From an uncultured Subdoligranulum sp. (GTDB lineage: Bacteria; Bacillota_A; Clostridia; Oscillospirales; Ruminococcaceae), in assembly GCF_937890665.1 (NCBI RefSeq), contig NZ_CALADU010000281.1, forward strand, positions 1-44,095: DNA of 44,095 bases. Reading direction: 5' to 3'. Below the pieces are notes generated by a model. That model was not told where the DNA came from. It ran no database searches and saw only the letters and a program-made list of their open reading frames with translations. A program made the position numbers and the translations under genes. Positions 1 through 44,095 of the stretch are shown here, one piece after another. Numbering within the stretch: position 1 is the stretch's first letter; the number at the start of each line of letters is the position of its first letter.

Positions 1-341
1 TTGAAGATCTTGATGCCGTTAAATTCCATGGGGTTGTGGGAGGCCGAGATCATAATACCCGCATCGGCGTGGTATTTGCGCACCAGATAGGCCACACCGG
101 GGGTGGGAATGACGCCCAGCAGGTCCACGTCGGCACCCACACTGCACAGGCCTGCGGCCAGCGTGGATTCCAGCATATCGCCGGACACACGGGTGTCCTT
201 GCCAATGAGGATCTTGGGACGGTGGCCATCCAAACGGGTCAGTACCGCCGCGGTGCCGCGGCCGATCTGCAGTGCCAGTTCGCAGGTCAAGTCCTTGCCC
301 GCCACGCCGCGGACACCGTCGGTTCCAAACAGTTTACCCAT
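1..341 (-). CDS. glmM: Phosphoglucosamine mutase, N-terminal part (runs off the left edge)
   Basis: Converts glucosamine-6-phosphate to glucosamine-1-phosphate in the cytoplasm on the way to UDP-GlcNAc for peptidoglycan. About 113 codons are present. The product opens with [15 protein letters not shown], the family hallmark, and reaches ISASHNP, which carries the serine that is phosphorylated in alpha-D-phosphohexomutases. The C-terminal three quarters lie outside the window. An in-frame ATG two codons upstream (347) is an alternative start; an AAAGGA Shine-Dalgarno sits 4 bases before 347 and 10 before 341. I chose 341 because family members normally begin MGKLFGTDG. It lies 80 bases downstream of ruvB on the same strand and may be read with the ruv genes, although a short GC-rich hairpin separates them. 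Confidence 0.95.
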
Positions 342-421
342 AATCATCAGGTCCTTTCGTACTCAGGTTGTTTTTCTATTGTATGCCGCCGGCTTGTCCG
401 GCGGTGCGAAAAAAGGCTTGT

Positions 422-1474
422 TTAAAACATGCTCTGCTGGCCGTCCACCTCGTCAAAACGACGGGGCACCGCCATGTGCAGATGCTCGTAGGCCAGTCGG
501 GTCACACAGCGGCCCCGGGGGGTACGGGTCAGCATGCCCATCTGCATCAGATAGGGCTCACAGAGGTCCTCCAAGGTGACGCTCTCCTCGCCCAAGGCTG
601 CCGCCAAGGTCTCCAGACCGACCGGACCGCCGCCGTACATCTCGATGATGGCCCGCAGCAAACTGCGGTCCAGCTCGTCCAGTCCCATCTCGTCAATGTC
701 CATCCACTTGCGGGCTTGTACCGCCGTTTCTTCGTCGATGGTACCGTCCCCCTGCACGGTGGCAAAATCCCGCACCCGCTTGAGCAGCCGGTTGGCGATA
801 CGGGGCGTACCGCGGCTGCACCGGGCCAATTCCAAAGCGCCTTCTTCGGTGATGGGAATGCCCAAAATCCCCGCGCTGCGGGTAATGATCTGTCCCAGTT
901 CCTTGGGACTGTAAGGCTCCAGCTTGAGCAGGATGCCAAAGCGGTCCCGCAAAGGTCCGGTGAGTTGACCCGCCCGGGTAGTCGCTCCGATCAGGGTGAA
1001 CCGGGGCAGGTTGATGCGGATGCTCTGGGCGCTGGGGCCCTTGCCGATCATAATATCCAGCGCATAATCTTCCAGCGCCGGGTAAAGCACTTCCTCCACC
1101 TGCCGGGAAAGGCGGTGGATCTCATCGATAAAGAGGACATCCCCTTCCTGCAGGTTGGTCAGAAGCGCGGCCAAATCGCCGGGCTTTTCGATGGCAGGAC
1201 CCGAGGTGATGCGGATCTGCACCCCCATCTCCTGCGCCACAATACCGGCCAGTGTAGTCTTGCCCAAACCCGGGGGACCATACAGCAGGATGTGGTCCAT
1301 GGGTTCCCCCCGCTGCTGGGCTGCCCGCAGGTAAACCCGCAGGTTGCCCTTGGCCTTTTCCTGTCCTACATAGTCGTCCAGCGTTTTGGGGCGCAGGCTG
1401 ATTTCTTCGGCATCGGCGGGCATCGCGTCGGGGCTGACCAGCCGGCTGGGATCTACGGTGTATTCCTGATTCAT
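422..1474 (-). CDS. ruvB: Holliday junction branch-migration ATPase RuvB
   Basis: Hexameric AAA+ motor that drives branch migration of Holliday junctions together with RuvA, before RuvC cleavage. The 350-residue product has the usual family length. Walker A is GPPGLGKTT (residues about 66-74), Walker B is LFIDEIH (about 114-120), and the sensor region reads [18 protein letters not shown], followed by the small ATPase lid and the C-terminal winged helix that binds DNA. The start lies 17 bases downstream of the ruvA stop, so ruvC, ruvA and ruvB form one unit in the order C-A-B. No anomaly seen. Confidence 0.98.
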
Positions 1475-1491
1475 GGTGGTCTATCCCCTCC

Positions 1492-2097
1492 TTACCGGGC
1501 ACGCGACAAGCTGCGCAGCGCCACTTTAATAATGTCCTGCACGGGCAGCGTTTCATCCACCCGGGCCACGGCAGCCGCCGCGTCAGAGGGTGTATACCCC
1601 AGACTGACCAGTGCCGCCACCGCCTGTGCCGGAGCCGAACTGGGCGCCGGGGCGGAAAGATCTTTCCCGCCGAAGCCGGTGCCTTCCGCCAAACCTTTGC
1701 CCACCTTGTCTTTCAGTTCCAGCGTGATGCGCTGGGCCAATTTGGGCCCTACGCCCGACGCCTTGGTGAACGCCTTGTGGTCCCCGGAAGAGGCCGCCAA
1801 TGCGATTTTTTCGGGGCTCATCACCGAAAGGATGGCCAGCCCCGCCTTGGGGCCCACACCGGAGACCGAAGTCAGCATTTTAAAACAGTCCCGCTGTTCC
1901 TCGGTGGCAAAGCCATAGAGAGAAACATCGTTTTCGCTGACGTTCAGAACGGTATAGACGGTGCCTTCCTGTCCCGGGGCGGGCAGCGCTTCGCCGGTGG
2001 TGGCCGGGATCTGCACGGCATACCCCACCCCGCCGCAGCTGATAACGGCAGAGTCCAACGTTTTTTTCAAAATTTTGCCGGTCAGGCAATAGATCAT
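1492..2097 (-). CDS. ruvA: Holliday junction binding protein RuvA
   Basis: Tetrameric junction-recognition subunit that loads RuvB on four-way DNA. The 201-residue product shows the N-terminal OB-fold (MIYCLTGKI start), then two helix-hairpin-helix DNA-binding motifs, LTSVSGVGPKAGLAIL and FTKASGVGPKLAQRITLEL, and a C-terminal three-helix RuvB-binding domain after a flexible Ala/Ser/Pro-rich linker. It starts 29 bases after the ruvC stop and ends 17 bases before ruvB, consistent with co-transcription. Length and motifs are typical. Confidence 0.97.
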   Translation of the reverse strand: MIYCLTGKILKKTLDSAVISCGGVGYAVQIPATTGEALPAPGQEGTVYTVLNVSENDVSLYGFATEEQRDCFKMLTSVSGVGPKAGLAILSVMSPEKIALAASSGDHKAFTKASGVGPKLAQRITLELKDKVGKGLAEGTGFGGKDLSAPAPSSAPAQAVAALVSLGYTPSDAAAAVARVDETLPVQDIIKVALRSLSRAR

Positions 2098-2126
2098 AGT
2101 ACGGTTCCTCGCAATCTAAACGGCAC

Positions 2127-2624
2127 TCAGCGGGGCTGGGTGCCCATCAGGCGGCTGCGGCTGCAATGGCAGTGGGCAATGGCCATGCCCAAAGCATCCG
2201 CCGTATCATCCGGTTTGGGAATGGTTTCAAGATGCAGCATCATGCGGGTCATCTCCTGGATCTGCTTTTTCACGGCCTTGCCGTACCCGGTAATGGCCTG
2301 CTTGACCTGCATGGGCGTATATTCATAAATGGGGACCCCGCACTGGGCCGCGGCCAGCAGGATCACCCCGCGGGCTTCCGCCACCCCGATAACGGTGGTC
2401 TGGTTGTGTTGGTAGTACAGCTTTTCGATGGAGAGGGCTTCGGGCTGGTAACGGCGGCAGACATCCACCACGGCATCGTAGATTTCCGCCAAACGATGCT
2501 CGAAAGGCGTGTCTTTTTCGGTAAGGATTGCCCCATACCCGACGGGTGCAAACCGGTTGCCGATATATTCCACCACACCCCAGCCTACAATGGCATAGCC
2601 GGGGTCAATGCCCAATACCCGCAA
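2127..2624 (-). CDS. ruvC: Holliday junction endonuclease RuvC, TTG start
   Basis: Dimeric RNase H-fold nuclease that resolves Holliday junctions. I place the start at a TTG codon (2624-2622): a GGGGAGGTG Shine-Dalgarno ends 7 bases upstream, and the product then opens MRVLGIDPG as the family does, giving 165 residues. The first upstream ATG would add 20 residues that overlap the promoter. Catalytic carboxylates are visible: D7 in GIDPG, E67 in LSIEKLY, and the aspartates of KPDDTADAL near residues 140-143. First gene of the ruvC-ruvA-ruvB unit. Confidence 0.95.
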   Translation of the reverse strand: MRVLGIDPGYAIVGWGVVEYIGNRFAPVGYGAILTEKDTPFEHRLAEIYDAVVDVCRRYQPEALSIEKLYYQHNQTTVIGVAEARGVILLAAAQCGVPIYEYTPMQVKQAITGYGKAVKKQIQEMTRMMLHLETIPKPDDTADALGMAIAHCHCSRSRLMGTQPR

Positions 2625-2654
2625 CTTTCTACACCTCCCCACTTTAACCGATAT

Positions 2655-2683
2655 AGTATACCACAAAATTGCGGTGCCGTCCA
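2655..2683 (-). promoter_or_regulatory. Sigma-A type promoter of the ruvC-ruvA-ruvB unit
   Basis: On the minus strand, TGGACG (-35) is separated by exactly 17 bases from TATACT (-10). The predicted transcript would begin about 25 bases before the TTG start of ruvC, which supports that start choice. Confidence 0.65.
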
Positions 2684-2730
2684 CCGTGGCCCTCTGCTTT
2701 TTATAACGTCAAAAACCGCGCAGCGGCGTG

Positions 2731-2796
2731 TTTTTCAAAAAAAGTTGATTTTTTTTGAAAAAAGGGCTTGATTTTTTCTGCGGGGTTTGGTATGAT
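2731..2796 (+). promoter_or_regulatory. tRNA-Val promoter with A/T-tract (UP-like) upstream region
   Basis: TTGATT (2768-2773) and TATGAT (2791-2796) are 17 bases apart. Directly upstream (2731-2766) lie phased A and T tracts that also form a purely A/T inverted repeat (TTTTTCAAAAAAA then its complement). This is where UP elements sit at strong stable-RNA promoters; the UP role is inference. Confidence 0.65.
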
Positions 2797-2833
2797 TATT
2801 GGCGTCGCAAGAAACGCGGCCGCAACACAATAT

Positions 2834-2909
2834 GGACGGTTAGCTCAGCTGGTAGAGCATCTGCTTGACGTGCAGGAGGTCACAGGTTCGAGTCCTGTAC
2901 CGTCCACCA
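2834..2909 (+). tRNA. tRNA-Val, anticodon GAC, CCA encoded
   Basis: A complete 76-base cloverleaf. The acceptor stem GGACGGT (2834-2840) pairs with ACCGTCC (2899-2905), followed by discriminator A and an encoded CCA (2907-2909). The D arm carries TAGCTCAGCTGGTAGAGC. The anticodon stem TCTGC/GCAGG closes the loop TTGACGT with anticodon GAC, which reads valine GUC and GUU codons. The T arm is ACAGGTTCGAGTCCTGT. It has its own promoter and a strong terminator, so it is a single-gene transcription unit. Confidence 0.98.
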
Positions 2910-2911
2910 AG

Positions 2912-2957
2912 AAGACCGGAAAAGAAGACAACTTCTTTTCCGGTCTTTCTTTTTTCT
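2912..2957 (+). terminator. Intrinsic terminator of tRNA-Val
   Basis: A perfect 16-bp stem AAGACCGGAAAAGAAG / CTTCTTTTCCGGTCTT with an ACAA loop, followed by TCTTTTTTCTT. It begins three bases after the CCA end. Confidence 0.9.
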
Positions 2958-2959
2958 TC

Positions 2960-2989
2960 TTGACGAAAAGGAACTTTTGCGCGTATAGG
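2960..2989 (+). promoter_or_regulatory. Possible promoter of the CAP-domain lipoprotein gene
   Basis: TTGACG (2960-2965) is followed after 18 bases by TATAGG (2984-2989). The -10-like element lies in the first copy of an 18-bp tandem repeat, and a second TATAGT occurs at 3002-3007. The assignment is tentative because the -10 match is weak. Confidence 0.35.
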
Positions 2990-3005
2990 AACTTTTGCGC
3001 GTATA
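2970..3005 (+). repeat. 18-bp perfect tandem duplication
   Basis: The unit GGAACTTTTGCGCGTATA occurs twice head to tail without any mismatch (2970-2987 and 2988-3005), between the tRNA terminator and the lipoprotein gene. It duplicates a TATA-containing segment that may act as a -10 element. Confidence 0.9.
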
Positions 3006-3052
3006 GTAAAAAGTAGAATTTTGTTTCTTTGTATCACTAGGAGGAGGAACAT

Positions 3053-4330
3053 ATGAAGCGCATTTTGTCTTTAGTCTTAGCCGCTACGATGGCCTGCTCA
3101 TTGGTCGCCTGCGGTGCCAAACTGACCGGCATTGCCTTGCCGGACACCCCGTTGGAACTGGCCACCGGGGAAACCGCACAGTTGGAACCCAGCTACACGT
3201 ACGACGGTGCCACACCGGAAAACGCGAAAGTGGACGTTACCTACGCCAGCGCTGACGAATCCATTGCCACGGTCAGCGCCGACGGTACCGTGACCGCTTT
3301 GGCAGAAGGCGAAACGGTCGTCACTGCCACCGCCGGGGATTGGACCGCCTTCCAGAACGTGGCGGTTATCATCCCGGTGGAAAGCATCTCCCTGCAGCCC
3401 ATCTCCCTGCATCTGGACGATGATCCTGCTGCCCCCGATTACACGGTGGTGCCCGAGCAGTTCAGCGGCACGCTGACCTTTACCGTGGCCGACGAGTCGA
3501 TTGCCCGCTGGCAGGATGACAAGGTCGTGCCGGTTGCGGAAGGTTCCACCACCTTGACCGTCACCGCCCCCAACGGAAAAACCGCCACCGCCCCGGTGGA
3601 AGTGTGGTCCGGGCCTCGGTCGCTGACCTTGACCGCCGCCAAGACCGAAGTCACGAAGGGCAGCGGAACTTCCCTTACCGTAACCGACGAAAACGGTGAG
3701 AAAGTGGACGCAGCCACCCTGACTTGGACTTCCAGCGACGAGAAAATCGCAGTAGTCGATGAAGGTTGGGTCGATATGGTCGGTACCGGTGAAGTAACCA
3801 TTACCGCCGCCACAGCCCACGGGGTGACCGCCAACGTTACGCTCACTGCCGCGGCTCCCGCCGCGACCACTCCGGCCGCCGGCAACACCAATGCCGCAGG
3901 CAGCGACAATACCGCCGCCCCCAGCACTGACAGCAGTGCCGACAGCAGCACCGGCAGCGATTCCGGCGCTACCGCCCCCACCACCGACGGCGGACACGGA
4001 TATTTCTACGTCACCACCGACAGCGGTGCCTTCGATTTGCAGAATCAGGTACGCGCTGCCGCCGGCGCCTCGGCACTGGCTTGGGATGACAGCCTTGCCT
4101 CGTTGGCATGCTCCCGCTGCGAGCAGATCGCGGTGGATTTCAGCCACAACGGCGCGCAGACCGGTGAAAACATTGCCGTCGGCTATTGGGATGCTTCCTC
4201 GGTCATGGCGGCTTGGCAGGCCAGTCCCGGTCACTATGCCAATATGATTTCCACCAGCTACACCCGCGGCGCCATCGCCCATATGTATGACGGCGACGGC
4301 TGCCATTACTGGGTAGCTGTGTTCCAGTAA
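3053..4330 (+). CDS. Secreted lipoprotein with bacterial Ig-like (Big_2) repeats and a C-terminal CAP/SCP domain
   Basis: A 425-residue exported protein. Residues 1-19 form a lipoprotein signal peptide ending in the lipobox LVAC, with Cys20 as the lipidated residue. Next come at least two to three Big_2-type beta-sandwich repeats (the pattern SADESIATVSADGTVTALAEG is typical), a low-complexity Ala/Thr/Ser/Asp linker around residues 270-312, and a CAP (SCP/PR-1) domain from about 313 to the end. CAP signatures GENIAVG and WQASPGHYANM are present. The protein should be tethered to the outer membrane face. The Shine-Dalgarno AGGAGGAGG lies just before the ATG. CAP domains vary in role (lipid binding, protease-like, unknown), so no substrate is proposed. 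Confidence 0.85.
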   Translation: MKRILSLVLAATMACSLVACGAKLTGIALPDTPLELATGETAQLEPSYTYDGATPENAKVDVTYASADESIATVSADGTVTALAEGETVVTATAGDWTAFQNVAVIIPVESISLQPISLHLDDDPAAPDYTVVPEQFSGTLTFTVADESIARWQDDKVVPVAEGSTTLTVTAPNGKTATAPVEVWSGPRSLTLTAAKTEVTKGSGTSLTVTDENGEKVDAATLTWTSSDEKIAVVDEGWVDMVGTGEVTITAATAHGVTANVTLTAAAPAATTPAAGNTNAAGSDNTAAPSTDSSADSSTGSDSGATAPTTDGGHGYFYVTTDSGAFDLQNQVRAAAGASALAWDDSLASLACSRCEQIAVDFSHNGAQTGENIAVGYWDASSVMAAWQASPGHYANMISTSYTRGAIAHMYDGDGCHYWVAVFQ

Positions 4331-4350
4331 AGAAAAACTGTTTTTTACTC

Positions 4351-4385
4351 AACCCGGGTGCGACGAATCGTCGCACCCGGGTTTT
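4351..4385 (+). terminator. Intrinsic terminator after the CAP lipoprotein gene
   Basis: Two 16-base arms, AACCCGGGTGCGACGA and its complement, are separated by a single base, so the folded loop is about five bases (GAATC). The U stretch is short (TTTTG). Confidence 0.8.
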
Positions 4386-4413
4386 GCGTAAAAAGCAGTC
4401 CACATCCATTTTA

Positions 4414-4441
4414 TTGACAGATCGTTTGAATGTGGTATAAT
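4414..4441 (+). promoter_or_regulatory. Consensus sigma-A promoter
   Basis: TTGACA (4414-4419) and TATAAT (4436-4441), both perfect consensus hexamers, are separated by 16 bases. Transcription should start near 4448, about 230 bases before the next good start codon, with an intrinsic terminator in between. Confidence 0.85.
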
Positions 4442-4447
4442 GAGGAC

Positions 4448-4630
4448 GCATTCGTATGCAAATTGAATCTCAAAAATATGGTGTTCTGACTATATTTTAA
4501 AGCACTGATAGGATGAGCCCATTTGATCAGCCGGATAGGATTTTCGATCGCACAGATCATCCCTTCTTCGTTGAGTATCATCTGCATCCTTTTAAGAACC
4601 CGTAACAATTTGCGTTACGGGTTCTTTGTA
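4448..4630 (+). ncRNA. Candidate small RNA or attenuated leader
   Basis: This stretch has a consensus promoter at its 5' side and an intrinsic terminator at its 3' side, and no convincing reading frame of its own. It contains local pairing potential: GCAT/ATGC near 4448-4459 and GGATGA with TCATCC around 4510-4565. I recognise no known riboswitch or T-box signature. It is either an independent small RNA or a leader controlling the membrane protein gene at 4676. Boundaries are inferred from the flanking signals. Confidence 0.4.
4594..4628 (+). terminator. Intrinsic terminator or attenuator upstream of the 4676 gene
   Basis: A stem AGAACCCGTAAC / GTTACGGGTTCT of 12-13 bp with a seven-base loop, followed by TTTGTATAG. 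It lies about 50 bases upstream of the next start codon, so readthrough would be needed to express that gene from the 4414 promoter. Confidence 0.7.
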
Positions 4631-4675
4631 TAGTAATTGCTTTTTTCGCCCCCACAGAAGGAGGAAAAACTCAAA

Positions 4676-6664
4676 ATGCGTAAAAACAGCCTTTTGGCAT
4701 TTCGTTGGATTCTGCCGGTCCTTCTTGTTGTCCAAGTGCTTTTCTTATGTATTACCATGTTTGCGGCTGGTGACACGATTTTAGATGGAGATGTTGCTCG
4801 TCAGTATACCCATATGATTGCCATGTGGGAATCCGGCACACCGTTTGTACCGGACTGGGTTTACACCACCACGATGGAAGTAGATACCGCTGTCCTGCTG
4901 GCCTTGCCCTTCTATGGGCTCTTGGGCGATGCAACGCTCGCTTTTTGTTGCGCCAATATCGTAAATATTGCCATGTGGATTGGATTCATCTTCCTATTTT
5001 GCCGCAGAGTGAATCAGCAGTCCCTTTTACGCATCAATCCGTGGTTGGCTTGCATTCTGATACTAATTCCCTATTCGGCCGGCAATCTATATTACTGGAA
5101 CATGATGTTCCTAAACTGCTCCCCCTACACATTCAAGGTCCTGCTTCCTCTGCTTTTGATCTATCTGCTCCTGACTCCCAGCCCCAAAACACCACAGAAG
5201 CACGACTGGATTCTGCTCACCATTTACCTCTTTGTTCTTGGCTTAACCTCTCTTTCCAGCGGCATTTACGTTGCCGCCATGGGAATCGCACCTGTACTCC
5301 TTGCCTTTGCAGTATTGTGGCTCTATGAAAAAGTTCCTTTAACATTGTATTACTGGATCTGCACCCTAGGCAGCGTCGCCATCACCTTATTGGGCCGGCT
5401 CGTCGGACTTTTGATGGGGGTTGATATTTCCGGCGGGTATATGAACCTCAATTCCATGGACACTTTAGCCGCCAACATCGGGAACAATTTGGTAGGTTTC
5501 TTCCGTCTTTTTGGCGCCGTTACTCGCGACAAGACTGCAGTAACTCGCCTTTCTGGTATGGCCCAACTTCTGTGCTGGGGGATTGCGTTGGTCATGCTTT
5601 ACCGCTGCATGTTGGTTCTGCTGCGTGGCGTGCGCGGTAAGCTTTGTGTGAAAGAATACCCCGCTGTCTACCTTGCAGCTCCTGCCATTTGGAACTTTTT
5701 GTTGTTGACCATTTTGGATACCCACTATGGCGACCCTTATTTTGAAGTACGTTACCACTTGATTGGCGGAATCCCGTTGCTTTTGTTGGTAGCTGCGCAC
5801 TTTCCCAAGGCACATTGGCCCAGTTCTCAACGCTTCCGATATGCCATGCGCACGGTCGGCACATTAGCTCTCTGCGCATTAGTTTTCCTTTGTGATCGCC
5901 GTGCGTATCTAGTTTATTGGAAAACAGATGGAACGGTTGGCATCAACGCCAAAGAGCACAAGTTGTGCGAAGAGATCGAAAAAATGGACGTCACCGACGT
6001 CTTTGTGTTCCAGTCAAATACAACAACCGAAATTTGTGGTCTTTTGGACCGCAACCATCGTTACAAACTGCTATGGCCGCAAGAAGACGCTTGTTATTTA
6101 TACACTTTCGACGCTCCCATGTCAGATATTGATGCACACCCCGACATTGGAGAGGCCGCCTTGGTGTTAGCGTCTGGTTCTTCTCTCTCCGAGCTTCCCC
6201 CTTACCTTCAAAACGTCACCTATTACAGCCAAACGGAGAATTACACTATTTATCTCTTAGAAAATGGTTCTCTACCGGACGGTCTTGTAGGCCTTCCCTA
6301 TAATGGAGTTGGTCTAGATTATCCCAACTCCACCGGTTACACGTATCAGGGCAGCATAGATCAAAACCGGTCACTTGACACCGAAGGAAACTTCGGGGTT
6401 GTATTGCAGTCACCTTCCCTTTCGCTCTGTACCACCGCAGATATTTCCCTTGCTTATTCCTCTTCAACACTGGGAATGGAAGTTTTGGGACACGTTACGA
6501 TTCGGCAGGGCGACACCGTCGTTCAGACACAAGATCTCCTTGCCGCAGATTCTGCGCTCTCCTTCTGTGGCATTCCTGCTGGCGACAACTATCAAATCGA
6601 GGTAGAATTGCTTTCTGGGGCACGAATCACGCTAGACTCCATCACCTTTACCCCGCAACAATAA
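4676..6664 (+). CDS. Polytopic membrane protein with C-terminal extracytoplasmic domain, possible GT-C type
   Basis: A 662-residue protein not firmly assigned to a family. The start is ATG 4676, preceded by AAGGAGG with an 11-base spacer; an earlier start at 4637 would add 13 polar residues containing the ribosome site. The first TM helix follows immediately (residues about 8-30). A loop carrying the acidic DGDVARQYTHM sequence comes next, then roughly ten more hydrophobic helices to about residue 400. The last about 230 residues are soluble and look beta-rich, presumably outside the cell. Helix number plus an acidic first loop resembles GT-C glycosyltransferases, but no diagnostic motif is certain. 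Its location among glycan genes fits envelope polysaccharide work. Confidence 0.6.
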   Translation: MRKNSLLAFRWILPVLLVVQVLFLCITMFAAGDTILDGDVARQYTHMIAMWESGTPFVPDWVYTTTMEVDTAVLLALPFYGLLGDATLAFCCANIVNIAMWIGFIFLFCRRVNQQSLLRINPWLACILILIPYSAGNLYYWNMMFLNCSPYTFKVLLPLLLIYLLLTPSPKTPQKHDWILLTIYLFVLGLTSLSSGIYVAAMGIAPVLLAFAVLWLYEKVPLTLYYWICTLGSVAITLLGRLVGLLMGVDISGGYMNLNSMDTLAANIGNNLVGFFRLFGAVTRDKTAVTRLSGMAQLLCWGIALVMLYRCMLVLLRGVRGKLCVKEYPAVYLAAPAIWNFLLLTILDTHYGDPYFEVRYHLIGGIPLLLLVAAHFPKAHWPSSQRFRYAMRTVGTLALCALVFLCDRRAYLVYWKTDGTVGINAKEHKLCEEIEKMDVTDVFVFQSNTTTEICGLLDRNHRYKLLWPQEDACYLYTFDAPMSDIDAHPDIGEAALVLASGSSLSELPPYLQNVTYYSQTENYTIYLLENGSLPDGLVGLPYNGVGLDYPNSTGYTYQGSIDQNRSLDTEGNFGVVLQSPSLSLCTTADISLAYSSSTLGMEVLGHVTIRQGDTVVQTQDLLAADSALSFCGIPAGDNYQIEVELLSGARITLDSITFTPQQ

Positions 6665-6690
6665 GCAACCCGTACTCCCCAAACAAAAAC

Positions 6691-6732
6691 GACCCTCAGG
6701 GAAACATCCAATTTCCCTGAGGGTCTCTTTTT
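6691..6732. terminator. Bidirectional intrinsic terminator between convergent genes
   Basis: A 14-bp stem GACCCTCAGGGAAA / TTTCCCTGAGGGTC with a seven-base loop. It has TCTTTTT after it on the plus strand and a matching run of A (T on the minus strand) before it, so it can end both the 4676 gene and the minus-strand CBS protein gene. Confidence 0.9.
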
Positions 6733-6737
6733 ATAGG

Positions 6738-8084
6738 TTATCGATTTTCCTGACCGCGACGGTTGTCACGCTCTTTTTCCCGTTCCCGGTGCTCACGGCG
6801 GTCCCGTTCCCCTTTGCGGGGCGTTTCCTCCGGCGGGCGGCGGGTCAAGCGCACTTCCTGTACGCGGCGATGGCTTACCCGGGTCACGGTACCGTCACAG
6901 TCGCCCCAAACAAAGTGGTCCCCCACTTTGGGCAGGCGGCCCAGCTTTTCCTGTACCAGACCACTGATGGCAATGGCATCGATTTCTTCCTCGTCCTTGA
7001 TGGAAAGCTCTTCGGCTACATCGTCGATACCGGCGGCACCGGACACCAGCCAGCTACCATCGCTTTGCTGATGAATCTCTTCCACCACATCGTCGTGCTC
7101 GTCCCAGATCTCGCCTACCAGCTCCTCGAGGATGTCCTCCAACGTGATGATACCGGCGGTACCACCGTATTCATCCACTACGACAGCCATATGGTGCTTG
7201 CTCTCCCGCAGGGTGAGCAACAGGCTGGAAATCTGGGTGGCGGTCGTGGTGTACAGCGTGGGACTGACCAAACTTTCCAATTTAACTTCCTTGACGTTGC
7301 CTTTGCGCAACGCAGCAAAACAGTCCTTCTCGTGTACCACACCGATGATGTTATCGATCGTTTCATGGTAGACCGGCAAGCGGGAATACCCACTCTCGGC
7401 GAACATATCCACCACTTCTTCCATGGGGGTATCGTCCTCCACAGCTACCACGTCTACGCGGGGGGTTAGGACATCCTGTACCTCTACGTCGTCAAACTCA
7501 ATAGCGCTGCGGATCAGTTCGCTTTCCCGGTCGGTGAGCTCGCCGTCCTTCTCAGCCTCGCTGACCATCGTGACCAGCTCACCTTCGGTGATGGTATCTC
7601 GCTCGCCTTTATAAAAGCGCTTCGCAAGGAAGTTCTTCCATTGGCCAAAGATCCAGTTCAACGGGGTAAATACCGTGACCAAGACACTCAACGTAGGCGC
7701 AAAACTCAACGCCAGCGATTCCGGCATCTCCTTGGCCATGCTCTTGGGCGTGATCTCACCGAAGGTAAGCACCACCAGCGTCAACACGATGGTAGAAACG
7801 GTAGGACCGTACGCCCCACCCAATACCTTGGTGAACAGCACCGTGCCGATAGAAGAAGCGCCGATGTTGACAATGTTGTTGCCGATCAGGATGGTACTGA
7901 GCAAACTGTCGTACCGTTCCGCCAAGGAAAGAACCTTCGCGGCCTGCCGGTCACCGGCATCTGCACGGCTGCGCAACCGGATCAGGTTCAGGGAAGAATA
8001 CGCGGTTTCGGCCGAAGAAAAGAAAGCCGACATGCACACCAGAATAACCAGTGCAACGATCATAAATATACTGCCATCGTCCAT
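6738..8084 (-). CDS. CNNM/CorC-type membrane protein with CBS pair (hemolysin C family, UPF0053)
   Basis: A 448-residue protein of the DUF21-CBS-CorC family, implicated in divalent-cation (Mg2+ or Co2+) homeostasis in related bacteria. The N-terminal DUF21 membrane domain spans about residues 1-190 and includes the typical SAFFSSAETAYSSLN segment. A tandem CBS pair follows (about 205-330; LTPRVDVVAVEDDTP and VVDEYGGTAGIITLEDILEELVG are textbook), then a CorC/HlyC C-terminal domain and a very basic Arg/Glu-rich tail. I use the ATG at 8084. A longer frame to 8291 would run through the proposed promoter. No strong Shine-Dalgarno is visible before 8084, so the start is the least sure part. Confidence 0.9.
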   Translation of the reverse strand: MDDGSIFMIVALVILVCMSAFFSSAETAYSSLNLIRLRSRADAGDRQAAKVLSLAERYDSLLSTILIGNNIVNIGASSIGTVLFTKVLGGAYGPTVSTIVLTLVVLTFGEITPKSMAKEMPESLALSFAPTLSVLVTVFTPLNWIFGQWKNFLAKRFYKGERDTITEGELVTMVSEAEKDGELTDRESELIRSAIEFDDVEVQDVLTPRVDVVAVEDDTPMEEVVDMFAESGYSRLPVYHETIDNIIGVVHEKDCFAALRKGNVKEVKLESLVSPTLYTTTATQISSLLLTLRESKHHMAVVVDEYGGTAGIITLEDILEELVGEIWDEHDDVVEEIHQQSDGSWLVSGAAGIDDVAEELSIKDEEEIDAIAISGLVQEKLGRLPKVGDHFVWGDCDGTVTRVSHRRVQEVRLTRRPPEETPRKGERDRREHREREKERDNRRGQENR

Positions 8085-8164
8085 TGGGGAAACTACCAAC
8101 TCTACTTTCTGTTTTAAAATTTTATGCGCCAGCCATAAAGTACAGTGAACGCATATTGTAATGT

Positions 8165-8193
8165 ATGATACCATATTCTTTCCCAAAACGCAA
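8165..8193 (-). promoter_or_regulatory. Promoter of the CBS-domain membrane protein gene
   Basis: On the minus strand, TTGCGT is followed after 17 bases by TATCAT. Transcription would start near 8158, upstream of ATG 8084 but downstream of an alternative ATG at 8174, supporting the shorter protein. Confidence 0.5.
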
Positions 8194-8270
8194 GACGAAG
8201 GAGCGTTTCTCTGCAATAACAGGCAATTCCGCCAAAAGCAGTTCTTCCGGGTTGTGCAAAGACCGTCGGA

Positions 8271-8299
8271 TTGCGCAACCCCTTGCCACATGGTATAAT
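8271..8299 (+). promoter_or_regulatory. Promoter of the 8360 membrane protein gene
   Basis: TTGCGC (8271-8276), a 17-base spacer, and a perfect TATAAT (8294-8299), about 60 bases before the start codon. It diverges from the promoter of the CBS-domain gene. Confidence 0.65.
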
Positions 8300-8359
8300 A
8301 AGAAAAATTTTCCTTTTAAATAGATGCAATCAAAACCATAAATGAGGTAGGGATCCCCC

Positions 8360-10699
8360 ATGCACACCTGTATCACTTTTTTGCGCAAAAACCGAATCTT
8401 TGCATTTTTGCTGTTGGCCGAACTGGTGGTTCTGTTGGTCCAACTGGCAGGACTATTTGGTGAACCTTACCGGCTGGCCTTAACCCCGGACACCTTTACC
8501 AATGAATTTTCTTCCTTTGCCACGCTGACCGAGGATGGCAGTGCCTTACAAATTTATAATAACGAAGGATTTGTCACGGACAAAGGAATCACCTTTTCCT
8601 CCACCCCGGCGGCACTGCCTTCCGGCGCTTATGAGGTGACAGTGAAATACTTTTCCTGTCAAACGCCGGATTCCCCCACTTTTAGTGTCCTGCAAAGCGC
8701 CGGTTCCCTGACCTTTTCCTCCAAGAAAACGCCTTCTGCCGTACATGCCGACACTCTGACGCTGGATGATGGTCACCGTTCCGTCACCACCCGTCTATGG
8801 ATCAGTTCCGGCGCTCGCCTTAGTGATTTTTGCGCCACGTTGCAATACGATGAAGGGCAGTTATACCTGTATTCTATTACTTTTACAGAGCAGCCCATTT
8901 ATCGGGTAACCCGACTGTTCTGTTTTGCAATCTTCTTTGCAGCGATTGATTTCTTATTCTGGCTGCTGTTCGCCACAATAGGTTCCAAGGAGGTCGCACT
9001 CCGCAAGTCTTTACGCATCCCATTGCTGTTGGTTGGAATCACGGTGATTGCCTGCCTGCCTTCTTTCAGCAATCAGTTGTACTATGGGCACGATCTGGGG
9101 TACCACTTGCAGCGAATTTCCGCCATGGCCGAGGAGATTTCCTACGGACAATTCCCGGTGCGCCTGACTACCACCACCCTCAACGGATACGGCTACGCCA
9201 ACCCGCTGTGTTACTGCGAATTGTTCCTATTGCTTCCCGCGCTGCTGTATAACCTGTGGCTACCGTTGCGTACCTGCTACCAAGTGTACATCTTTGCCAT
9301 CACACTGGCAGCCTGTGTCTTCAGCTATCTGTGCTTTGCCAAAATGACAGGAAGCCGCCGGGGCGGTGTATTGGGTGCAGCACTGTATACGCTCTCTCTT
9401 TACCGGTTGGTCTGTGTCTATTTCCGGGCCGCGCTGGGCGAATATACCGCCATGAGTTTCCTGCCTCTGGTTTTGCTGGGCGTCTATGAAATGTACCGTT
9501 GTGAAAAGCCTCGCTTCTCTCAATGGGCCCCTTTGGCTTTTGGTATGGCAGCTTTGGTACAAAGCCATTTGATTTCTACTGAGCTGACGGCCTTGCTACT
9601 ACTACTTTTCTGCCTGCTCACCCTAAAGCGGACGCTCCAACCCGCCCGCTTAGCCGCTTGGTGTAAGGCCGCAGTGCTTGCCTTTGGCCTTAGTGCATGG
9701 TTTTTGCTTCCTTTTATATCCACCGCACTATCCACCAATTTGCAGGTAAACAACCCTTCTGTGGGCAAACCCCAGCAAGACGGTCTCTACCTGATGCAGT
9801 TGGTAAACCCCTTAGGGGTAGGCTTCGGCGGTAGTATGGCCGGTACTTCCAACGATATGAGTCTGACTTTGGGCTTATCCTTGGTGGCTGGTCTTGTTCT
9901 TGTGGCTTGGTGCTTGTGGAATCGGGAACGCCAACCGTTGTCCTTTCCTCTGCGCGTCACAACGGGGTTCGGGTTGCTGGCCGCCGTGCTGACTTTACAG
10001 ATTTTCCCCTGGGATTTTGTGGAAAGCTGGCTGGGTCATACCGTAGGAAAGCTAGCCGGCACATTCCAATATCCATGGCGTTTTCTCTCTCTGGCTACGC
10101 TGTTGCTTTGTGCTGCCACACTGCTGGCATTGCGTCACTTACAAGTCTCCCATCGCCCCGAAGCTCGCCGAGCTGCGGTAGTTCTTGTGCTTTGCTTAGC
10201 CATCACAACTGGTTACTTCCAAATGCAGATGTTGGACGTCACGGATCTGACCGCCAACACCGTCAGCCGCAACGCCACCCGCGAGGTGGGTGTCGGCGAG
10301 TACATGATCGATGGTTGTAGTATCTATGAGACAATTTGGGCACAGCCCAAACCCGGCAGCGATGATTTAACCTTGACCAACTATGAGAAAATAGAAGGCA
10401 CCGCCTATGTAAGTGTGGAAAACACCGGAGCAGAGACTAACATTTCCGTGCCGATCTTCAACTACGGTCACTATATCGCCACCGATGTTGAAACCGGAGC
10501 AGATTTTCCCATTCAAAGCGGAGAGAATGCCCGTATTGTCTTGACAATCCCCGCTGACTACACCGGTACCATTGCCATCTACTGGCAGTCGCCGCTGTGG
10601 TGGCGCGGCAGCGAGGTACTCTCGCTCGTTTGCCTGCTTGGCTGTATTATCTACGTTGGTTGTGGCCGTAAACGTCGTTCCAGATGTCTTAGTTCGTAA
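8360..10699 (+). CDS. Large polytopic membrane protein, PTPS-related/YfhO-like (GT-C-fold candidate)
   Basis: A 779-residue protein. TM1 is at residues about 12-32, followed by an extracytoplasmic beta-rich domain of about 150 residues. From about residue 185 there are ten or more TM helices, and after about residue 610 a second soluble domain and one final TM helix before a basic tail. The sequence YYGHDLGYHLQRISAMAEE...GQFPVRL followed by NGYGYANPLCYCELFLLLPALLY matches the pattern of the membrane domain called 6-pyruvoyl-tetrahydropterin-synthase-related, found in YfhO-like glycosyltransferase relatives. The HD pair of GHDLGYH would be the candidate catalytic loop. A GAGGTAGGG ribosome site precedes the ATG. 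Substrate unknown; surface polysaccharide or teichoic acid decoration is inferred from neighbours. Confidence 0.65.
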   Translation: MHTCITFLRKNRIFAFLLLAELVVLLVQLAGLFGEPYRLALTPDTFTNEFSSFATLTEDGSALQIYNNEGFVTDKGITFSSTPAALPSGAYEVTVKYFSCQTPDSPTFSVLQSAGSLTFSSKKTPSAVHADTLTLDDGHRSVTTRLWISSGARLSDFCATLQYDEGQLYLYSITFTEQPIYRVTRLFCFAIFFAAIDFLFWLLFATIGSKEVALRKSLRIPLLLVGITVIACLPSFSNQLYYGHDLGYHLQRISAMAEEISYGQFPVRLTTTTLNGYGYANPLCYCELFLLLPALLYNLWLPLRTCYQVYIFAITLAACVFSYLCFAKMTGSRRGGVLGAALYTLSLYRLVCVYFRAALGEYTAMSFLPLVLLGVYEMYRCEKPRFSQWAPLAFGMAALVQSHLISTELTALLLLLFCLLTLKRTLQPARLAAWCKAAVLAFGLSAWFLLPFISTALSTNLQVNNPSVGKPQQDGLYLMQLVNPLGVGFGGSMAGTSNDMSLTLGLSLVAGLVLVAWCLWNRERQPLSFPLRVTTGFGLLAAVLTLQIFPWDFVESWLGHTVGKLAGTFQYPWRFLSLATLLLCAATLLALRHLQVSHRPEARRAAVVLVLCLAITTGYFQMQMLDVTDLTANTVSRNATREVGVGEYMIDGCSIYETIWAQPKPGSDDLTLTNYEKIEGTAYVSVENTGAETNISVPIFNYGHYIATDVETGADFPIQSGENARIVLTIPADYTGTIAIYWQSPLWWRGSEVLSLVCLLGCIIYVGCGRKRRSRCLSS

Positions 10700-10851
10700 T
10701 TCCTTCTATTTTATATGAAAAATTTACAAAAGATGCAATGGTTATCCATTCTACGTCGTTATAGTAAATAGAAGCCATCGATTTTCCATAGCATCGCCAA
10801 AGCGTACAAATTCCGCCGTTTCTGACGGATGTTTCTTGTCGTCTTTTCTGC

Positions 10852-10881
10852 TTGCTTTTCCGATGGTTCCCGGCGTATAAT
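10852..10881 (+). promoter_or_regulatory. Promoter of the PAP2-type phosphatase gene
   Basis: TTGCTT (10852-10857), an 18-base spacer, and a perfect TATAAT (10876-10881), about 50 bases upstream of the start codon. The rest of 10700-10931 shows no other clear signal and no terminator for the preceding gene. Confidence 0.6.
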
Positions 10882-10931
10882 GGTACATCGCCATAATACG
10901 TTGATTATTCTGCTTACAAAAGGAGTTTCGT

Positions 10932-11621
10932 ATGCGTAACTGGTGTATGCGTCACCCCATCGGTTTCATGGCGCTGTATCTTTTGTTCTACCTTCTCTGC
11001 TTTACGCTGCTGGAAAAATACGTTACCGTCCCCGACCTATGGGTGCATTGCCGTCTGGATGACTTGATCCCATTCTGCAAATATGCCATCATCCCCTACT
11101 CGATGTGGTTCCCGTGGATTCCCTTCACCCTGTTCTACATACTCTGGCGCGGTCCCCGCAACGAGTTTTGGCGGCTTTGCTTGCCTCTCTTTACCGGCAT
11201 GACGCTGTCGCTATTGTTTTATCTTATCGTTCCCAACGGATTGACTCTGCGCCCACACACCATTGCCGGCACAGACTTTTTTGCCAATGCGGTGCGCGCC
11301 TTGTACCGCACCGATACCCCCACCAATGTCTGTCCTTCCATCCATGTGTTCAATTCGGTTACCTTGATGTTTGCCTATTATCGGAGTAGCTGCTTCGATA
11401 AACCGGGTCGCCGTTGGATGCGTCCGGCTGCCGTGATTCTTTGCACTGCCATCACCTGTTCCACAATGCTGCTCAAACAGCACAGCGTCATCGATGTAGT
11501 TTTCGGGATCCTTTTGGCGCTGGCTTTGGATTACGCCGCCACCCTTTTGGAGTACGAAACTTCTCCGTTGCGTCGTCAGCAGAGGCTAAAGCGCAAACAG
11601 CGTCTGCCGGAATGGTGGTAA
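10932..11621 (+). CDS. PAP2-superfamily membrane phosphatase
   Basis: A 229-residue integral membrane protein with about five to six TM helices. Type 2 phosphatidic-acid-phosphatase signatures are present: CPSIHVFNS at residues 134-142 (the PSxH motif, His138) and KQHSVIDVVFG at 182-192 (the HxxxD motif, His184 and Asp188). The first motif (KxxxxxxRP) is degenerate; LTLRPHT at about 105-111 may be its remnant. Members dephosphorylate lipid phosphates such as undecaprenyl pyrophosphate, phosphatidate or inositol-phospholipid intermediates. Recycling of a polyprenyl carrier would suit the neighbouring glycan operons but is inference. AGGAG lies 7 bases before the ATG. Confidence 0.85.
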   Translation: MRNWCMRHPIGFMALYLLFYLLCFTLLEKYVTVPDLWVHCRLDDLIPFCKYAIIPYSMWFPWIPFTLFYILWRGPRNEFWRLCLPLFTGMTLSLLFYLIVPNGLTLRPHTIAGTDFFANAVRALYRTDTPTNVCPSIHVFNSVTLMFAYYRSSCFDKPGRRWMRPAAVILCTAITCSTMLLKQHSVIDVVFGILLALALDYAATLLEYETSPLRRQQRLKRKQRLPEWW

Positions 11622-11633
11622 ACGAAAAAATAA

Positions 11634-11669
11634 CCCCCCTGCAACCTTTTGGTTGCAGGGGGTTTTTAT
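11634..11669. terminator. Bidirectional intrinsic terminator between the PAP2 gene and the glycan operon
   Basis: Stem CCCCCTGCAACC / GGTTGCAGGGGG with a TTTT loop, TTTTTATT following on plus, and TTATTTTTT on the minus strand. It closes the eight-gene minus-strand operon as well as the plus-strand phosphatase gene. Confidence 0.9.
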
Positions 11670-11672
11670 TGC

Positions 11673-12020
11673 TTACAAAGCATAGACGACAATACCAATA
11701 AGAATCAAGGCTAGCGCCGCAATCTTTTTGGGATTCATTTTTTCGTGAAAGATCGTCACGCCAAAAATCGTGACATACAGATATCCGGTCGCTTCCAGCA
11801 CCGGCCCCACATTCAGCGGTACGCCCTTGTAAGCCAGCATCGTGAGCAATGTACAGCCCACGAACAGCCCATACCCCAGAATTACCCGCCAGTCCGTATA
11901 TTCTGCCAGTAATGAACTATGCTCGCGCAAAGCCGCTTTTTTCAGCAACACTTGGGAAACAGATGCCAAAAACGTACTGCACAGGTACAGAAGTACATAG
12001 GGAAGTTGTGCTTCGCTCAT
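11673..12020 (-). CDS. Small four-TM EamA/SMR-type protein, ArnE/ArnF-like (second of a pair)
   Basis: A 115-residue protein with four predicted TM helices. Its C-terminal half (VPLNVGPVLEATGYLYVTI followed by HEKMNPKKIAALALILIGI) follows the pattern of small multidrug-resistance/EamA half-transporters, including the ArnE-ArnF pair that flips undecaprenyl-phosphate-aminoarabinose. Its start overlaps the stop of the other SMR gene by 4 bases (ATGA), so the two are translationally coupled and likely form an antiparallel heterodimer. As last gene of an operon with a polyprenyl-P glycosyltransferase and GT-C proteins, flipping of a lipid-linked sugar is the preferred role; drug or polyamine export is the alternative. 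Confidence 0.75.
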   Translation of the reverse strand: MSEAQLPYVLLYLCSTFLASVSQVLLKKAALREHSSLLAEYTDWRVILGYGLFVGCTLLTMLAYKGVPLNVGPVLEATGYLYVTIFGVTIFHEKMNPKKIAALALILIGIVVYAL

Positions 12021-12376
12021 GCGTCATCCTCCCCTTCATGATCGGCTCGCACAAACAGCACGATGCCCGCAATGATAATAATGGCTCCTACAATCTGCCG
12101 CGGGGTAACGCCTTCATCAAAAAGAAGGAAGCCCAGCAAAATTCCCCACACCACGGTGACCGCCTTGTTGGCATATGCGGTGGTCAGCGGTAGGTGTTTG
12201 ATGACTTGTTGCCACCCAAATGCATAAATGACCAAGGCCAACAACATAGCACCATACAGCAAAATGAAAGCTCCGCTCATAAACGGTTGCCGAGCCGCCA
12301 GCTTGCTGCATACACTACTGCTGGCATAGATTCCCAAAATCAAATGCAACAGCAAAAACCACTTTGCTTGTTTCAC
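12017..12376 (-). CDS. Small four-TM EamA/SMR-type protein, ArnE/ArnF-like (first of a pair)
   Basis: A 119-residue protein with four TM helices and the EamA/SMR ending GVTPRQIVGAIIIIAGIVLFVRAD. It overlaps the upstream GT2 stop by 4 bases and the downstream SMR partner by 4 bases, so three genes are tightly coupled. The charged tail HEGEDDA is not shared by its partner, giving the asymmetry expected of heterodimeric SMR pairs. The partner and neighbours point to translocation of a polyprenyl-phosphate sugar rather than drug export, by analogy with ArnE/ArnF; this is inference from context. Confidence 0.75.
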   Translation of the reverse strand: MKQAKWFLLLHLILGIYASSSVCSKLAARQPFMSGAFILLYGAMLLALVIYAFGWQQVIKHLPLTTAYANKAVTVVWGILLGFLLFDEGVTPRQIVGAIIIIAGIVLFVRADHEGEDDA

Positions 12377-13314
12377 TGGGCATCCTCCTCATGGTGCAGA
12401 TACTCCCGGGCCACATACTGCGGCGCCGCATTGCTGCACATATAAATGCGGCCCACATACTCTCCAATCAGACCCAGCACAATAAGGATTGCGCCTCCCA
12501 GCAACAAAAGCAGCGCCGTGGTGGAAGCCCACCCCAAAGGAGCCGTGTGCTTGGTAAAATGGTTAATCAGAATATAAATCAAATACAGAAAACCGGCCCC
12601 TGCAGAAATTGTGCCGAAATAAGTGGCGATGCGCAGCGGCTTGACCGAAAAAGAGGTAAAGCCATTCATCCATAGCCCCAACAATTTGCCCAACGTATAG
12701 CCGGAGCGGCCTTCCTCCCGAGCACGATGATGCACCGACACATTACAAATATTTTTGGTCGTGCGCAGCACCAAACCGATCACGTACGGATAGCAATGCT
12801 CGTAGCGCAGCATTTCCTCCACCACAAAACGACGCGCCGCGAAATAACTGTTCACCACCAGTTCCGGCGGTTTTCCCAGCATAACTTCGGTCATTTTGCT
12901 GTTGACCCAACTGCCCAAATTACGCCATCCTGCCTGTCGTTTGTTGTCGTAGCGGGCATAGACTACGTCGTAGCCTTCCTCCAACTTATTCAGCAAAAGC
13001 CCCACTTCATTCGCCGGAGTCTGTCCATCATCATCCAAACAAACGATGATGTCACCGCTGCACTGGTGAAAGCCAGCCATCAACGCAGCATGCTGCCCAA
13101 AGTTGCGGGCCAAATCCACCCCTTGCACATGAGAATCTGCCGCCACCAAACGGCGGATCGTGCCAAGGGTGTCATCCGGAGAACAATCGTTGACCAGCAC
13201 AATCTCGTATTCGTACTGCGGCAAGGTTTTCATCGTATCGGTAATTTCCTGCACCACATCGGTCAGAGTATGCTCGGAGCGATAACAGGGAATTACATAG
13301 GATATTTTTTTCAT
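12373..13314 (-). CDS. Family 2 glycosyltransferase, ArnC/GtrB-like polyprenyl-phosphate sugar synthase
   Basis: A 313-residue protein: cytoplasmic GT-A domain (KKISYVIPCYRSE start; metal-binding CLDDDGQTP about 90 residues in, where ArnC has DADLQNP) and two C-terminal TM helices with the closing LGLIGEYVGRIY motif typical of ArnC, GtrB and dolichol-phosphate-mannose synthases. It should move a sugar from a nucleotide to undecaprenyl phosphate at the inner membrane face. I start at ATG 13314, so the protein begins MKKISYV. An in-frame ATG at 13350, overlapping the upstream gene, would add 12 residues and lacks a ribosome site; AAGGAG lies 15 bases before 13314, longer than usual. Its stop overlaps the first SMR gene. 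Confidence 0.88.
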   Translation of the reverse strand: MKKISYVIPCYRSEHTLTDVVQEITDTMKTLPQYEYEIVLVNDCSPDDTLGTIRRLVAADSHVQGVDLARNFGQHAALMAGFHQCSGDIIVCLDDDGQTPANEVGLLLNKLEEGYDVVYARYDNKRQAGWRNLGSWVNSKMTEVMLGKPPELVVNSYFAARRFVVEEMLRYEHCYPYVIGLVLRTTKNICNVSVHHRAREEGRSGYTLGKLLGLWMNGFTSFSVKPLRIATYFGTISAGAGFLYLIYILINHFTKHTAPLGWASTTALLLLLGGAILIVLGLIGEYVGRIYMCSNAAPQYVAREYLHHEEDAQ

Positions 13315-13336
13315 GGTTGTTGCGTTCTTCTCCTTT

Positions 13337-14878
13337 TTATTGCACGTCATCTGGACGTTCGTACACGACCAGATCCTCTGTGGAGACCAGCTCCTGCCAA
13401 CCTTCGGTTAAAAGGCGGTCTTCGGTTTCCGTATCATGGCCTACCATTACATATTTTGAGTAAATTGGATTTTCCGATTTTCTTAAATAACTTCGTTTAT
13501 CAAACTGAATGCCCATACCTGCCGGCACCGCATACAAATAACCATGGAAAACGTCCTCCCCAAAAGCATAGGCGAGGGTATACTCCCAAGGATCATCGCT
13601 ATCGTTTGACTCCATCGCTTTCTCCAATGCTGTAGAAACAGTTTGTATCTGTGCATCCATTTGCGCATCATAAGTAGGCAACGGATTCAACTCCAAGCTT
13701 TTAGGGAGCAACCCCAAAAAGACAACAGAAAGCAACGCAATCCACCAAACACCACGATATTCATATACACAGGCTGCCAACAGAACAATCCCCAGCATAG
13801 TACAATGTCTAGACATGGGGGACACAGAATAAAACGCAAACATTGCCAACAAGCCTGTACACGCACAGAGCAGTGCGTACACTCTTATTTGAACATTCCG
13901 TTTACGCCTAATATCGATCACAACACTCAACAGCGTTGTCGCAATCAGGAAAAGCAGCCCCAAAAAGGCAATCGCTTGCTCCGTAGCCCAGCCATTGAGC
14001 ATAGGGTTAAGATAATCGCCCCACATAGACTTCATTTGCTGTAAAATTCGCTTGATCTCATATACCACAGCTCGTATGCCATGGCCTTCAAACAGCAACT
14101 GAAAAGCCGTGTAGTCTACATCGATGCCTTCATAATAAGGTGCATTACACCATGCCGTTACCACAAAGTAGCCTATGATGGAAAAGACCGCTAATGCCGC
14201 ACTGGCAATCGCCCATTTAGATCGTCTTTTCCATAACACCAAAATAGGAAAAATCCAAAACAAAACGGTGTAAGCCCGTACCACCGTAATCAGGAAACAA
14301 GCCACCGCCAAAAGAACATACCATTTTATGCTCCAGTTGCGTTGCAAGGAAACAGAGGCTCCCACGATAACAAGAATCAAAAAGTAGAGCACCGGTTCGG
14401 CAGTTCCCGTAAATACTTGTTGAACCGCAGTCCACAGGCAACCTGCTAAAATAGCAAAAAAAACTTGTTGTTTTCCAGTCAGTTTTGCTCCATAAGCAAA
14501 AAAGACCCATCCTGCAATGGCAAAGAGGACATTGCACCAAAACATCGCATTAACGCCAGTTCCCACCAAGAGCCCCGGTATTGCATACAAATAAATAAGG
14601 ACCGGTCCCCATGCACCAAAATGCCCCACCGAAGCATGCGTTTCATTATAGCCAAAATATCCTCGTGGTTGTCCATCAGACAAGATTCCGGCCATCTGCC
14701 GGCTGTAAATCACATCATCATTGAGCTGGCGGGTCGGAAGCCAAAAGTTCCATAAATCTTGATCGTGATAAACAGCAGCATAGATTACAAATAGAAAAAT
14801 CACTGCGCATACCGTCAGCCAAAGAACCTGCCGCCAACTAGATTTTTCTTTCCATCTTTTTATTGACATCCAATTCAT
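13337..14878 (-). CDS. GT-C-like membrane glycosyltransferase, paralogue A
   Basis: A 513-residue polytopic protein, about ten or more TM helices, with a soluble C-terminal tail of about 110 residues. The first outside loop carries LNDDVIYSRQMAG; the adjacent acidic pair is in the place of the catalytic acid of GT-C enzymes such as ArnT. The tail has DPWEYTLAYAFGEDVFHGY, PAGMGIQFD, GHDTETEDRLL and ends with GWQELVSTEDLVVYER. Its ATG overlaps the stop of paralogue B (ATGA), so translation is coupled. Base composition is visibly more A/T-rich than paralogue C. It probably transfers the lipid-linked sugar to a surface acceptor; acceptor and sugar are unknown. Confidence 0.75.
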   Translation of the reverse strand: MNWMSIKRWKEKSSWRQVLWLTVCAVIFLFVIYAAVYHDQDLWNFWLPTRQLNDDVIYSRQMAGILSDGQPRGYFGYNETHASVGHFGAWGPVLIYLYAIPGLLVGTGVNAMFWCNVLFAIAGWVFFAYGAKLTGKQQVFFAILAGCLWTAVQQVFTGTAEPVLYFLILVIVGASVSLQRNWSIKWYVLLAVACFLITVVRAYTVLFWIFPILVLWKRRSKWAIASAALAVFSIIGYFVVTAWCNAPYYEGIDVDYTAFQLLFEGHGIRAVVYEIKRILQQMKSMWGDYLNPMLNGWATEQAIAFLGLLFLIATTLLSVVIDIRRKRNVQIRVYALLCACTGLLAMFAFYSVSPMSRHCTMLGIVLLAACVYEYRGVWWIALLSVVFLGLLPKSLELNPLPTYDAQMDAQIQTVSTALEKAMESNDSDDPWEYTLAYAFGEDVFHGYLYAVPAGMGIQFDKRSYLRKSENPIYSKYVMVGHDTETEDRLLTEGWQELVSTEDLVVYERPDDVQ

Positions 14879-16404
14879 TGAGGAAAATCCTCCTGTCGCT
14901 CATACACGACCAGATCTTCGGTCGATACCAGCTCCTGCCAGCCGTCGGTCAAAAGGCGTTCTTCGGTTTCCGTATCATGGCCTACCATTGCGTAACGGGC
15001 ACGAATCGGGTTGGCATCATCTGCCAGATACTCACTTTGATCAAACTGGATTCCCATGCCCGCCGGAACAGAATATAAGTAACCGTGAAAGACACCGTCT
15101 CCCCACGCATACGCAAGTGTAAAATCCCACGGATCTTTGCTGGAACGTTCTTCCACACATTGCTGCAAAGCCTCTTCCACTTGTACCATCTGCTGGTCCA
15201 TTTCAGCAGAATAGGTAGGAAGATTGGCAACTGTTAAATTCATTGGCAAAAACAATACACACAAAGGAATTACCGCCACAAAAGCAACCGCGTCCTCGCC
15301 GATCAGGACACACAGCATCCATACACAAAGCATCACAAGATGTCGCTGAATTACACCCGCAGAATACACAAGGAAGATAGCACCTAAGATAAGCACAATG
15401 CAGAAAAGTGTTATTCCTTTGAACAAGACGGGTCTTTTGTGCGTCCAATCATACACAAGGCACCCCAGCATCACCAGAAAAAGAATACCAAAGATAAGGA
15501 TAGCTCGTCCCTGCTCCTGAGGTTGTCCTGACAAGGTCAACACCGTACTTTGATACAGGAAAGAAATTCCCTCTTTCACACGATCGATTTCGTACCAAAT
15601 CGCCTGTCCGATTTTTCCCTCTAAGAGAAATTGTACTCCTTGTGTATCCGTCCCCATGCCTTCGTAATAGGGTGCATTGCAATACGCCTCACTGAAACCA
15701 AAAAGTAACAAAGATATCCCAGCAATTACAATTCCCAAAAGTCTATATTTGTGTCCTTTTTTCCATGTTAATGCCAAGGGAAACAGCCACAAAAGCACTG
15801 TATATGCCCGCGTCACTGTAGTCAAAAAGCAAGCAAGTGCAGCAACCCCGAAAAACAAAGGTCGAACGCGCTCCCGCATAGAAAAGCAGGCACCAAACAA
15901 AATTAAAATCAACGTATATTGAATGGGTTCGGAAGAGCCCGAGAAAACCTGCTCCAGAGGAAGCCACGCACAAACAAAAGCAAGCCCCAAAACAATTTGT
16001 TGCTTACACGATATTTTTGCACAGCAGACAAAAACTCCCCATCCTACCAGAAAGAGAATCACATTGCTCCAAAATACGGTGTTGACACCCGTTCCAATGA
16101 AAAGGCTTGGCAGCGCTTGCAAATAAACCAGCAACGGCCCCCATCCTCCGAAGTGCCCAATCTGCGCAGCACTTTCATTATATCCAAAAACACCTTTAGG
16201 ATGACCATAAGCCAGAACTCCCACAACTTGACGATTGTAAAATACCTCGTCATTGTTCATTCCGGTAGCCAACCAAATATGCTTCCAATCTTTATCATGA
16301 TAGGCAAGAATGAAAGCCACACCAAGCACCAAAACAGCACAGAATAGGCAAAACGCTTTTTGCTTCCACCTAAATTCACTTTGCTTTATCTCTAGCGTTT
16401 TCAT
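14875..16404 (-). CDS. GT-C-like membrane glycosyltransferase, paralogue B
   Basis: A 509-residue homologue of the genes on both sides. The conserved first loop is MNNDEVFYNRQVVGVL (acidic pair DE), followed by GYNESAAQIGHFGGWGP, then many TM helices, and the shared tail with DPWDFTLAYAWGDGVFHGY, PAGMGIQFD and the same closing GWQELVSTEDLVVYER. An AGAGGAGA ribosome site sits about 12 bases upstream of the ATG. It is separated from paralogue C by 193 bases, the only large gap in the operon. That gap has a small AGACT/AGTCT hairpin and A/T-rich sequence but no promoter I can call with confidence. Confidence 0.75.
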   Translation of the reverse strand: MKTLEIKQSEFRWKQKAFCLFCAVLVLGVAFILAYHDKDWKHIWLATGMNNDEVFYNRQVVGVLAYGHPKGVFGYNESAAQIGHFGGWGPLLVYLQALPSLFIGTGVNTVFWSNVILFLVGWGVFVCCAKISCKQQIVLGLAFVCAWLPLEQVFSGSSEPIQYTLILILFGACFSMRERVRPLFFGVAALACFLTTVTRAYTVLLWLFPLALTWKKGHKYRLLGIVIAGISLLLFGFSEAYCNAPYYEGMGTDTQGVQFLLEGKIGQAIWYEIDRVKEGISFLYQSTVLTLSGQPQEQGRAILIFGILFLVMLGCLVYDWTHKRPVLFKGITLFCIVLILGAIFLVYSAGVIQRHLVMLCVWMLCVLIGEDAVAFVAVIPLCVLFLPMNLTVANLPTYSAEMDQQMVQVEEALQQCVEERSSKDPWDFTLAYAWGDGVFHGYLYSVPAGMGIQFDQSEYLADDANPIRARYAMVGHDTETEERLLTDGWQELVSTEDLVVYERQEDFPQ

Positions 16405-16597
16405 GCAAAGACTAGTTCTCCTCTATCTTATTCTGTACGGCTGATTAGCCCTAGGTTCCCTGTTTTCCGCTGTCTCTCCGATTCCAAACATCTTCGACCT
16501 AAAACCGATGTTTCTCAGTTATAAATTCCTAAGTAGACTCGCAAGTCTGCCGTTCATAACAGCATGCTGCTTTTCCACACATCAGTTGCAGCACCTC

Positions 16598-18100
16598 TTA
16601 CATCCGTTCATACACGACCAAATCTTCGGTTGAAACCAACTCTTGCCAGCCGTCGTTCAACAAGCGTTTTTCGGCATCGGTGCCGTGATTCACCATAGCA
16701 TACCGCGAGTAAATCGTGTTGTTGGGATCTGCCAGATAGGTGTTCCAGTCAAACTCAATGCCCATACCCGCCGGCACTGCATACAGATACCCATGGAACA
16801 CATCGTCATCATAGGCATAGGCCAAGGTATAGTCCCACGGGTCATCGCTCTGCCGCGCCTCTACACTGTCGGTCAGCGCTGTTTCCACCGCAGCGATTTG
16901 CGTTTCCATCTCGGGAAAGCGGGTCGACAGGCTGCTCCGCTCAGCATTGATAGGCAGCAGCAAAATCGCCAGTACTGGCAAATAGAACTTGAACTGCGAT
17001 GCATTTTCTACTGTCAGAGCGCCCAACATCAACATGCAAAGCAGCATTAAATGCCGCGGCGCGATGCTATACATAAATACCAACACCAACAAAACCAGTC
17101 CCGCGCAAGCCAGTGCAGCGGCTTTAAAGCGATAGGGACGGCCCCGACGTATATCCGTCAGGAAACAAACCAGCGTTACCAGTACCAGAACAAGAAAAAT
17201 CACACAACCTACGCCAAGATAGCGCGGATCTCCTTGCACCGTAGGTACAATATCGACCCAAACTGTGCGCAACGCTTTTGCCGCATGTTCCAGTTCATAC
17301 TGTATTGCCCCCACCAAATCACCGCGCAGGAGCATGCGCAAGCCTTCAAAATCCATGCCTCCACCGCTGAAATATGGTGCCGCAAGTTTTGTCATGGAGA
17401 AAAGTGCCAGTCCAAAGCTGACCAAGGCCGTTCCCCCGCAAAGAATACGCCACCGCTTTTCACGGTTCCACAACGCCACCAGCGGAAACAGCCAAAACAA
17501 CAGCGCATAGGGGCGGAAAATCGTTTCCAACGCGCAGGCAACGATCGCCACGATAAGCCATCCATAGGAAAAATTCCGATATACTGCCACGGAGGCCCCC
17601 ACAATGGTCAATGCCAATGCGTAGTGTAAAGCTTCCGATGCCCCACTGAACACCGAGTTCAAGGGCATCCACAGGCAAACCAGTGTGGCTGCGCAAACCA
17701 TCTGCTGCCAAACTTTCAGCTTTGTCGCCCACGCAAACAAAGCCATCCCGGCAATGGCAAAGACAATATTGCACCAGAACACCGTGTTAACCCCCGCGCC
17801 GAAGAAAAAGGCCGGGATCGCATAGGCCCAAATCAAAAACGGTCCCCAGGTACTGTAACGCCCAATGTCGGCGTGGGTTTCCTGATACCCAAAATAGCCC
17901 TGCGGCCCGCCGTGGGTGATAACACTGACGACCTGCCGGTTGTAGATCACTTCATCATTATCGATATTCGGAGCCATCCACACGTCGGTGAGCGGCGTAC
18001 GGTAAGCCAGCGTATAAAACACCAGCAAAAACACGAGTGCCCCCAAAACGCAGAGCAGCGCGTTGGGGGTCTTTTGTAAAATGTTTCGGATGGTCTTCAC
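16598..18100 (-). CDS. GT-C-like membrane glycosyltransferase, paralogue C, GTG start
   Basis: A 500-residue homologue of paralogues A and B. I place the start at GTG 18100: it lies 4 bases after the stop of the acetyltransferase gene, a GTGGGGG stretch lies 9-11 bases upstream, and the product then matches the others in length and begins VKTIRNILQK before TM1. The longer open frame to 18418 would overlap the acetyltransferase by 300 bases with unlikely composition. Conserved features: NIDNDEVIYNRQVVSVI in the first loop, GYQETHADIGRYSTWGP, then the tail with DPWDYTLAYAYDDDVFHGY, PAGMGIEFD and GWQELVSTEDLVVYERM. More GC-rich than A and B. Confidence 0.75.
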   Translation of the reverse strand: MKTIRNILQKTPNALLCVLGALVFLLVFYTLAYRTPLTDVWMAPNIDNDEVIYNRQVVSVITHGGPQGYFGYQETHADIGRYSTWGPFLIWAYAIPAFFFGAGVNTVFWCNIVFAIAGMALFAWATKLKVWQQMVCAATLVCLWMPLNSVFSGASEALHYALALTIVGASVAVYRNFSYGWLIVAIVACALETIFRPYALLFWLFPLVALWNREKRWRILCGGTALVSFGLALFSMTKLAAPYFSGGGMDFEGLRMLLRGDLVGAIQYELEHAAKALRTVWVDIVPTVQGDPRYLGVGCVIFLVLVLVTLVCFLTDIRRGRPYRFKAAALACAGLVLLVLVFMYSIAPRHLMLLCMLMLGALTVENASQFKFYLPVLAILLLPINAERSSLSTRFPEMETQIAAVETALTDSVEARQSDDPWDYTLAYAYDDDVFHGYLYAVPAGMGIEFDWNTYLADPNNTIYSRYAMVNHGTDAEKRLLNDGWQELVSTEDLVVYERM

Positions 18101-18104
18101 GGGC

Positions 18105-18662
18105 TTATTCCCCCACTCTGTCGCTGTCTGCCGGGTTTGGGGACAATTTAGCCATAAACACAACGTCGCGGTAACGTCCTTCCAGCAATACCATATCGTG
18201 GAACGTTCCTTCCAGCACAAAGCCAGCCTTTTCATAACTGCGGCGCGCCGGCAAATTTTCTGCCAGCAGGCGCAAGCTGATCCGGTGCAGCCCCAGTGTT
18301 TTGAATCCAAAGTCGGTAAACAGTCGGGCGGTTTCGGTACCCAGTCCCTTTCCGCGGGCGTCCGGTTCCCCGATGAAAATACCATACTCCGCGCTATGGT
18401 TTTTGCAGTCCATATCACGGTAGTAGACCGAACCCACCGGTTGTCCCGTAACTTTCTCCTCGATGATATACTGGACTACCTGCCCAGTGGCCACCTTGGC
18501 AGCCAGCCAATGACGGTGCATCTCCGGCGTGAATTTCTCACGGAAAATAAAATTTTCCATCACCGAAGGTGTATTCCGCCACGCAACGATATGTTCGGTA
18601 TCCGCATCGGTAATGGGGCGCAAAACGACCCGTTCCCCCACAAGGCGCGGCAATGACTCCAT
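18105..18662 (-). CDS. GNAT-family N-acetyltransferase, probably acting on an amino-sugar nucleotide
   Basis: A 185-residue GNAT protein of the RimJ/PseH-like type: RLVGERVVLRPITDADTEHIVAWRN at the start is the common beta1-alpha1 pattern, and the acetyl-CoA pyrophosphate loop is ARGKGLGTETARL near residue 102-114, followed by LGLHRISLRLLAENLPARRSYEKAGF. It lies directly downstream of the WecE-type aminotransferase (61-base gap). In known pathways a GNAT enzyme (WecD, PseH) acetylates the new amino group made by such an aminotransferase, so the same role is inferred here. A ribosomal-protein or antibiotic acetyltransferase cannot be excluded from sequence alone. Four bases separate its stop from paralogue C. 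Confidence 0.8.
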   Translation of the reverse strand: MESLPRLVGERVVLRPITDADTEHIVAWRNTPSVMENFIFREKFTPEMHRHWLAAKVATGQVVQYIIEEKVTGQPVGSVYYRDMDCKNHSAEYGIFIGEPDARGKGLGTETARLFTDFGFKTLGLHRISLRLLAENLPARRSYEKAGFVLEGTFHDMVLLEGRYRDVVFMAKLSPNPADSDRVGE

Positions 18663-18723
18663 TCTCGTGTTTCCTTTCTGGTTGTTTGCAGTATGGATGC
18701 TGTGGCATCAACTCCACAACAAA

Positions 18724-19854
18724 TTACTGCGCATAGAAGGCCAGCACCGTTTCGATCACACGGTTGCGGTCTTCTTCGGTCAAGCCGTAGTACAGCGGCA
18801 GACGGACCAACCGCTCGCTCTCCTTGGTGGTGTAACGGTCTTCCCCGTCAAACCGGCCAAACTTGAGTCCTGCCGGAGCAGAATGCAGCGGAATGTAATG
18901 GAACACGGCCAAAACGTCCCGTTCCTTCAGGTAGCTGATCAGCGCCGAACGCTCTTCCAAATCTTTACATTTGAGGTAGAACATGTGGGCATTGTGTACA
19001 CAGTCCTGCGGAATCACCGGCAATTCCACCTTGCCGGCCTCTGCCAACGGCTGGAAGGCTGCCCGATAGGCATTCCATGTGGCCATACGATCGTTGTTGA
19101 TCTCGTCGGCATGCAGCAACTGCGCCCACAGATAGGCAGCATTCAGCTCACTGGGCAGATAGCTGTCGCCGAAATCTACCCAGGTATACTTGTCCACCTG
19201 ACCGCGGAAGAACTTAGCGCGGTTGGTGCCCTTCTCTCGCAGAATCTCGGCACGCTCGTTATAGGCGGGGTTGTTGATGACCAGCGCGCCGCCTTCTCCC
19301 ATGGAGTAGTTCTTGGTCTCATGGAAAGAATAGCAGCCAAAATCACCGATAGTGCCCAGAGCCTTACCTTTATATTGGCTCATCATGCCCTGCGCCGCAT
19401 CTTCCACCACCATCAAGCCATGGCGGTGGGCAATGTCCATAATGGTATCCATTTCACAGGCCACACCGGCGTAGTGCATGACCATCAAGACCTTGGTCTT
19501 TTCGGTGATGGCAGCCTCGATCTTGGTCTCATCAATGTTCATCGTGTCCGGGCGGATATCCACAAACACCAGTTTGGCACCGGCCAGCACCGCTGCAGTG
19601 GCCGTGCTGGAGAAGGTATAGCTGGGCAGGATGACTTCATCCCCGGGCTGCAGCCCGCAGAGCAGCATGGCCATATCCAGCGCAGTGGTGCCGCTGGTAG
19701 TCAGCAGCACTTTTTGGGCTGCAAACCGTTCTTCCAACCAAGCATTGCATTTCTTGGTGAAGGCACCGTCACCGCAGATTTTATGCGAATCAATGGCTTG
19801 TTTTACATATTCAATCTCGTCCCCCACACAAGGCGGAACATTAAAAGGAATCAT
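18724..19854 (-). CDS. wecE: dTDP-4-amino-4,6-dideoxygalactose transaminase (WecE/RffA type)
   Basis: A PLP-dependent DegT/DnrJ/EryC1-family sugar aminotransferase of 376 residues. From memory it follows the enterobacterial WecE/RffA protein closely along its whole length: IPFNVPPCVGDEIEYV at the start, PGDEVILPSYTFSSTA, RPDTMNIDETKIEAAIT, HYAGVACEMDTIM, the PLP lysine K181 in SFHETKNYSMGEGGA, IREKGTNRAKFFRGQVDKYTW, and DRYTTKESERLVRLPLYY. The family reaction converts dTDP-4-keto-6-deoxy-glucose to dTDP-4-amino-4,6-dideoxy-galactose with glutamate. A GAAGG ribosome site lies 7 bases before the ATG. First gene of the minus-strand glycan operon, with its own promoter. The dTDP-sugar supply (RmlA/RmlB) is not in the window. 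Confidence 0.93.
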   Translation of the reverse strand: MIPFNVPPCVGDEIEYVKQAIDSHKICGDGAFTKKCNAWLEERFAAQKVLLTTSGTTALDMAMLLCGLQPGDEVILPSYTFSSTATAAVLAGAKLVFVDIRPDTMNIDETKIEAAITEKTKVLMVMHYAGVACEMDTIMDIAHRHGLMVVEDAAQGMMSQYKGKALGTIGDFGCYSFHETKNYSMGEGGALVINNPAYNERAEILREKGTNRAKFFRGQVDKYTWVDFGDSYLPSELNAAYLWAQLLHADEINNDRMATWNAYRAAFQPLAEAGKVELPVIPQDCVHNAHMFYLKCKDLEERSALISYLKERDVLAVFHYIPLHSAPAGLKFGRFDGEDRYTTKESERLVRLPLYYGLTEEDRNRVIETVLAFYAQ

Positions 19855-19897
19855 AGATAAGCCTTCTTTCCCGAGCCAAACCTCGATAATTATTAAT

Positions 19898-19926
19898 AGT
19901 ATAGCATATTCAGGGAAATTCTACAA
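19898..19926 (-). promoter_or_regulatory. Promoter of the wecE-GT-C-GT2-SMR operon
   Basis: On the minus strand, TTGTAG, 17 bases, TATACT. It is the only good promoter pattern seen upstream of the eight-gene run, and its -35 lies about 10 bases after the stop of the 19937 gene. The -35 hexamer is weak. Confidence 0.55.
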
Positions 19927-19936
19927 CCTTATGCCG

Positions 19937-20440
19937 TTACCGGATTTCTTTTTGTTCCCGTGCCGTACGGTAAGTACGCAGCATCAACACCGCATACCAG
20001 AGCAGCAGCACACTGAACACAATAAAAGCCGCCGAAGATATCACCATCGGCAGGGAGAGTATTCGGGAAACCGTATACACCGCCAAGGGCACGGCCGCCA
20101 CAACGGGCATCAAGGTTTTGGCCTGACCGCTCTGCCGCAGCATCAACACCGACGCCAGCAGCAGTACCCACAAATCCACCGACCGAAGTGCCGGCATCAG
20201 CCACACCCAAACACCGCCATGCTGGCTGCCGCAGAGGATCAATTCCAAAACCACCTGTGCCACACCGCAAACCAGCGGTTTCCATGTACGGCGGCAAACC
20301 AACAGGTAGCCCACCAAAGCCAGCACCGTCAAAGAAAGTTCTTGCAGTTCCACTGCCTCCGGCATAGCCAAAAAGGCACGTCCCGCAGCCGAAATGCCGA
20401 TCAACAGATATGCTGCAGCCAAACGGTTTTCCTTTTCCAT
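19937..20440 (-). CDS. Hypothetical membrane protein, about five to six TM helices
   Basis: A 167-residue hydrophobic protein that I do not recognise. Short charged N-terminus (MEKENR), then hydrophobic segments at about residues 8-25, 35-50, 55-72, 80-98, 108-125 and 132-153, and a basic C-terminus (RTYRTAREQKEIR) expected inside the cell. GAGGG lies 8-9 bases before the ATG, which supports translation. It is directly upstream of wecE on the same strand but that operon has its own promoter, so a functional link is not shown. Confidence 0.7.
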   Translation of the reverse strand: MEKENRLAAAYLLIGISAAGRAFLAMPEAVELQELSLTVLALVGYLLVCRRTWKPLVCGVAQVVLELILCGSQHGGVWVWLMPALRSVDLWVLLLASVLMLRQSGQAKTLMPVVAAVPLAVYTVSRILSLPMVISSAAFIVFSVLLLWYAVLMLRTYRTAREQKEIR

Positions 20441-20495
20441 CCTAGATCCCTCATTTGTATTTGATTCTCTTCATCATAACACGAACCGACAGGGC

Positions 20496-20524
20496 TTGCA
20501 AGCTGGCAGCGGCGAGCGTATAAT
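20496..20524 (+). promoter_or_regulatory. Promoter of the class I aminotransferase gene
   Basis: TTGCAA (20496-20501), a 17-base spacer, and perfect TATAAT (20519-20524), about 30 bases before the start codon, on the opposite strand from the 19937 gene. Confidence 0.65.
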
Positions 20525-20560
20525 AAGGGGTATTCCCACTTTGGAAACGAGGTTTTTGGC

Positions 20561-21727
20561 ATGGAATTTTCCCAACGGTTGGACCTGTTCGGACCTGAGA
20601 TCTTTGCCGCGCTGAACGACAAAAAAGTAGCTCTGGAAGCCGAAGGCCGCCATCTCTTTAACTTAAGCGTAGGTACCCCGGACTTTGCTCCGGCCCCGCA
20701 CATCAAGCAAGCTCTAATCGACGCCGCGCAGAACGACGAAAACTGGAAATACAGCCTGCGCGACCTGCCGGAGCTGCTTCAAACCGTCTGCGACTACTAT
20801 AAACGCCGTTTTGGTGTAGAGGGGCTGCATCCCGAACAGGTGATGAGTTTTTCCGGCAGTCAGGACGGCATCGGCCATTTGGGCCTTGCCCTGTGCAACG
20901 ACGGGGATGTGGTCCTGCTGCCCGACCCCTGTTATCCGGTATTTATGACAGGCTGCATGCTGGGCGGTGCCAAACCGTGGTACTACCGGTTGACCAAGGA
21001 AAATCAGTTCCTGCCGGATGTTTCCTCCATTCCCGAGGAGGTAGCCCGGGCGGCTAAGCTGATGCTGGTCAGCCTGCCTGCCAACCCTGTGGGCAGCATC
21101 GGCACCCCGGAATTGTACGCGGAAATCGTCGCTTTTTGCCGCAAATACGACATTCTGTTGGTACATGACAACGCTTACAGCGACATCATCTTTGACGGTG
21201 CCCACGGCGGCAGCATCTTCAACACGCCGGGTGCCGCCGACTGTGCGGTGGAGTTTTTCAGCCTGAGCAAGAGCTTCAACGTGACCGGCGCCCGCATCAG
21301 CTTTTTGGTAGGCCGCCCCGACGTGGTAGCCGCCTGCAAAAAGCTGCGCACCCAGATTGATTTTGGTATGTTCCTGCCCATCCAAAAGGCAGCGATTGCC
21401 GCCATGACCGGTCCCTTGGACGGTGTGCAGCGGCAGTGTGCCGAATATCAGCGCCGCCGTGACGCGCTGTGCGGCGGACTGCGTAGCATTGGTTGGAATG
21501 TGCCGGACAGCCACGGCAGCATGTTCGTGTGGGCGCCTATCCCCGCCGGCTACGAAACCAGCATGGCGTTCTGCATGGAATTGATTGAAAAGGCCAGCGT
21601 CATCTGCACGCCGGGGTCCAGCTTTGGTCCCAGCGGAGAAGGCTATGTTCGCTTTGCCTTGACCCTGCCTGTGGAAAAGATTCAGGAGGCTGTGGCCGCC
21701 ATCGCCGCCAGCGGCATGATCCGCTAA
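20561..21727 (+). CDS. Class I/II PLP-dependent aminotransferase, LL-DAP aminotransferase-like
   Basis: A 388-residue fold-type I aminotransferase of the AspC/DapL/AlaC group. The PLP lysine is K237 in FSLSKSFNVTGARISF; the cofactor-contacting aspartate is D203 in VHDNAYSDI; the substrate-carboxylate arginine is near the end in GYVRFALT; and the N-terminal LSVGTPDF loop is typical. The sequence pattern is closest to proteins annotated as LL-diaminopimelate aminotransferase or related alanine/aspartate aminotransferases, but the exact amino donor cannot be read. Its own promoter lies immediately upstream, and no partner gene follows, so it is monocistronic. Confidence 0.88.
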   Translation: MEFSQRLDLFGPEIFAALNDKKVALEAEGRHLFNLSVGTPDFAPAPHIKQALIDAAQNDENWKYSLRDLPELLQTVCDYYKRRFGVEGLHPEQVMSFSGSQDGIGHLGLALCNDGDVVLLPDPCYPVFMTGCMLGGAKPWYYRLTKENQFLPDVSSIPEEVARAAKLMLVSLPANPVGSIGTPELYAEIVAFCRKYDILLVHDNAYSDIIFDGAHGGSIFNTPGAADCAVEFFSLSKSFNVTGARISFLVGRPDVVAACKKLRTQIDFGMFLPIQKAAIAAMTGPLDGVQRQCAEYQRRRDALCGGLRSIGWNVPDSHGSMFVWAPIPAGYETSMAFCMELIEKASVICTPGSSFGPSGEGYVRFALTLPVEKIQEAVAAIAASGMIR

Positions 21728-21747
21728 ACCTTTGTTCGTCTATCCAA

Positions 21748-22116
21748 TCATTGTCCATTTTCGCGTACCACGGCACGAAGCTCTTTCTGCAAAGCCGGGG
21801 TCATTTCCACCTTTTTCAGCATGGCCGCCAGCAGTTCGGGGAACTGCTCCATCGGAAGCTGTTGGGCAACTACCTCTGCCAGATATTCGGCATGAGACAT
21901 CGCCGGTTCAAAGGTTCGCGCGTACGTCTTGCCGCTACGCACAAATCCCACTTCACGCAGGACGCCTTTTTCCATCAGGCTGTTGAGCATAGAGAAGATC
22001 GAACGCTCTTTCCATTTTCGATCCACACAGGTAGTAACCACTTCTGTTTGTGCCATAGGGTGGTCTGCCTGCCAGAAAATTTCCATAATCTGCTGTTCAC
22101 TTTTTGTCAGATGCAC
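21748..22116 (-). CDS. BlaI/MecI/CopY-family transcriptional repressor, GTG start
   Basis: A 122-residue protein with an N-terminal winged helix (LTKSEQQIMEIFWQADHPMAQTEVV, then WKERSIFSMLNSLMEKGVLREVGFVRSGKTYAR as recognition helix and wing) and a helical C-terminal dimerisation region. The start is GTG at 22116, with a GGGAGAG ribosome site about 9 bases upstream. Family members repress beta-lactamase, mecA or copper genes and are often inactivated by a BlaR1-type metalloprotease. No such sensor gene is adjacent, so this is an orphan repressor. A perfect inverted repeat overlaps its own -10 box, implying autorepression. Confidence 0.85.
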   Translation of the reverse strand: MHLTKSEQQIMEIFWQADHPMAQTEVVTTCVDRKWKERSIFSMLNSLMEKGVLREVGFVRSGKTYARTFEPAMSHAEYLAEVVAQQLPMEQFPELLAAMLKKVEMTPALQKELRAVVRENGQ

Positions 22117-22141
22117 GACAGTCTACTCTCCCTCGCTATAT

Positions 22142-22179
22142 GATACTTAGATAGTATCTGCTTTTGGTCGAAATGTCAA
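22142..22179 (-). promoter_or_regulatory. Promoter of the BlaI-type gene with overlapping operator dyad
   Basis: On the minus strand, consensus TTGACA (22174-22179), 17 bases, TACTAT (22151-22156). The perfect dyad GATACTTAGATAGTATC (22142-22158, two 6-base arms, 5-base centre) covers the -10. This fits repression of its own gene; BlaI-family operators are short dyads of this size, but the exact sequence differs from the classical TACA/TGTA operator. Confidence 0.6.
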
Positions 22180-22433
22180 TGGATTTTGAACAAATTTCGT
22201 TACCCATTTTTGTTATTTAATAATTTTTTCACATTCTTCATATCTTTACCACAACTTTGTCTCATTTTTATATTTTTTCGTTATATCGATTTTTTCATCG
22301 CTTTATGTCTGGTGTTTTTCAGCCAAGCACAAAATCATTTTTTCTCGTGTTTTTGTAGGGTTCTTTCACTTTTTGGCTGTATTTTGCGCAGAAAATGTAT
22401 GGATTTTCAACTCATCCCTTTTTCAGAACAAGT
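22180..22433. other. A/T-rich non-coding spacer
   Basis: Between the divergent BlaI promoter and the sigK stop lies T-rich sequence, mostly pyrimidine on the plus strand, without a credible gene, promoter pair or strong hairpin. It is much poorer in G+C than both neighbours. I see no terminator for sigK here. Confidence 0.6.
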
Positions 22434-23126
22434 CTACGTCTTCCAGTGCTGCTGCAGCCGCTGTAAAGCACGCTTTTCCATTCTGGATACATAGCTGCGG
22501 CTGATCCCCAAATGCGCTGCCACCTCCTGCTGGGTTTTGGGCGGTTTGCCGTCCAAACCGTACCGCATCGTCAATAAATCCTGTTCCCGCTGTGGCAGCG
22601 TTTGCAACAGCCGCCGCAGCCGAGCTGCATCGGCGCGACGCTCACAATCATCCTCCATTACCGCCGGATCCGGCAGCGTGTCCGCCAAGGTCAGTTGGCC
22701 GCTGCTACCTTCCAGCGGTTCCTGCAAAGAAATCTGTGTACCCTCCCGTCGCGTCCGGCGCAGCTCCATCCGCAGTTCGTTCTCGATGCAGCGACTGGCG
22801 TAACTGGAAAACTTGCTGGCCCGTGCCGGATCAAAGGTATCTACCGCCTTGATAAGACCGATGGTGCCAATAGAAATCAAGTCATCCTGTGCCGAAGTTG
22901 CCGCGTAGTATTTTTTGGTCACATGCGCCACCAATCGCAGGTTATGGCGAATCAGCCGGTCCCGCGCTTCCACCGCCTGCGGCCCTCCGGCGTGCAGCTC
23001 GGCAAAGGCTTCCCGTTCCTTGGCCGGAGAGAGCGGCCGCGGGAAGGAACCGCTTTCCAAGTGTAAGGCCAGATACAGTACATGCCCCGCCGCCGCCTGC
23101 AAAAACAGGCCCAAAATTTCCAGCAT
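22434..23126 (-). CDS. sigK: Sporulation-type RNA polymerase sigma factor SigK
   Basis: A 230-residue sigma-70 family factor. After about 30 residues containing a hydrophobic stretch (LEILGLFLQAAAGHVLYLALHL), it follows the mother-cell sigma-K pattern: SFPRPLSPAKEREAF, region 2 with IRHNLRLVAHVTKKYY and DDLISIGTIGLIKAVDTF, CIENELRMELRR, then region 4 with RYGLDGKPPKTQQEVAAHLGISRSYVSRMEKRAL. The N-terminal segment resembles the pro-sequence removed from pro-sigma-K in Bacillus. I start at ATG 23126, which has GGGAGGTG just before it; an ATG 21 bases upstream would include the ribosome site inside the gene. The gene is intact, with no skin-type interruption. Neighbours are unrelated to sporulation. 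Confidence 0.88.
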   Translation of the reverse strand: MLEILGLFLQAAAGHVLYLALHLESGSFPRPLSPAKEREAFAELHAGGPQAVEARDRLIRHNLRLVAHVTKKYYAATSAQDDLISIGTIGLIKAVDTFDPARASKFSSYASRCIENELRMELRRTRREGTQISLQEPLEGSSGQLTLADTLPDPAVMEDDCERRADAARLRRLLQTLPQREQDLLTMRYGLDGKPPKTQQEVAAHLGISRSYVSRMEKRALQRLQQHWKT

Positions 23127-23256
23127 GCCCCCACCTCCCTGCCCCAACCTATGCGAAATCGCTTGCCTTTATCCCCTATACAAACGCGGGCAGACGGAAG
23201 TTTTTGCCAAAACCAACCACTTTGCAAAGCTGTCAGCCTTGCACACCGCCGCACGA

Positions 23257-23304
23257 TAAGAAAAACACCTACACATAACCGGTCTATACCAGATCGTGTA
23301 GGTG
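23257..23304 (-). terminator. Intrinsic terminator of the ProX/MBL transcription unit
   Basis: On the minus strand, stem CACCTACAC / GTGTAGGTG with an inner CTGGT/ACCGG extension, followed by TTTTTCTTATC. It lies 19 bases after the stop of the deacylase gene. Confidence 0.85.
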
Positions 23305-23322
23305 CTTGAAGGGGTGAATTCC

Positions 23323-23814
23323 TCAGTCCAGATCCACCACATCCACAGCGGTACCGTGCTCCCGCAGCAGCGCCGTCAATTCCTCTGCCTGCAGCCAAAC
23401 CGTGGCCGTATTGTCGTTGGGATGCACGCCGATCAGGCCGGACCCTTGCCAAAAATCCCGATCGATATAAAAATGGACCTTGCACTCGGTATCGTTGAGC
23501 AACCCAAATGGCGTCACCGCGCCGGGAATCAATCCCAGAAGCTGCTGCAATTCTTCCGGCGAGGCAAAAGTCAGGGGTTTGGTCCCTTGCTTGCGCCGAA
23601 ACTCTTTCAGATTGACCCGTTTGTCCCCTTGAACGGTGATGAGATAGTAGTTGCGCCGCTTATCATCCCGTACAAAAAGGTTTTTGGCGTCCCGGTCCGG
23701 ATAAGGCAGTTCTACCTGTTCCAATTCCTGCATGTTGTACACCGCCGGGTGCTCGGTGACTTCGTACCGAATTTGTTTTTCCTCTAAAAAACGATAAACT
23801 TCCTGTTTGTTCAT
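23323..23814 (-). CDS. ProX/YbaK-type aminoacyl-tRNA deacylase (prolyl-tRNA editing protein)
   Basis: A 163-residue single-domain protein of the YbaK/ProX superfamily that hydrolyses mischarged tRNA (typically Ala-tRNA-Pro) in trans. Family features are clear: the DRDAKNLFVRDDKRRNYYLITVQGDKRVNLKEF block holds the conserved lysine region, and SPEELQQLLGLIPGAVTPFGLLND is the characteristic GxVTPFGL segment. The start is ATG 23814, preceded by GGAGG at 5 bases; the stop of the upstream MBL-fold gene lies 11 bases before it, so the two are co-transcribed. An in-frame ATG at 23826 overlapping that stop is possible but contains the ribosome site. Confidence 0.88.
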   Translation of the reverse strand: MNKQEVYRFLEEKQIRYEVTEHPAVYNMQELEQVELPYPDRDAKNLFVRDDKRRNYYLITVQGDKRVNLKEFRRKQGTKPLTFASPEELQQLLGLIPGAVTPFGLLNDTECKVHFYIDRDFWQGSGLIGVHPNDNTATVWLQAEELTALLREHGTAVDVVDLD

Positions 23815-23825
23815 TGTGTCCTCCA

Positions 23826-24710
23826 TCAGGCTTCCGCGCGCTGCCACAGCAGCCGGTTGTCTGCAAACTGTGCCGTCAATTTGCCGGTGTCCTTCAGCCA
23901 CGATAAATAGGAGCGCACCGTACTGCCCACCAGCACATATTGTTCAAAATTCATCGTCAGACCGTACGCTTTAAAAAGATTTTGCAGGATCGTTTCAAAG
24001 CCGACGGGTTGTTCGCAAAGGCGCAGAATCTTGCCGGCGATCTCCCACACTTTATCTATATTGTATTGTGCCAGCGGGGCGATCTGCTCGGTAACCGCAG
24101 CATGGGCCGGCACAAACGCCTTGGCCCGTAAGGTTTTGACCCGTTCTAGTGTATCCAGATAGGCGGCCACATCATAGATAAAACCAATCTGGTACTTGTC
24201 CAGCGTTTCCCGGCTGGAAAGGCAGTCCGCCAGATAGACCACGTCATCCGGTGTGCGAAACCCGACCATCGAAAAGAAGTGTCCCGGCAATTCCAGCAGT
24301 TCAAATCCTTCGGGCAGCGTTGCTTGGGTCAGCGGCAGCGCGTCGCTTTCCTGCGCCATCAGGAATTTGTGACGCAGTTCCTTGCAGGGGTACCCACCAT
24401 AGAGAAAGGCAGGCTCCAGCACCGGATGCCGGGTAAAATCGCACTCCATGCCGGGGGCATAGATTTTACAGCCCGTCTGGGTTTGCAGATATTTGTTGCC
24501 GCCGATGTGGTCGGCGTTGGAATGGGTGTTGTAGATGGCCGCCAAACGCCAGCCGTTGGCGGCCAGCAACTGGCGGACTTTGCGCCCGGCATCCTTATCG
24601 TTGCCGCTGTCGATCAGGCAGACATCGGTATCATTGAGTCGGTACAATCCGATTTTGGCCGGGCTCTGGATAAAATAGCTGTTCTGCCCCACCTGCATTA
24701 CTTCATACAT
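23826..24710 (-). CDS. Metallo-beta-lactamase-fold hydrolase with altered metal motif
   Basis: A 294-residue MBL-fold protein of unknown substrate. The first metal motif reads NTHSNADHIGG (H63-S-N65-A-D67-H68), so the second histidine of the usual HxHxDH is replaced by asparagine; this variant occurs in some clostridial members as far as I recall. Further ligand candidates are the histidine in LELPGHFFSMVGF, the aspartate in VVYLADCL and the histidine in VPAHAAV. A C-terminal helical segment of about 80 residues (ILRLCEQPVGFETILQN to the end) resembles a winged-helix-like extension. A TAGGAGA ribosome site lies about 9 bases before the ATG. Co-transcribed with the tRNA deacylase, with no clear functional link. 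Confidence 0.85.
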   Translation of the reverse strand: MYEVMQVGQNSYFIQSPAKIGLYRLNDTDVCLIDSGNDKDAGRKVRQLLAANGWRLAAIYNTHSNADHIGGNKYLQTQTGCKIYAPGMECDFTRHPVLEPAFLYGGYPCKELRHKFLMAQESDALPLTQATLPEGFELLELPGHFFSMVGFRTPDDVVYLADCLSSRETLDKYQIGFIYDVAAYLDTLERVKTLRAKAFVPAHAAVTEQIAPLAQYNIDKVWEIAGKILRLCEQPVGFETILQNLFKAYGLTMNFEQYVLVGSTVRSYLSWLKDTGKLTAQFADNRLLWQRAEA

Positions 24711-24870
24711 GAAAATTTCTCCTACCCAAAAAGCGAATAATAAATACGGGAACCGTTTTTTCCCTTACGCGAATCTCCGCCGCGTTGGTCGCCCCCCCTG
24801 TATCCGCGCAAACCGTTCTGCTTCTCTCGGTCATCCCGCCGGGACTTCTTATGGCATAGTATCCCTGCGA

Positions 24871-25521
24871 TTATGCATTGGCCCGCAGCAGGCAGGTCGT
24901 GTCCCACCGCTTTAAAAGTTCCACCTGAGAAAATCCCGCCTCTTGCAAGGCTTGTATCTCATGGGCTACGGTCAAAGGCGTATCATAATGGTAGAATTCT
25001 TCGTCACGGATGCCCTGTGCCTGCCGCAAACGCAGCAGCTCTGCCCTAAAATGGGTTTCCTTCTCTTCGGAGGCGGCAAAATAGTCGGTGATGATGAAGT
25101 ACCCCTCTGGTTTCAACGCCCGAAGCACCTTTCTATAAAGGGGAACTTTTTCCGCTTTTGTAAAGTGATGCAGCGATTCCACCGATACCGCCGCATCATA
25201 GCATCGCTCCCCAAAAGGGATGGTAAAGTAGGATCCTTGCAGCAGCGTCAACGCTCGATCGGGAAATTTCATCCGAAAAGCCTTTAGCATCTCCTCTGCC
25301 AAATCGATACCGGTCACCTCTGCCGTGGGATGGGACGCCAAATACGGCTCCAGTTCAAGGCCTGTTCCGCATCCCAAATCCAATAGGCGTGCGTTCTCCT
25401 TTTGCGGCAGACAAGCGGCGGTCAGGGGATAAAATTCCCGCGCGCCCTGAATCACCCCTAATTGATGTTCTTCATATCCATCCAAACGATGGTTAAAAAA
25501 GTCCCGCATCGTTTCCAGCAT
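24871..25521 (-). CDS. Class I SAM-dependent methyltransferase
   Basis: A 216-residue Rossmann-fold methyltransferase. The SAM-binding motif I is LLDLGCGTG (residues 46-54), followed by the acidic residue in VTGIDLAEEM at the end of beta2 and the DAAVSVESLHHF motif IV region. The N-terminus (MLETMRDFFNHRLDGYEEHQL) and the histidine pair in the LHHF segment resemble small-molecule methyltransferases of the UbiE/MenG-like group, but the substrate is not identifiable. AAGGTGG lies 8 bases before the ATG. It lies alone, 160 bases from the MBL gene, a gap in which I see no clear promoter. Confidence 0.85.
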   Translation of the reverse strand: MLETMRDFFNHRLDGYEEHQLGVIQGAREFYPLTAACLPQKENARLLDLGCGTGLELEPYLASHPTAEVTGIDLAEEMLKAFRMKFPDRALTLLQGSYFTIPFGERCYDAAVSVESLHHFTKAEKVPLYRKVLRALKPEGYFIITDYFAASEEKETHFRAELLRLRQAQGIRDEEFYHYDTPLTVAHEIQALQEAGFSQVELLKRWDTTCLLRANA

Positions 25522-25685
25522 CTATGTGTCCACCTTTTTCAAACCGAAGCGACTACTCCCTTGCTTTTATCCCTATATGCCCGCTGAAAAACCATTTTTA
25601 GCTTTTATCTATTTCCTTGTGCAAAAGTAGCGCAATCTACTGCACATTTCTTTACTGCAACTTATTTCAATACATCCTCATTATT

Positions 25686-26615
25686 TTAGTGGATCATGTT
25701 GCAATCTCTAAGAAAAATAGCTATTCTTGACTTCCATGTTGGCTTAGTTAAATGCAACATCTTATGTACTTGTTTTAAGCGCGGAATCTTCCCTTTGCTA
25801 ATAAATTTATTGTACAAATTAATCATTCCTCGTTCTTTTTCTGATGGAACATGAAGAACAATCACAGCATTGAATTTATAGCAAGTAGAAACCAAGAAAA
25901 ACGCCCTTGTCCAAAAGCGGTAAATGTACGCTCCTGCATTTCTGATCAATGTCTTTTGCCCATCAGCGACAAGAGATATAATGAACTCATCTCCCAAGGT
26001 CGTCACAAATTTTTCTTGTTGCATCCTTTTATAAACTTCCTCACAATCTTCAACAAAACATTTTGCATTTTCCTTTGAAGCTGCAAAGAACTCTCCGCCA
26101 TATTGAGTGATAATTTTTTCCCGTTTCGTGAATTTTTGCGTTTCTTCCAAAAAACGTCTAAAATCTTGTACTTGCAAGCCATGGTTAATATCGTATAGCA
26201 ATATATAGTCCATGCATTCTCGCCAAATGCACTCAAAAGAGCCTTGTACATAAACGTCAGAATCCAAATAGCAATAATAGCTATAGTTTCTTTTTTCTAA
26301 AATCCGCTTTAATGCACAAAGTTTATAAAAAGCCAATGACCATGCATATTCGTCCGGCATACAGAAAGCATCAAACGGTTGGTTTACAATTTCCACTTGC
26401 TGTTGACGCAATATATCGATATACGGTTGCGGCACCTCTATATTTGTTACAAAAAGTACGTCGCAATCTGGATTCCAGTATTTTGCAGAAGTAGCCGCAA
26501 CGCAACAATTTTTCAAGTAAATTTGCACGCTTTCAGATTGGTTAGTTATATTAACACTAGTACTCGCATTTTCCTTTTGTGCAAAAGGAATGATAATTAC
26601 CTTTTGTGCACTCAT
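25686..26615 (-). CDS. Putative glycosyltransferase, A/T-rich gene, likely acquired
   Basis: A 309-residue cytoplasmic-looking protein. The pattern YSYYCYLDSDVYVQG (D118-S-D120) is the nucleotide-sugar/metal DxD motif of GT-A enzymes such as GT8-like families, with YGGEFFAASKENAKCFVEDC and LGDEFIISLVADGQ resembling the acceptor half. The C-terminus is basic. The family is not firmly recognised. The codons are visibly A/T-rich (ATA, AAA, TTT, GAA common), and the surrounding 25.5-26.76 kb is much richer in A+T than both neighbours, suggesting transfer from a lower-GC donor. A strong promoter lies 120 bases upstream; the ribosome site is GAGGGGG about 11 bases before the ATG. No terminator hairpin with a U-run is seen after it. 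Confidence 0.65.
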   Translation of the reverse strand: MSAQKVIIIPFAQKENASTSVNITNQSESVQIYLKNCCVAATSAKYWNPDCDVLFVTNIEVPQPYIDILRQQQVEIVNQPFDAFCMPDEYAWSLAFYKLCALKRILEKRNYSYYCYLDSDVYVQGSFECIWRECMDYILLYDINHGLQVQDFRRFLEETQKFTKREKIITQYGGEFFAASKENAKCFVEDCEEVYKRMQQEKFVTTLGDEFIISLVADGQKTLIRNAGAYIYRFWTRAFFLVSTCYKFNAVIVLHVPSEKERGMINLYNKFISKGKIPRLKQVHKMLHLTKPTWKSRIAIFLRDCNMIH

Positions 26616-26737
26616 TATAGTTTGCGCCCCCTCGCAATTTAATCAATTATCCAATGCAGATATTCCCGTAAAAGCTTTTAAAATATATTCTTTCCGAGAA
26701 TAATCTCCATTTTTCTATAAAGTCCACTATTTAATTT

Positions 26738-26767
26738 AGTATATCCTTTTGCCAACCACAGTGTCAA
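26738..26767 (-). promoter_or_regulatory. Strong promoter of the A/T-rich glycosyltransferase-like gene
   Basis: On the minus strand, consensus TTGACA (26762-26767), 18 bases, TATACT (26738-26743). It leaves a leader of about 115 bases to the start codon. The leader is A/T-rich and shows no recognised motif. Confidence 0.75.
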
Positions 26768-26869
26768 CTTACAAAACACCTGCCCCCCTGCCCAAACTAC
26801 TTCCCATGTGGTACACTAACGGTATACTACCGCAGCCGCCACAAAGCGGCTGTCCAAGGAGGTTTTCCC

Positions 26870-27715
26870 ATGAAACGTGTTTTGGTAACCGGTGCCGGTG
26901 GGTTTGTGGGGTCCCGCATTCTGCAGCAGCTCGCGGGACGGTGGGAGCTTTCTCCCTATCCCCACGGCACCTTAGCCACCGCCACGCAGGCAGAGGTCTT
27001 ACATACCATATTGCAGTTCCGCCCCGAAGTTATCCTTCACACCGCGGCGCTTTCCGACACAGGTTACTGTGCGGCTCATCCCGAAGAATCTTTTCATGCC
27101 AACGTAGAACTTCCCTGTTGGATCGCACAAGCAGCCCGGCAATGCGGTGCCAAATTGGTGGCATTCAGCTCGGATCAGGTCTATGCCGGATTGGAGGGTC
27201 TGGGCCCCTTTTCCGAACAGACCCCGCTGCGCCCCGCCAACGTCTATGGCCGCCACAAACGGGAAGCCGAGCTGCGTGTGCTGGACCTACTGCCAGATGC
27301 CGTACTGCTGCGGGCCACATGGCTGTACGATCTGCCGGGCTATGGCTTACCCATTCGGGGCAACCTGCCGTTGAACCTATGGCAGGCCGCATTGCAGGGC
27401 AAGGCGGTTCGTTTTTCCTGCAAAGATTTTCGCGGCGTGACCTATGTGCGGCAAGCTATCGAAAATCTACTGCCGGCGGTAGAACTGCCCGGCGGCGTGT
27501 ACAACTTTGGCAGCGATAACGATGCGGATATGCTTACTACGGCCCGCCATTTCTGCAATGCCTTGGGCATTTCCCCAACGTTAGAATCTGCCGACTGGTC
27601 CCGCAGCCTGCGGATGGACACCGCCAAAGCCCAGTCCGGCGGCCTAGTGTTTGACACCACTTTTGCAGGGATCAATCGTTGTTTGCAGGACTACAATTTG
27701 GCCGCCTTGCTGTGA
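26870..27715 (+). CDS. SDR-type sugar-nucleotide reductase, RmlD-like
   Basis: A 281-residue extended short-chain dehydrogenase of the dTDP-4-dehydrorhamnose reductase (RmlD) type. The NAD(P) loop is GAGGFVG (residues 8-14). The catalytic Tyr and Lys are in NVYGRHKREAE (Y126, K130), and the upstream serine is in AFSSDQVYAG. The ADHPEESF-like block of RmlD appears as CAAHPEESFHANVE. RmlD makes dTDP-L-rhamnose, but SDR paralogues with other roles share these motifs and no other rml gene is nearby. AAGGAGG lies 7 bases before the ATG, and a hairpin CAGCCGC/GCGGCTG (26833-26852) ends 3 bases before it. Confidence 0.8.
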   Translation: MKRVLVTGAGGFVGSRILQQLAGRWELSPYPHGTLATATQAEVLHTILQFRPEVILHTAALSDTGYCAAHPEESFHANVELPCWIAQAARQCGAKLVAFSSDQVYAGLEGLGPFSEQTPLRPANVYGRHKREAELRVLDLLPDAVLLRATWLYDLPGYGLPIRGNLPLNLWQAALQGKAVRFSCKDFRGVTYVRQAIENLLPAVELPGGVYNFGSDNDADMLTTARHFCNALGISPTLESADWSRSLRMDTAKAQSGGLVFDTTFAGINRCLQDYNLAALL

Positions 27716-27799
27716 CCTTCGCCCCGCGGCAACCTTGTACAGTTGTCGATACTTCGTCATTTTTAACAAAATCGGGAAATTATTTTTGTAAACTTTTAC

Positions 27800-27829
27800 T
27801 TGACATCTTGCCTCATTCTGTCTTATTCT
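27800..27829 (+). promoter_or_regulatory. Promoter of the alcohol/aldehyde dehydrogenase pair
   Basis: Consensus TTGACA (27800-27805), 18 bases, TATTCT (27824-27829), about 37 bases before the GTG start at 27866. Confidence 0.6.
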
Positions 27830-27865
27830 TAACAATGATGTTCATTGTGGGAAAGGATGAGTAGA

Positions 27866-29113
27866 GTGAACGTTTTCAAGAAAGTGTATTGCCGTGTTTT
27901 TCAAACCGGTATGCGCATTGCGCTGCCGTTTTTGCCCTATCGTGAGCCTGAATTGATCCAAGGCGTGGGTGGTGTGCCGGAAGTTCTGCGTGCCCACCAT
28001 ATCGATTGCGTGATGCTGGTCACCGACGCCGGCGTACACAGTCTGGGCCTGACCGCTCATCTGGAAGAATTGCTGAAGGCCGCCCAGATCCGCTGTGTCG
28101 TCTACGACAAGACCGTTGCCAACCCCACGGTTGCCAACGTGGAAGAAGCCCGCACGCTCTATCTGGAAAACGGCTGTCAGGGTTTGATCGCCTTTGGCGG
28201 CGGTTCTTCGATGGACTGTGCCAAGGCTGTCGGGGCGCGGATCGTGCGGCCCAAAAAGTCGCTGGACCGCATGGAGGGCTTGCTGCATGTATTGCATCGC
28301 CTGCCTTTGCTGATCGCCGTACCTACCACCGCCGGCACCGGCAGCGAGACCACGCTGGCTGCCTTCATCACCGATGAAAAAATTCACCACAAGTACCCTA
28401 TCAACGACTTTTCGTTGATTCCCCACTATGCGGTATTGGAACCCGACGTGACCTTGAACCTGCCCCGCCAGTTGACGGCCACCACCGGTATGGATGCCTT
28501 GACCCATGCGGTGGAGGCTTACATCGGCCGTTCCACCACCCAAGGCACCCGGGCCGCCGCCGTGGAAGCCGTGCAGTTGATTTTCGCCAATCTGCCTGAG
28601 GCCTACTACAATGGCCACAACCGGGAAGCCCGCGCCAACATGCTGCGGGCAGCCTATCTGGCCGGCACCGCGTTCACCAAGAGCTATGTGGGCTATGTAC
28701 ATGCCGTGGCACACAGTCTGGGGGGACGGTATGGCATCGCCCATGGTCTGGCCAACAGCGTACTGCTGCCGGTAGTGTTGAAGGCCTATGGCAGCGCTGC
28801 TTGGAAAAAACTGGCCGAGTTGGCACGGGCTTCCGGTGTCAGCGATTCCACCAGCGACGAAGTGGCAGCCAAAGAGTTCATCGCCTACATCGACGCTATG
28901 AACGCAGCTATGGATATTCCCGAGACGCTGTCCGGTATCCGCACCGAGGATATTCCCCAGTTGGCTCGCTACGCGGACCACGAGGCCAACCCGCTGTATC
29001 CGGTTCCGGTACTGTGGGGACCCGAACAGTTGGAAGAAATGTACAAACAAGTTCAGGAGGTTACCGTTCATGACGGAGCTGGAGATTCAAACCATTCTCA
29101 AACGGCAGCGTGA
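27866..29113 (+). CDS. Iron-containing (group III) alcohol dehydrogenase, GTG start
   Basis: A 415-residue Fe-ADH family enzyme. The NAD-binding GGGSSMD motif is at residues 111-117 of the chosen frame, TTAGTGSETT follows, and metal ligands are in LEPDVTLNLP, GMDALTHAVEAY, HAVAHSLGG and GIAHGLANS. I prefer the GTG at 27866, with AAAGGA 8 bases upstream; TTG 27845 and ATG 27857 are in frame but poorly spaced. The family reduces aldehydes or oxidises alcohols with NAD(P)H. The C-terminal residues after QEVTVHD look like a recent extension, because the gene overlaps the aldehyde dehydrogenase by 44 bases. Confidence 0.88.
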   Translation: MNVFKKVYCRVFQTGMRIALPFLPYREPELIQGVGGVPEVLRAHHIDCVMLVTDAGVHSLGLTAHLEELLKAAQIRCVVYDKTVANPTVANVEEARTLYLENGCQGLIAFGGGSSMDCAKAVGARIVRPKKSLDRMEGLLHVLHRLPLLIAVPTTAGTGSETTLAAFITDEKIHHKYPINDFSLIPHYAVLEPDVTLNLPRQLTATTGMDALTHAVEAYIGRSTTQGTRAAAVEAVQLIFANLPEAYYNGHNREARANMLRAAYLAGTAFTKSYVGYVHAVAHSLGGRYGIAHGLANSVLLPVVLKAYGSAAWKKLAELARASGVSDSTSDEVAAKEFIAYIDAMNAAMDIPETLSGIRTEDIPQLARYADHEANPLYPVPVLWGPEQLEEMYKQVQEVTVHDGAGDSNHSQTAA

Positions 29114-30449
29114 GTATTTTGCCGCCGGTCATACCCTGTCCGCCGAGGCACGTCTTGCGGCGCTGAAAAAATTGAAAGCCGCCCTGCAAAGCCACGAGGC
29201 TGATCTTGCCCGGGCCTTGCAGCAGGATTTGGGCAAATCGGCGTATGAGAGCTATATGTGCGAAACCGGCTTAACCTTGTCCGAAGCCACTTGGATGATT
29301 CGCCATCTGCGGAGCTTGATGAAGGAGCGCACGGTGCCCACCCCGCTGTCCCAGTTTGCAGCGCGGAGTTTTCGCGCCCCGTCGCCCTACGGCAACGTGT
29401 TGATCATGAGTCCGTGGAACTATCCCGTTTTGTTGACCTTGGACCCGCTCATTGATGCGCTGGCCGCCGGCAATACTGCCATCGTAAAGCCCAGCGCCTA
29501 TTCTCCGGCCACGGCGGCCGTGCTGACCCAGATTCTGGAAGAGTGCTTTCCGCCCGAATATGTCTGCGTAGTGACCGGTGGCCGCGCCGAAAATCAGGCT
29601 CTGCTGCGACAGAAATTTGATATGATTTTCTTCACCGGCAGCAAGGCGGTGGGCAAAGAAGTGCTGCGCTGCGCCGCCGAATACTTGACCCCGGCCGTGC
29701 TGGAATTGGGCGGCAAAAGCCCCTGCATTGTGGAGCGGTCCGCCAAAATTCGTCTGGCTGCCAAGCGCATTGTCTTCGGCAAATATCTGAATTGCGGCCA
29801 GACCTGCGTAGCCCCGGACTACATCCTGTGCGATGCCTCGGTTCGCGACGAATTGATTGCCGCCCTGCAAGAGGAGATCAAGGTCCAGTTCGGTGCTGAT
29901 CCGCTGCAAAATCCTGCTTACGGCAAGATCATCAACGAAAAGCATTATCATCGTCTGATGGGGCTGATCGACCCGGCCAAGGTCGTCTGCGGCGGCACCG
30001 GCGACGAGGCCGCCCAACGCATTGCCCCCACCATTATGAAGGACGTGACTTGGGACGACGCCGTAATGGGCGAGGAGATTTTTGGCCCCATTCTGCCGAT
30101 CTTGACCTATACCGATTTGGACGAGGCCGTGGCCGAGATTGAAGCGCGGCCCCATCCGCTGGCCCTCTATCTGTTCAGCGAGGACAAGGCCGTACAGCGT
30201 AAGGTGCTGGATCGCTGCCACTTCGGCGGTGGTTGCCTAAATGATACCATTATCCATCTGGCGACCAGCGCCATGCCTTTCGGCGGCGTAGGCGAGAGCG
30301 GCATGGGTGGTTACCATGGCAAGACTGGGTTTGAAGCCTTCAGCCACCTGCGCAGCATCGTGGATAAGAAAACTTGGTTGGATATGCCGGTGCGCTACCA
30401 GCCCTATGGAAAAGCAAAAGAGAAAATGCTGCGCTTCTTCTTGAAATGA
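29070..30449 (+). CDS. NAD(P)-dependent aldehyde dehydrogenase (class 3-like)
   Basis: A 459-residue ALDH superfamily protein. The nucleophile is C246 in NCGQTCVAPDY, the general base is E212 in LELGGKSP, and the oxyanion-hole asparagine is N117 in SPWNYPV. Length and pattern are those of the class 3 / coniferyl-aldehyde-dehydrogenase-like group that oxidises medium and long aldehydes. The start is supported by AGGAGG 9 bases upstream; 44 bases overlap the alcohol dehydrogenase. Together the two would interconvert an alcohol, aldehyde and acid through NAD(P)H. The substrate is unknown. An intrinsic terminator follows within 5 bases. Confidence 0.9.
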   Translation: MTELEIQTILKRQREYFAAGHTLSAEARLAALKKLKAALQSHEADLARALQQDLGKSAYESYMCETGLTLSEATWMIRHLRSLMKERTVPTPLSQFAARSFRAPSPYGNVLIMSPWNYPVLLTLDPLIDALAAGNTAIVKPSAYSPATAAVLTQILEECFPPEYVCVVTGGRAENQALLRQKFDMIFFTGSKAVGKEVLRCAAEYLTPAVLELGGKSPCIVERSAKIRLAAKRIVFGKYLNCGQTCVAPDYILCDASVRDELIAALQEEIKVQFGADPLQNPAYGKIINEKHYHRLMGLIDPAKVVCGGTGDEAAQRIAPTIMKDVTWDDAVMGEEIFGPILPILTYTDLDEAVAEIEARPHPLALYLFSEDKAVQRKVLDRCHFGGGCLNDTIIHLATSAMPFGGVGESGMGGYHGKTGFEAFSHLRSIVDKKTWLDMPVRYQPYGKAKEKMLRFFLK

Positions 30450-30453
30450 TACC

Positions 30454-30504
30454 AAGCCCCCGCAAGGTTCCCTGTGTAAGCAGGATTTCCTTGCGGGGGC
30501 TTTT
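30454..30504 (+). terminator. Intrinsic terminator of the dehydrogenase pair
   Basis: A 14-bp stem AAGCCCCCGCAAGG / CCTTGCGGGGGCTT with a loop of about 21 bases and a short TTTTG tail. Confidence 0.8.
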
Positions 30505-30523
30505 GTCTGAACCTTCCCATAGC

Positions 30524-30559
30524 AAAACGGGTGGACAACCGAAGTTGTCCACCCGTTTT
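30524..30559 (-). terminator. Intrinsic terminator of the large surface-protein gene
   Basis: A 16-bp stem AAAACGGGTGGACAAC / GTTGTCCACCCGTTTT. On the minus strand the loop reads TTCG, a stable tetraloop. The T stretch is part of the stem. It lies 28 bases after the stop. Confidence 0.85.
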
Positions 30560-30586
30560 ATCTTTTGCTTAGCGAATCAGGAAAGA

Positions 30587-33500
30587 TCAGCAATCTTCCT
30601 TCTTCTTTTTGTAAACCATCAGACCGCCGAAGGCGCTGCCGGAGATGACCAGCAGAACCACCCACAGAAGCGGGTTGCTGGCATCGCTGGTCTGCGGAAT
30701 CGCAGCGGTAGCGGTGGCGTTGGTGGTGGTAGAAGCAGAAGCGGAGGCAGAAGCCGTCGCATTGTTGCTGGCTGCAGCCGTCTGGGTAGCAGACTTGCGG
30801 TAGCCGCACTCAGCACACTGCTGATAGCCTACACCGTTCTCGTCCTGTTTCCACTGGAAGTTGTGGGTGTCCTCATTGATCACGGAACCGCAATCAGAGC
30901 AGAGCTGCCAATGCTTGTCAGCATTGTACTGCCACTGGTAGTTGTGGTGAGAACCGCTGGAGGAGGCCTGCTTGATAAAGCCGTCCTGTCCATCAGAAAC
31001 CAGACCAACGTTTTCCGTACCTTCAGCGCTGGCTTCCACATCGTCGATAAATTTCAGATATACGAAACCGGGCTTGCTGTTATTGGTCACAGCAACAGAT
31101 GCACCTTTGTTGAAGGTGACGACCATCTTATCCTTGTCGTTGACGTTTTCTTTATCTTCCACGTAGATGCCATAGTTGCTCGGATTTTCGCCATCGAAAG
31201 TAATGGCACCATTCACATCCAAAGTGGACGCCTTAGGATTGCCATTGCGGTCTTTCGTGCTATCGACGTTGATGGAGCCCCAAGAATTTTTACCAGTGGT
31301 GATAACAATCTTGCCGTTCAGGTCCACATCGGAACCACCGATAACGATGGGCGCGCCGCCCAAACCAGCCTTAGAGCCATCCACCGTCATGCTTTCTACA
31401 TTGACGTTGTCAGCATCCCAAATATTCAAGGTATGGTTGTTCTTGTCACCAGCAACCAATGTACCGCCCTTGATGGTCACATTGTCTGCGGTGATGTCCA
31501 CCAAGTGAGCGCTATTGCCCGTACCGGCAAAGCTATCCGAAGCGCTGATGGTATGGCCATTCAGATCCAACGTCAGATTTTCCTGGTTGATGGTCAGCAT
31601 GGAATCCAGCTGAACATCTTTCAGCAGTTTAACAGTCTTGTCCTTGGCATTCTGTGCCGCGGTCATGGCATCACCCAGAGTCTTATAACCGACACCATCT
31701 ACCGTAGCCACGGCAAAGGTTTCAGGTTCCTTACCTTCGGTGATACCGGTAACAACAAAGTCATGTTTGTCCGTACGCGCGCCAGTGGTTGCACCGTCAT
31801 CGACACTGTAGCTGTAGGCGACGTTCGTAAAGGTGCCGCCATTGATGGTGATGGAATTCTTTGCTGCACTGGCGTCATTCACGTTGTTGCAGTATACAGC
31901 TTCATGCAGGTTCGTGTAATTGCAGTTGTTCAGCGCAACCGTCACGCCGCCCTGACCGCCAACGATCACGGCGTGGCCGTTCTGAACTTCTTCCTTGCCC
32001 TGGAAGTTGACGTTATTAACCACCAGCGTGGTTCCTGCCTTCAAGCCTTCCATAGAAGTGCTCTCATTGAAAGCTGCAATACCCGGTTTTAGCTTGTTGT
32101 TAAGCGTAATGGTGTGGTTGTTGCCTTCCACCGTCAGGTTCATACCTGCGGGTACCTCTACCGGCGTGGTGCCCAAATTGACATCGTTCACCAAACGGAC
32201 GGTGCCCGTATTCCCATTAGTCTTGACGGTATCTACAGCTTCCTGCAGAGTGGTGTAATACACACCATCTTTGCCATCAACGGTAGCCGCAGCGCCAACG
32301 ATGGGAGTATCTTTCAGGTTGGTATTTTCCAGACCGGTAACTGTAACACTGCTAACCGTAGGCTCAATGAACAGCTTTGTTGCACTGCTGCCATTAACCG
32401 CGACATTTTCACCGAAATTCACAGTCACGTCTTCCGAGTTCGCCATAACGCCTATCTGCGTACCATTCAGCTGAACCACAGAATCTTTCTGGACATTCAA
32501 CGTAACAGGCTGACCATTATTCTTGTCCAAATCCACCGCATAATAGCCATTACCGGTGAGTGTCACATTACCATCCAACGTTACAGAGGCTTCGCCATTG
32601 CCACCGTTTACAACCACCGGCGTTGCACTGGCTGCGGCCGCCGAAACATCCACGGAAACTTTCTTGAGTGTCACAGAGCCGCCGTACACGTTCACACCAT
32701 GTTTGCTATTAGCCGTGCCAACCAGTGCACCACTTTCAATACTAACATTCTGTCCCGTGACGTTAATCAAATGGTTGTTATTCTTCGTTGTGTCAAAATC
32801 TTCTGCTGCGGTAATGGTATAACCATTCAAATCCAACTTCAGGTCACTGGTGGCGATGACCAACATCTTATCCAGATAGACGTCATCGGTCAAGGTAACG
32901 ATCTTATCCTCGCCGGCAGCAATGGCCTCCGCCAAATCTCCGTAGTAGGCACCATCCACAACAGCCACTGCAGGCCAGTTGTCATTAACCGTCGGAACCT
33001 TAACACTACCATCCAGCCCGTTCCCGTCGGGAGTATCATATTGTCCGTCTGCGGCATCGGCTTCGAAGCTTTCCACCGTGGTGTAGTAAGCGTTATAGTC
33101 ATAGCCAGAAGCACCATCAGTATACGCACCGAAAGCCTGTACCGCATAAGCAAGATTACGGCTCTCGGTAACATCAAACTGCCAAACTTCGTTGTTGTAG
33201 CCGCTTCCCGTACTTACACCAGCGCCACACCAAACGTTGTCCAACTGGATATTGGATGCCTGCAATTTGCAGCTTGCAGCACCACTATTCACACCAACAC
33301 CAAACAGGTAGCCAGCCAGCTTACAACTGTCAACTTCCACCTTGATGTTTTCGCATCCGCTACTCACATTGATTGCCTGATTGCTCGAACCGTCAGACTG
33401 AAGCGTAAGATTCTTTACTTTAATGTTGCTCGTAACATTTTTAAAAATCAGGCTACCATTAATCGTAGTCTTATCCACGCCCTGTCCGTAGATCTGTACA

Positions 33501-34033
33501 CCTGCGTTGATCGTCAGGTTACCCACATCGTAGGTGCCTTCTTCCAACGTGATGACATCACCATCACTGGCATTTTGCAAAGCGGTTTTCAAGCCATCCG
33601 CATCAGAAACCGTCGTGCTATTGTAAGTTTCCTGTCCTTCCGCCATCAGCGCAATTTCAGGCAGACCAGCGTCCTCGTTTCCGTTTGCATCGGAAACGAC
33701 CGCATCGTCCTCCTCACCCTCGGCAGACTCAGAATCTTCCTCCGTCTTATCCTCGGTAGACTCGGTATCGCCCTCCGTCTCGCCTTCAGCAGACTCGGTG
33801 CCTTCCTCCGTCTTGCCCTCGGTAGACTCGGCACCTTCCTTTACCTCGTCTTCCGTAGGCTCCGTCTTTTCCTCGGCAGAGGTAGATTCCGTCCCTTCTC
33901 CTTCTTTCGGCGTGCTGGTAACGACCTCAGTACCTGTGGTGGTGTCGACTTCTTCTGCAAACGCAGTTGTCGGCATCATCGCAGCCACCATGGAGACCGC
34001 TACCAGAAGGGAAAGCCACTTCTTACGTAACAT
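30587..34033 (-). CDS. Large cell-wall-anchored surface protein with beta-helix repeats
   Basis: A 1148-residue exported protein. Signal peptide residues 1-26 (cut after AFA). Residues about 27-125 are very acidic, with repeated ESTEGKTEE-like units. The next about 880 residues are repeats of the kind VDGxxYxTLxEA...VTLxxDVxLDxxLxI...LDLNGHTI, typical of right-handed parallel beta-helix surface proteins. Then come a His/Cys module with WQLCSDCGSVINEDTH and YQQCAECGYRK, an Ala/Ser/Thr linker, and a sorting signal from about 1112: IPQTSD, a hydrophobic stretch, and YKKKKEDC. The sorting motif has serine where LPxTG has glycine. A GGAGG ribosome site lies 6 bases before the ATG. Likely adhesion or glycan binding; substrate unknown. 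Confidence 0.85.
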   Translation of the reverse strand: MLRKKWLSLLVAVSMVAAMMPTTAFAEEVDTTTGTEVVTSTPKEGEGTESTSAEEKTEPTEDEVKEGAESTEGKTEEGTESAEGETEGDTESTEDKTEEDSESAEGEEDDAVVSDANGNEDAGLPEIALMAEGQETYNSTTVSDADGLKTALQNASDGDVITLEEGTYDVGNLTINAGVQIYGQGVDKTTINGSLIFKNVTSNIKVKNLTLQSDGSSNQAINVSSGCENIKVEVDSCKLAGYLFGVGVNSGAASCKLQASNIQLDNVWCGAGVSTGSGYNNEVWQFDVTESRNLAYAVQAFGAYTDGASGYDYNAYYTTVESFEADAADGQYDTPDGNGLDGSVKVPTVNDNWPAVAVVDGAYYGDLAEAIAAGEDKIVTLTDDVYLDKMLVIATSDLKLDLNGYTITAAEDFDTTKNNNHLINVTGQNVSIESGALVGTANSKHGVNVYGGSVTLKKVSVDVSAAAASATPVVVNGGNGEASVTLDGNVTLTGNGYYAVDLDKNNGQPVTLNVQKDSVVQLNGTQIGVMANSEDVTVNFGENVAVNGSSATKLFIEPTVSSVTVTGLENTNLKDTPIVGAAATVDGKDGVYYTTLQEAVDTVKTNGNTGTVRLVNDVNLGTTPVEVPAGMNLTVEGNNHTITLNNKLKPGIAAFNESTSMEGLKAGTTLVVNNVNFQGKEEVQNGHAVIVGGQGGVTVALNNCNYTNLHEAVYCNNVNDASAAKNSITINGGTFTNVAYSYSVDDGATTGARTDKHDFVVTGITEGKEPETFAVATVDGVGYKTLGDAMTAAQNAKDKTVKLLKDVQLDSMLTINQENLTLDLNGHTISASDSFAGTGNSAHLVDITADNVTIKGGTLVAGDKNNHTLNIWDADNVNVESMTVDGSKAGLGGAPIVIGGSDVDLNGKIVITTGKNSWGSINVDSTKDRNGNPKASTLDVNGAITFDGENPSNYGIYVEDKENVNDKDKMVVTFNKGASVAVTNNSKPGFVYLKFIDDVEASAEGTENVGLVSDGQDGFIKQASSSGSHHNYQWQYNADKHWQLCSDCGSVINEDTHNFQWKQDENGVGYQQCAECGYRKSATQTAAASNNATASASASASTTTNATATAAIPQTSDASNPLLWVVLLVISGSAFGGLMVYKKKKEDC

Positions 34034-34290
34034 ACACTTCCTCCTTCATCGTGTACAACAGGTACCGGATGGTCCCTCGTTTTTGAACCAACCAAAAAGC
34101 AACATACGCTGTCTTATGTACCAAATTCGTGTAATTTATATATTGCCACTATTTACCAGAAAAGTCAACACTAAACATCATTTTTCCATAAATTCTTTCC
34201 TCTTTTTTTTGCCTCGTTTTTTACCGTTTTCCTGGGATTTACTTTTTCGTTTCTACGTTTATTTTTTCTTTTTCAGCAAAAGGGGCATGA
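34034..34290. other. A/T-rich intergenic region between divergent surface-protein and feo genes
   Basis: It holds the ribosome site and leader of the surface-protein gene (minus) and T-rich sequence ahead of the feo promoter. A possible minus-strand -35 TTGACT with a poor -10 lies near 34150; I cannot call the surface-protein promoter with confidence. No gene is visible. Confidence 0.5.
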
Positions 34291-34319
34291 TTGACATTGC
34301 CTGTTAGCCGTGCTAAACT
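34291..34319 (+). promoter_or_regulatory. feo promoter with overlapping dyad (candidate iron operator)
   Basis: TTGACA (34291-34296), 17 bases, TAAACT (34314-34319). The inverted repeat TTAGC-CGT-GCTAA (34304-34316) spans the spacer and -10. Its TTAG...CTAA edges resemble DtxR/IdeR-type sites, which suits iron control of ferrous transport; the regulator itself is not in the window. Confidence 0.55.
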
Positions 34320-34348
34320 TTTTTTGCATACCCGTAGGGTATTTTGCG

Positions 34349-34369
34349 GCCTGCTAGGCAGGCAGGAGG
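34349..34369 (+). promoter_or_regulatory. Leader hairpin abutting the feo ribosome site
   Basis: GCCTGC / GCAGGC with a TAG loop (34349-34363) is directly followed by AGGAGG (34364-34369). The start codon is 12 bases further on, a long spacer. GGCAGGCAGG also allows the left arm to pair in a second register. A translational role is possible but unproven. Confidence 0.35.
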
Positions 34370-34381
34370 TTTGGAAAGTTT

Positions 34382-36763
34382 ATGACATTGGCAGAACTAA
34401 AAATCGGGCAAGATGCTTTGATCGAAGCCATTGGCGGCACCGGAGAACTGCGCCACCATTTGCTGGATATGGGGCTGACGCCCGGCACCGAAGTAACGCT
34501 GCGCAAAGTCGCTCCCATGGGGGATCCTATCGAAGTGGAACTGCGCGGTTATGAGCTGACGCTGCGCTTAGATGACGCAGCCAAAATCACCGTAGAAAAC
34601 GTACATACCACCGACCGGGCAGCACGCAGCGAAGTGCGGCACGCGGCGGTACCGCACCCCGGTGTGGGCGAGCTGGGCAAAACCGCCAGCTACCACACAC
34701 GCAAAGCCGGCCCACCCATCGCCAAAGGCGCCCCGCTGACCTTTGCTCTGGCCGGTAACCAAAACTGCGGCAAGACCACCCTCTTCAACCAACTGACCGG
34801 TTCCAACCAGCACGTGGGTAACTTTCCCGGCGTGACGGTGGACCGCAAGGACGGTACCATCCGCGGCCACAGCGAAGCCACCGTCACCGATTTGCCGGGT
34901 ATCTATTCCCTGTCGCCTTACTCCAATGAGGAGATCGTGACCCGGGATTTCATCTTACAGCAAAAGCCCAACGGCATCATCAATATCGTGGATGCCTCCA
35001 ACATTGAACGCAACCTCTATCTGACCATGCAGCTGATGGAGTTGCAGATTCCCATGGTGTTGGCCCTCAACATGATGGACGAGGTCCGCGCCAACGGTGG
35101 TACTATTCTGGTCAACCAGCTAGAAAACGACTTGGGCATCCCGGTGGTACCGATTTCGGCAGCCAAAAACGAGGGCATCGATGAGCTGATCGAACACGCC
35201 CTGCATGTAGCCCGATACCGGGAGCTGCCGGGGCGCATCGACTTCTGCACCGCCGGAGCGGACGCCAACGACCCCAAGGGTGCCGTGCACCGCTGCATCC
35301 ACGCCGTCGCCCACTTAATTGAGGACCACGCCGCCGCTGCAGGTTTACCGCTGCGGTTTGCTTCCACGAAGTTGGTGGAGGGCGACGGTCCCATTTTGGA
35401 AGCGTTGCAGCTAGACCAAAACGAAAAAGAACTGCTGGACCACACCATCACCGAACTGGAAAGCGAGACCGGACTGGACCGGGAAGCCGCTCTGGCCGAT
35501 ATGCGCTTTACCTTTATTGAAAAACTCTGTGCCGAAACGGTAGTCAAGCCCGGCGAAAGTCGGGAGCACAAACGCAGTGTCGCCATCGACGAGATTCTTA
35601 CCGGCAAGTTTACAGCTCTGCCCTGTTTTATCGGCATTATGGCGCTGGTGTTCTGGCTGACCTTCGGCGTTATCGGCGCGGTGCTCTCCGACTGGATGAC
35701 CTTGGGGATTGATGCTCTTACCGGCCTTGTGGACAGTGCCTTGACTGCCTATGGCATCAACCCGGTGGTCCATTCGCTGGTCATTGACGGCATCTTCGCC
35801 GGTGTGGGCAGTGTGCTGAGCTTCCTGCCCACCATCGTCACCTTGTTCTTCTTCCTTTCCATTCTGGAAGATACCGGCTACATGGCCCGTGTTGCCTTTG
35901 TCATGGATAACCTGCTGCGCCGCATCGGCCTTTCGGGCCGCAGCTTCGTCCCGATGCTTATCGGTTTCGGTTGTTCGGTACCGGCCATCATGGCGACCCG
36001 CACCCTCTCCAGTGACCGCGACCGCCGGATGACCATTTTGCTAACCCCCTTTATGAGCTGCTCGGCTAAGCTGCCCATCTATGCACTGTTCACCGCCACC
36101 TTCTTCGCCCCCATCTACCGGGCGCCGGTGATGATTTTTTTGTATCTCTTCGGCATCCTGTGCGGCGTGCTCTATGCACTCATCCTCAAGCACACCCGCT
36201 TCCACGGTGAGCCGGTCCCCTTTGTCATGGAATTGCCCAACTATCGCCTGCCCAGCGCCCGCAGTGTGGGGCAGTTGATTTGGGAAAAGGCGCGGGACTT
36301 TGTTCAGCGTGCTTTTACCATCATCTTTGTGGCTACCGTCATTATCTGGTTCCTGCAAACCTTTGACGCACGTCTTAATGTGGCCGCCTCCGCCGACAGC
36401 AGCCTGCTGGCCTTGATCGGTTCTTGGATTGCACCGATCTTCGCCCCGCTGGGCTTTGCGGATTGGCGGATCTCCACCGCTTTGATCACCGGCTTTACCG
36501 CCAAGGAAAGCGTTGTCTCTACCTTGACTGTTCTGCTGGGCGGCGATGCCACGGCACTACCCACGCTATTCCCGCCCTTTACCGCCATGGTCTTCCTCGT
36601 TTTCACGCTGCTGTACACTCCCTGCGTGGCTGCCATCGCCGCCGTTCGCCGAGAGATGGGCAGCACCAAGGCTGCCGTGGGGGTAGTCATTGCCCAATGT
36701 GTCATCGCTTGGGTCGTGGCCTTCTTGGTCCATTGCATCGGTCTGGTATTTGGGCTGGTCTAA
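34382..36763 (+). CDS. feoB: Ferrous iron transporter, FeoA-FeoB fusion
   Basis: A 793-residue Fe2+ uptake protein. Residues 1-75 are a FeoA-type SH3-like domain (GELRHHLLDMGLTPGTEV...VELRGYELTLR), joined by a linker of about 45 residues to FeoB. The cytoplasmic G domain has G1 GNQNCGKTT (125-133), G3 DLPGIYSL, G4 NMMD and G5 SAAKN, followed by the helical GDI-like domain. The membrane part has two Gate regions (FLPTIVTLFFFLSILEDTGYMARVAF; LIGFGCSVPAIMATRTL, with the conserved Cys) and a core, about eight or more TM helices. FeoA and FeoB are usually separate genes; here they form one chain. In G1, Gln stands where Pro is common. No FeoC is seen. Confidence 0.95.
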   Translation: MTLAELKIGQDALIEAIGGTGELRHHLLDMGLTPGTEVTLRKVAPMGDPIEVELRGYELTLRLDDAAKITVENVHTTDRAARSEVRHAAVPHPGVGELGKTASYHTRKAGPPIAKGAPLTFALAGNQNCGKTTLFNQLTGSNQHVGNFPGVTVDRKDGTIRGHSEATVTDLPGIYSLSPYSNEEIVTRDFILQQKPNGIINIVDASNIERNLYLTMQLMELQIPMVLALNMMDEVRANGGTILVNQLENDLGIPVVPISAAKNEGIDELIEHALHVARYRELPGRIDFCTAGADANDPKGAVHRCIHAVAHLIEDHAAAAGLPLRFASTKLVEGDGPILEALQLDQNEKELLDHTITELESETGLDREAALADMRFTFIEKLCAETVVKPGESREHKRSVAIDEILTGKFTALPCFIGIMALVFWLTFGVIGAVLSDWMTLGIDALTGLVDSALTAYGINPVVHSLVIDGIFAGVGSVLSFLPTIVTLFFFLSILEDTGYMARVAFVMDNLLRRIGLSGRSFVPMLIGFGCSVPAIMATRTLSSDRDRRMTILLTPFMSCSAKLPIYALFTATFFAPIYRAPVMIFLYLFGILCGVLYALILKHTRFHGEPVPFVMELPNYRLPSARSVGQLIWEKARDFVQRAFTIIFVATVIIWFLQTFDARLNVAASADSSLLALIGSWIAPIFAPLGFADWRISTALITGFTAKESVVSTLTVLLGGDATALPTLFPPFTAMVFLVFTLLYTPCVAAIAAVRREMGSTKAAVGVVIAQCVIAWVVAFLVHCIGLVFGLV

Positions 36764-36779
36764 ACCGCCTACACGTATA

Positions 36780-36826
36780 GCTATAAAAAAATCCGACGGA
36801 AATATTCCGTCGGATTTTTTTATAGC
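36780..36826. terminator. Bidirectional intrinsic terminator between feoB and the MATE gene
   Basis: Perfect 22-bp arms (36780-36801 and 36805-36826) around a three-base ATA loop, with seven A and seven T inside the stem. The stop codon of the minus-strand MATE gene (36820-36822) lies inside the right arm. Confidence 0.9.
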
Positions 36827-38160
36827 AGCCTTTTCTTGTGGCAGGTATACAGATAATAGGGGATTTCGTACAGCAGCATCACGCACCAGCCGAAGGCACA
36901 CGCCCATGCAATGCCCGTCAACCCCATGCGGGGCGCCAAAACCGCCGCCCCCAACGCGCGCAGACCCGCTTGCAGGCAAGTTCCCAAAAGTGTGGTCGTC
37001 ATCTTGCCCATACCACGGTAGAAGCCCTGAAATCCATTGGTCAAAGCCGGCAATCCGTAGAACAGCGCCATCAAGGCCAGATATTCGCTGCCCAGTGACA
37101 CCACCTGCGCTGCTCCTTCGCCTTTCACAAAAAGTGCTACCAGCGGTTCCCGCAACCACCAAGTCAGCGTTCCCACCAAGGCCCAGTAGCCCAGCTCTAG
37201 CCGCAGACCCGCTGCAAACCCCGGTCGGATGCGCTGTGGTTGGCCTGCCCCACGGTTCTGGGCGATGTAGGTGGTGATCGCACTGGCAATGCTCTGTTCC
37301 GGCGTAAAAGCGAAATCATCCACCCGGGTGACTGCATTGAAGGCCGCAATAGCCTCCACCCCCAACGCATTGACCTGCCCTTGGATCAGCACCTTGCAGA
37401 TGGGCTGCACCGCTTGCTGCAACGCCGTGATCGCGCCATATTGCAAAATACGTCCCAAGAGTTGGGGTTGGATCTTCCATTGGTTGTGCCCCGGGCAGAG
37501 CAGCGGAACCCGGCGTACTAGGTACATTGCCGCCAACAAGGCGCTGGCCGCTTCAGCCACCACGGTGGTTACAGCACTGCATACAATGCCGAAACCCATT
37601 CCGCCGATCAGTACCAGATCCAGCACCGCGTTCAGCACGGCAGAAAAAGCCAGAAAACGCAGCGGCGTTTTGGAATCCCCCACGCTTTTGAGCCCCGCCG
37701 CCAATGCATTATAAAAGAAGGTAAAGGGTGCTCCCAAAAAGGTGATTCGCAGATACACCGCTGTAATACTCAAAATGGAATCCGGCACCGCCAGTGCCTG
37801 CAAAATCCATGGTGTACACAAGATGCCTACCAGAGCCACCCCGCAGCACAGTGCCGCACCAAACAGCAGCGTGGTTGCGAGCGTTTCTCGCAGTGTATCA
37901 GTCTTATCGGCGCCAAAGGCTTCGCTCATCAGAACGCCCGCCCCAATGCAGACCCCGGTGATCGCAAGGATCACCAGATTCATAATGGGACCGGCCACCC
38001 CTTCGGCGGCCAAGGCATCCTGCCCGATGAAACGCCCCACTATGATGGAATCCACTGCGTTGTAGGCCAACTGTAACCAGTTGCCCAGCACCAGCGGCAC
38101 CGCATAGACAAAGAGGTGCCCCAGAGGGGCACCTTGTGTCATGGTACGCACGGGAAGCAC
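36820..38160 (-). CDS. MATE-family (MOP superfamily) transporter
   Basis: A 446-residue membrane protein with twelve predicted TM helices in two similar halves. Typical MATE features are LGNWLQLAYNAVDSIIVGRFIG near the start, AEGVAGPI, and in the second half FNAVTRVDDFAFTPEQSIASAITTYIAQNRGAGQ. MATE proteins exchange Na+ or H+ for drugs; MOP relatives flip lipid-linked sugars. It starts about 10 bases after the stop of the GtrII-like gene, so it is the last gene of the glycan cluster, which makes a lipid-flipping role worth considering. The start is uncertain: GTG 38160, GTG 38151 and ATG 38142 are all in frame, with AAGGGA closest to the first. Its stop overlaps the shared terminator. Confidence 0.88.
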   Translation of the reverse strand: MLPVRTMTQGAPLGHLFVYAVPLVLGNWLQLAYNAVDSIIVGRFIGQDALAAEGVAGPIMNLVILAITGVCIGAGVLMSEAFGADKTDTLRETLATTLLFGAALCCGVALVGILCTPWILQALAVPDSILSITAVYLRITFLGAPFTFFYNALAAGLKSVGDSKTPLRFLAFSAVLNAVLDLVLIGGMGFGIVCSAVTTVVAEAASALLAAMYLVRRVPLLCPGHNQWKIQPQLLGRILQYGAITALQQAVQPICKVLIQGQVNALGVEAIAAFNAVTRVDDFAFTPEQSIASAITTYIAQNRGAGQPQRIRPGFAAGLRLELGYWALVGTLTWWLREPLVALFVKGEGAAQVVSLGSEYLALMALFYGLPALTNGFQGFYRGMGKMTTTLLGTCLQAGLRALGAAVLAPRMGLTGIAWACAFGWCVMLLYEIPYYLYTCHKKRLL

Positions 38161-38170
38161 TTCCCTTCCG

Positions 38171-39757
38171 TTATTGGATCGGTGCGACTTTTACCACCAC
38201 CACACCGTCGATGGTTTGAATCGATCCTTCTTGTGGATAGACCGGCATGTTCTGGAAATCTTCGGTGGCGCAAATCTTGCGAGTTTCCTCATCACTGCAC
38301 CAATTTAATTGCAGCCCCAGTTCCTCCCAATACAAGCTATGCCAGCCGCGGCTATTGTAGGTAGGATCAAAGGAGAGCAGCCCAAACTGTACCAAATCGC
38401 TGGCTTTTTCCTGCAACGGGGAAAGGTCGTCGTACGTTCCATTTTGGGGTTGTCCCAAAATGCACACCTGCGCACCAGCTTGATAATCCGCGTTATTCTC
38501 CAACTGCACACAGATTCGATCGGCCAAATGAACGATGGTATTTTTCTGTGCCAGCATCACCATCGCATCATTGTTGATCTGCACGATATAGCCGCGCAGC
38601 AATACCAACGCGCAGAGCACTCCCAGCACTTTTGTCCAAGGCAGACGAGCAACCGATTGTCCCGCCAAAGGTTCCAGCAACGCAAGAACAAAGGGCACAA
38701 CCAAGACCAGCGAACCGGCCATCCGCAGTTCAATATGGCTGTTGGCGTTGACAATGTCTGTGCTGTTCACGGCCGCGGGCAACAGAGCCAGCAGCAAACA
38801 GGTCAGCAGGATTTCTCGTTTCCGTTTTATCCGGCGGAAGTGACCGCAAACCCCTACCAGTGCCACCAACGCCAGCGCCAGATAGGCAAGCCGCTGGCCG
38901 TAATAGTTCTGCGCAATGCTGTCCTGTACCGCAAAGTACGTTACAAAATCCCGGTATGCATGAATCAGCCCCTGCGGGATTCCCCGCAGCATCTCCAGTG
39001 GGCCGCCGGCATACGGGCTATAAAGCGACACTTGGTCATACCACAAAAAGAATTTCAGCAGTAAATAGTAGATTCCGCAGCCCAAAAGGCCCATGCCCAG
39101 CATACGCCGAAACTGACAGCCCAGTTTACTGCCATCGTAAGCACCCCGCAGCAAATTCAGCACAAGGGTCATCAAGCACAAAGCCGCTGTCACCCCGATG
39201 CTTGCCTGATACATCCCCAGAGAAATGGCCAGACAGAGTGCCCCTGCCGTCCAGCCTTGCCAGCCGGAAAGCCGCACTACCCATAAAACAGCAGCAACCG
39301 CCAAAAAGAAGGAAAAACCATAGGCAGCGCTGCAATAGTGGAAGGTCTCCACTTCTGCCACATAGGGGGCACAGGCCACCAAAATCGGCACAAGAAAACG
39401 GACCGCACGCCCGCGCAGTGCAAAGAGCTCCACCAAAAGCAGACCTGCCAACACATAAAAGAAAAGCATCAGCAGGGCGGACAGAACCGGCAGGTTGATC
39501 CCGCCGCGCAGCACGTCCATCCAACGCAGTCCCCAGCGTCCCTGTGCCGTCTCCCATCCGGGAGAGAAGTCCCACAGGTCGGCCACATACAAGCTGCCTA
39601 CATGCAAAGAATCCATATTGCGCAGTTGGTGCGCGTAAATGGGATAGTGGACCGCCGCCGCCAACAACATGGTGACCGTGAACGGCCAGCGGTTGCGGTA
39701 GCACCAGCCAAATAGGGTATCCCATTGTTTACGGATTACACTTTCAATCGCCGACAT
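38171..39757 (-). CDS. GtrII-like membrane glucosyltransferase, paralogue 2
   Basis: A 528-residue polytopic protein of the GtrII/glucosyltransferase-domain family, about ten TM helices with a soluble C-terminal tail of about 120 residues. Recognisable blocks: NMDSLHVGSLYVADLWDFSPGWE in the first outside loop, GRWGLRWMDVLRGG, CSAAYGFSFFLAV, LAISLGMYQASIGV, and IELRMAGSLVLV. The tail closes with WCSDEETRKICATEDFQNMP and PQEGSIQTIDGVVVVKV. I use ATG 39757 (AGAGG about 10 bases upstream) instead of the in-frame GTG four codons earlier. Enzymes of this family glucosylate surface polysaccharides from a polyprenyl-phosphate donor. It shares its architecture with the gene directly upstream. Confidence 0.8.
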   Translation of the reverse strand: MSAIESVIRKQWDTLFGWCYRNRWPFTVTMLLAAAVHYPIYAHQLRNMDSLHVGSLYVADLWDFSPGWETAQGRWGLRWMDVLRGGINLPVLSALLMLFFYVLAGLLLVELFALRGRAVRFLVPILVACAPYVAEVETFHYCSAAYGFSFFLAVAAVLWVVRLSGWQGWTAGALCLAISLGMYQASIGVTAALCLMTLVLNLLRGAYDGSKLGCQFRRMLGMGLLGCGIYYLLLKFFLWYDQVSLYSPYAGGPLEMLRGIPQGLIHAYRDFVTYFAVQDSIAQNYYGQRLAYLALALVALVGVCGHFRRIKRKREILLTCLLLALLPAAVNSTDIVNANSHIELRMAGSLVLVVPFVLALLEPLAGQSVARLPWTKVLGVLCALVLLRGYIVQINNDAMVMLAQKNTIVHLADRICVQLENNADYQAGAQVCILGQPQNGTYDDLSPLQEKASDLVQFGLLSFDPTYNSRGWHSLYWEELGLQLNWCSDEETRKICATEDFQNMPVYPQEGSIQTIDGVVVVKVAPIQ

Positions 39758-39804
39758 GAAAAAGAGCACCTCTTACACACAGTTCTTGCGAGACTGCCTT
39801 TCTA

Positions 39805-41385
39805 TCAGGCGATTCTCACTACCAGAACATTGTCAATCACGGCTATCGCTCCTTCTTGGGGGAAAGGCGGCATCTCCCAAAACGTTTCATTCCCCCAAAG
39901 AGCAAACACCTGTTCGGAACTGCACCACGAGATTTGTGCCCCCAATTCTTGGTCCATCAAACGAATCCAAGCATCTCTGTTATTCTCGGCATCACTCCAG
40001 AAGATGCCACTTTGAATAAGGGGGTTTGCCCTATCCCGATACGTACTGGGCGCCACCGATGGTGTACCGATAATGGCCACCGGCATTCCCTGCTGGTATT
40101 CTTCCCGTTCAACCAACTGGATCAAAATTTCCTGCCCAAGTGTTAGGGCCTGCGTCTTATCCGCCACCATCACTTGAATGTCGTTGTTGCTTTGCAGCAT
40201 ATAGCCACGCAGCAGAACAAGTGACAACAGCAAAACACCAGTTTTTTGCAGCACACCGTTCCGAATCCAAACGCCCTGCGCAAGCAATGCAACACAGAAT
40301 AATGGCACCAACGCCATGCCGCCGGCCATACGCAATGCAATTTCCGTTGTAGGGTTGATAATATCGGTCACATTGGCTGCCGCTGGCATCAGCAAGATAC
40401 AAAGCACACTGACGATACAAACCGCTGGCTTTTTGCGACAGCGGAACAGGTTGTACACGAATACTGCACTGCCCCCAAGCAGCAATATGGCATGTATCGG
40501 CCGGATAGAATAAAAGTTTTGGGCAATCTCTCTGCCAAAGAAATACTGACCAAAATCTCGATATGCCTGCAAAATACCATTTGGCAGCTGCGCCAGCAAG
40601 CCTATACCCACTTGGTTGATACCGTTAATATCAGCCAATGATGCATCATAGACTTTTAGCAATATCTGTAGTACAACTAGGTACAAGACGCCCCCAATGC
40701 CTCCCATGAGCAAAAGACGCACGAAAAGGCGTCTGAATTCCACATCGAAGGTTCCACGCTGAAACAATGTCTTAATCAGCAAAAATAGACATACAACCGC
40801 CGCTACGCCCAAACTGGATTGATAGAGTCCCAGCGAAACGGTCAAACAGAGTGCACCGAGCAGAACACTGCCCAACGAGGTTCTACTTGCCCAAAATACA
40901 GCCCAAACGGCCAAGAAAAAAGACAATGCGTAAGCTGTACTGCAATAGCGGTAAGTCTGGATATTCATGACATACTGGCTGCACAGCAGCAAAGACGCTG
41001 CGCCAAAACGAAGCCACCCACCACGCACATCCATCAAATCGCATAGTACCAACGCAGCCAGTAGGAAGAAGGCTGTTGTCAAAAGGACCGTAAGGAAATA
41101 GGGGTGCATTCCATCCGCTAAGGCATCGGTCAAACGAAGTGCCCAGCGCCCTTGTACACTCTCCCAATAAGGGATTCGTTCCCACAGATCCGCCCAATAG
41201 GGTTCTGCTGTGCAAAAAGAATCCAAATTTTCCAGCCCTTGTTGGAAAATGGGATAATATAACCCCATCGCCAACAGCAACACGCCGCCCAACACCCACT
41301 TATTGCGGTTCAGCCATGCCTGCAGCGTGCGGTTTCCTTGCTGGATTCCGCCTTCCAAGGATTCTAGAATGGCACCTGCGTTCAT
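39805..41385 (-). CDS. GtrII-like membrane glucosyltransferase, paralogue 1
   Basis: A 526-residue homologue of the following gene. It begins with a 30-residue cytoplasmic stretch before TM1; the first loop reads NLDSFCTAEPYWADLWERIPYWE, then GRWALRLTDALADG, CSTAYALSFFLAV, LTVSLGLYQSSLGV and EIALRMAGGMALV, and the tail ends WCSSEQVFALWGNETFWEMPPFPQEGAIAVIDNVLVVRIA. The acidic LDS in the first loop is the likely catalytic region, by analogy with GT-C enzymes. Its ATG overlaps the stop of the GtrB-like gene by 4 bases, so translation is coupled to the enzyme that would make its donor. Slightly more A/T-rich than paralogue 2. Confidence 0.8.
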   Translation of the reverse strand: MNAGAILESLEGGIQQGNRTLQAWLNRNKWVLGGVLLLAMGLYYPIFQQGLENLDSFCTAEPYWADLWERIPYWESVQGRWALRLTDALADGMHPYFLTVLLTTAFFLLAALVLCDLMDVRGGWLRFGAASLLLCSQYVMNIQTYRYCSTAYALSFFLAVWAVFWASRTSLGSVLLGALCLTVSLGLYQSSLGVAAVVCLFLLIKTLFQRGTFDVEFRRLFVRLLLMGGIGGVLYLVVLQILLKVYDASLADINGINQVGIGLLAQLPNGILQAYRDFGQYFFGREIAQNFYSIRPIHAILLLGGSAVFVYNLFRCRKKPAVCIVSVLCILLMPAAANVTDIINPTTEIALRMAGGMALVPLFCVALLAQGVWIRNGVLQKTGVLLLSLVLLRGYMLQSNNDIQVMVADKTQALTLGQEILIQLVEREEYQQGMPVAIIGTPSVAPSTYRDRANPLIQSGIFWSDAENNRDAWIRLMDQELGAQISWCSSEQVFALWGNETFWEMPPFPQEGAIAVIDNVLVVRIA

Positions 41386-42323
41386 CGGCCTTCCTCCGTC
41401 TCCGCCACAATATAGATCGGACGATGTTTCACTTCCAGATAGGTTTTGGCCAGATATTCACCCACAATGCCGATGCAGAAAAGCTGTACGCCGCTGCACA
41501 ACAGCATGATACAGACCATGCTGGGCCAGCCCGAGGTGGGATCGCCGAAGGCAAGCGCCCGGATGACCACGAATAGGATTCCAATGAACGCCAAAATACA
41601 GAACAGCACGCCCGCTCCCGCTGCCACCAGCAGCGGAGTGGTGGAAAAGCCTACAATGCCCTCGATGGAATACTTAAACAAGCCCCAGAAGTTCCATTTG
41701 GTGGTGCCGGCCACCCGCTCGATGTTCTCGTAGTCAAACCACTTGGTCTTAAAGCCCACCCAGCTGAAGATTCCCTTGCTGAAACGGTTGTATTCCGCCA
41801 TGCTGAGCACTGCGTTGACCATCTTGCGGCTCATCAGCCGGAAATCCCGGGCACCGTCCACGATTTCGGTGTCCGACATTTTATTGATGATTTGATAGAA
41901 TTTTCTGGCAAACCAGCTGCGCAGCGGCGGTTCTCCCTTACGGGTGGTGCGGCGGGTGGCGGCGCAGTCGTACTCCCCATCCAGCAGCGTATCCAGCATG
42001 GCGGGCAGCAGCGCCGGAGGATCCTGCAAGTCCGCGTCCATGGTGGCTACATAGTCACCCTTGGCGGCCTGCAAACCGGCATAGATGCCTGCCTCTTTTC
42101 CGAAATTGCGGCTAAAAGACACATACCGCACCCGGGCGTCCTGTGCGTGGAGTTCCCGCGCTACCCGCAGCGTGCCGTCCCGGGAACCGTCGTCGATAAA
42201 GATAAATTCAAACTCCGCGCCGTGGCTCTTCCCCATCTCGGCCGCCACCCGGCTGGCCTCCTGATAGAAAAGCGGCATGGATTCTTCTTCGTTATAACAA
42301 GGAACGATCAGACTAATCAGCAT
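41382..42323 (-). CDS. GtrB-like family 2 glycosyltransferase (polyprenyl-phosphate glucose synthase type)
   Basis: A 313-residue protein with a cytoplasmic GT-A domain (LISLIVPCYNEEESMPLFY; metal-binding DADLQDPP about 90-100 residues in; ARDFRLMSRKMVNAV; RFSKGIFSWVGF) and two C-terminal TM helices ending IGIVGEYLAKTYLEVKHRP. These are the standard GtrB/DPM1-type features for transfer of a hexose to undecaprenyl phosphate. I use ATG 42323, with AGGA 7 bases before, rather than an upstream in-frame start that would add 8 residues (MAGKQDDT). First gene of the cluster, followed by two GtrII-like enzymes and a MATE transporter; no GtrA-type small flippase is present. Confidence 0.92.
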   Translation of the reverse strand: MLISLIVPCYNEEESMPLFYQEASRVAAEMGKSHGAEFEFIFIDDGSRDGTLRVARELHAQDARVRYVSFSRNFGKEAGIYAGLQAAKGDYVATMDADLQDPPALLPAMLDTLLDGEYDCAATRRTTRKGEPPLRSWFARKFYQIINKMSDTEIVDGARDFRLMSRKMVNAVLSMAEYNRFSKGIFSWVGFKTKWFDYENIERVAGTTKWNFWGLFKYSIEGIVGFSTTPLLVAAGAGVLFCILAFIGILFVVIRALAFGDPTSGWPSMVCIMLLCSGVQLFCIGIVGEYLAKTYLEVKHRPIYIVAETEEGR

Positions 42324-42366
42324 GGTATCATCCTGCTTTCCTGCCAAAAAGGCAAATATATGTTTT

Positions 42367-42395
42367 ATTATACCTTTTTCGGGGGGTATTGTAAA
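42367..42395 (-). promoter_or_regulatory. Promoter of the GtrB-GtrII-GtrII-MATE operon
   Basis: On the minus strand, TTTACA (42390-42395), 17 bases, and perfect TATAAT (42367-42372), about 45 bases before the start. The IS200 end lies only 10-20 bases upstream of the -35. Confidence 0.8.
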
Positions 42396-42411
42396 TAGAC
42401 AGAATAAATAT

Positions 42412-42435
42412 CCCCCGGCAAAGCCGGGGGTTTTT
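42412..42435 (+). other. IS200 downstream-end hairpin
   Basis: CCCCCGGC, AAA, GCCGGGGG, then TTTTT. It marks the end of the element downstream of tnpA, and on the plus strand also resembles an intrinsic terminator. A smaller GGGC-GAA-GCCC hairpin follows at 42443-42453. Confidence 0.75.
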
Positions 42436-42538
42436 CACAGACGGGCGAAGCCCTGGAATACTAGCGCACGCGTCACGTCGCGTTGGTACGGTCTGCCAGC
42501 CGCGAGAGTTTGTTACTTACCGCCCGTAAACGGGCTCA

Positions 42539-42973
42539 TTAGAAGTTTCCCATTGTCAGTTGTTCTCCTGCCTGATCCTCTTCAAGCTGGCGTCGGATGT
42601 ATTCTTCGATTTTCTTTGCATTTTTACCCGCTGTATCTACGTAATACCCTCTGCACCAAAACTCTCTGTTCCGATACTTGTATTTCAACTCAGGGTATTT
42701 TTCGTAAATCATCAGGCTACTTTTCCCTTTTAAGTATCCCATGAAACTCGATACCGCGTACTTCGGCGGAATCTCTACCAGCATATGGATATGATCCGGG
42801 CATACTTCTGCTTCGATGATATTCACCTTTTTCCAGTTACACAGCGTTCTTAGGATTTCTCCTATCTCCCGCCGTTTCTGCCCGTAAAATACTTTTCTTC
42901 GGTATTTCGGAGCAAACACAATATGATATTTGCAATTCCAGCTTGTATGCGATAAACTATTTACGTCGTTCAT
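42539..42973 (-). CDS. tnpA: IS200-family Y1 transposase TnpA
   Basis: A 144-residue HUH-type single-strand transposase. The HUH pair is H61-I-H63 in CPDHIHMLVEIPP, the catalytic tyrosine is most likely Y125 in KKIEEYIRRQLEED, and FWCRGYYVDTAG is typical of the family. Length is normal and the frame is intact, so the enzyme is probably functional. The start is supported by GGGAGGT 8 bases upstream. This ribosome site lies in a 10-bp stem, as in other IS200 elements, where translation is kept low. No TnpB/IscB-type accessory gene accompanies it. Confidence 0.95.
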   Translation of the reverse strand: MNDVNSLSHTSWNCKYHIVFAPKYRRKVFYGQKRREIGEILRTLCNWKKVNIIEAEVCPDHIHMLVEIPPKYAVSSFMGYLKGKSSLMIYEKYPELKYKYRNREFWCRGYYVDTAGKNAKKIEEYIRRQLEEDQAGEQLTMGNF

Positions 42974-42981
42974 TTTGAATG

Positions 42982-43039
42982 ACCTCCCTTTGCTTGGTTG
43001 TGCAGTTGGCAGACCGCACTTCTATTTTAGCAAAGGGAG
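42982..43039 (-). promoter_or_regulatory. tnpA leader hairpin covering the ribosome site
   Basis: CTCCCTTTGC (minus-strand 5' arm, plus 43030-43039) pairs with GCAAAGGGAG (plus 42984-42993), which contains most of the GGGAGGT ribosome site. This matches the known theme of IS200 leaders that hide the Shine-Dalgarno. Confidence 0.7.
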
Positions 43040-43075
43040 TTTTTTGTCTCCATAATCGGCACAAGCCTTCTTTTG

Positions 43076-43098
43076 AACCACTCGCCTAGCGAGTGGTT
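43076..43098 (-). other. IS200 upstream-end hairpin
   Basis: AACCACTCGC, CTA, GCGAGTGGTT: a 10-bp stem with a three-base loop, upstream of tnpA in its own orientation. It marks the other end of the element and lies 9 bases from the leuS terminator region. Confidence 0.75.
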
Positions 43099-43106
43099 TT
43101 CGGCAT

Positions 43107-43140
43107 ACAAAAAGGGCGCCGCCCCTATGGACGACGCCCT
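43107..43140 (-). terminator. Intrinsic terminator of leuS
   Basis: On the minus strand, a 12-bp stem starting AGGGCGTCGTCC with an ATAG loop, followed by TTTTTGT. It lies 14 bases after the leuS stop. Confidence 0.85.
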
Positions 43141-43154
43141 AAACAATACGAAAA

Positions 43155-44095
43155 TCAGCCTTTGACGGCAATATTGACCAGCTTGCCTTTGACGTAGATT
43201 TCCTTGGCGATGGTCTTGCCTTCGATAGCGGCAGCCACAGCCGGCTCTGCTTTGGCCTGCGCGATGGCATCGGCGCTCTCGATAGCGGCCGGCACCTGAA
43301 TGCGAGCCTTGACCTTGCCGTTGACCTGTACGGCAATTTCGATGGTCTGCTCCACGCACTTGGCCTCGTCGTAGCTGGGCCAAGGATGATAGGCCAACTG
43401 CTCGGTATGACCCAGTTGCTGCCACAGCTCTTCGGTCATATGGGGGGCAAAGGGGTTGAGCAGCTGCAACAGCACCTCGTACTCGGCACGGTTGGCACCG
43501 CCGTGGTCGCTGAGCGCATTGACATAGATCATCAGCTGGGCAATGGCGGTGTTGGCCTTGAGGGAGTCGATGTCCTCGCCCACCTTCTTGATGGTGCGGT
43601 TCGCTACCGCCTCCAGCTCGGGACGGATGGCATCCCCGTCCAGCAGCTTCTCGCTCATGCCCCAGATCTTATCGAGGAACCGCTTGCAGCCCTTGATGGA
43701 AGAAGTGTTCCAGGGCGCAGCTTTCTCGAAGTCGCCAATGAACATCTCGTAGAGGCGCAGGGTATCGGCACCGTACTCGTCCACCACATCGTCGGGGTTC
43801 ACTACGTTGCCCAAGCTCTTGGACATCTTGACGATGGGGTGCTCGGCCATCTCGCCGTACTTCTCGATCAGCGCCGCACGGGCCGCCTTCTCGCTGCCGT
43901 ACTCCGCCACCAGACGCTTGCGCTCCGCGTCGGTCTGGTTCTCAAAAGCATGGGGGTTCAGGCCCAGAATCATGCCGTGGCTGGTGCGCTTCTGGTAGGG
44001 TTCCTTGGTGGGCACCACGCCGATGTCATACAGGAACTTATGCCAGAACCGGCTGTACAGCAGGTGCAGGGTGGTGTGCTCCATGCCGCCGTTGT
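43155..44095 (-). CDS. leuS: Leucyl-tRNA synthetase, C-terminal part (runs off the right edge)
   Basis: Class I aminoacyl-tRNA synthetase charging tRNA-Leu. The window holds about 313 C-terminal codons. The signature KMSKS is seen in VKMSKSLGNVVNPDDVV, followed by EYGADTLRLYEMFIGDFEKAAPW, the anticodon-binding helical domain (FAPHMTEELWQQLGH) and the small C-terminal domain that contacts the tRNA elbow (QVNGKVKARIQVP). Upstream HIGH and editing domains lie beyond the window. It ends in a strong terminator, directly followed by the IS200 element. No anomaly in the visible part. Confidence 0.97.
   Translation of the reverse strand, partial: NGGMEHTTLHLLYSRFWHKFLYDIGVVPTKEPYQKRTSHGMILGLNPHAFENQTDAERKRLVAEYGSEKAARAALIEKYGEMAEHPIVKMSKSLGNVVNPDDVVDEYGADTLRLYEMFIGDFEKAAPWNTSSIKGCKRFLDKIWGMSEKLLDGDAIRPELEAVANRTIKKVGEDIDSLKANTAIAQLMIYVNALSDHGGANRAEYEVLLQLLNPFAPHMTEELWQQLGHTEQLAYHPWPSYDEAKCVEQTIEIAVQVNGKVKARIQVPAAIESADAIAQAKAEPAVAAAIEGKTIAKEIYVKGKLVNIAVKG

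What the first reader, a model, noticed from the sequence alone, without database searches (positions are those of the whole stretch)
11673..19854. Arn-like eight-gene operon for flipping and transferring an amino-deoxy sugar in an apparent Gram-positive
Seen: one strand, tight spacing or 4-base overlaps, one promoter and one terminator enclose a WecE/RffA-type aminotransferase, a GNAT acetyltransferase, three GT-C-like proteins, an ArnC/GtrB-like GT2 and two SMR/EamA half-transporters. Known: in the arn operon ArnB (aminotransferase), ArnC (GT2), ArnE/ArnF (SMR pair) and ArnT (GT-C) modify lipid A. Inference: this is an analogous complete system, making dTDP-4-amino-4,6-dideoxy sugar, acetylating it, linking it to undecaprenyl phosphate, flipping it and decorating a wall glycan, teichoic acid or glycoprotein. 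No formyltransferase/dehydrogenase ArnA is present; acetylation appears to replace formylation. I do not know a described Gram-positive counterpart with this composition.
Basis: partly seen in the sequence, partly recalled or inferred. Interest (0 to 1): 0.85.

Follow-up and report, generated by a model that had tools for sequence, protein, structure and literature searches.

The report
Clostridial amino-sugar surface-decoration operon
This gut bacterium carries a compact set of genes that most likely makes an unusual acetylated amino sugar, flips it across the membrane on a lipid and attaches it to a surface polymer; the machinery resembles an enterobacterial lipid A modification but is a separate, conserved clostridial version with a variable number of attaching enzymes.

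Summary
Nearest relatives are Gemmiger (Oscillospiraceae). WecE is a true family member; the GT2 is ArnC/GtrB-like; the three GT-Cs are paralogues whose modelled copy has a GT-C fold (first Foldseek hit ArnT); modelled SMR1 has an SMR fold. Nine of nine Gemmiger loci share the order WecE-GTCx-GNAT-GTCa, followed by GT2-SMR1-SMR2 in eight (one contig ends early). The window lacks GTCx and carries two extra, AT-richer GT-Cs. In 391 clostridial genomes, 20 of 21 with strong SMR1 also have WecE. The SMR pair is unlike drug exporters: SMR1 has Lys/Arg (25/25) and SMR2 Glu/Asp (24/25) at about the exporters' binding-site Trp. It works like Arn but is not Arn: no ArnA or ArnD, no ArnT sequence similarity, no LpxC in six relatives. 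Best filed as a new variant of the Gram-positive multi-component transmembrane glycosylation systems, with a Fuc4NAc-type donor, an SMR-pair flippase and a variable GT-C array. All reactions are inferred; the acceptor is unproven, RgpF-type rhamnan being my guess for Gemmiger.

The parts
18724..19854 (-). WecE: dTDP-4-keto-6-deoxyglucose C4-aminotransferase (376 aa), expected product dTDP-4-amino-4,6-dideoxy-D-galactose
   Evidence: NF008687 635.9 bits (cut-off 375) and TIGR02379 633.8 (434.85); WecE structures 4piw/6blg at 573/556 bits, next PDB entry at 160 bits
18105..18662 (-). GNAT N-acetyltransferase (185 aa), proposed 4-N-acetylation
   Evidence: PF13302 96 bits; PseH model 78.9, below its cut-off 93.1; WecD model only 19.7
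16598..18100 (-). GT-C glycosyltransferase a (500 aa), core copy with a clade-a counterpart in 9 of 9 Gemmiger loci
   Evidence: tree clade a, 10 rows, support 100/99; 75% identical to the L001 copy
14875..16404 (-). GT-C glycosyltransferase b (509 aa), accessory copy
   Evidence: AlphaFold2 model pLDDT 88.8, pTM 0.90; Foldseek top ArnT 5ezm E 1.9e-5; GC 0.454
13337..14878 (-). GT-C glycosyltransferase c (513 aa), accessory copy
   Evidence: 42-44% identity among a, b and c; D52 and E77 positions kept; GC 0.449; not modelled
12373..13314 (-). GT2 polyprenyl-phosphate sugar transferase (313 aa)
   Evidence: best PDB relatives ArnC (9hwj, 9bhc, 8vxh), then sll0501 (5ekp); 33% identical to E. coli ArnC
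12017..12376 (-). SMR1 flippase half (119 aa), with Lys71
   Evidence: model pLDDT 89.6; Foldseek top 11 rows all EmrE/Gdx, best E 4.7e-3; K/R at this position in 25 of 25
11673..12020 (-). SMR2 flippase half (115 aa), with Glu76 in the matching column
   Evidence: ArnE profile is best NCBIfam hit, 29.7 bits, below cut-off 92; E/D in 24 of 25; same column as SMR1 Lys71 in A6
19898..19926 (-). candidate extended -10 promoter (TTGTAG-17-TATACT with TGC before the -10)
   Evidence: read from sequence; not returned by the scan, which finds no excess of promoters
11635..11662 (-). bidirectional intrinsic terminator shared with the convergent PAP2 gene
   Evidence: 12-pair stem, 9 GC pairs

Best explanation
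A multi-component transmembrane glycosylation operon. WecE aminates dTDP-4-keto-6-deoxyglucose (an intermediate of the dTDP-rhamnose pathway) to dTDP-4-amino-4,6-dideoxygalactose; the GNAT N-acetylates it; the GT2 moves it to undecaprenyl phosphate; the SMR1/SMR2 heterodimer flips the lipid-linked sugar outward; GT-C enzymes transfer it to an extracytoplasmic acceptor. Several GT-C paralogues share one donor and one flippase, so each probably addresses a different acceptor site or polymer. Shown here: family membership or predicted fold, conserved order in Gemmiger, co-occurrence of WecE with the SMR pair. Inferred: every reaction, the 4-N-acetyl group, the heterodimer, the division of labour among GT-Cs, and the acceptor (for Gemmiger most likely a RgpF-type rhamnan wall polysaccharide, about 0.35).
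For: WecE far above both curated cut-offs, with the HETKNY stretch kept. RmlB over cut-off in 7 of 7 related genomes. GT2 closest to ArnC and sll0501/GtrB. GT-C fold of copy b, with D52 and E77 invariant in 53 aligned homologues and in 28 of 28 tree rows. SMR fold of SMR1. Gene order: WecE, GTCx, GNAT and GTCa in 9 of 9 Gemmiger loci, GT2+SMR1+SMR2 in 8 of 9; L002 ends inside a GT-C. In 391 Clostridia genomes: WecE over cut-off 31, strong SMR1 21, both 20, Fisher p 1e-24, not corrected for kinship; in 10 of these 20 the two lie within 5 kb (coordinates). SMR pair in 8 of 20 WecE neighbourhoods against 0 of 20 control regions (p 0.003); ArnC-like GT2 of 80 bits or more in 15 of 20 against 2 of 20; GNAT of 100 bits or more in 4 of 20 against 0 of 20 (score limits chosen after seeing the data).
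Against: No biochemistry. In the other 10 of 20 genomes WecE and the SMR pair are far apart or on different contigs, and 11 of 31 WecE genomes lack strong SMR1, so some must use another flippase. NCBIfam assigns the SMR halves weakly and unevenly: ArnE is best for both window halves and for 2 of 4 other SMR1 tested, but MdtJ or EbrA for the other 2, and EbrA or phn_DUF6 for 4 of 4 other SMR2, all below cut-off. Five of 25 SMR2 (L133-L137) keep a Glu in TM1, and seven of 25 SMR1 have an Asp at the start of TM1. The GNAT is nearer PseH and spermidine acetyltransferases than WecD. Of 25 distant GT-C loci, 14 show no partner gene in the fetched stretch. Rhamnan as a general acceptor: RgpF is absent from 12 of 12 other carrier genomes searched.
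Confidence: 0.72

Rival explanations
1. Same donor pathway, but the acceptor is protein (O- or N-glycosylation of surface proteins), the GT-Cs acting like PMT or Pgf enzymes or as single-sugar oligosaccharyltransferases.
For: VIA-align rows include STT3, PglB and Pmt as well as ArnT; the GT2 also scores 163.7 bits with PgfS (cut-off 500), which I recall as part of a streptococcal protein glycosylation system; the TagF-type polymerase family PF04464 is absent in 6 of 6 relatives.
Against: GT-C fold similarity does not tell the acceptor; five of five Gemmiger genomes have RgpF genes and LCP-type proteins; several GT-Cs per donor fit site-specific glycan decoration at least as well.
Confidence: 0.25
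2. The SMR pair is an unrelated drug, polyamine or metabolite exporter that happens to sit in the operon; the flippase is elsewhere (GtrA or Wzx type).
For: EbrA, MdtJ and phn_DUF6 models score close to or above ArnE for some homologues; five of 25 SMR2 keep a TM1 Glu.
Against: 24 of 24 strong SMR1 loci have an adjacent SMR2; 20 of 21 SMR1 genomes of the class sample have WecE; the TM1 central glutamate, described as conserved and essential in Gdx, Qac and polyamine SMRs (PMC9574504, passages), is absent in 25 of 25 SMR1 and 20 of 25 SMR2.
Confidence: 0.1
3. WecE and GNAT feed an ordinary Wzx/Wzy or ABC polysaccharide repeat unit, and the GT2/GT-C/SMR part carries a different sugar such as glucose.
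For: In Enterobacteria WecE makes Fuc4NAc for a repeat unit (family knowledge); 11 of 31 WecE genomes lack strong SMR1, and in 10 of the 20 with both the two are not neighbours.
Against: In the window no gene other than the eight lies between WecE and SMR2, and none of the eight is a polymerase, a Wzx or an ABC exporter; in 9 of 9 Gemmiger loci GT-C genes sit on both sides of the GNAT, behind WecE.
Confidence: 0.12

Closest known systems
Arn system (ArnB, ArnC, ArnA, ArnD, ArnT, ArnEF) of E. coli
   Same: DegT-family aminotransferase, ArnC-type GT2 (33% identity), SMR pair, GT-C transferase whose first Foldseek match is ArnT
   Different: WecE instead of ArnB; GNAT instead of ArnA; no ArnD; copy b without BLAST similarity to ArnT; several GT-Cs; no LpxC in six relatives; the SMR TM3 charged pair is Leu/Leu in ArnE and ArnF
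Gram-positive multi-component transmembrane glycosylation systems (CsbB-GtcA-YfhO; L. lactis CsdAB/CD/EF with CflA; S. pyogenes GacI, J, K, L)
   Same: GT-A making undecaprenyl-P-sugar, flippase, GT-C; in L. lactis one flippase serves three polymers (PMC8035078, passages)
   Different: GtrA- or Wzx-type flippase there, an SMR pair here; Glc, Gal or GlcNAc in the passages seen, a dedicated dTDP-amino-sugar branch here
S. mutans serotype c polyrhamnose glucosylation (SccN/SccM, SccP/SccQ)
   Same: two GT-Cs with different site specificity on one polyrhamnose; flippase unidentified there (PMC11754754, passages)
   Different: each GT-C has its own GT-A there; here one GT2 accompanies two or more GT-Cs
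WecE-WecD branch of enterobacterial common antigen (pathway recalled)
   Same: WecE family membership, same expected dTDP-Fuc4NAc
   Different: acetyltransferase is not WecD-like (19.7 bits against cut-off 195.1); sugar proposed to go to a GT2/GT-C route, not to a Wzx/Wzy repeat unit

Membership tests
WecE (TIGR02379 / NF008687) | score above curated cut-off over full length | tested here: met
   633.8 against 434.85 and 635.9 against 375, residues 1-374
GT-C fold glycosyltransferases | GT-C fold | tested here: met
GT-C fold glycosyltransferases | acidic catalytic motif after the first TM helix | tested here: met
   D52 invariant in 53 rows and in 28 of 28 tree rows; catalysis itself not tested
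SMR family | four-helix SMR fold, paired genes | tested here: met
SMR drug/cation exporters (Qac, Gdx, MdtIJ) | central glutamate in TM1 (PMC9574504) | tested here: not met
   absent from both window halves; absent in 25 of 25 SMR1 and 20 of 25 SMR2
ArnE/ArnF lipid flippase equivalogs | score above curated cut-off | tested here: not met
   ArnE 33.3 and 29.7 against 92; ArnF 22.9 against 99 for SMR1 and not listed for SMR2
Arn system | ArnA, ArnD and ArnT sequence homologues | tested here: not met
   none among the eight genes; copy b against ArnT BLASTP E 0.19
Arn system | lipid A acceptor | tested here: not met
   LpxC in 0 of 6 related genomes, 4 of 14 control genomes positive; tested in relatives only, the window's own genome is not held
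Multi-component transmembrane glycosylation system | GT-A with membrane anchor + flippase + GT-C encoded together | tested here: met
   operon anatomy and conservation
Multi-component transmembrane glycosylation system | transfer of sugar from undecaprenyl phosphate to a cell-wall polymer | not testable with these tools
   needs biochemistry

The most novel reading that the evidence does not exclude
A dedicated clostridial anionic-lipid flippase subtype of the SMR family, built as an obligate heterodimer with a Lys/Arg (SMR1) and a Glu/Asp (SMR2) facing each other where exporters have their binding-site Trp, the basic residue holding the undecaprenyl phosphate. In Gemmiger it serves a single Fuc4NAc donor that feeds an exchangeable array of GT-C enzymes (two to at least four per locus, the accessory ones unevenly present and, in the window, AT-rich), so that strains can vary their surface decoration by gaining or losing GT-C genes alone. 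It would also extend Fuc4NAc beyond Gammaproteobacteria.
Probability: 0.4. Interest if true: 0.7.

Novelty: new variant of a known kind. Interest (0 to 1): 0.55.

Why it matters
Surface glycans of gut Clostridia are poorly described; a 2025 review states that even the capsule of Faecalibacterium prausnitzii HTF-F has unknown structure (PMC12413058, passage). A published survey places Fuc4NAc only in Gammaproteobacteria (PMC7725333, passage), and an SMR review places lipid-flipping SMRs mainly in Proteobacteria (PMC9574504, passage). This operon predicts both in Bacillota, including the cultured Gemmiger formicilis ATCC 27749 (L007; recalled to be the type strain), which makes sugar, flippase and GT-C specificity directly testable. 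The charged SMR pair offers a simple mutational test of how an SMR protein moves an anionic lipid; direct evidence for flippase activity was said to be lacking for several such transporters (PMC11127046, passage).

Tried and rejected
Arn membership: rejected. Wall teichoic acid of the TagF type as acceptor: PF04464 absent in 6 of 6 relatives. Rhamnan as a general acceptor: kept as a guess for Gemmiger only, since RgpF is in 5 of 5 Gemmiger genomes but in 0 of 12 other carriers, G006 included. Recent gene conversion at the 3' ends of GT-C b and c: not settled. DNA identity rises to 0.83 in the last block, but amino-acid identity rises as much (0.85); same-residue codons are identical in 20 of 32 in the last stretch against 66 of 180 before it, so a short exchanged tract is possible beside selection on the C-terminal domain. 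PDB sequence search with the GT-C profile: one hit, E 2.3, not a relative. PDB sequence search with SMR2: only hits to receptors and designed proteins, which I take as chance; with SMR1: Gdx-Clo at E 0.05. Rfam: only the tRNA in the window at gathering scores. PADLOC: no match for 7 proteins. Ten paper searches in the held open library listed nothing that I recognised from titles and abstract starts as a WecE + SMR-pair + GT-C system in Gram-positives; subscription papers and preprints are not held, and one search was too loose to be useful, so this is weak evidence of absence.


Full report
What is there. The window is 44,095 bases and its own genome is not held. The eight genes of the finding are present on the minus strand at the stated coordinates. 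The terminator at 11662-11635 has the longest stem of the scan and serves the convergent PAP2 gene as well.

Where it comes from. Of the 34 loci found with the GT-C profile, the nine closest are Gemmiger genomes (Oscillospiraceae, Bacillota), among them G. formicilis ATCC 27749 (L007). The flanking genes are conserved there too: the PAP2 protein (10932-11621) in 7 loci, the large membrane protein (8360-10699) in 5, and the aminotransferase (20561-21727) upstream in 8 of the 9; some contigs end before these places. The operon therefore seems to sit at a fixed chromosomal place.

The SMR pair. Both window halves match the ArnE model best but weakly (33.3 and 29.7 bits, cut-off 92); homologues elsewhere score unevenly. 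SMR1's model is an SMR fold. Profile comparison gives probability 95 for E. coli ArnE with SMR1, 93 with SMR2, and 3 for ArnF with SMR2; ArnF with SMR1 was not run. In 24 homologue pairs plus the window, SMR1 position 71 is Lys or Arg in 25 of 25, and SMR2 position 76 is Glu or Asp in 24 of 25. The two fall in one column of alignment A6, in which E. coli ArnE and ArnF both have Leu. I place this column at the binding-site Trp of Gdx-Clo (W62, named in PMC9574504) by counting along the PLxxAYxxW segment; HMMER's own alignment of SMR1 to Gdx-Clo has a one-residue gap there and sets Lys71 against the next residue, and for SMR2 the match is by motif only, so the placing is good to about one residue. 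A TM1 glutamate is absent in 25 of 25 SMR1 (seven have an Asp at the start of TM1) and in 20 of 25 SMR2; five SMR2 (L133-L137) have one. A Lys/Glu pair in the centre of a heterodimer that binds a lipid phosphate is my inference.

Conservation. WecE, GTCx, GNAT and GTCa are present in this order in 9 of 9 Gemmiger loci, followed by GT2-SMR1-SMR2 in 8 of 9; L002 ends inside a GT-C. The window lacks GTCx, which sits between WecE and GNAT in all nine; whether it lies elsewhere in that genome cannot be seen. A tree of 28 GT-C rows gives clade X (9 rows, 99/98), clade a (10 rows, 100/99) and an accessory clade (5 rows, 96/95) holding window b and c, one copy of L001 and two of L002. Loci thus have two GT-Cs (seven loci), three (L001 and the window) or at least four (L002). 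The window's b and c have GC 0.454 and 0.449 and GC3 0.44-0.45, against 0.52-0.55 and 0.61-0.68 in GT-C a, GT2, GNAT and WecE, which fits later acquisition; the SMR genes are intermediate (0.48-0.50). In L001 the accessory copy is mildly lower in GC than its neighbours, in L002 hardly so. Among the 25 distant loci, 11 have at least one of a DegT aminotransferase, GT2, GNAT or SMR partner in the fetched stretch and 14 show only the GT-C, several on short contigs; L015 has the whole WecE-GNAT-GT2-SMR1-SMR2 set facing a GT-C.

Beyond Gemmiger. In a sample of 391 genomes of the class, WecE is over cut-off in 31 (among 14 named control genomes only E. coli rings) and a strongly matching SMR1 (127 bits or more, next value 51) is in 21. 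Twenty genomes have both, one has SMR1 only (G079), eleven WecE only; Fisher's p is 1e-24, but related genomes are not independent. In 10 of the 20 the two genes lie within 5 kb of each other, in the other 10 far apart or on different contigs (coordinates). In a phylum sample of 398 genomes, 6 have the strong SMR1. In 20 WecE neighbourhoods the SMR pair occurs in 8, against 0 of 20 control regions from the same genomes (p 0.003); ArnC-like GT2 in 15 against 2; GNAT in 4 against 0 (score limits chosen afterwards). The module is thus a recurrent clostridial partnership with loose gene order.

Mechanism. RmlB is over cut-off in 7 of 7 relatives, so the WecE substrate should be available. From family knowledge: WecE makes dTDP-4-amino-4,6-dideoxygalactose; acetylation gives dTDP-Fuc4NAc; an ArnC/GtrB-type GT2 gives the undecaprenyl-phosphate sugar; the flippase moves it; the GT-C transfers it. 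In Arn the formyl group is removed by ArnD; no such enzyme is among the eight genes, so the final sugar should be neutral, which argues against a charge-masking role. No step has been shown biochemically.

Acceptor. LpxC is absent from 6 of 6 relatives and so is the TagF-type polymerase family. Five of five Gemmiger genomes examined have two neighbouring RgpF genes; in the one locus scanned (L116, ten proteins) glycosyltransferases and an epimerase lie beside them, and no polysaccharide exporter was among the ten. Six of six genomes have LCP-type proteins. S. mutans decorates polyrhamnose with two GT-Cs of different site specificity (PMC11754754, passages). Rhamnan is therefore my best guess for Gemmiger, but 12 of 12 other carrier genomes searched lack RgpF, so other acceptors must exist or the guess is wrong.

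What is known. PMC8035078 (passages) describes the Gram-positive systems, with GtrA- or Wzx-type flippases; the words SMR and EamA do not occur in its text. PMC7389260 (passages) discusses ArnE/F as an SMR-type analogue. PMC9574504 (passages) says lipid SMRs are found mainly in Proteobacteria and often have Asn for the central glutamate. PMC7725333 (passages) says Fuc4NAc is found only in Gammaproteobacteria. PMC11127046 (passages) describes a MATE-flippase variant and mentions systems with several candidate epimerases or GT-Cs, one of them in Bacillus. Taken together: a new variant of a known kind, well conserved, with two testable and unusual parts (the charged SMR pair and the variable GT-C array).

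Noticed in passing
window 36820-42347, minus strand: A second likely multi-component system: a PgfS/ArnC-like GT2 (41382-42347; PgfS 320 bits, below its cut-off 500), two tandem GtrII-type genes (39805-41385 and 38171-39769, PF14264) and a MATE protein (36820-38160) right behind them. A MATE-type flippase is described in a related pathway (PMC11127046), but this one could also be an ordinary efflux pump.
   Followed up: partly
window 8360-10699 (+) and 10932-11621 (+): Large membrane protein with only a chance-level match to PF10131, and a PAP2 protein, convergent with the operon and conserved beside it in Gemmiger (5 and 7 of 9 loci); possibly another GT-C-like enzyme and a carrier-lipid phosphatase.
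   Followed up: partly
L133-L137 (SMR loci): SMR2 members that have a Glu in TM1 together with the TM3 acidic residue, possible intermediates between exporter and lipid types.
   Followed up: no
L001-L009, GTCx between WecE and GNAT: A core GT-C clade present in nine of nine Gemmiger loci but missing from the window's operon; whether it lies elsewhere in that genome cannot be seen.
   Followed up: partly
L116 8445-11798 and counterparts in G002-G005: Two neighbouring RgpF genes in five of five Gemmiger genomes searched, suggesting a rhamnose-rich wall polysaccharide; the one paper search aimed at this listed no description for Gemmiger.
   Followed up: partly
L079, L082, L084: WecE followed by a 592-aa membrane protein (in L079 a sub-threshold PMT_2 match), GNAT, GT2 and further large membrane proteins without an SMR pair at the locus; their genomes (G230, G188, G033) carry the SMR pair elsewhere.
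   Followed up: partly
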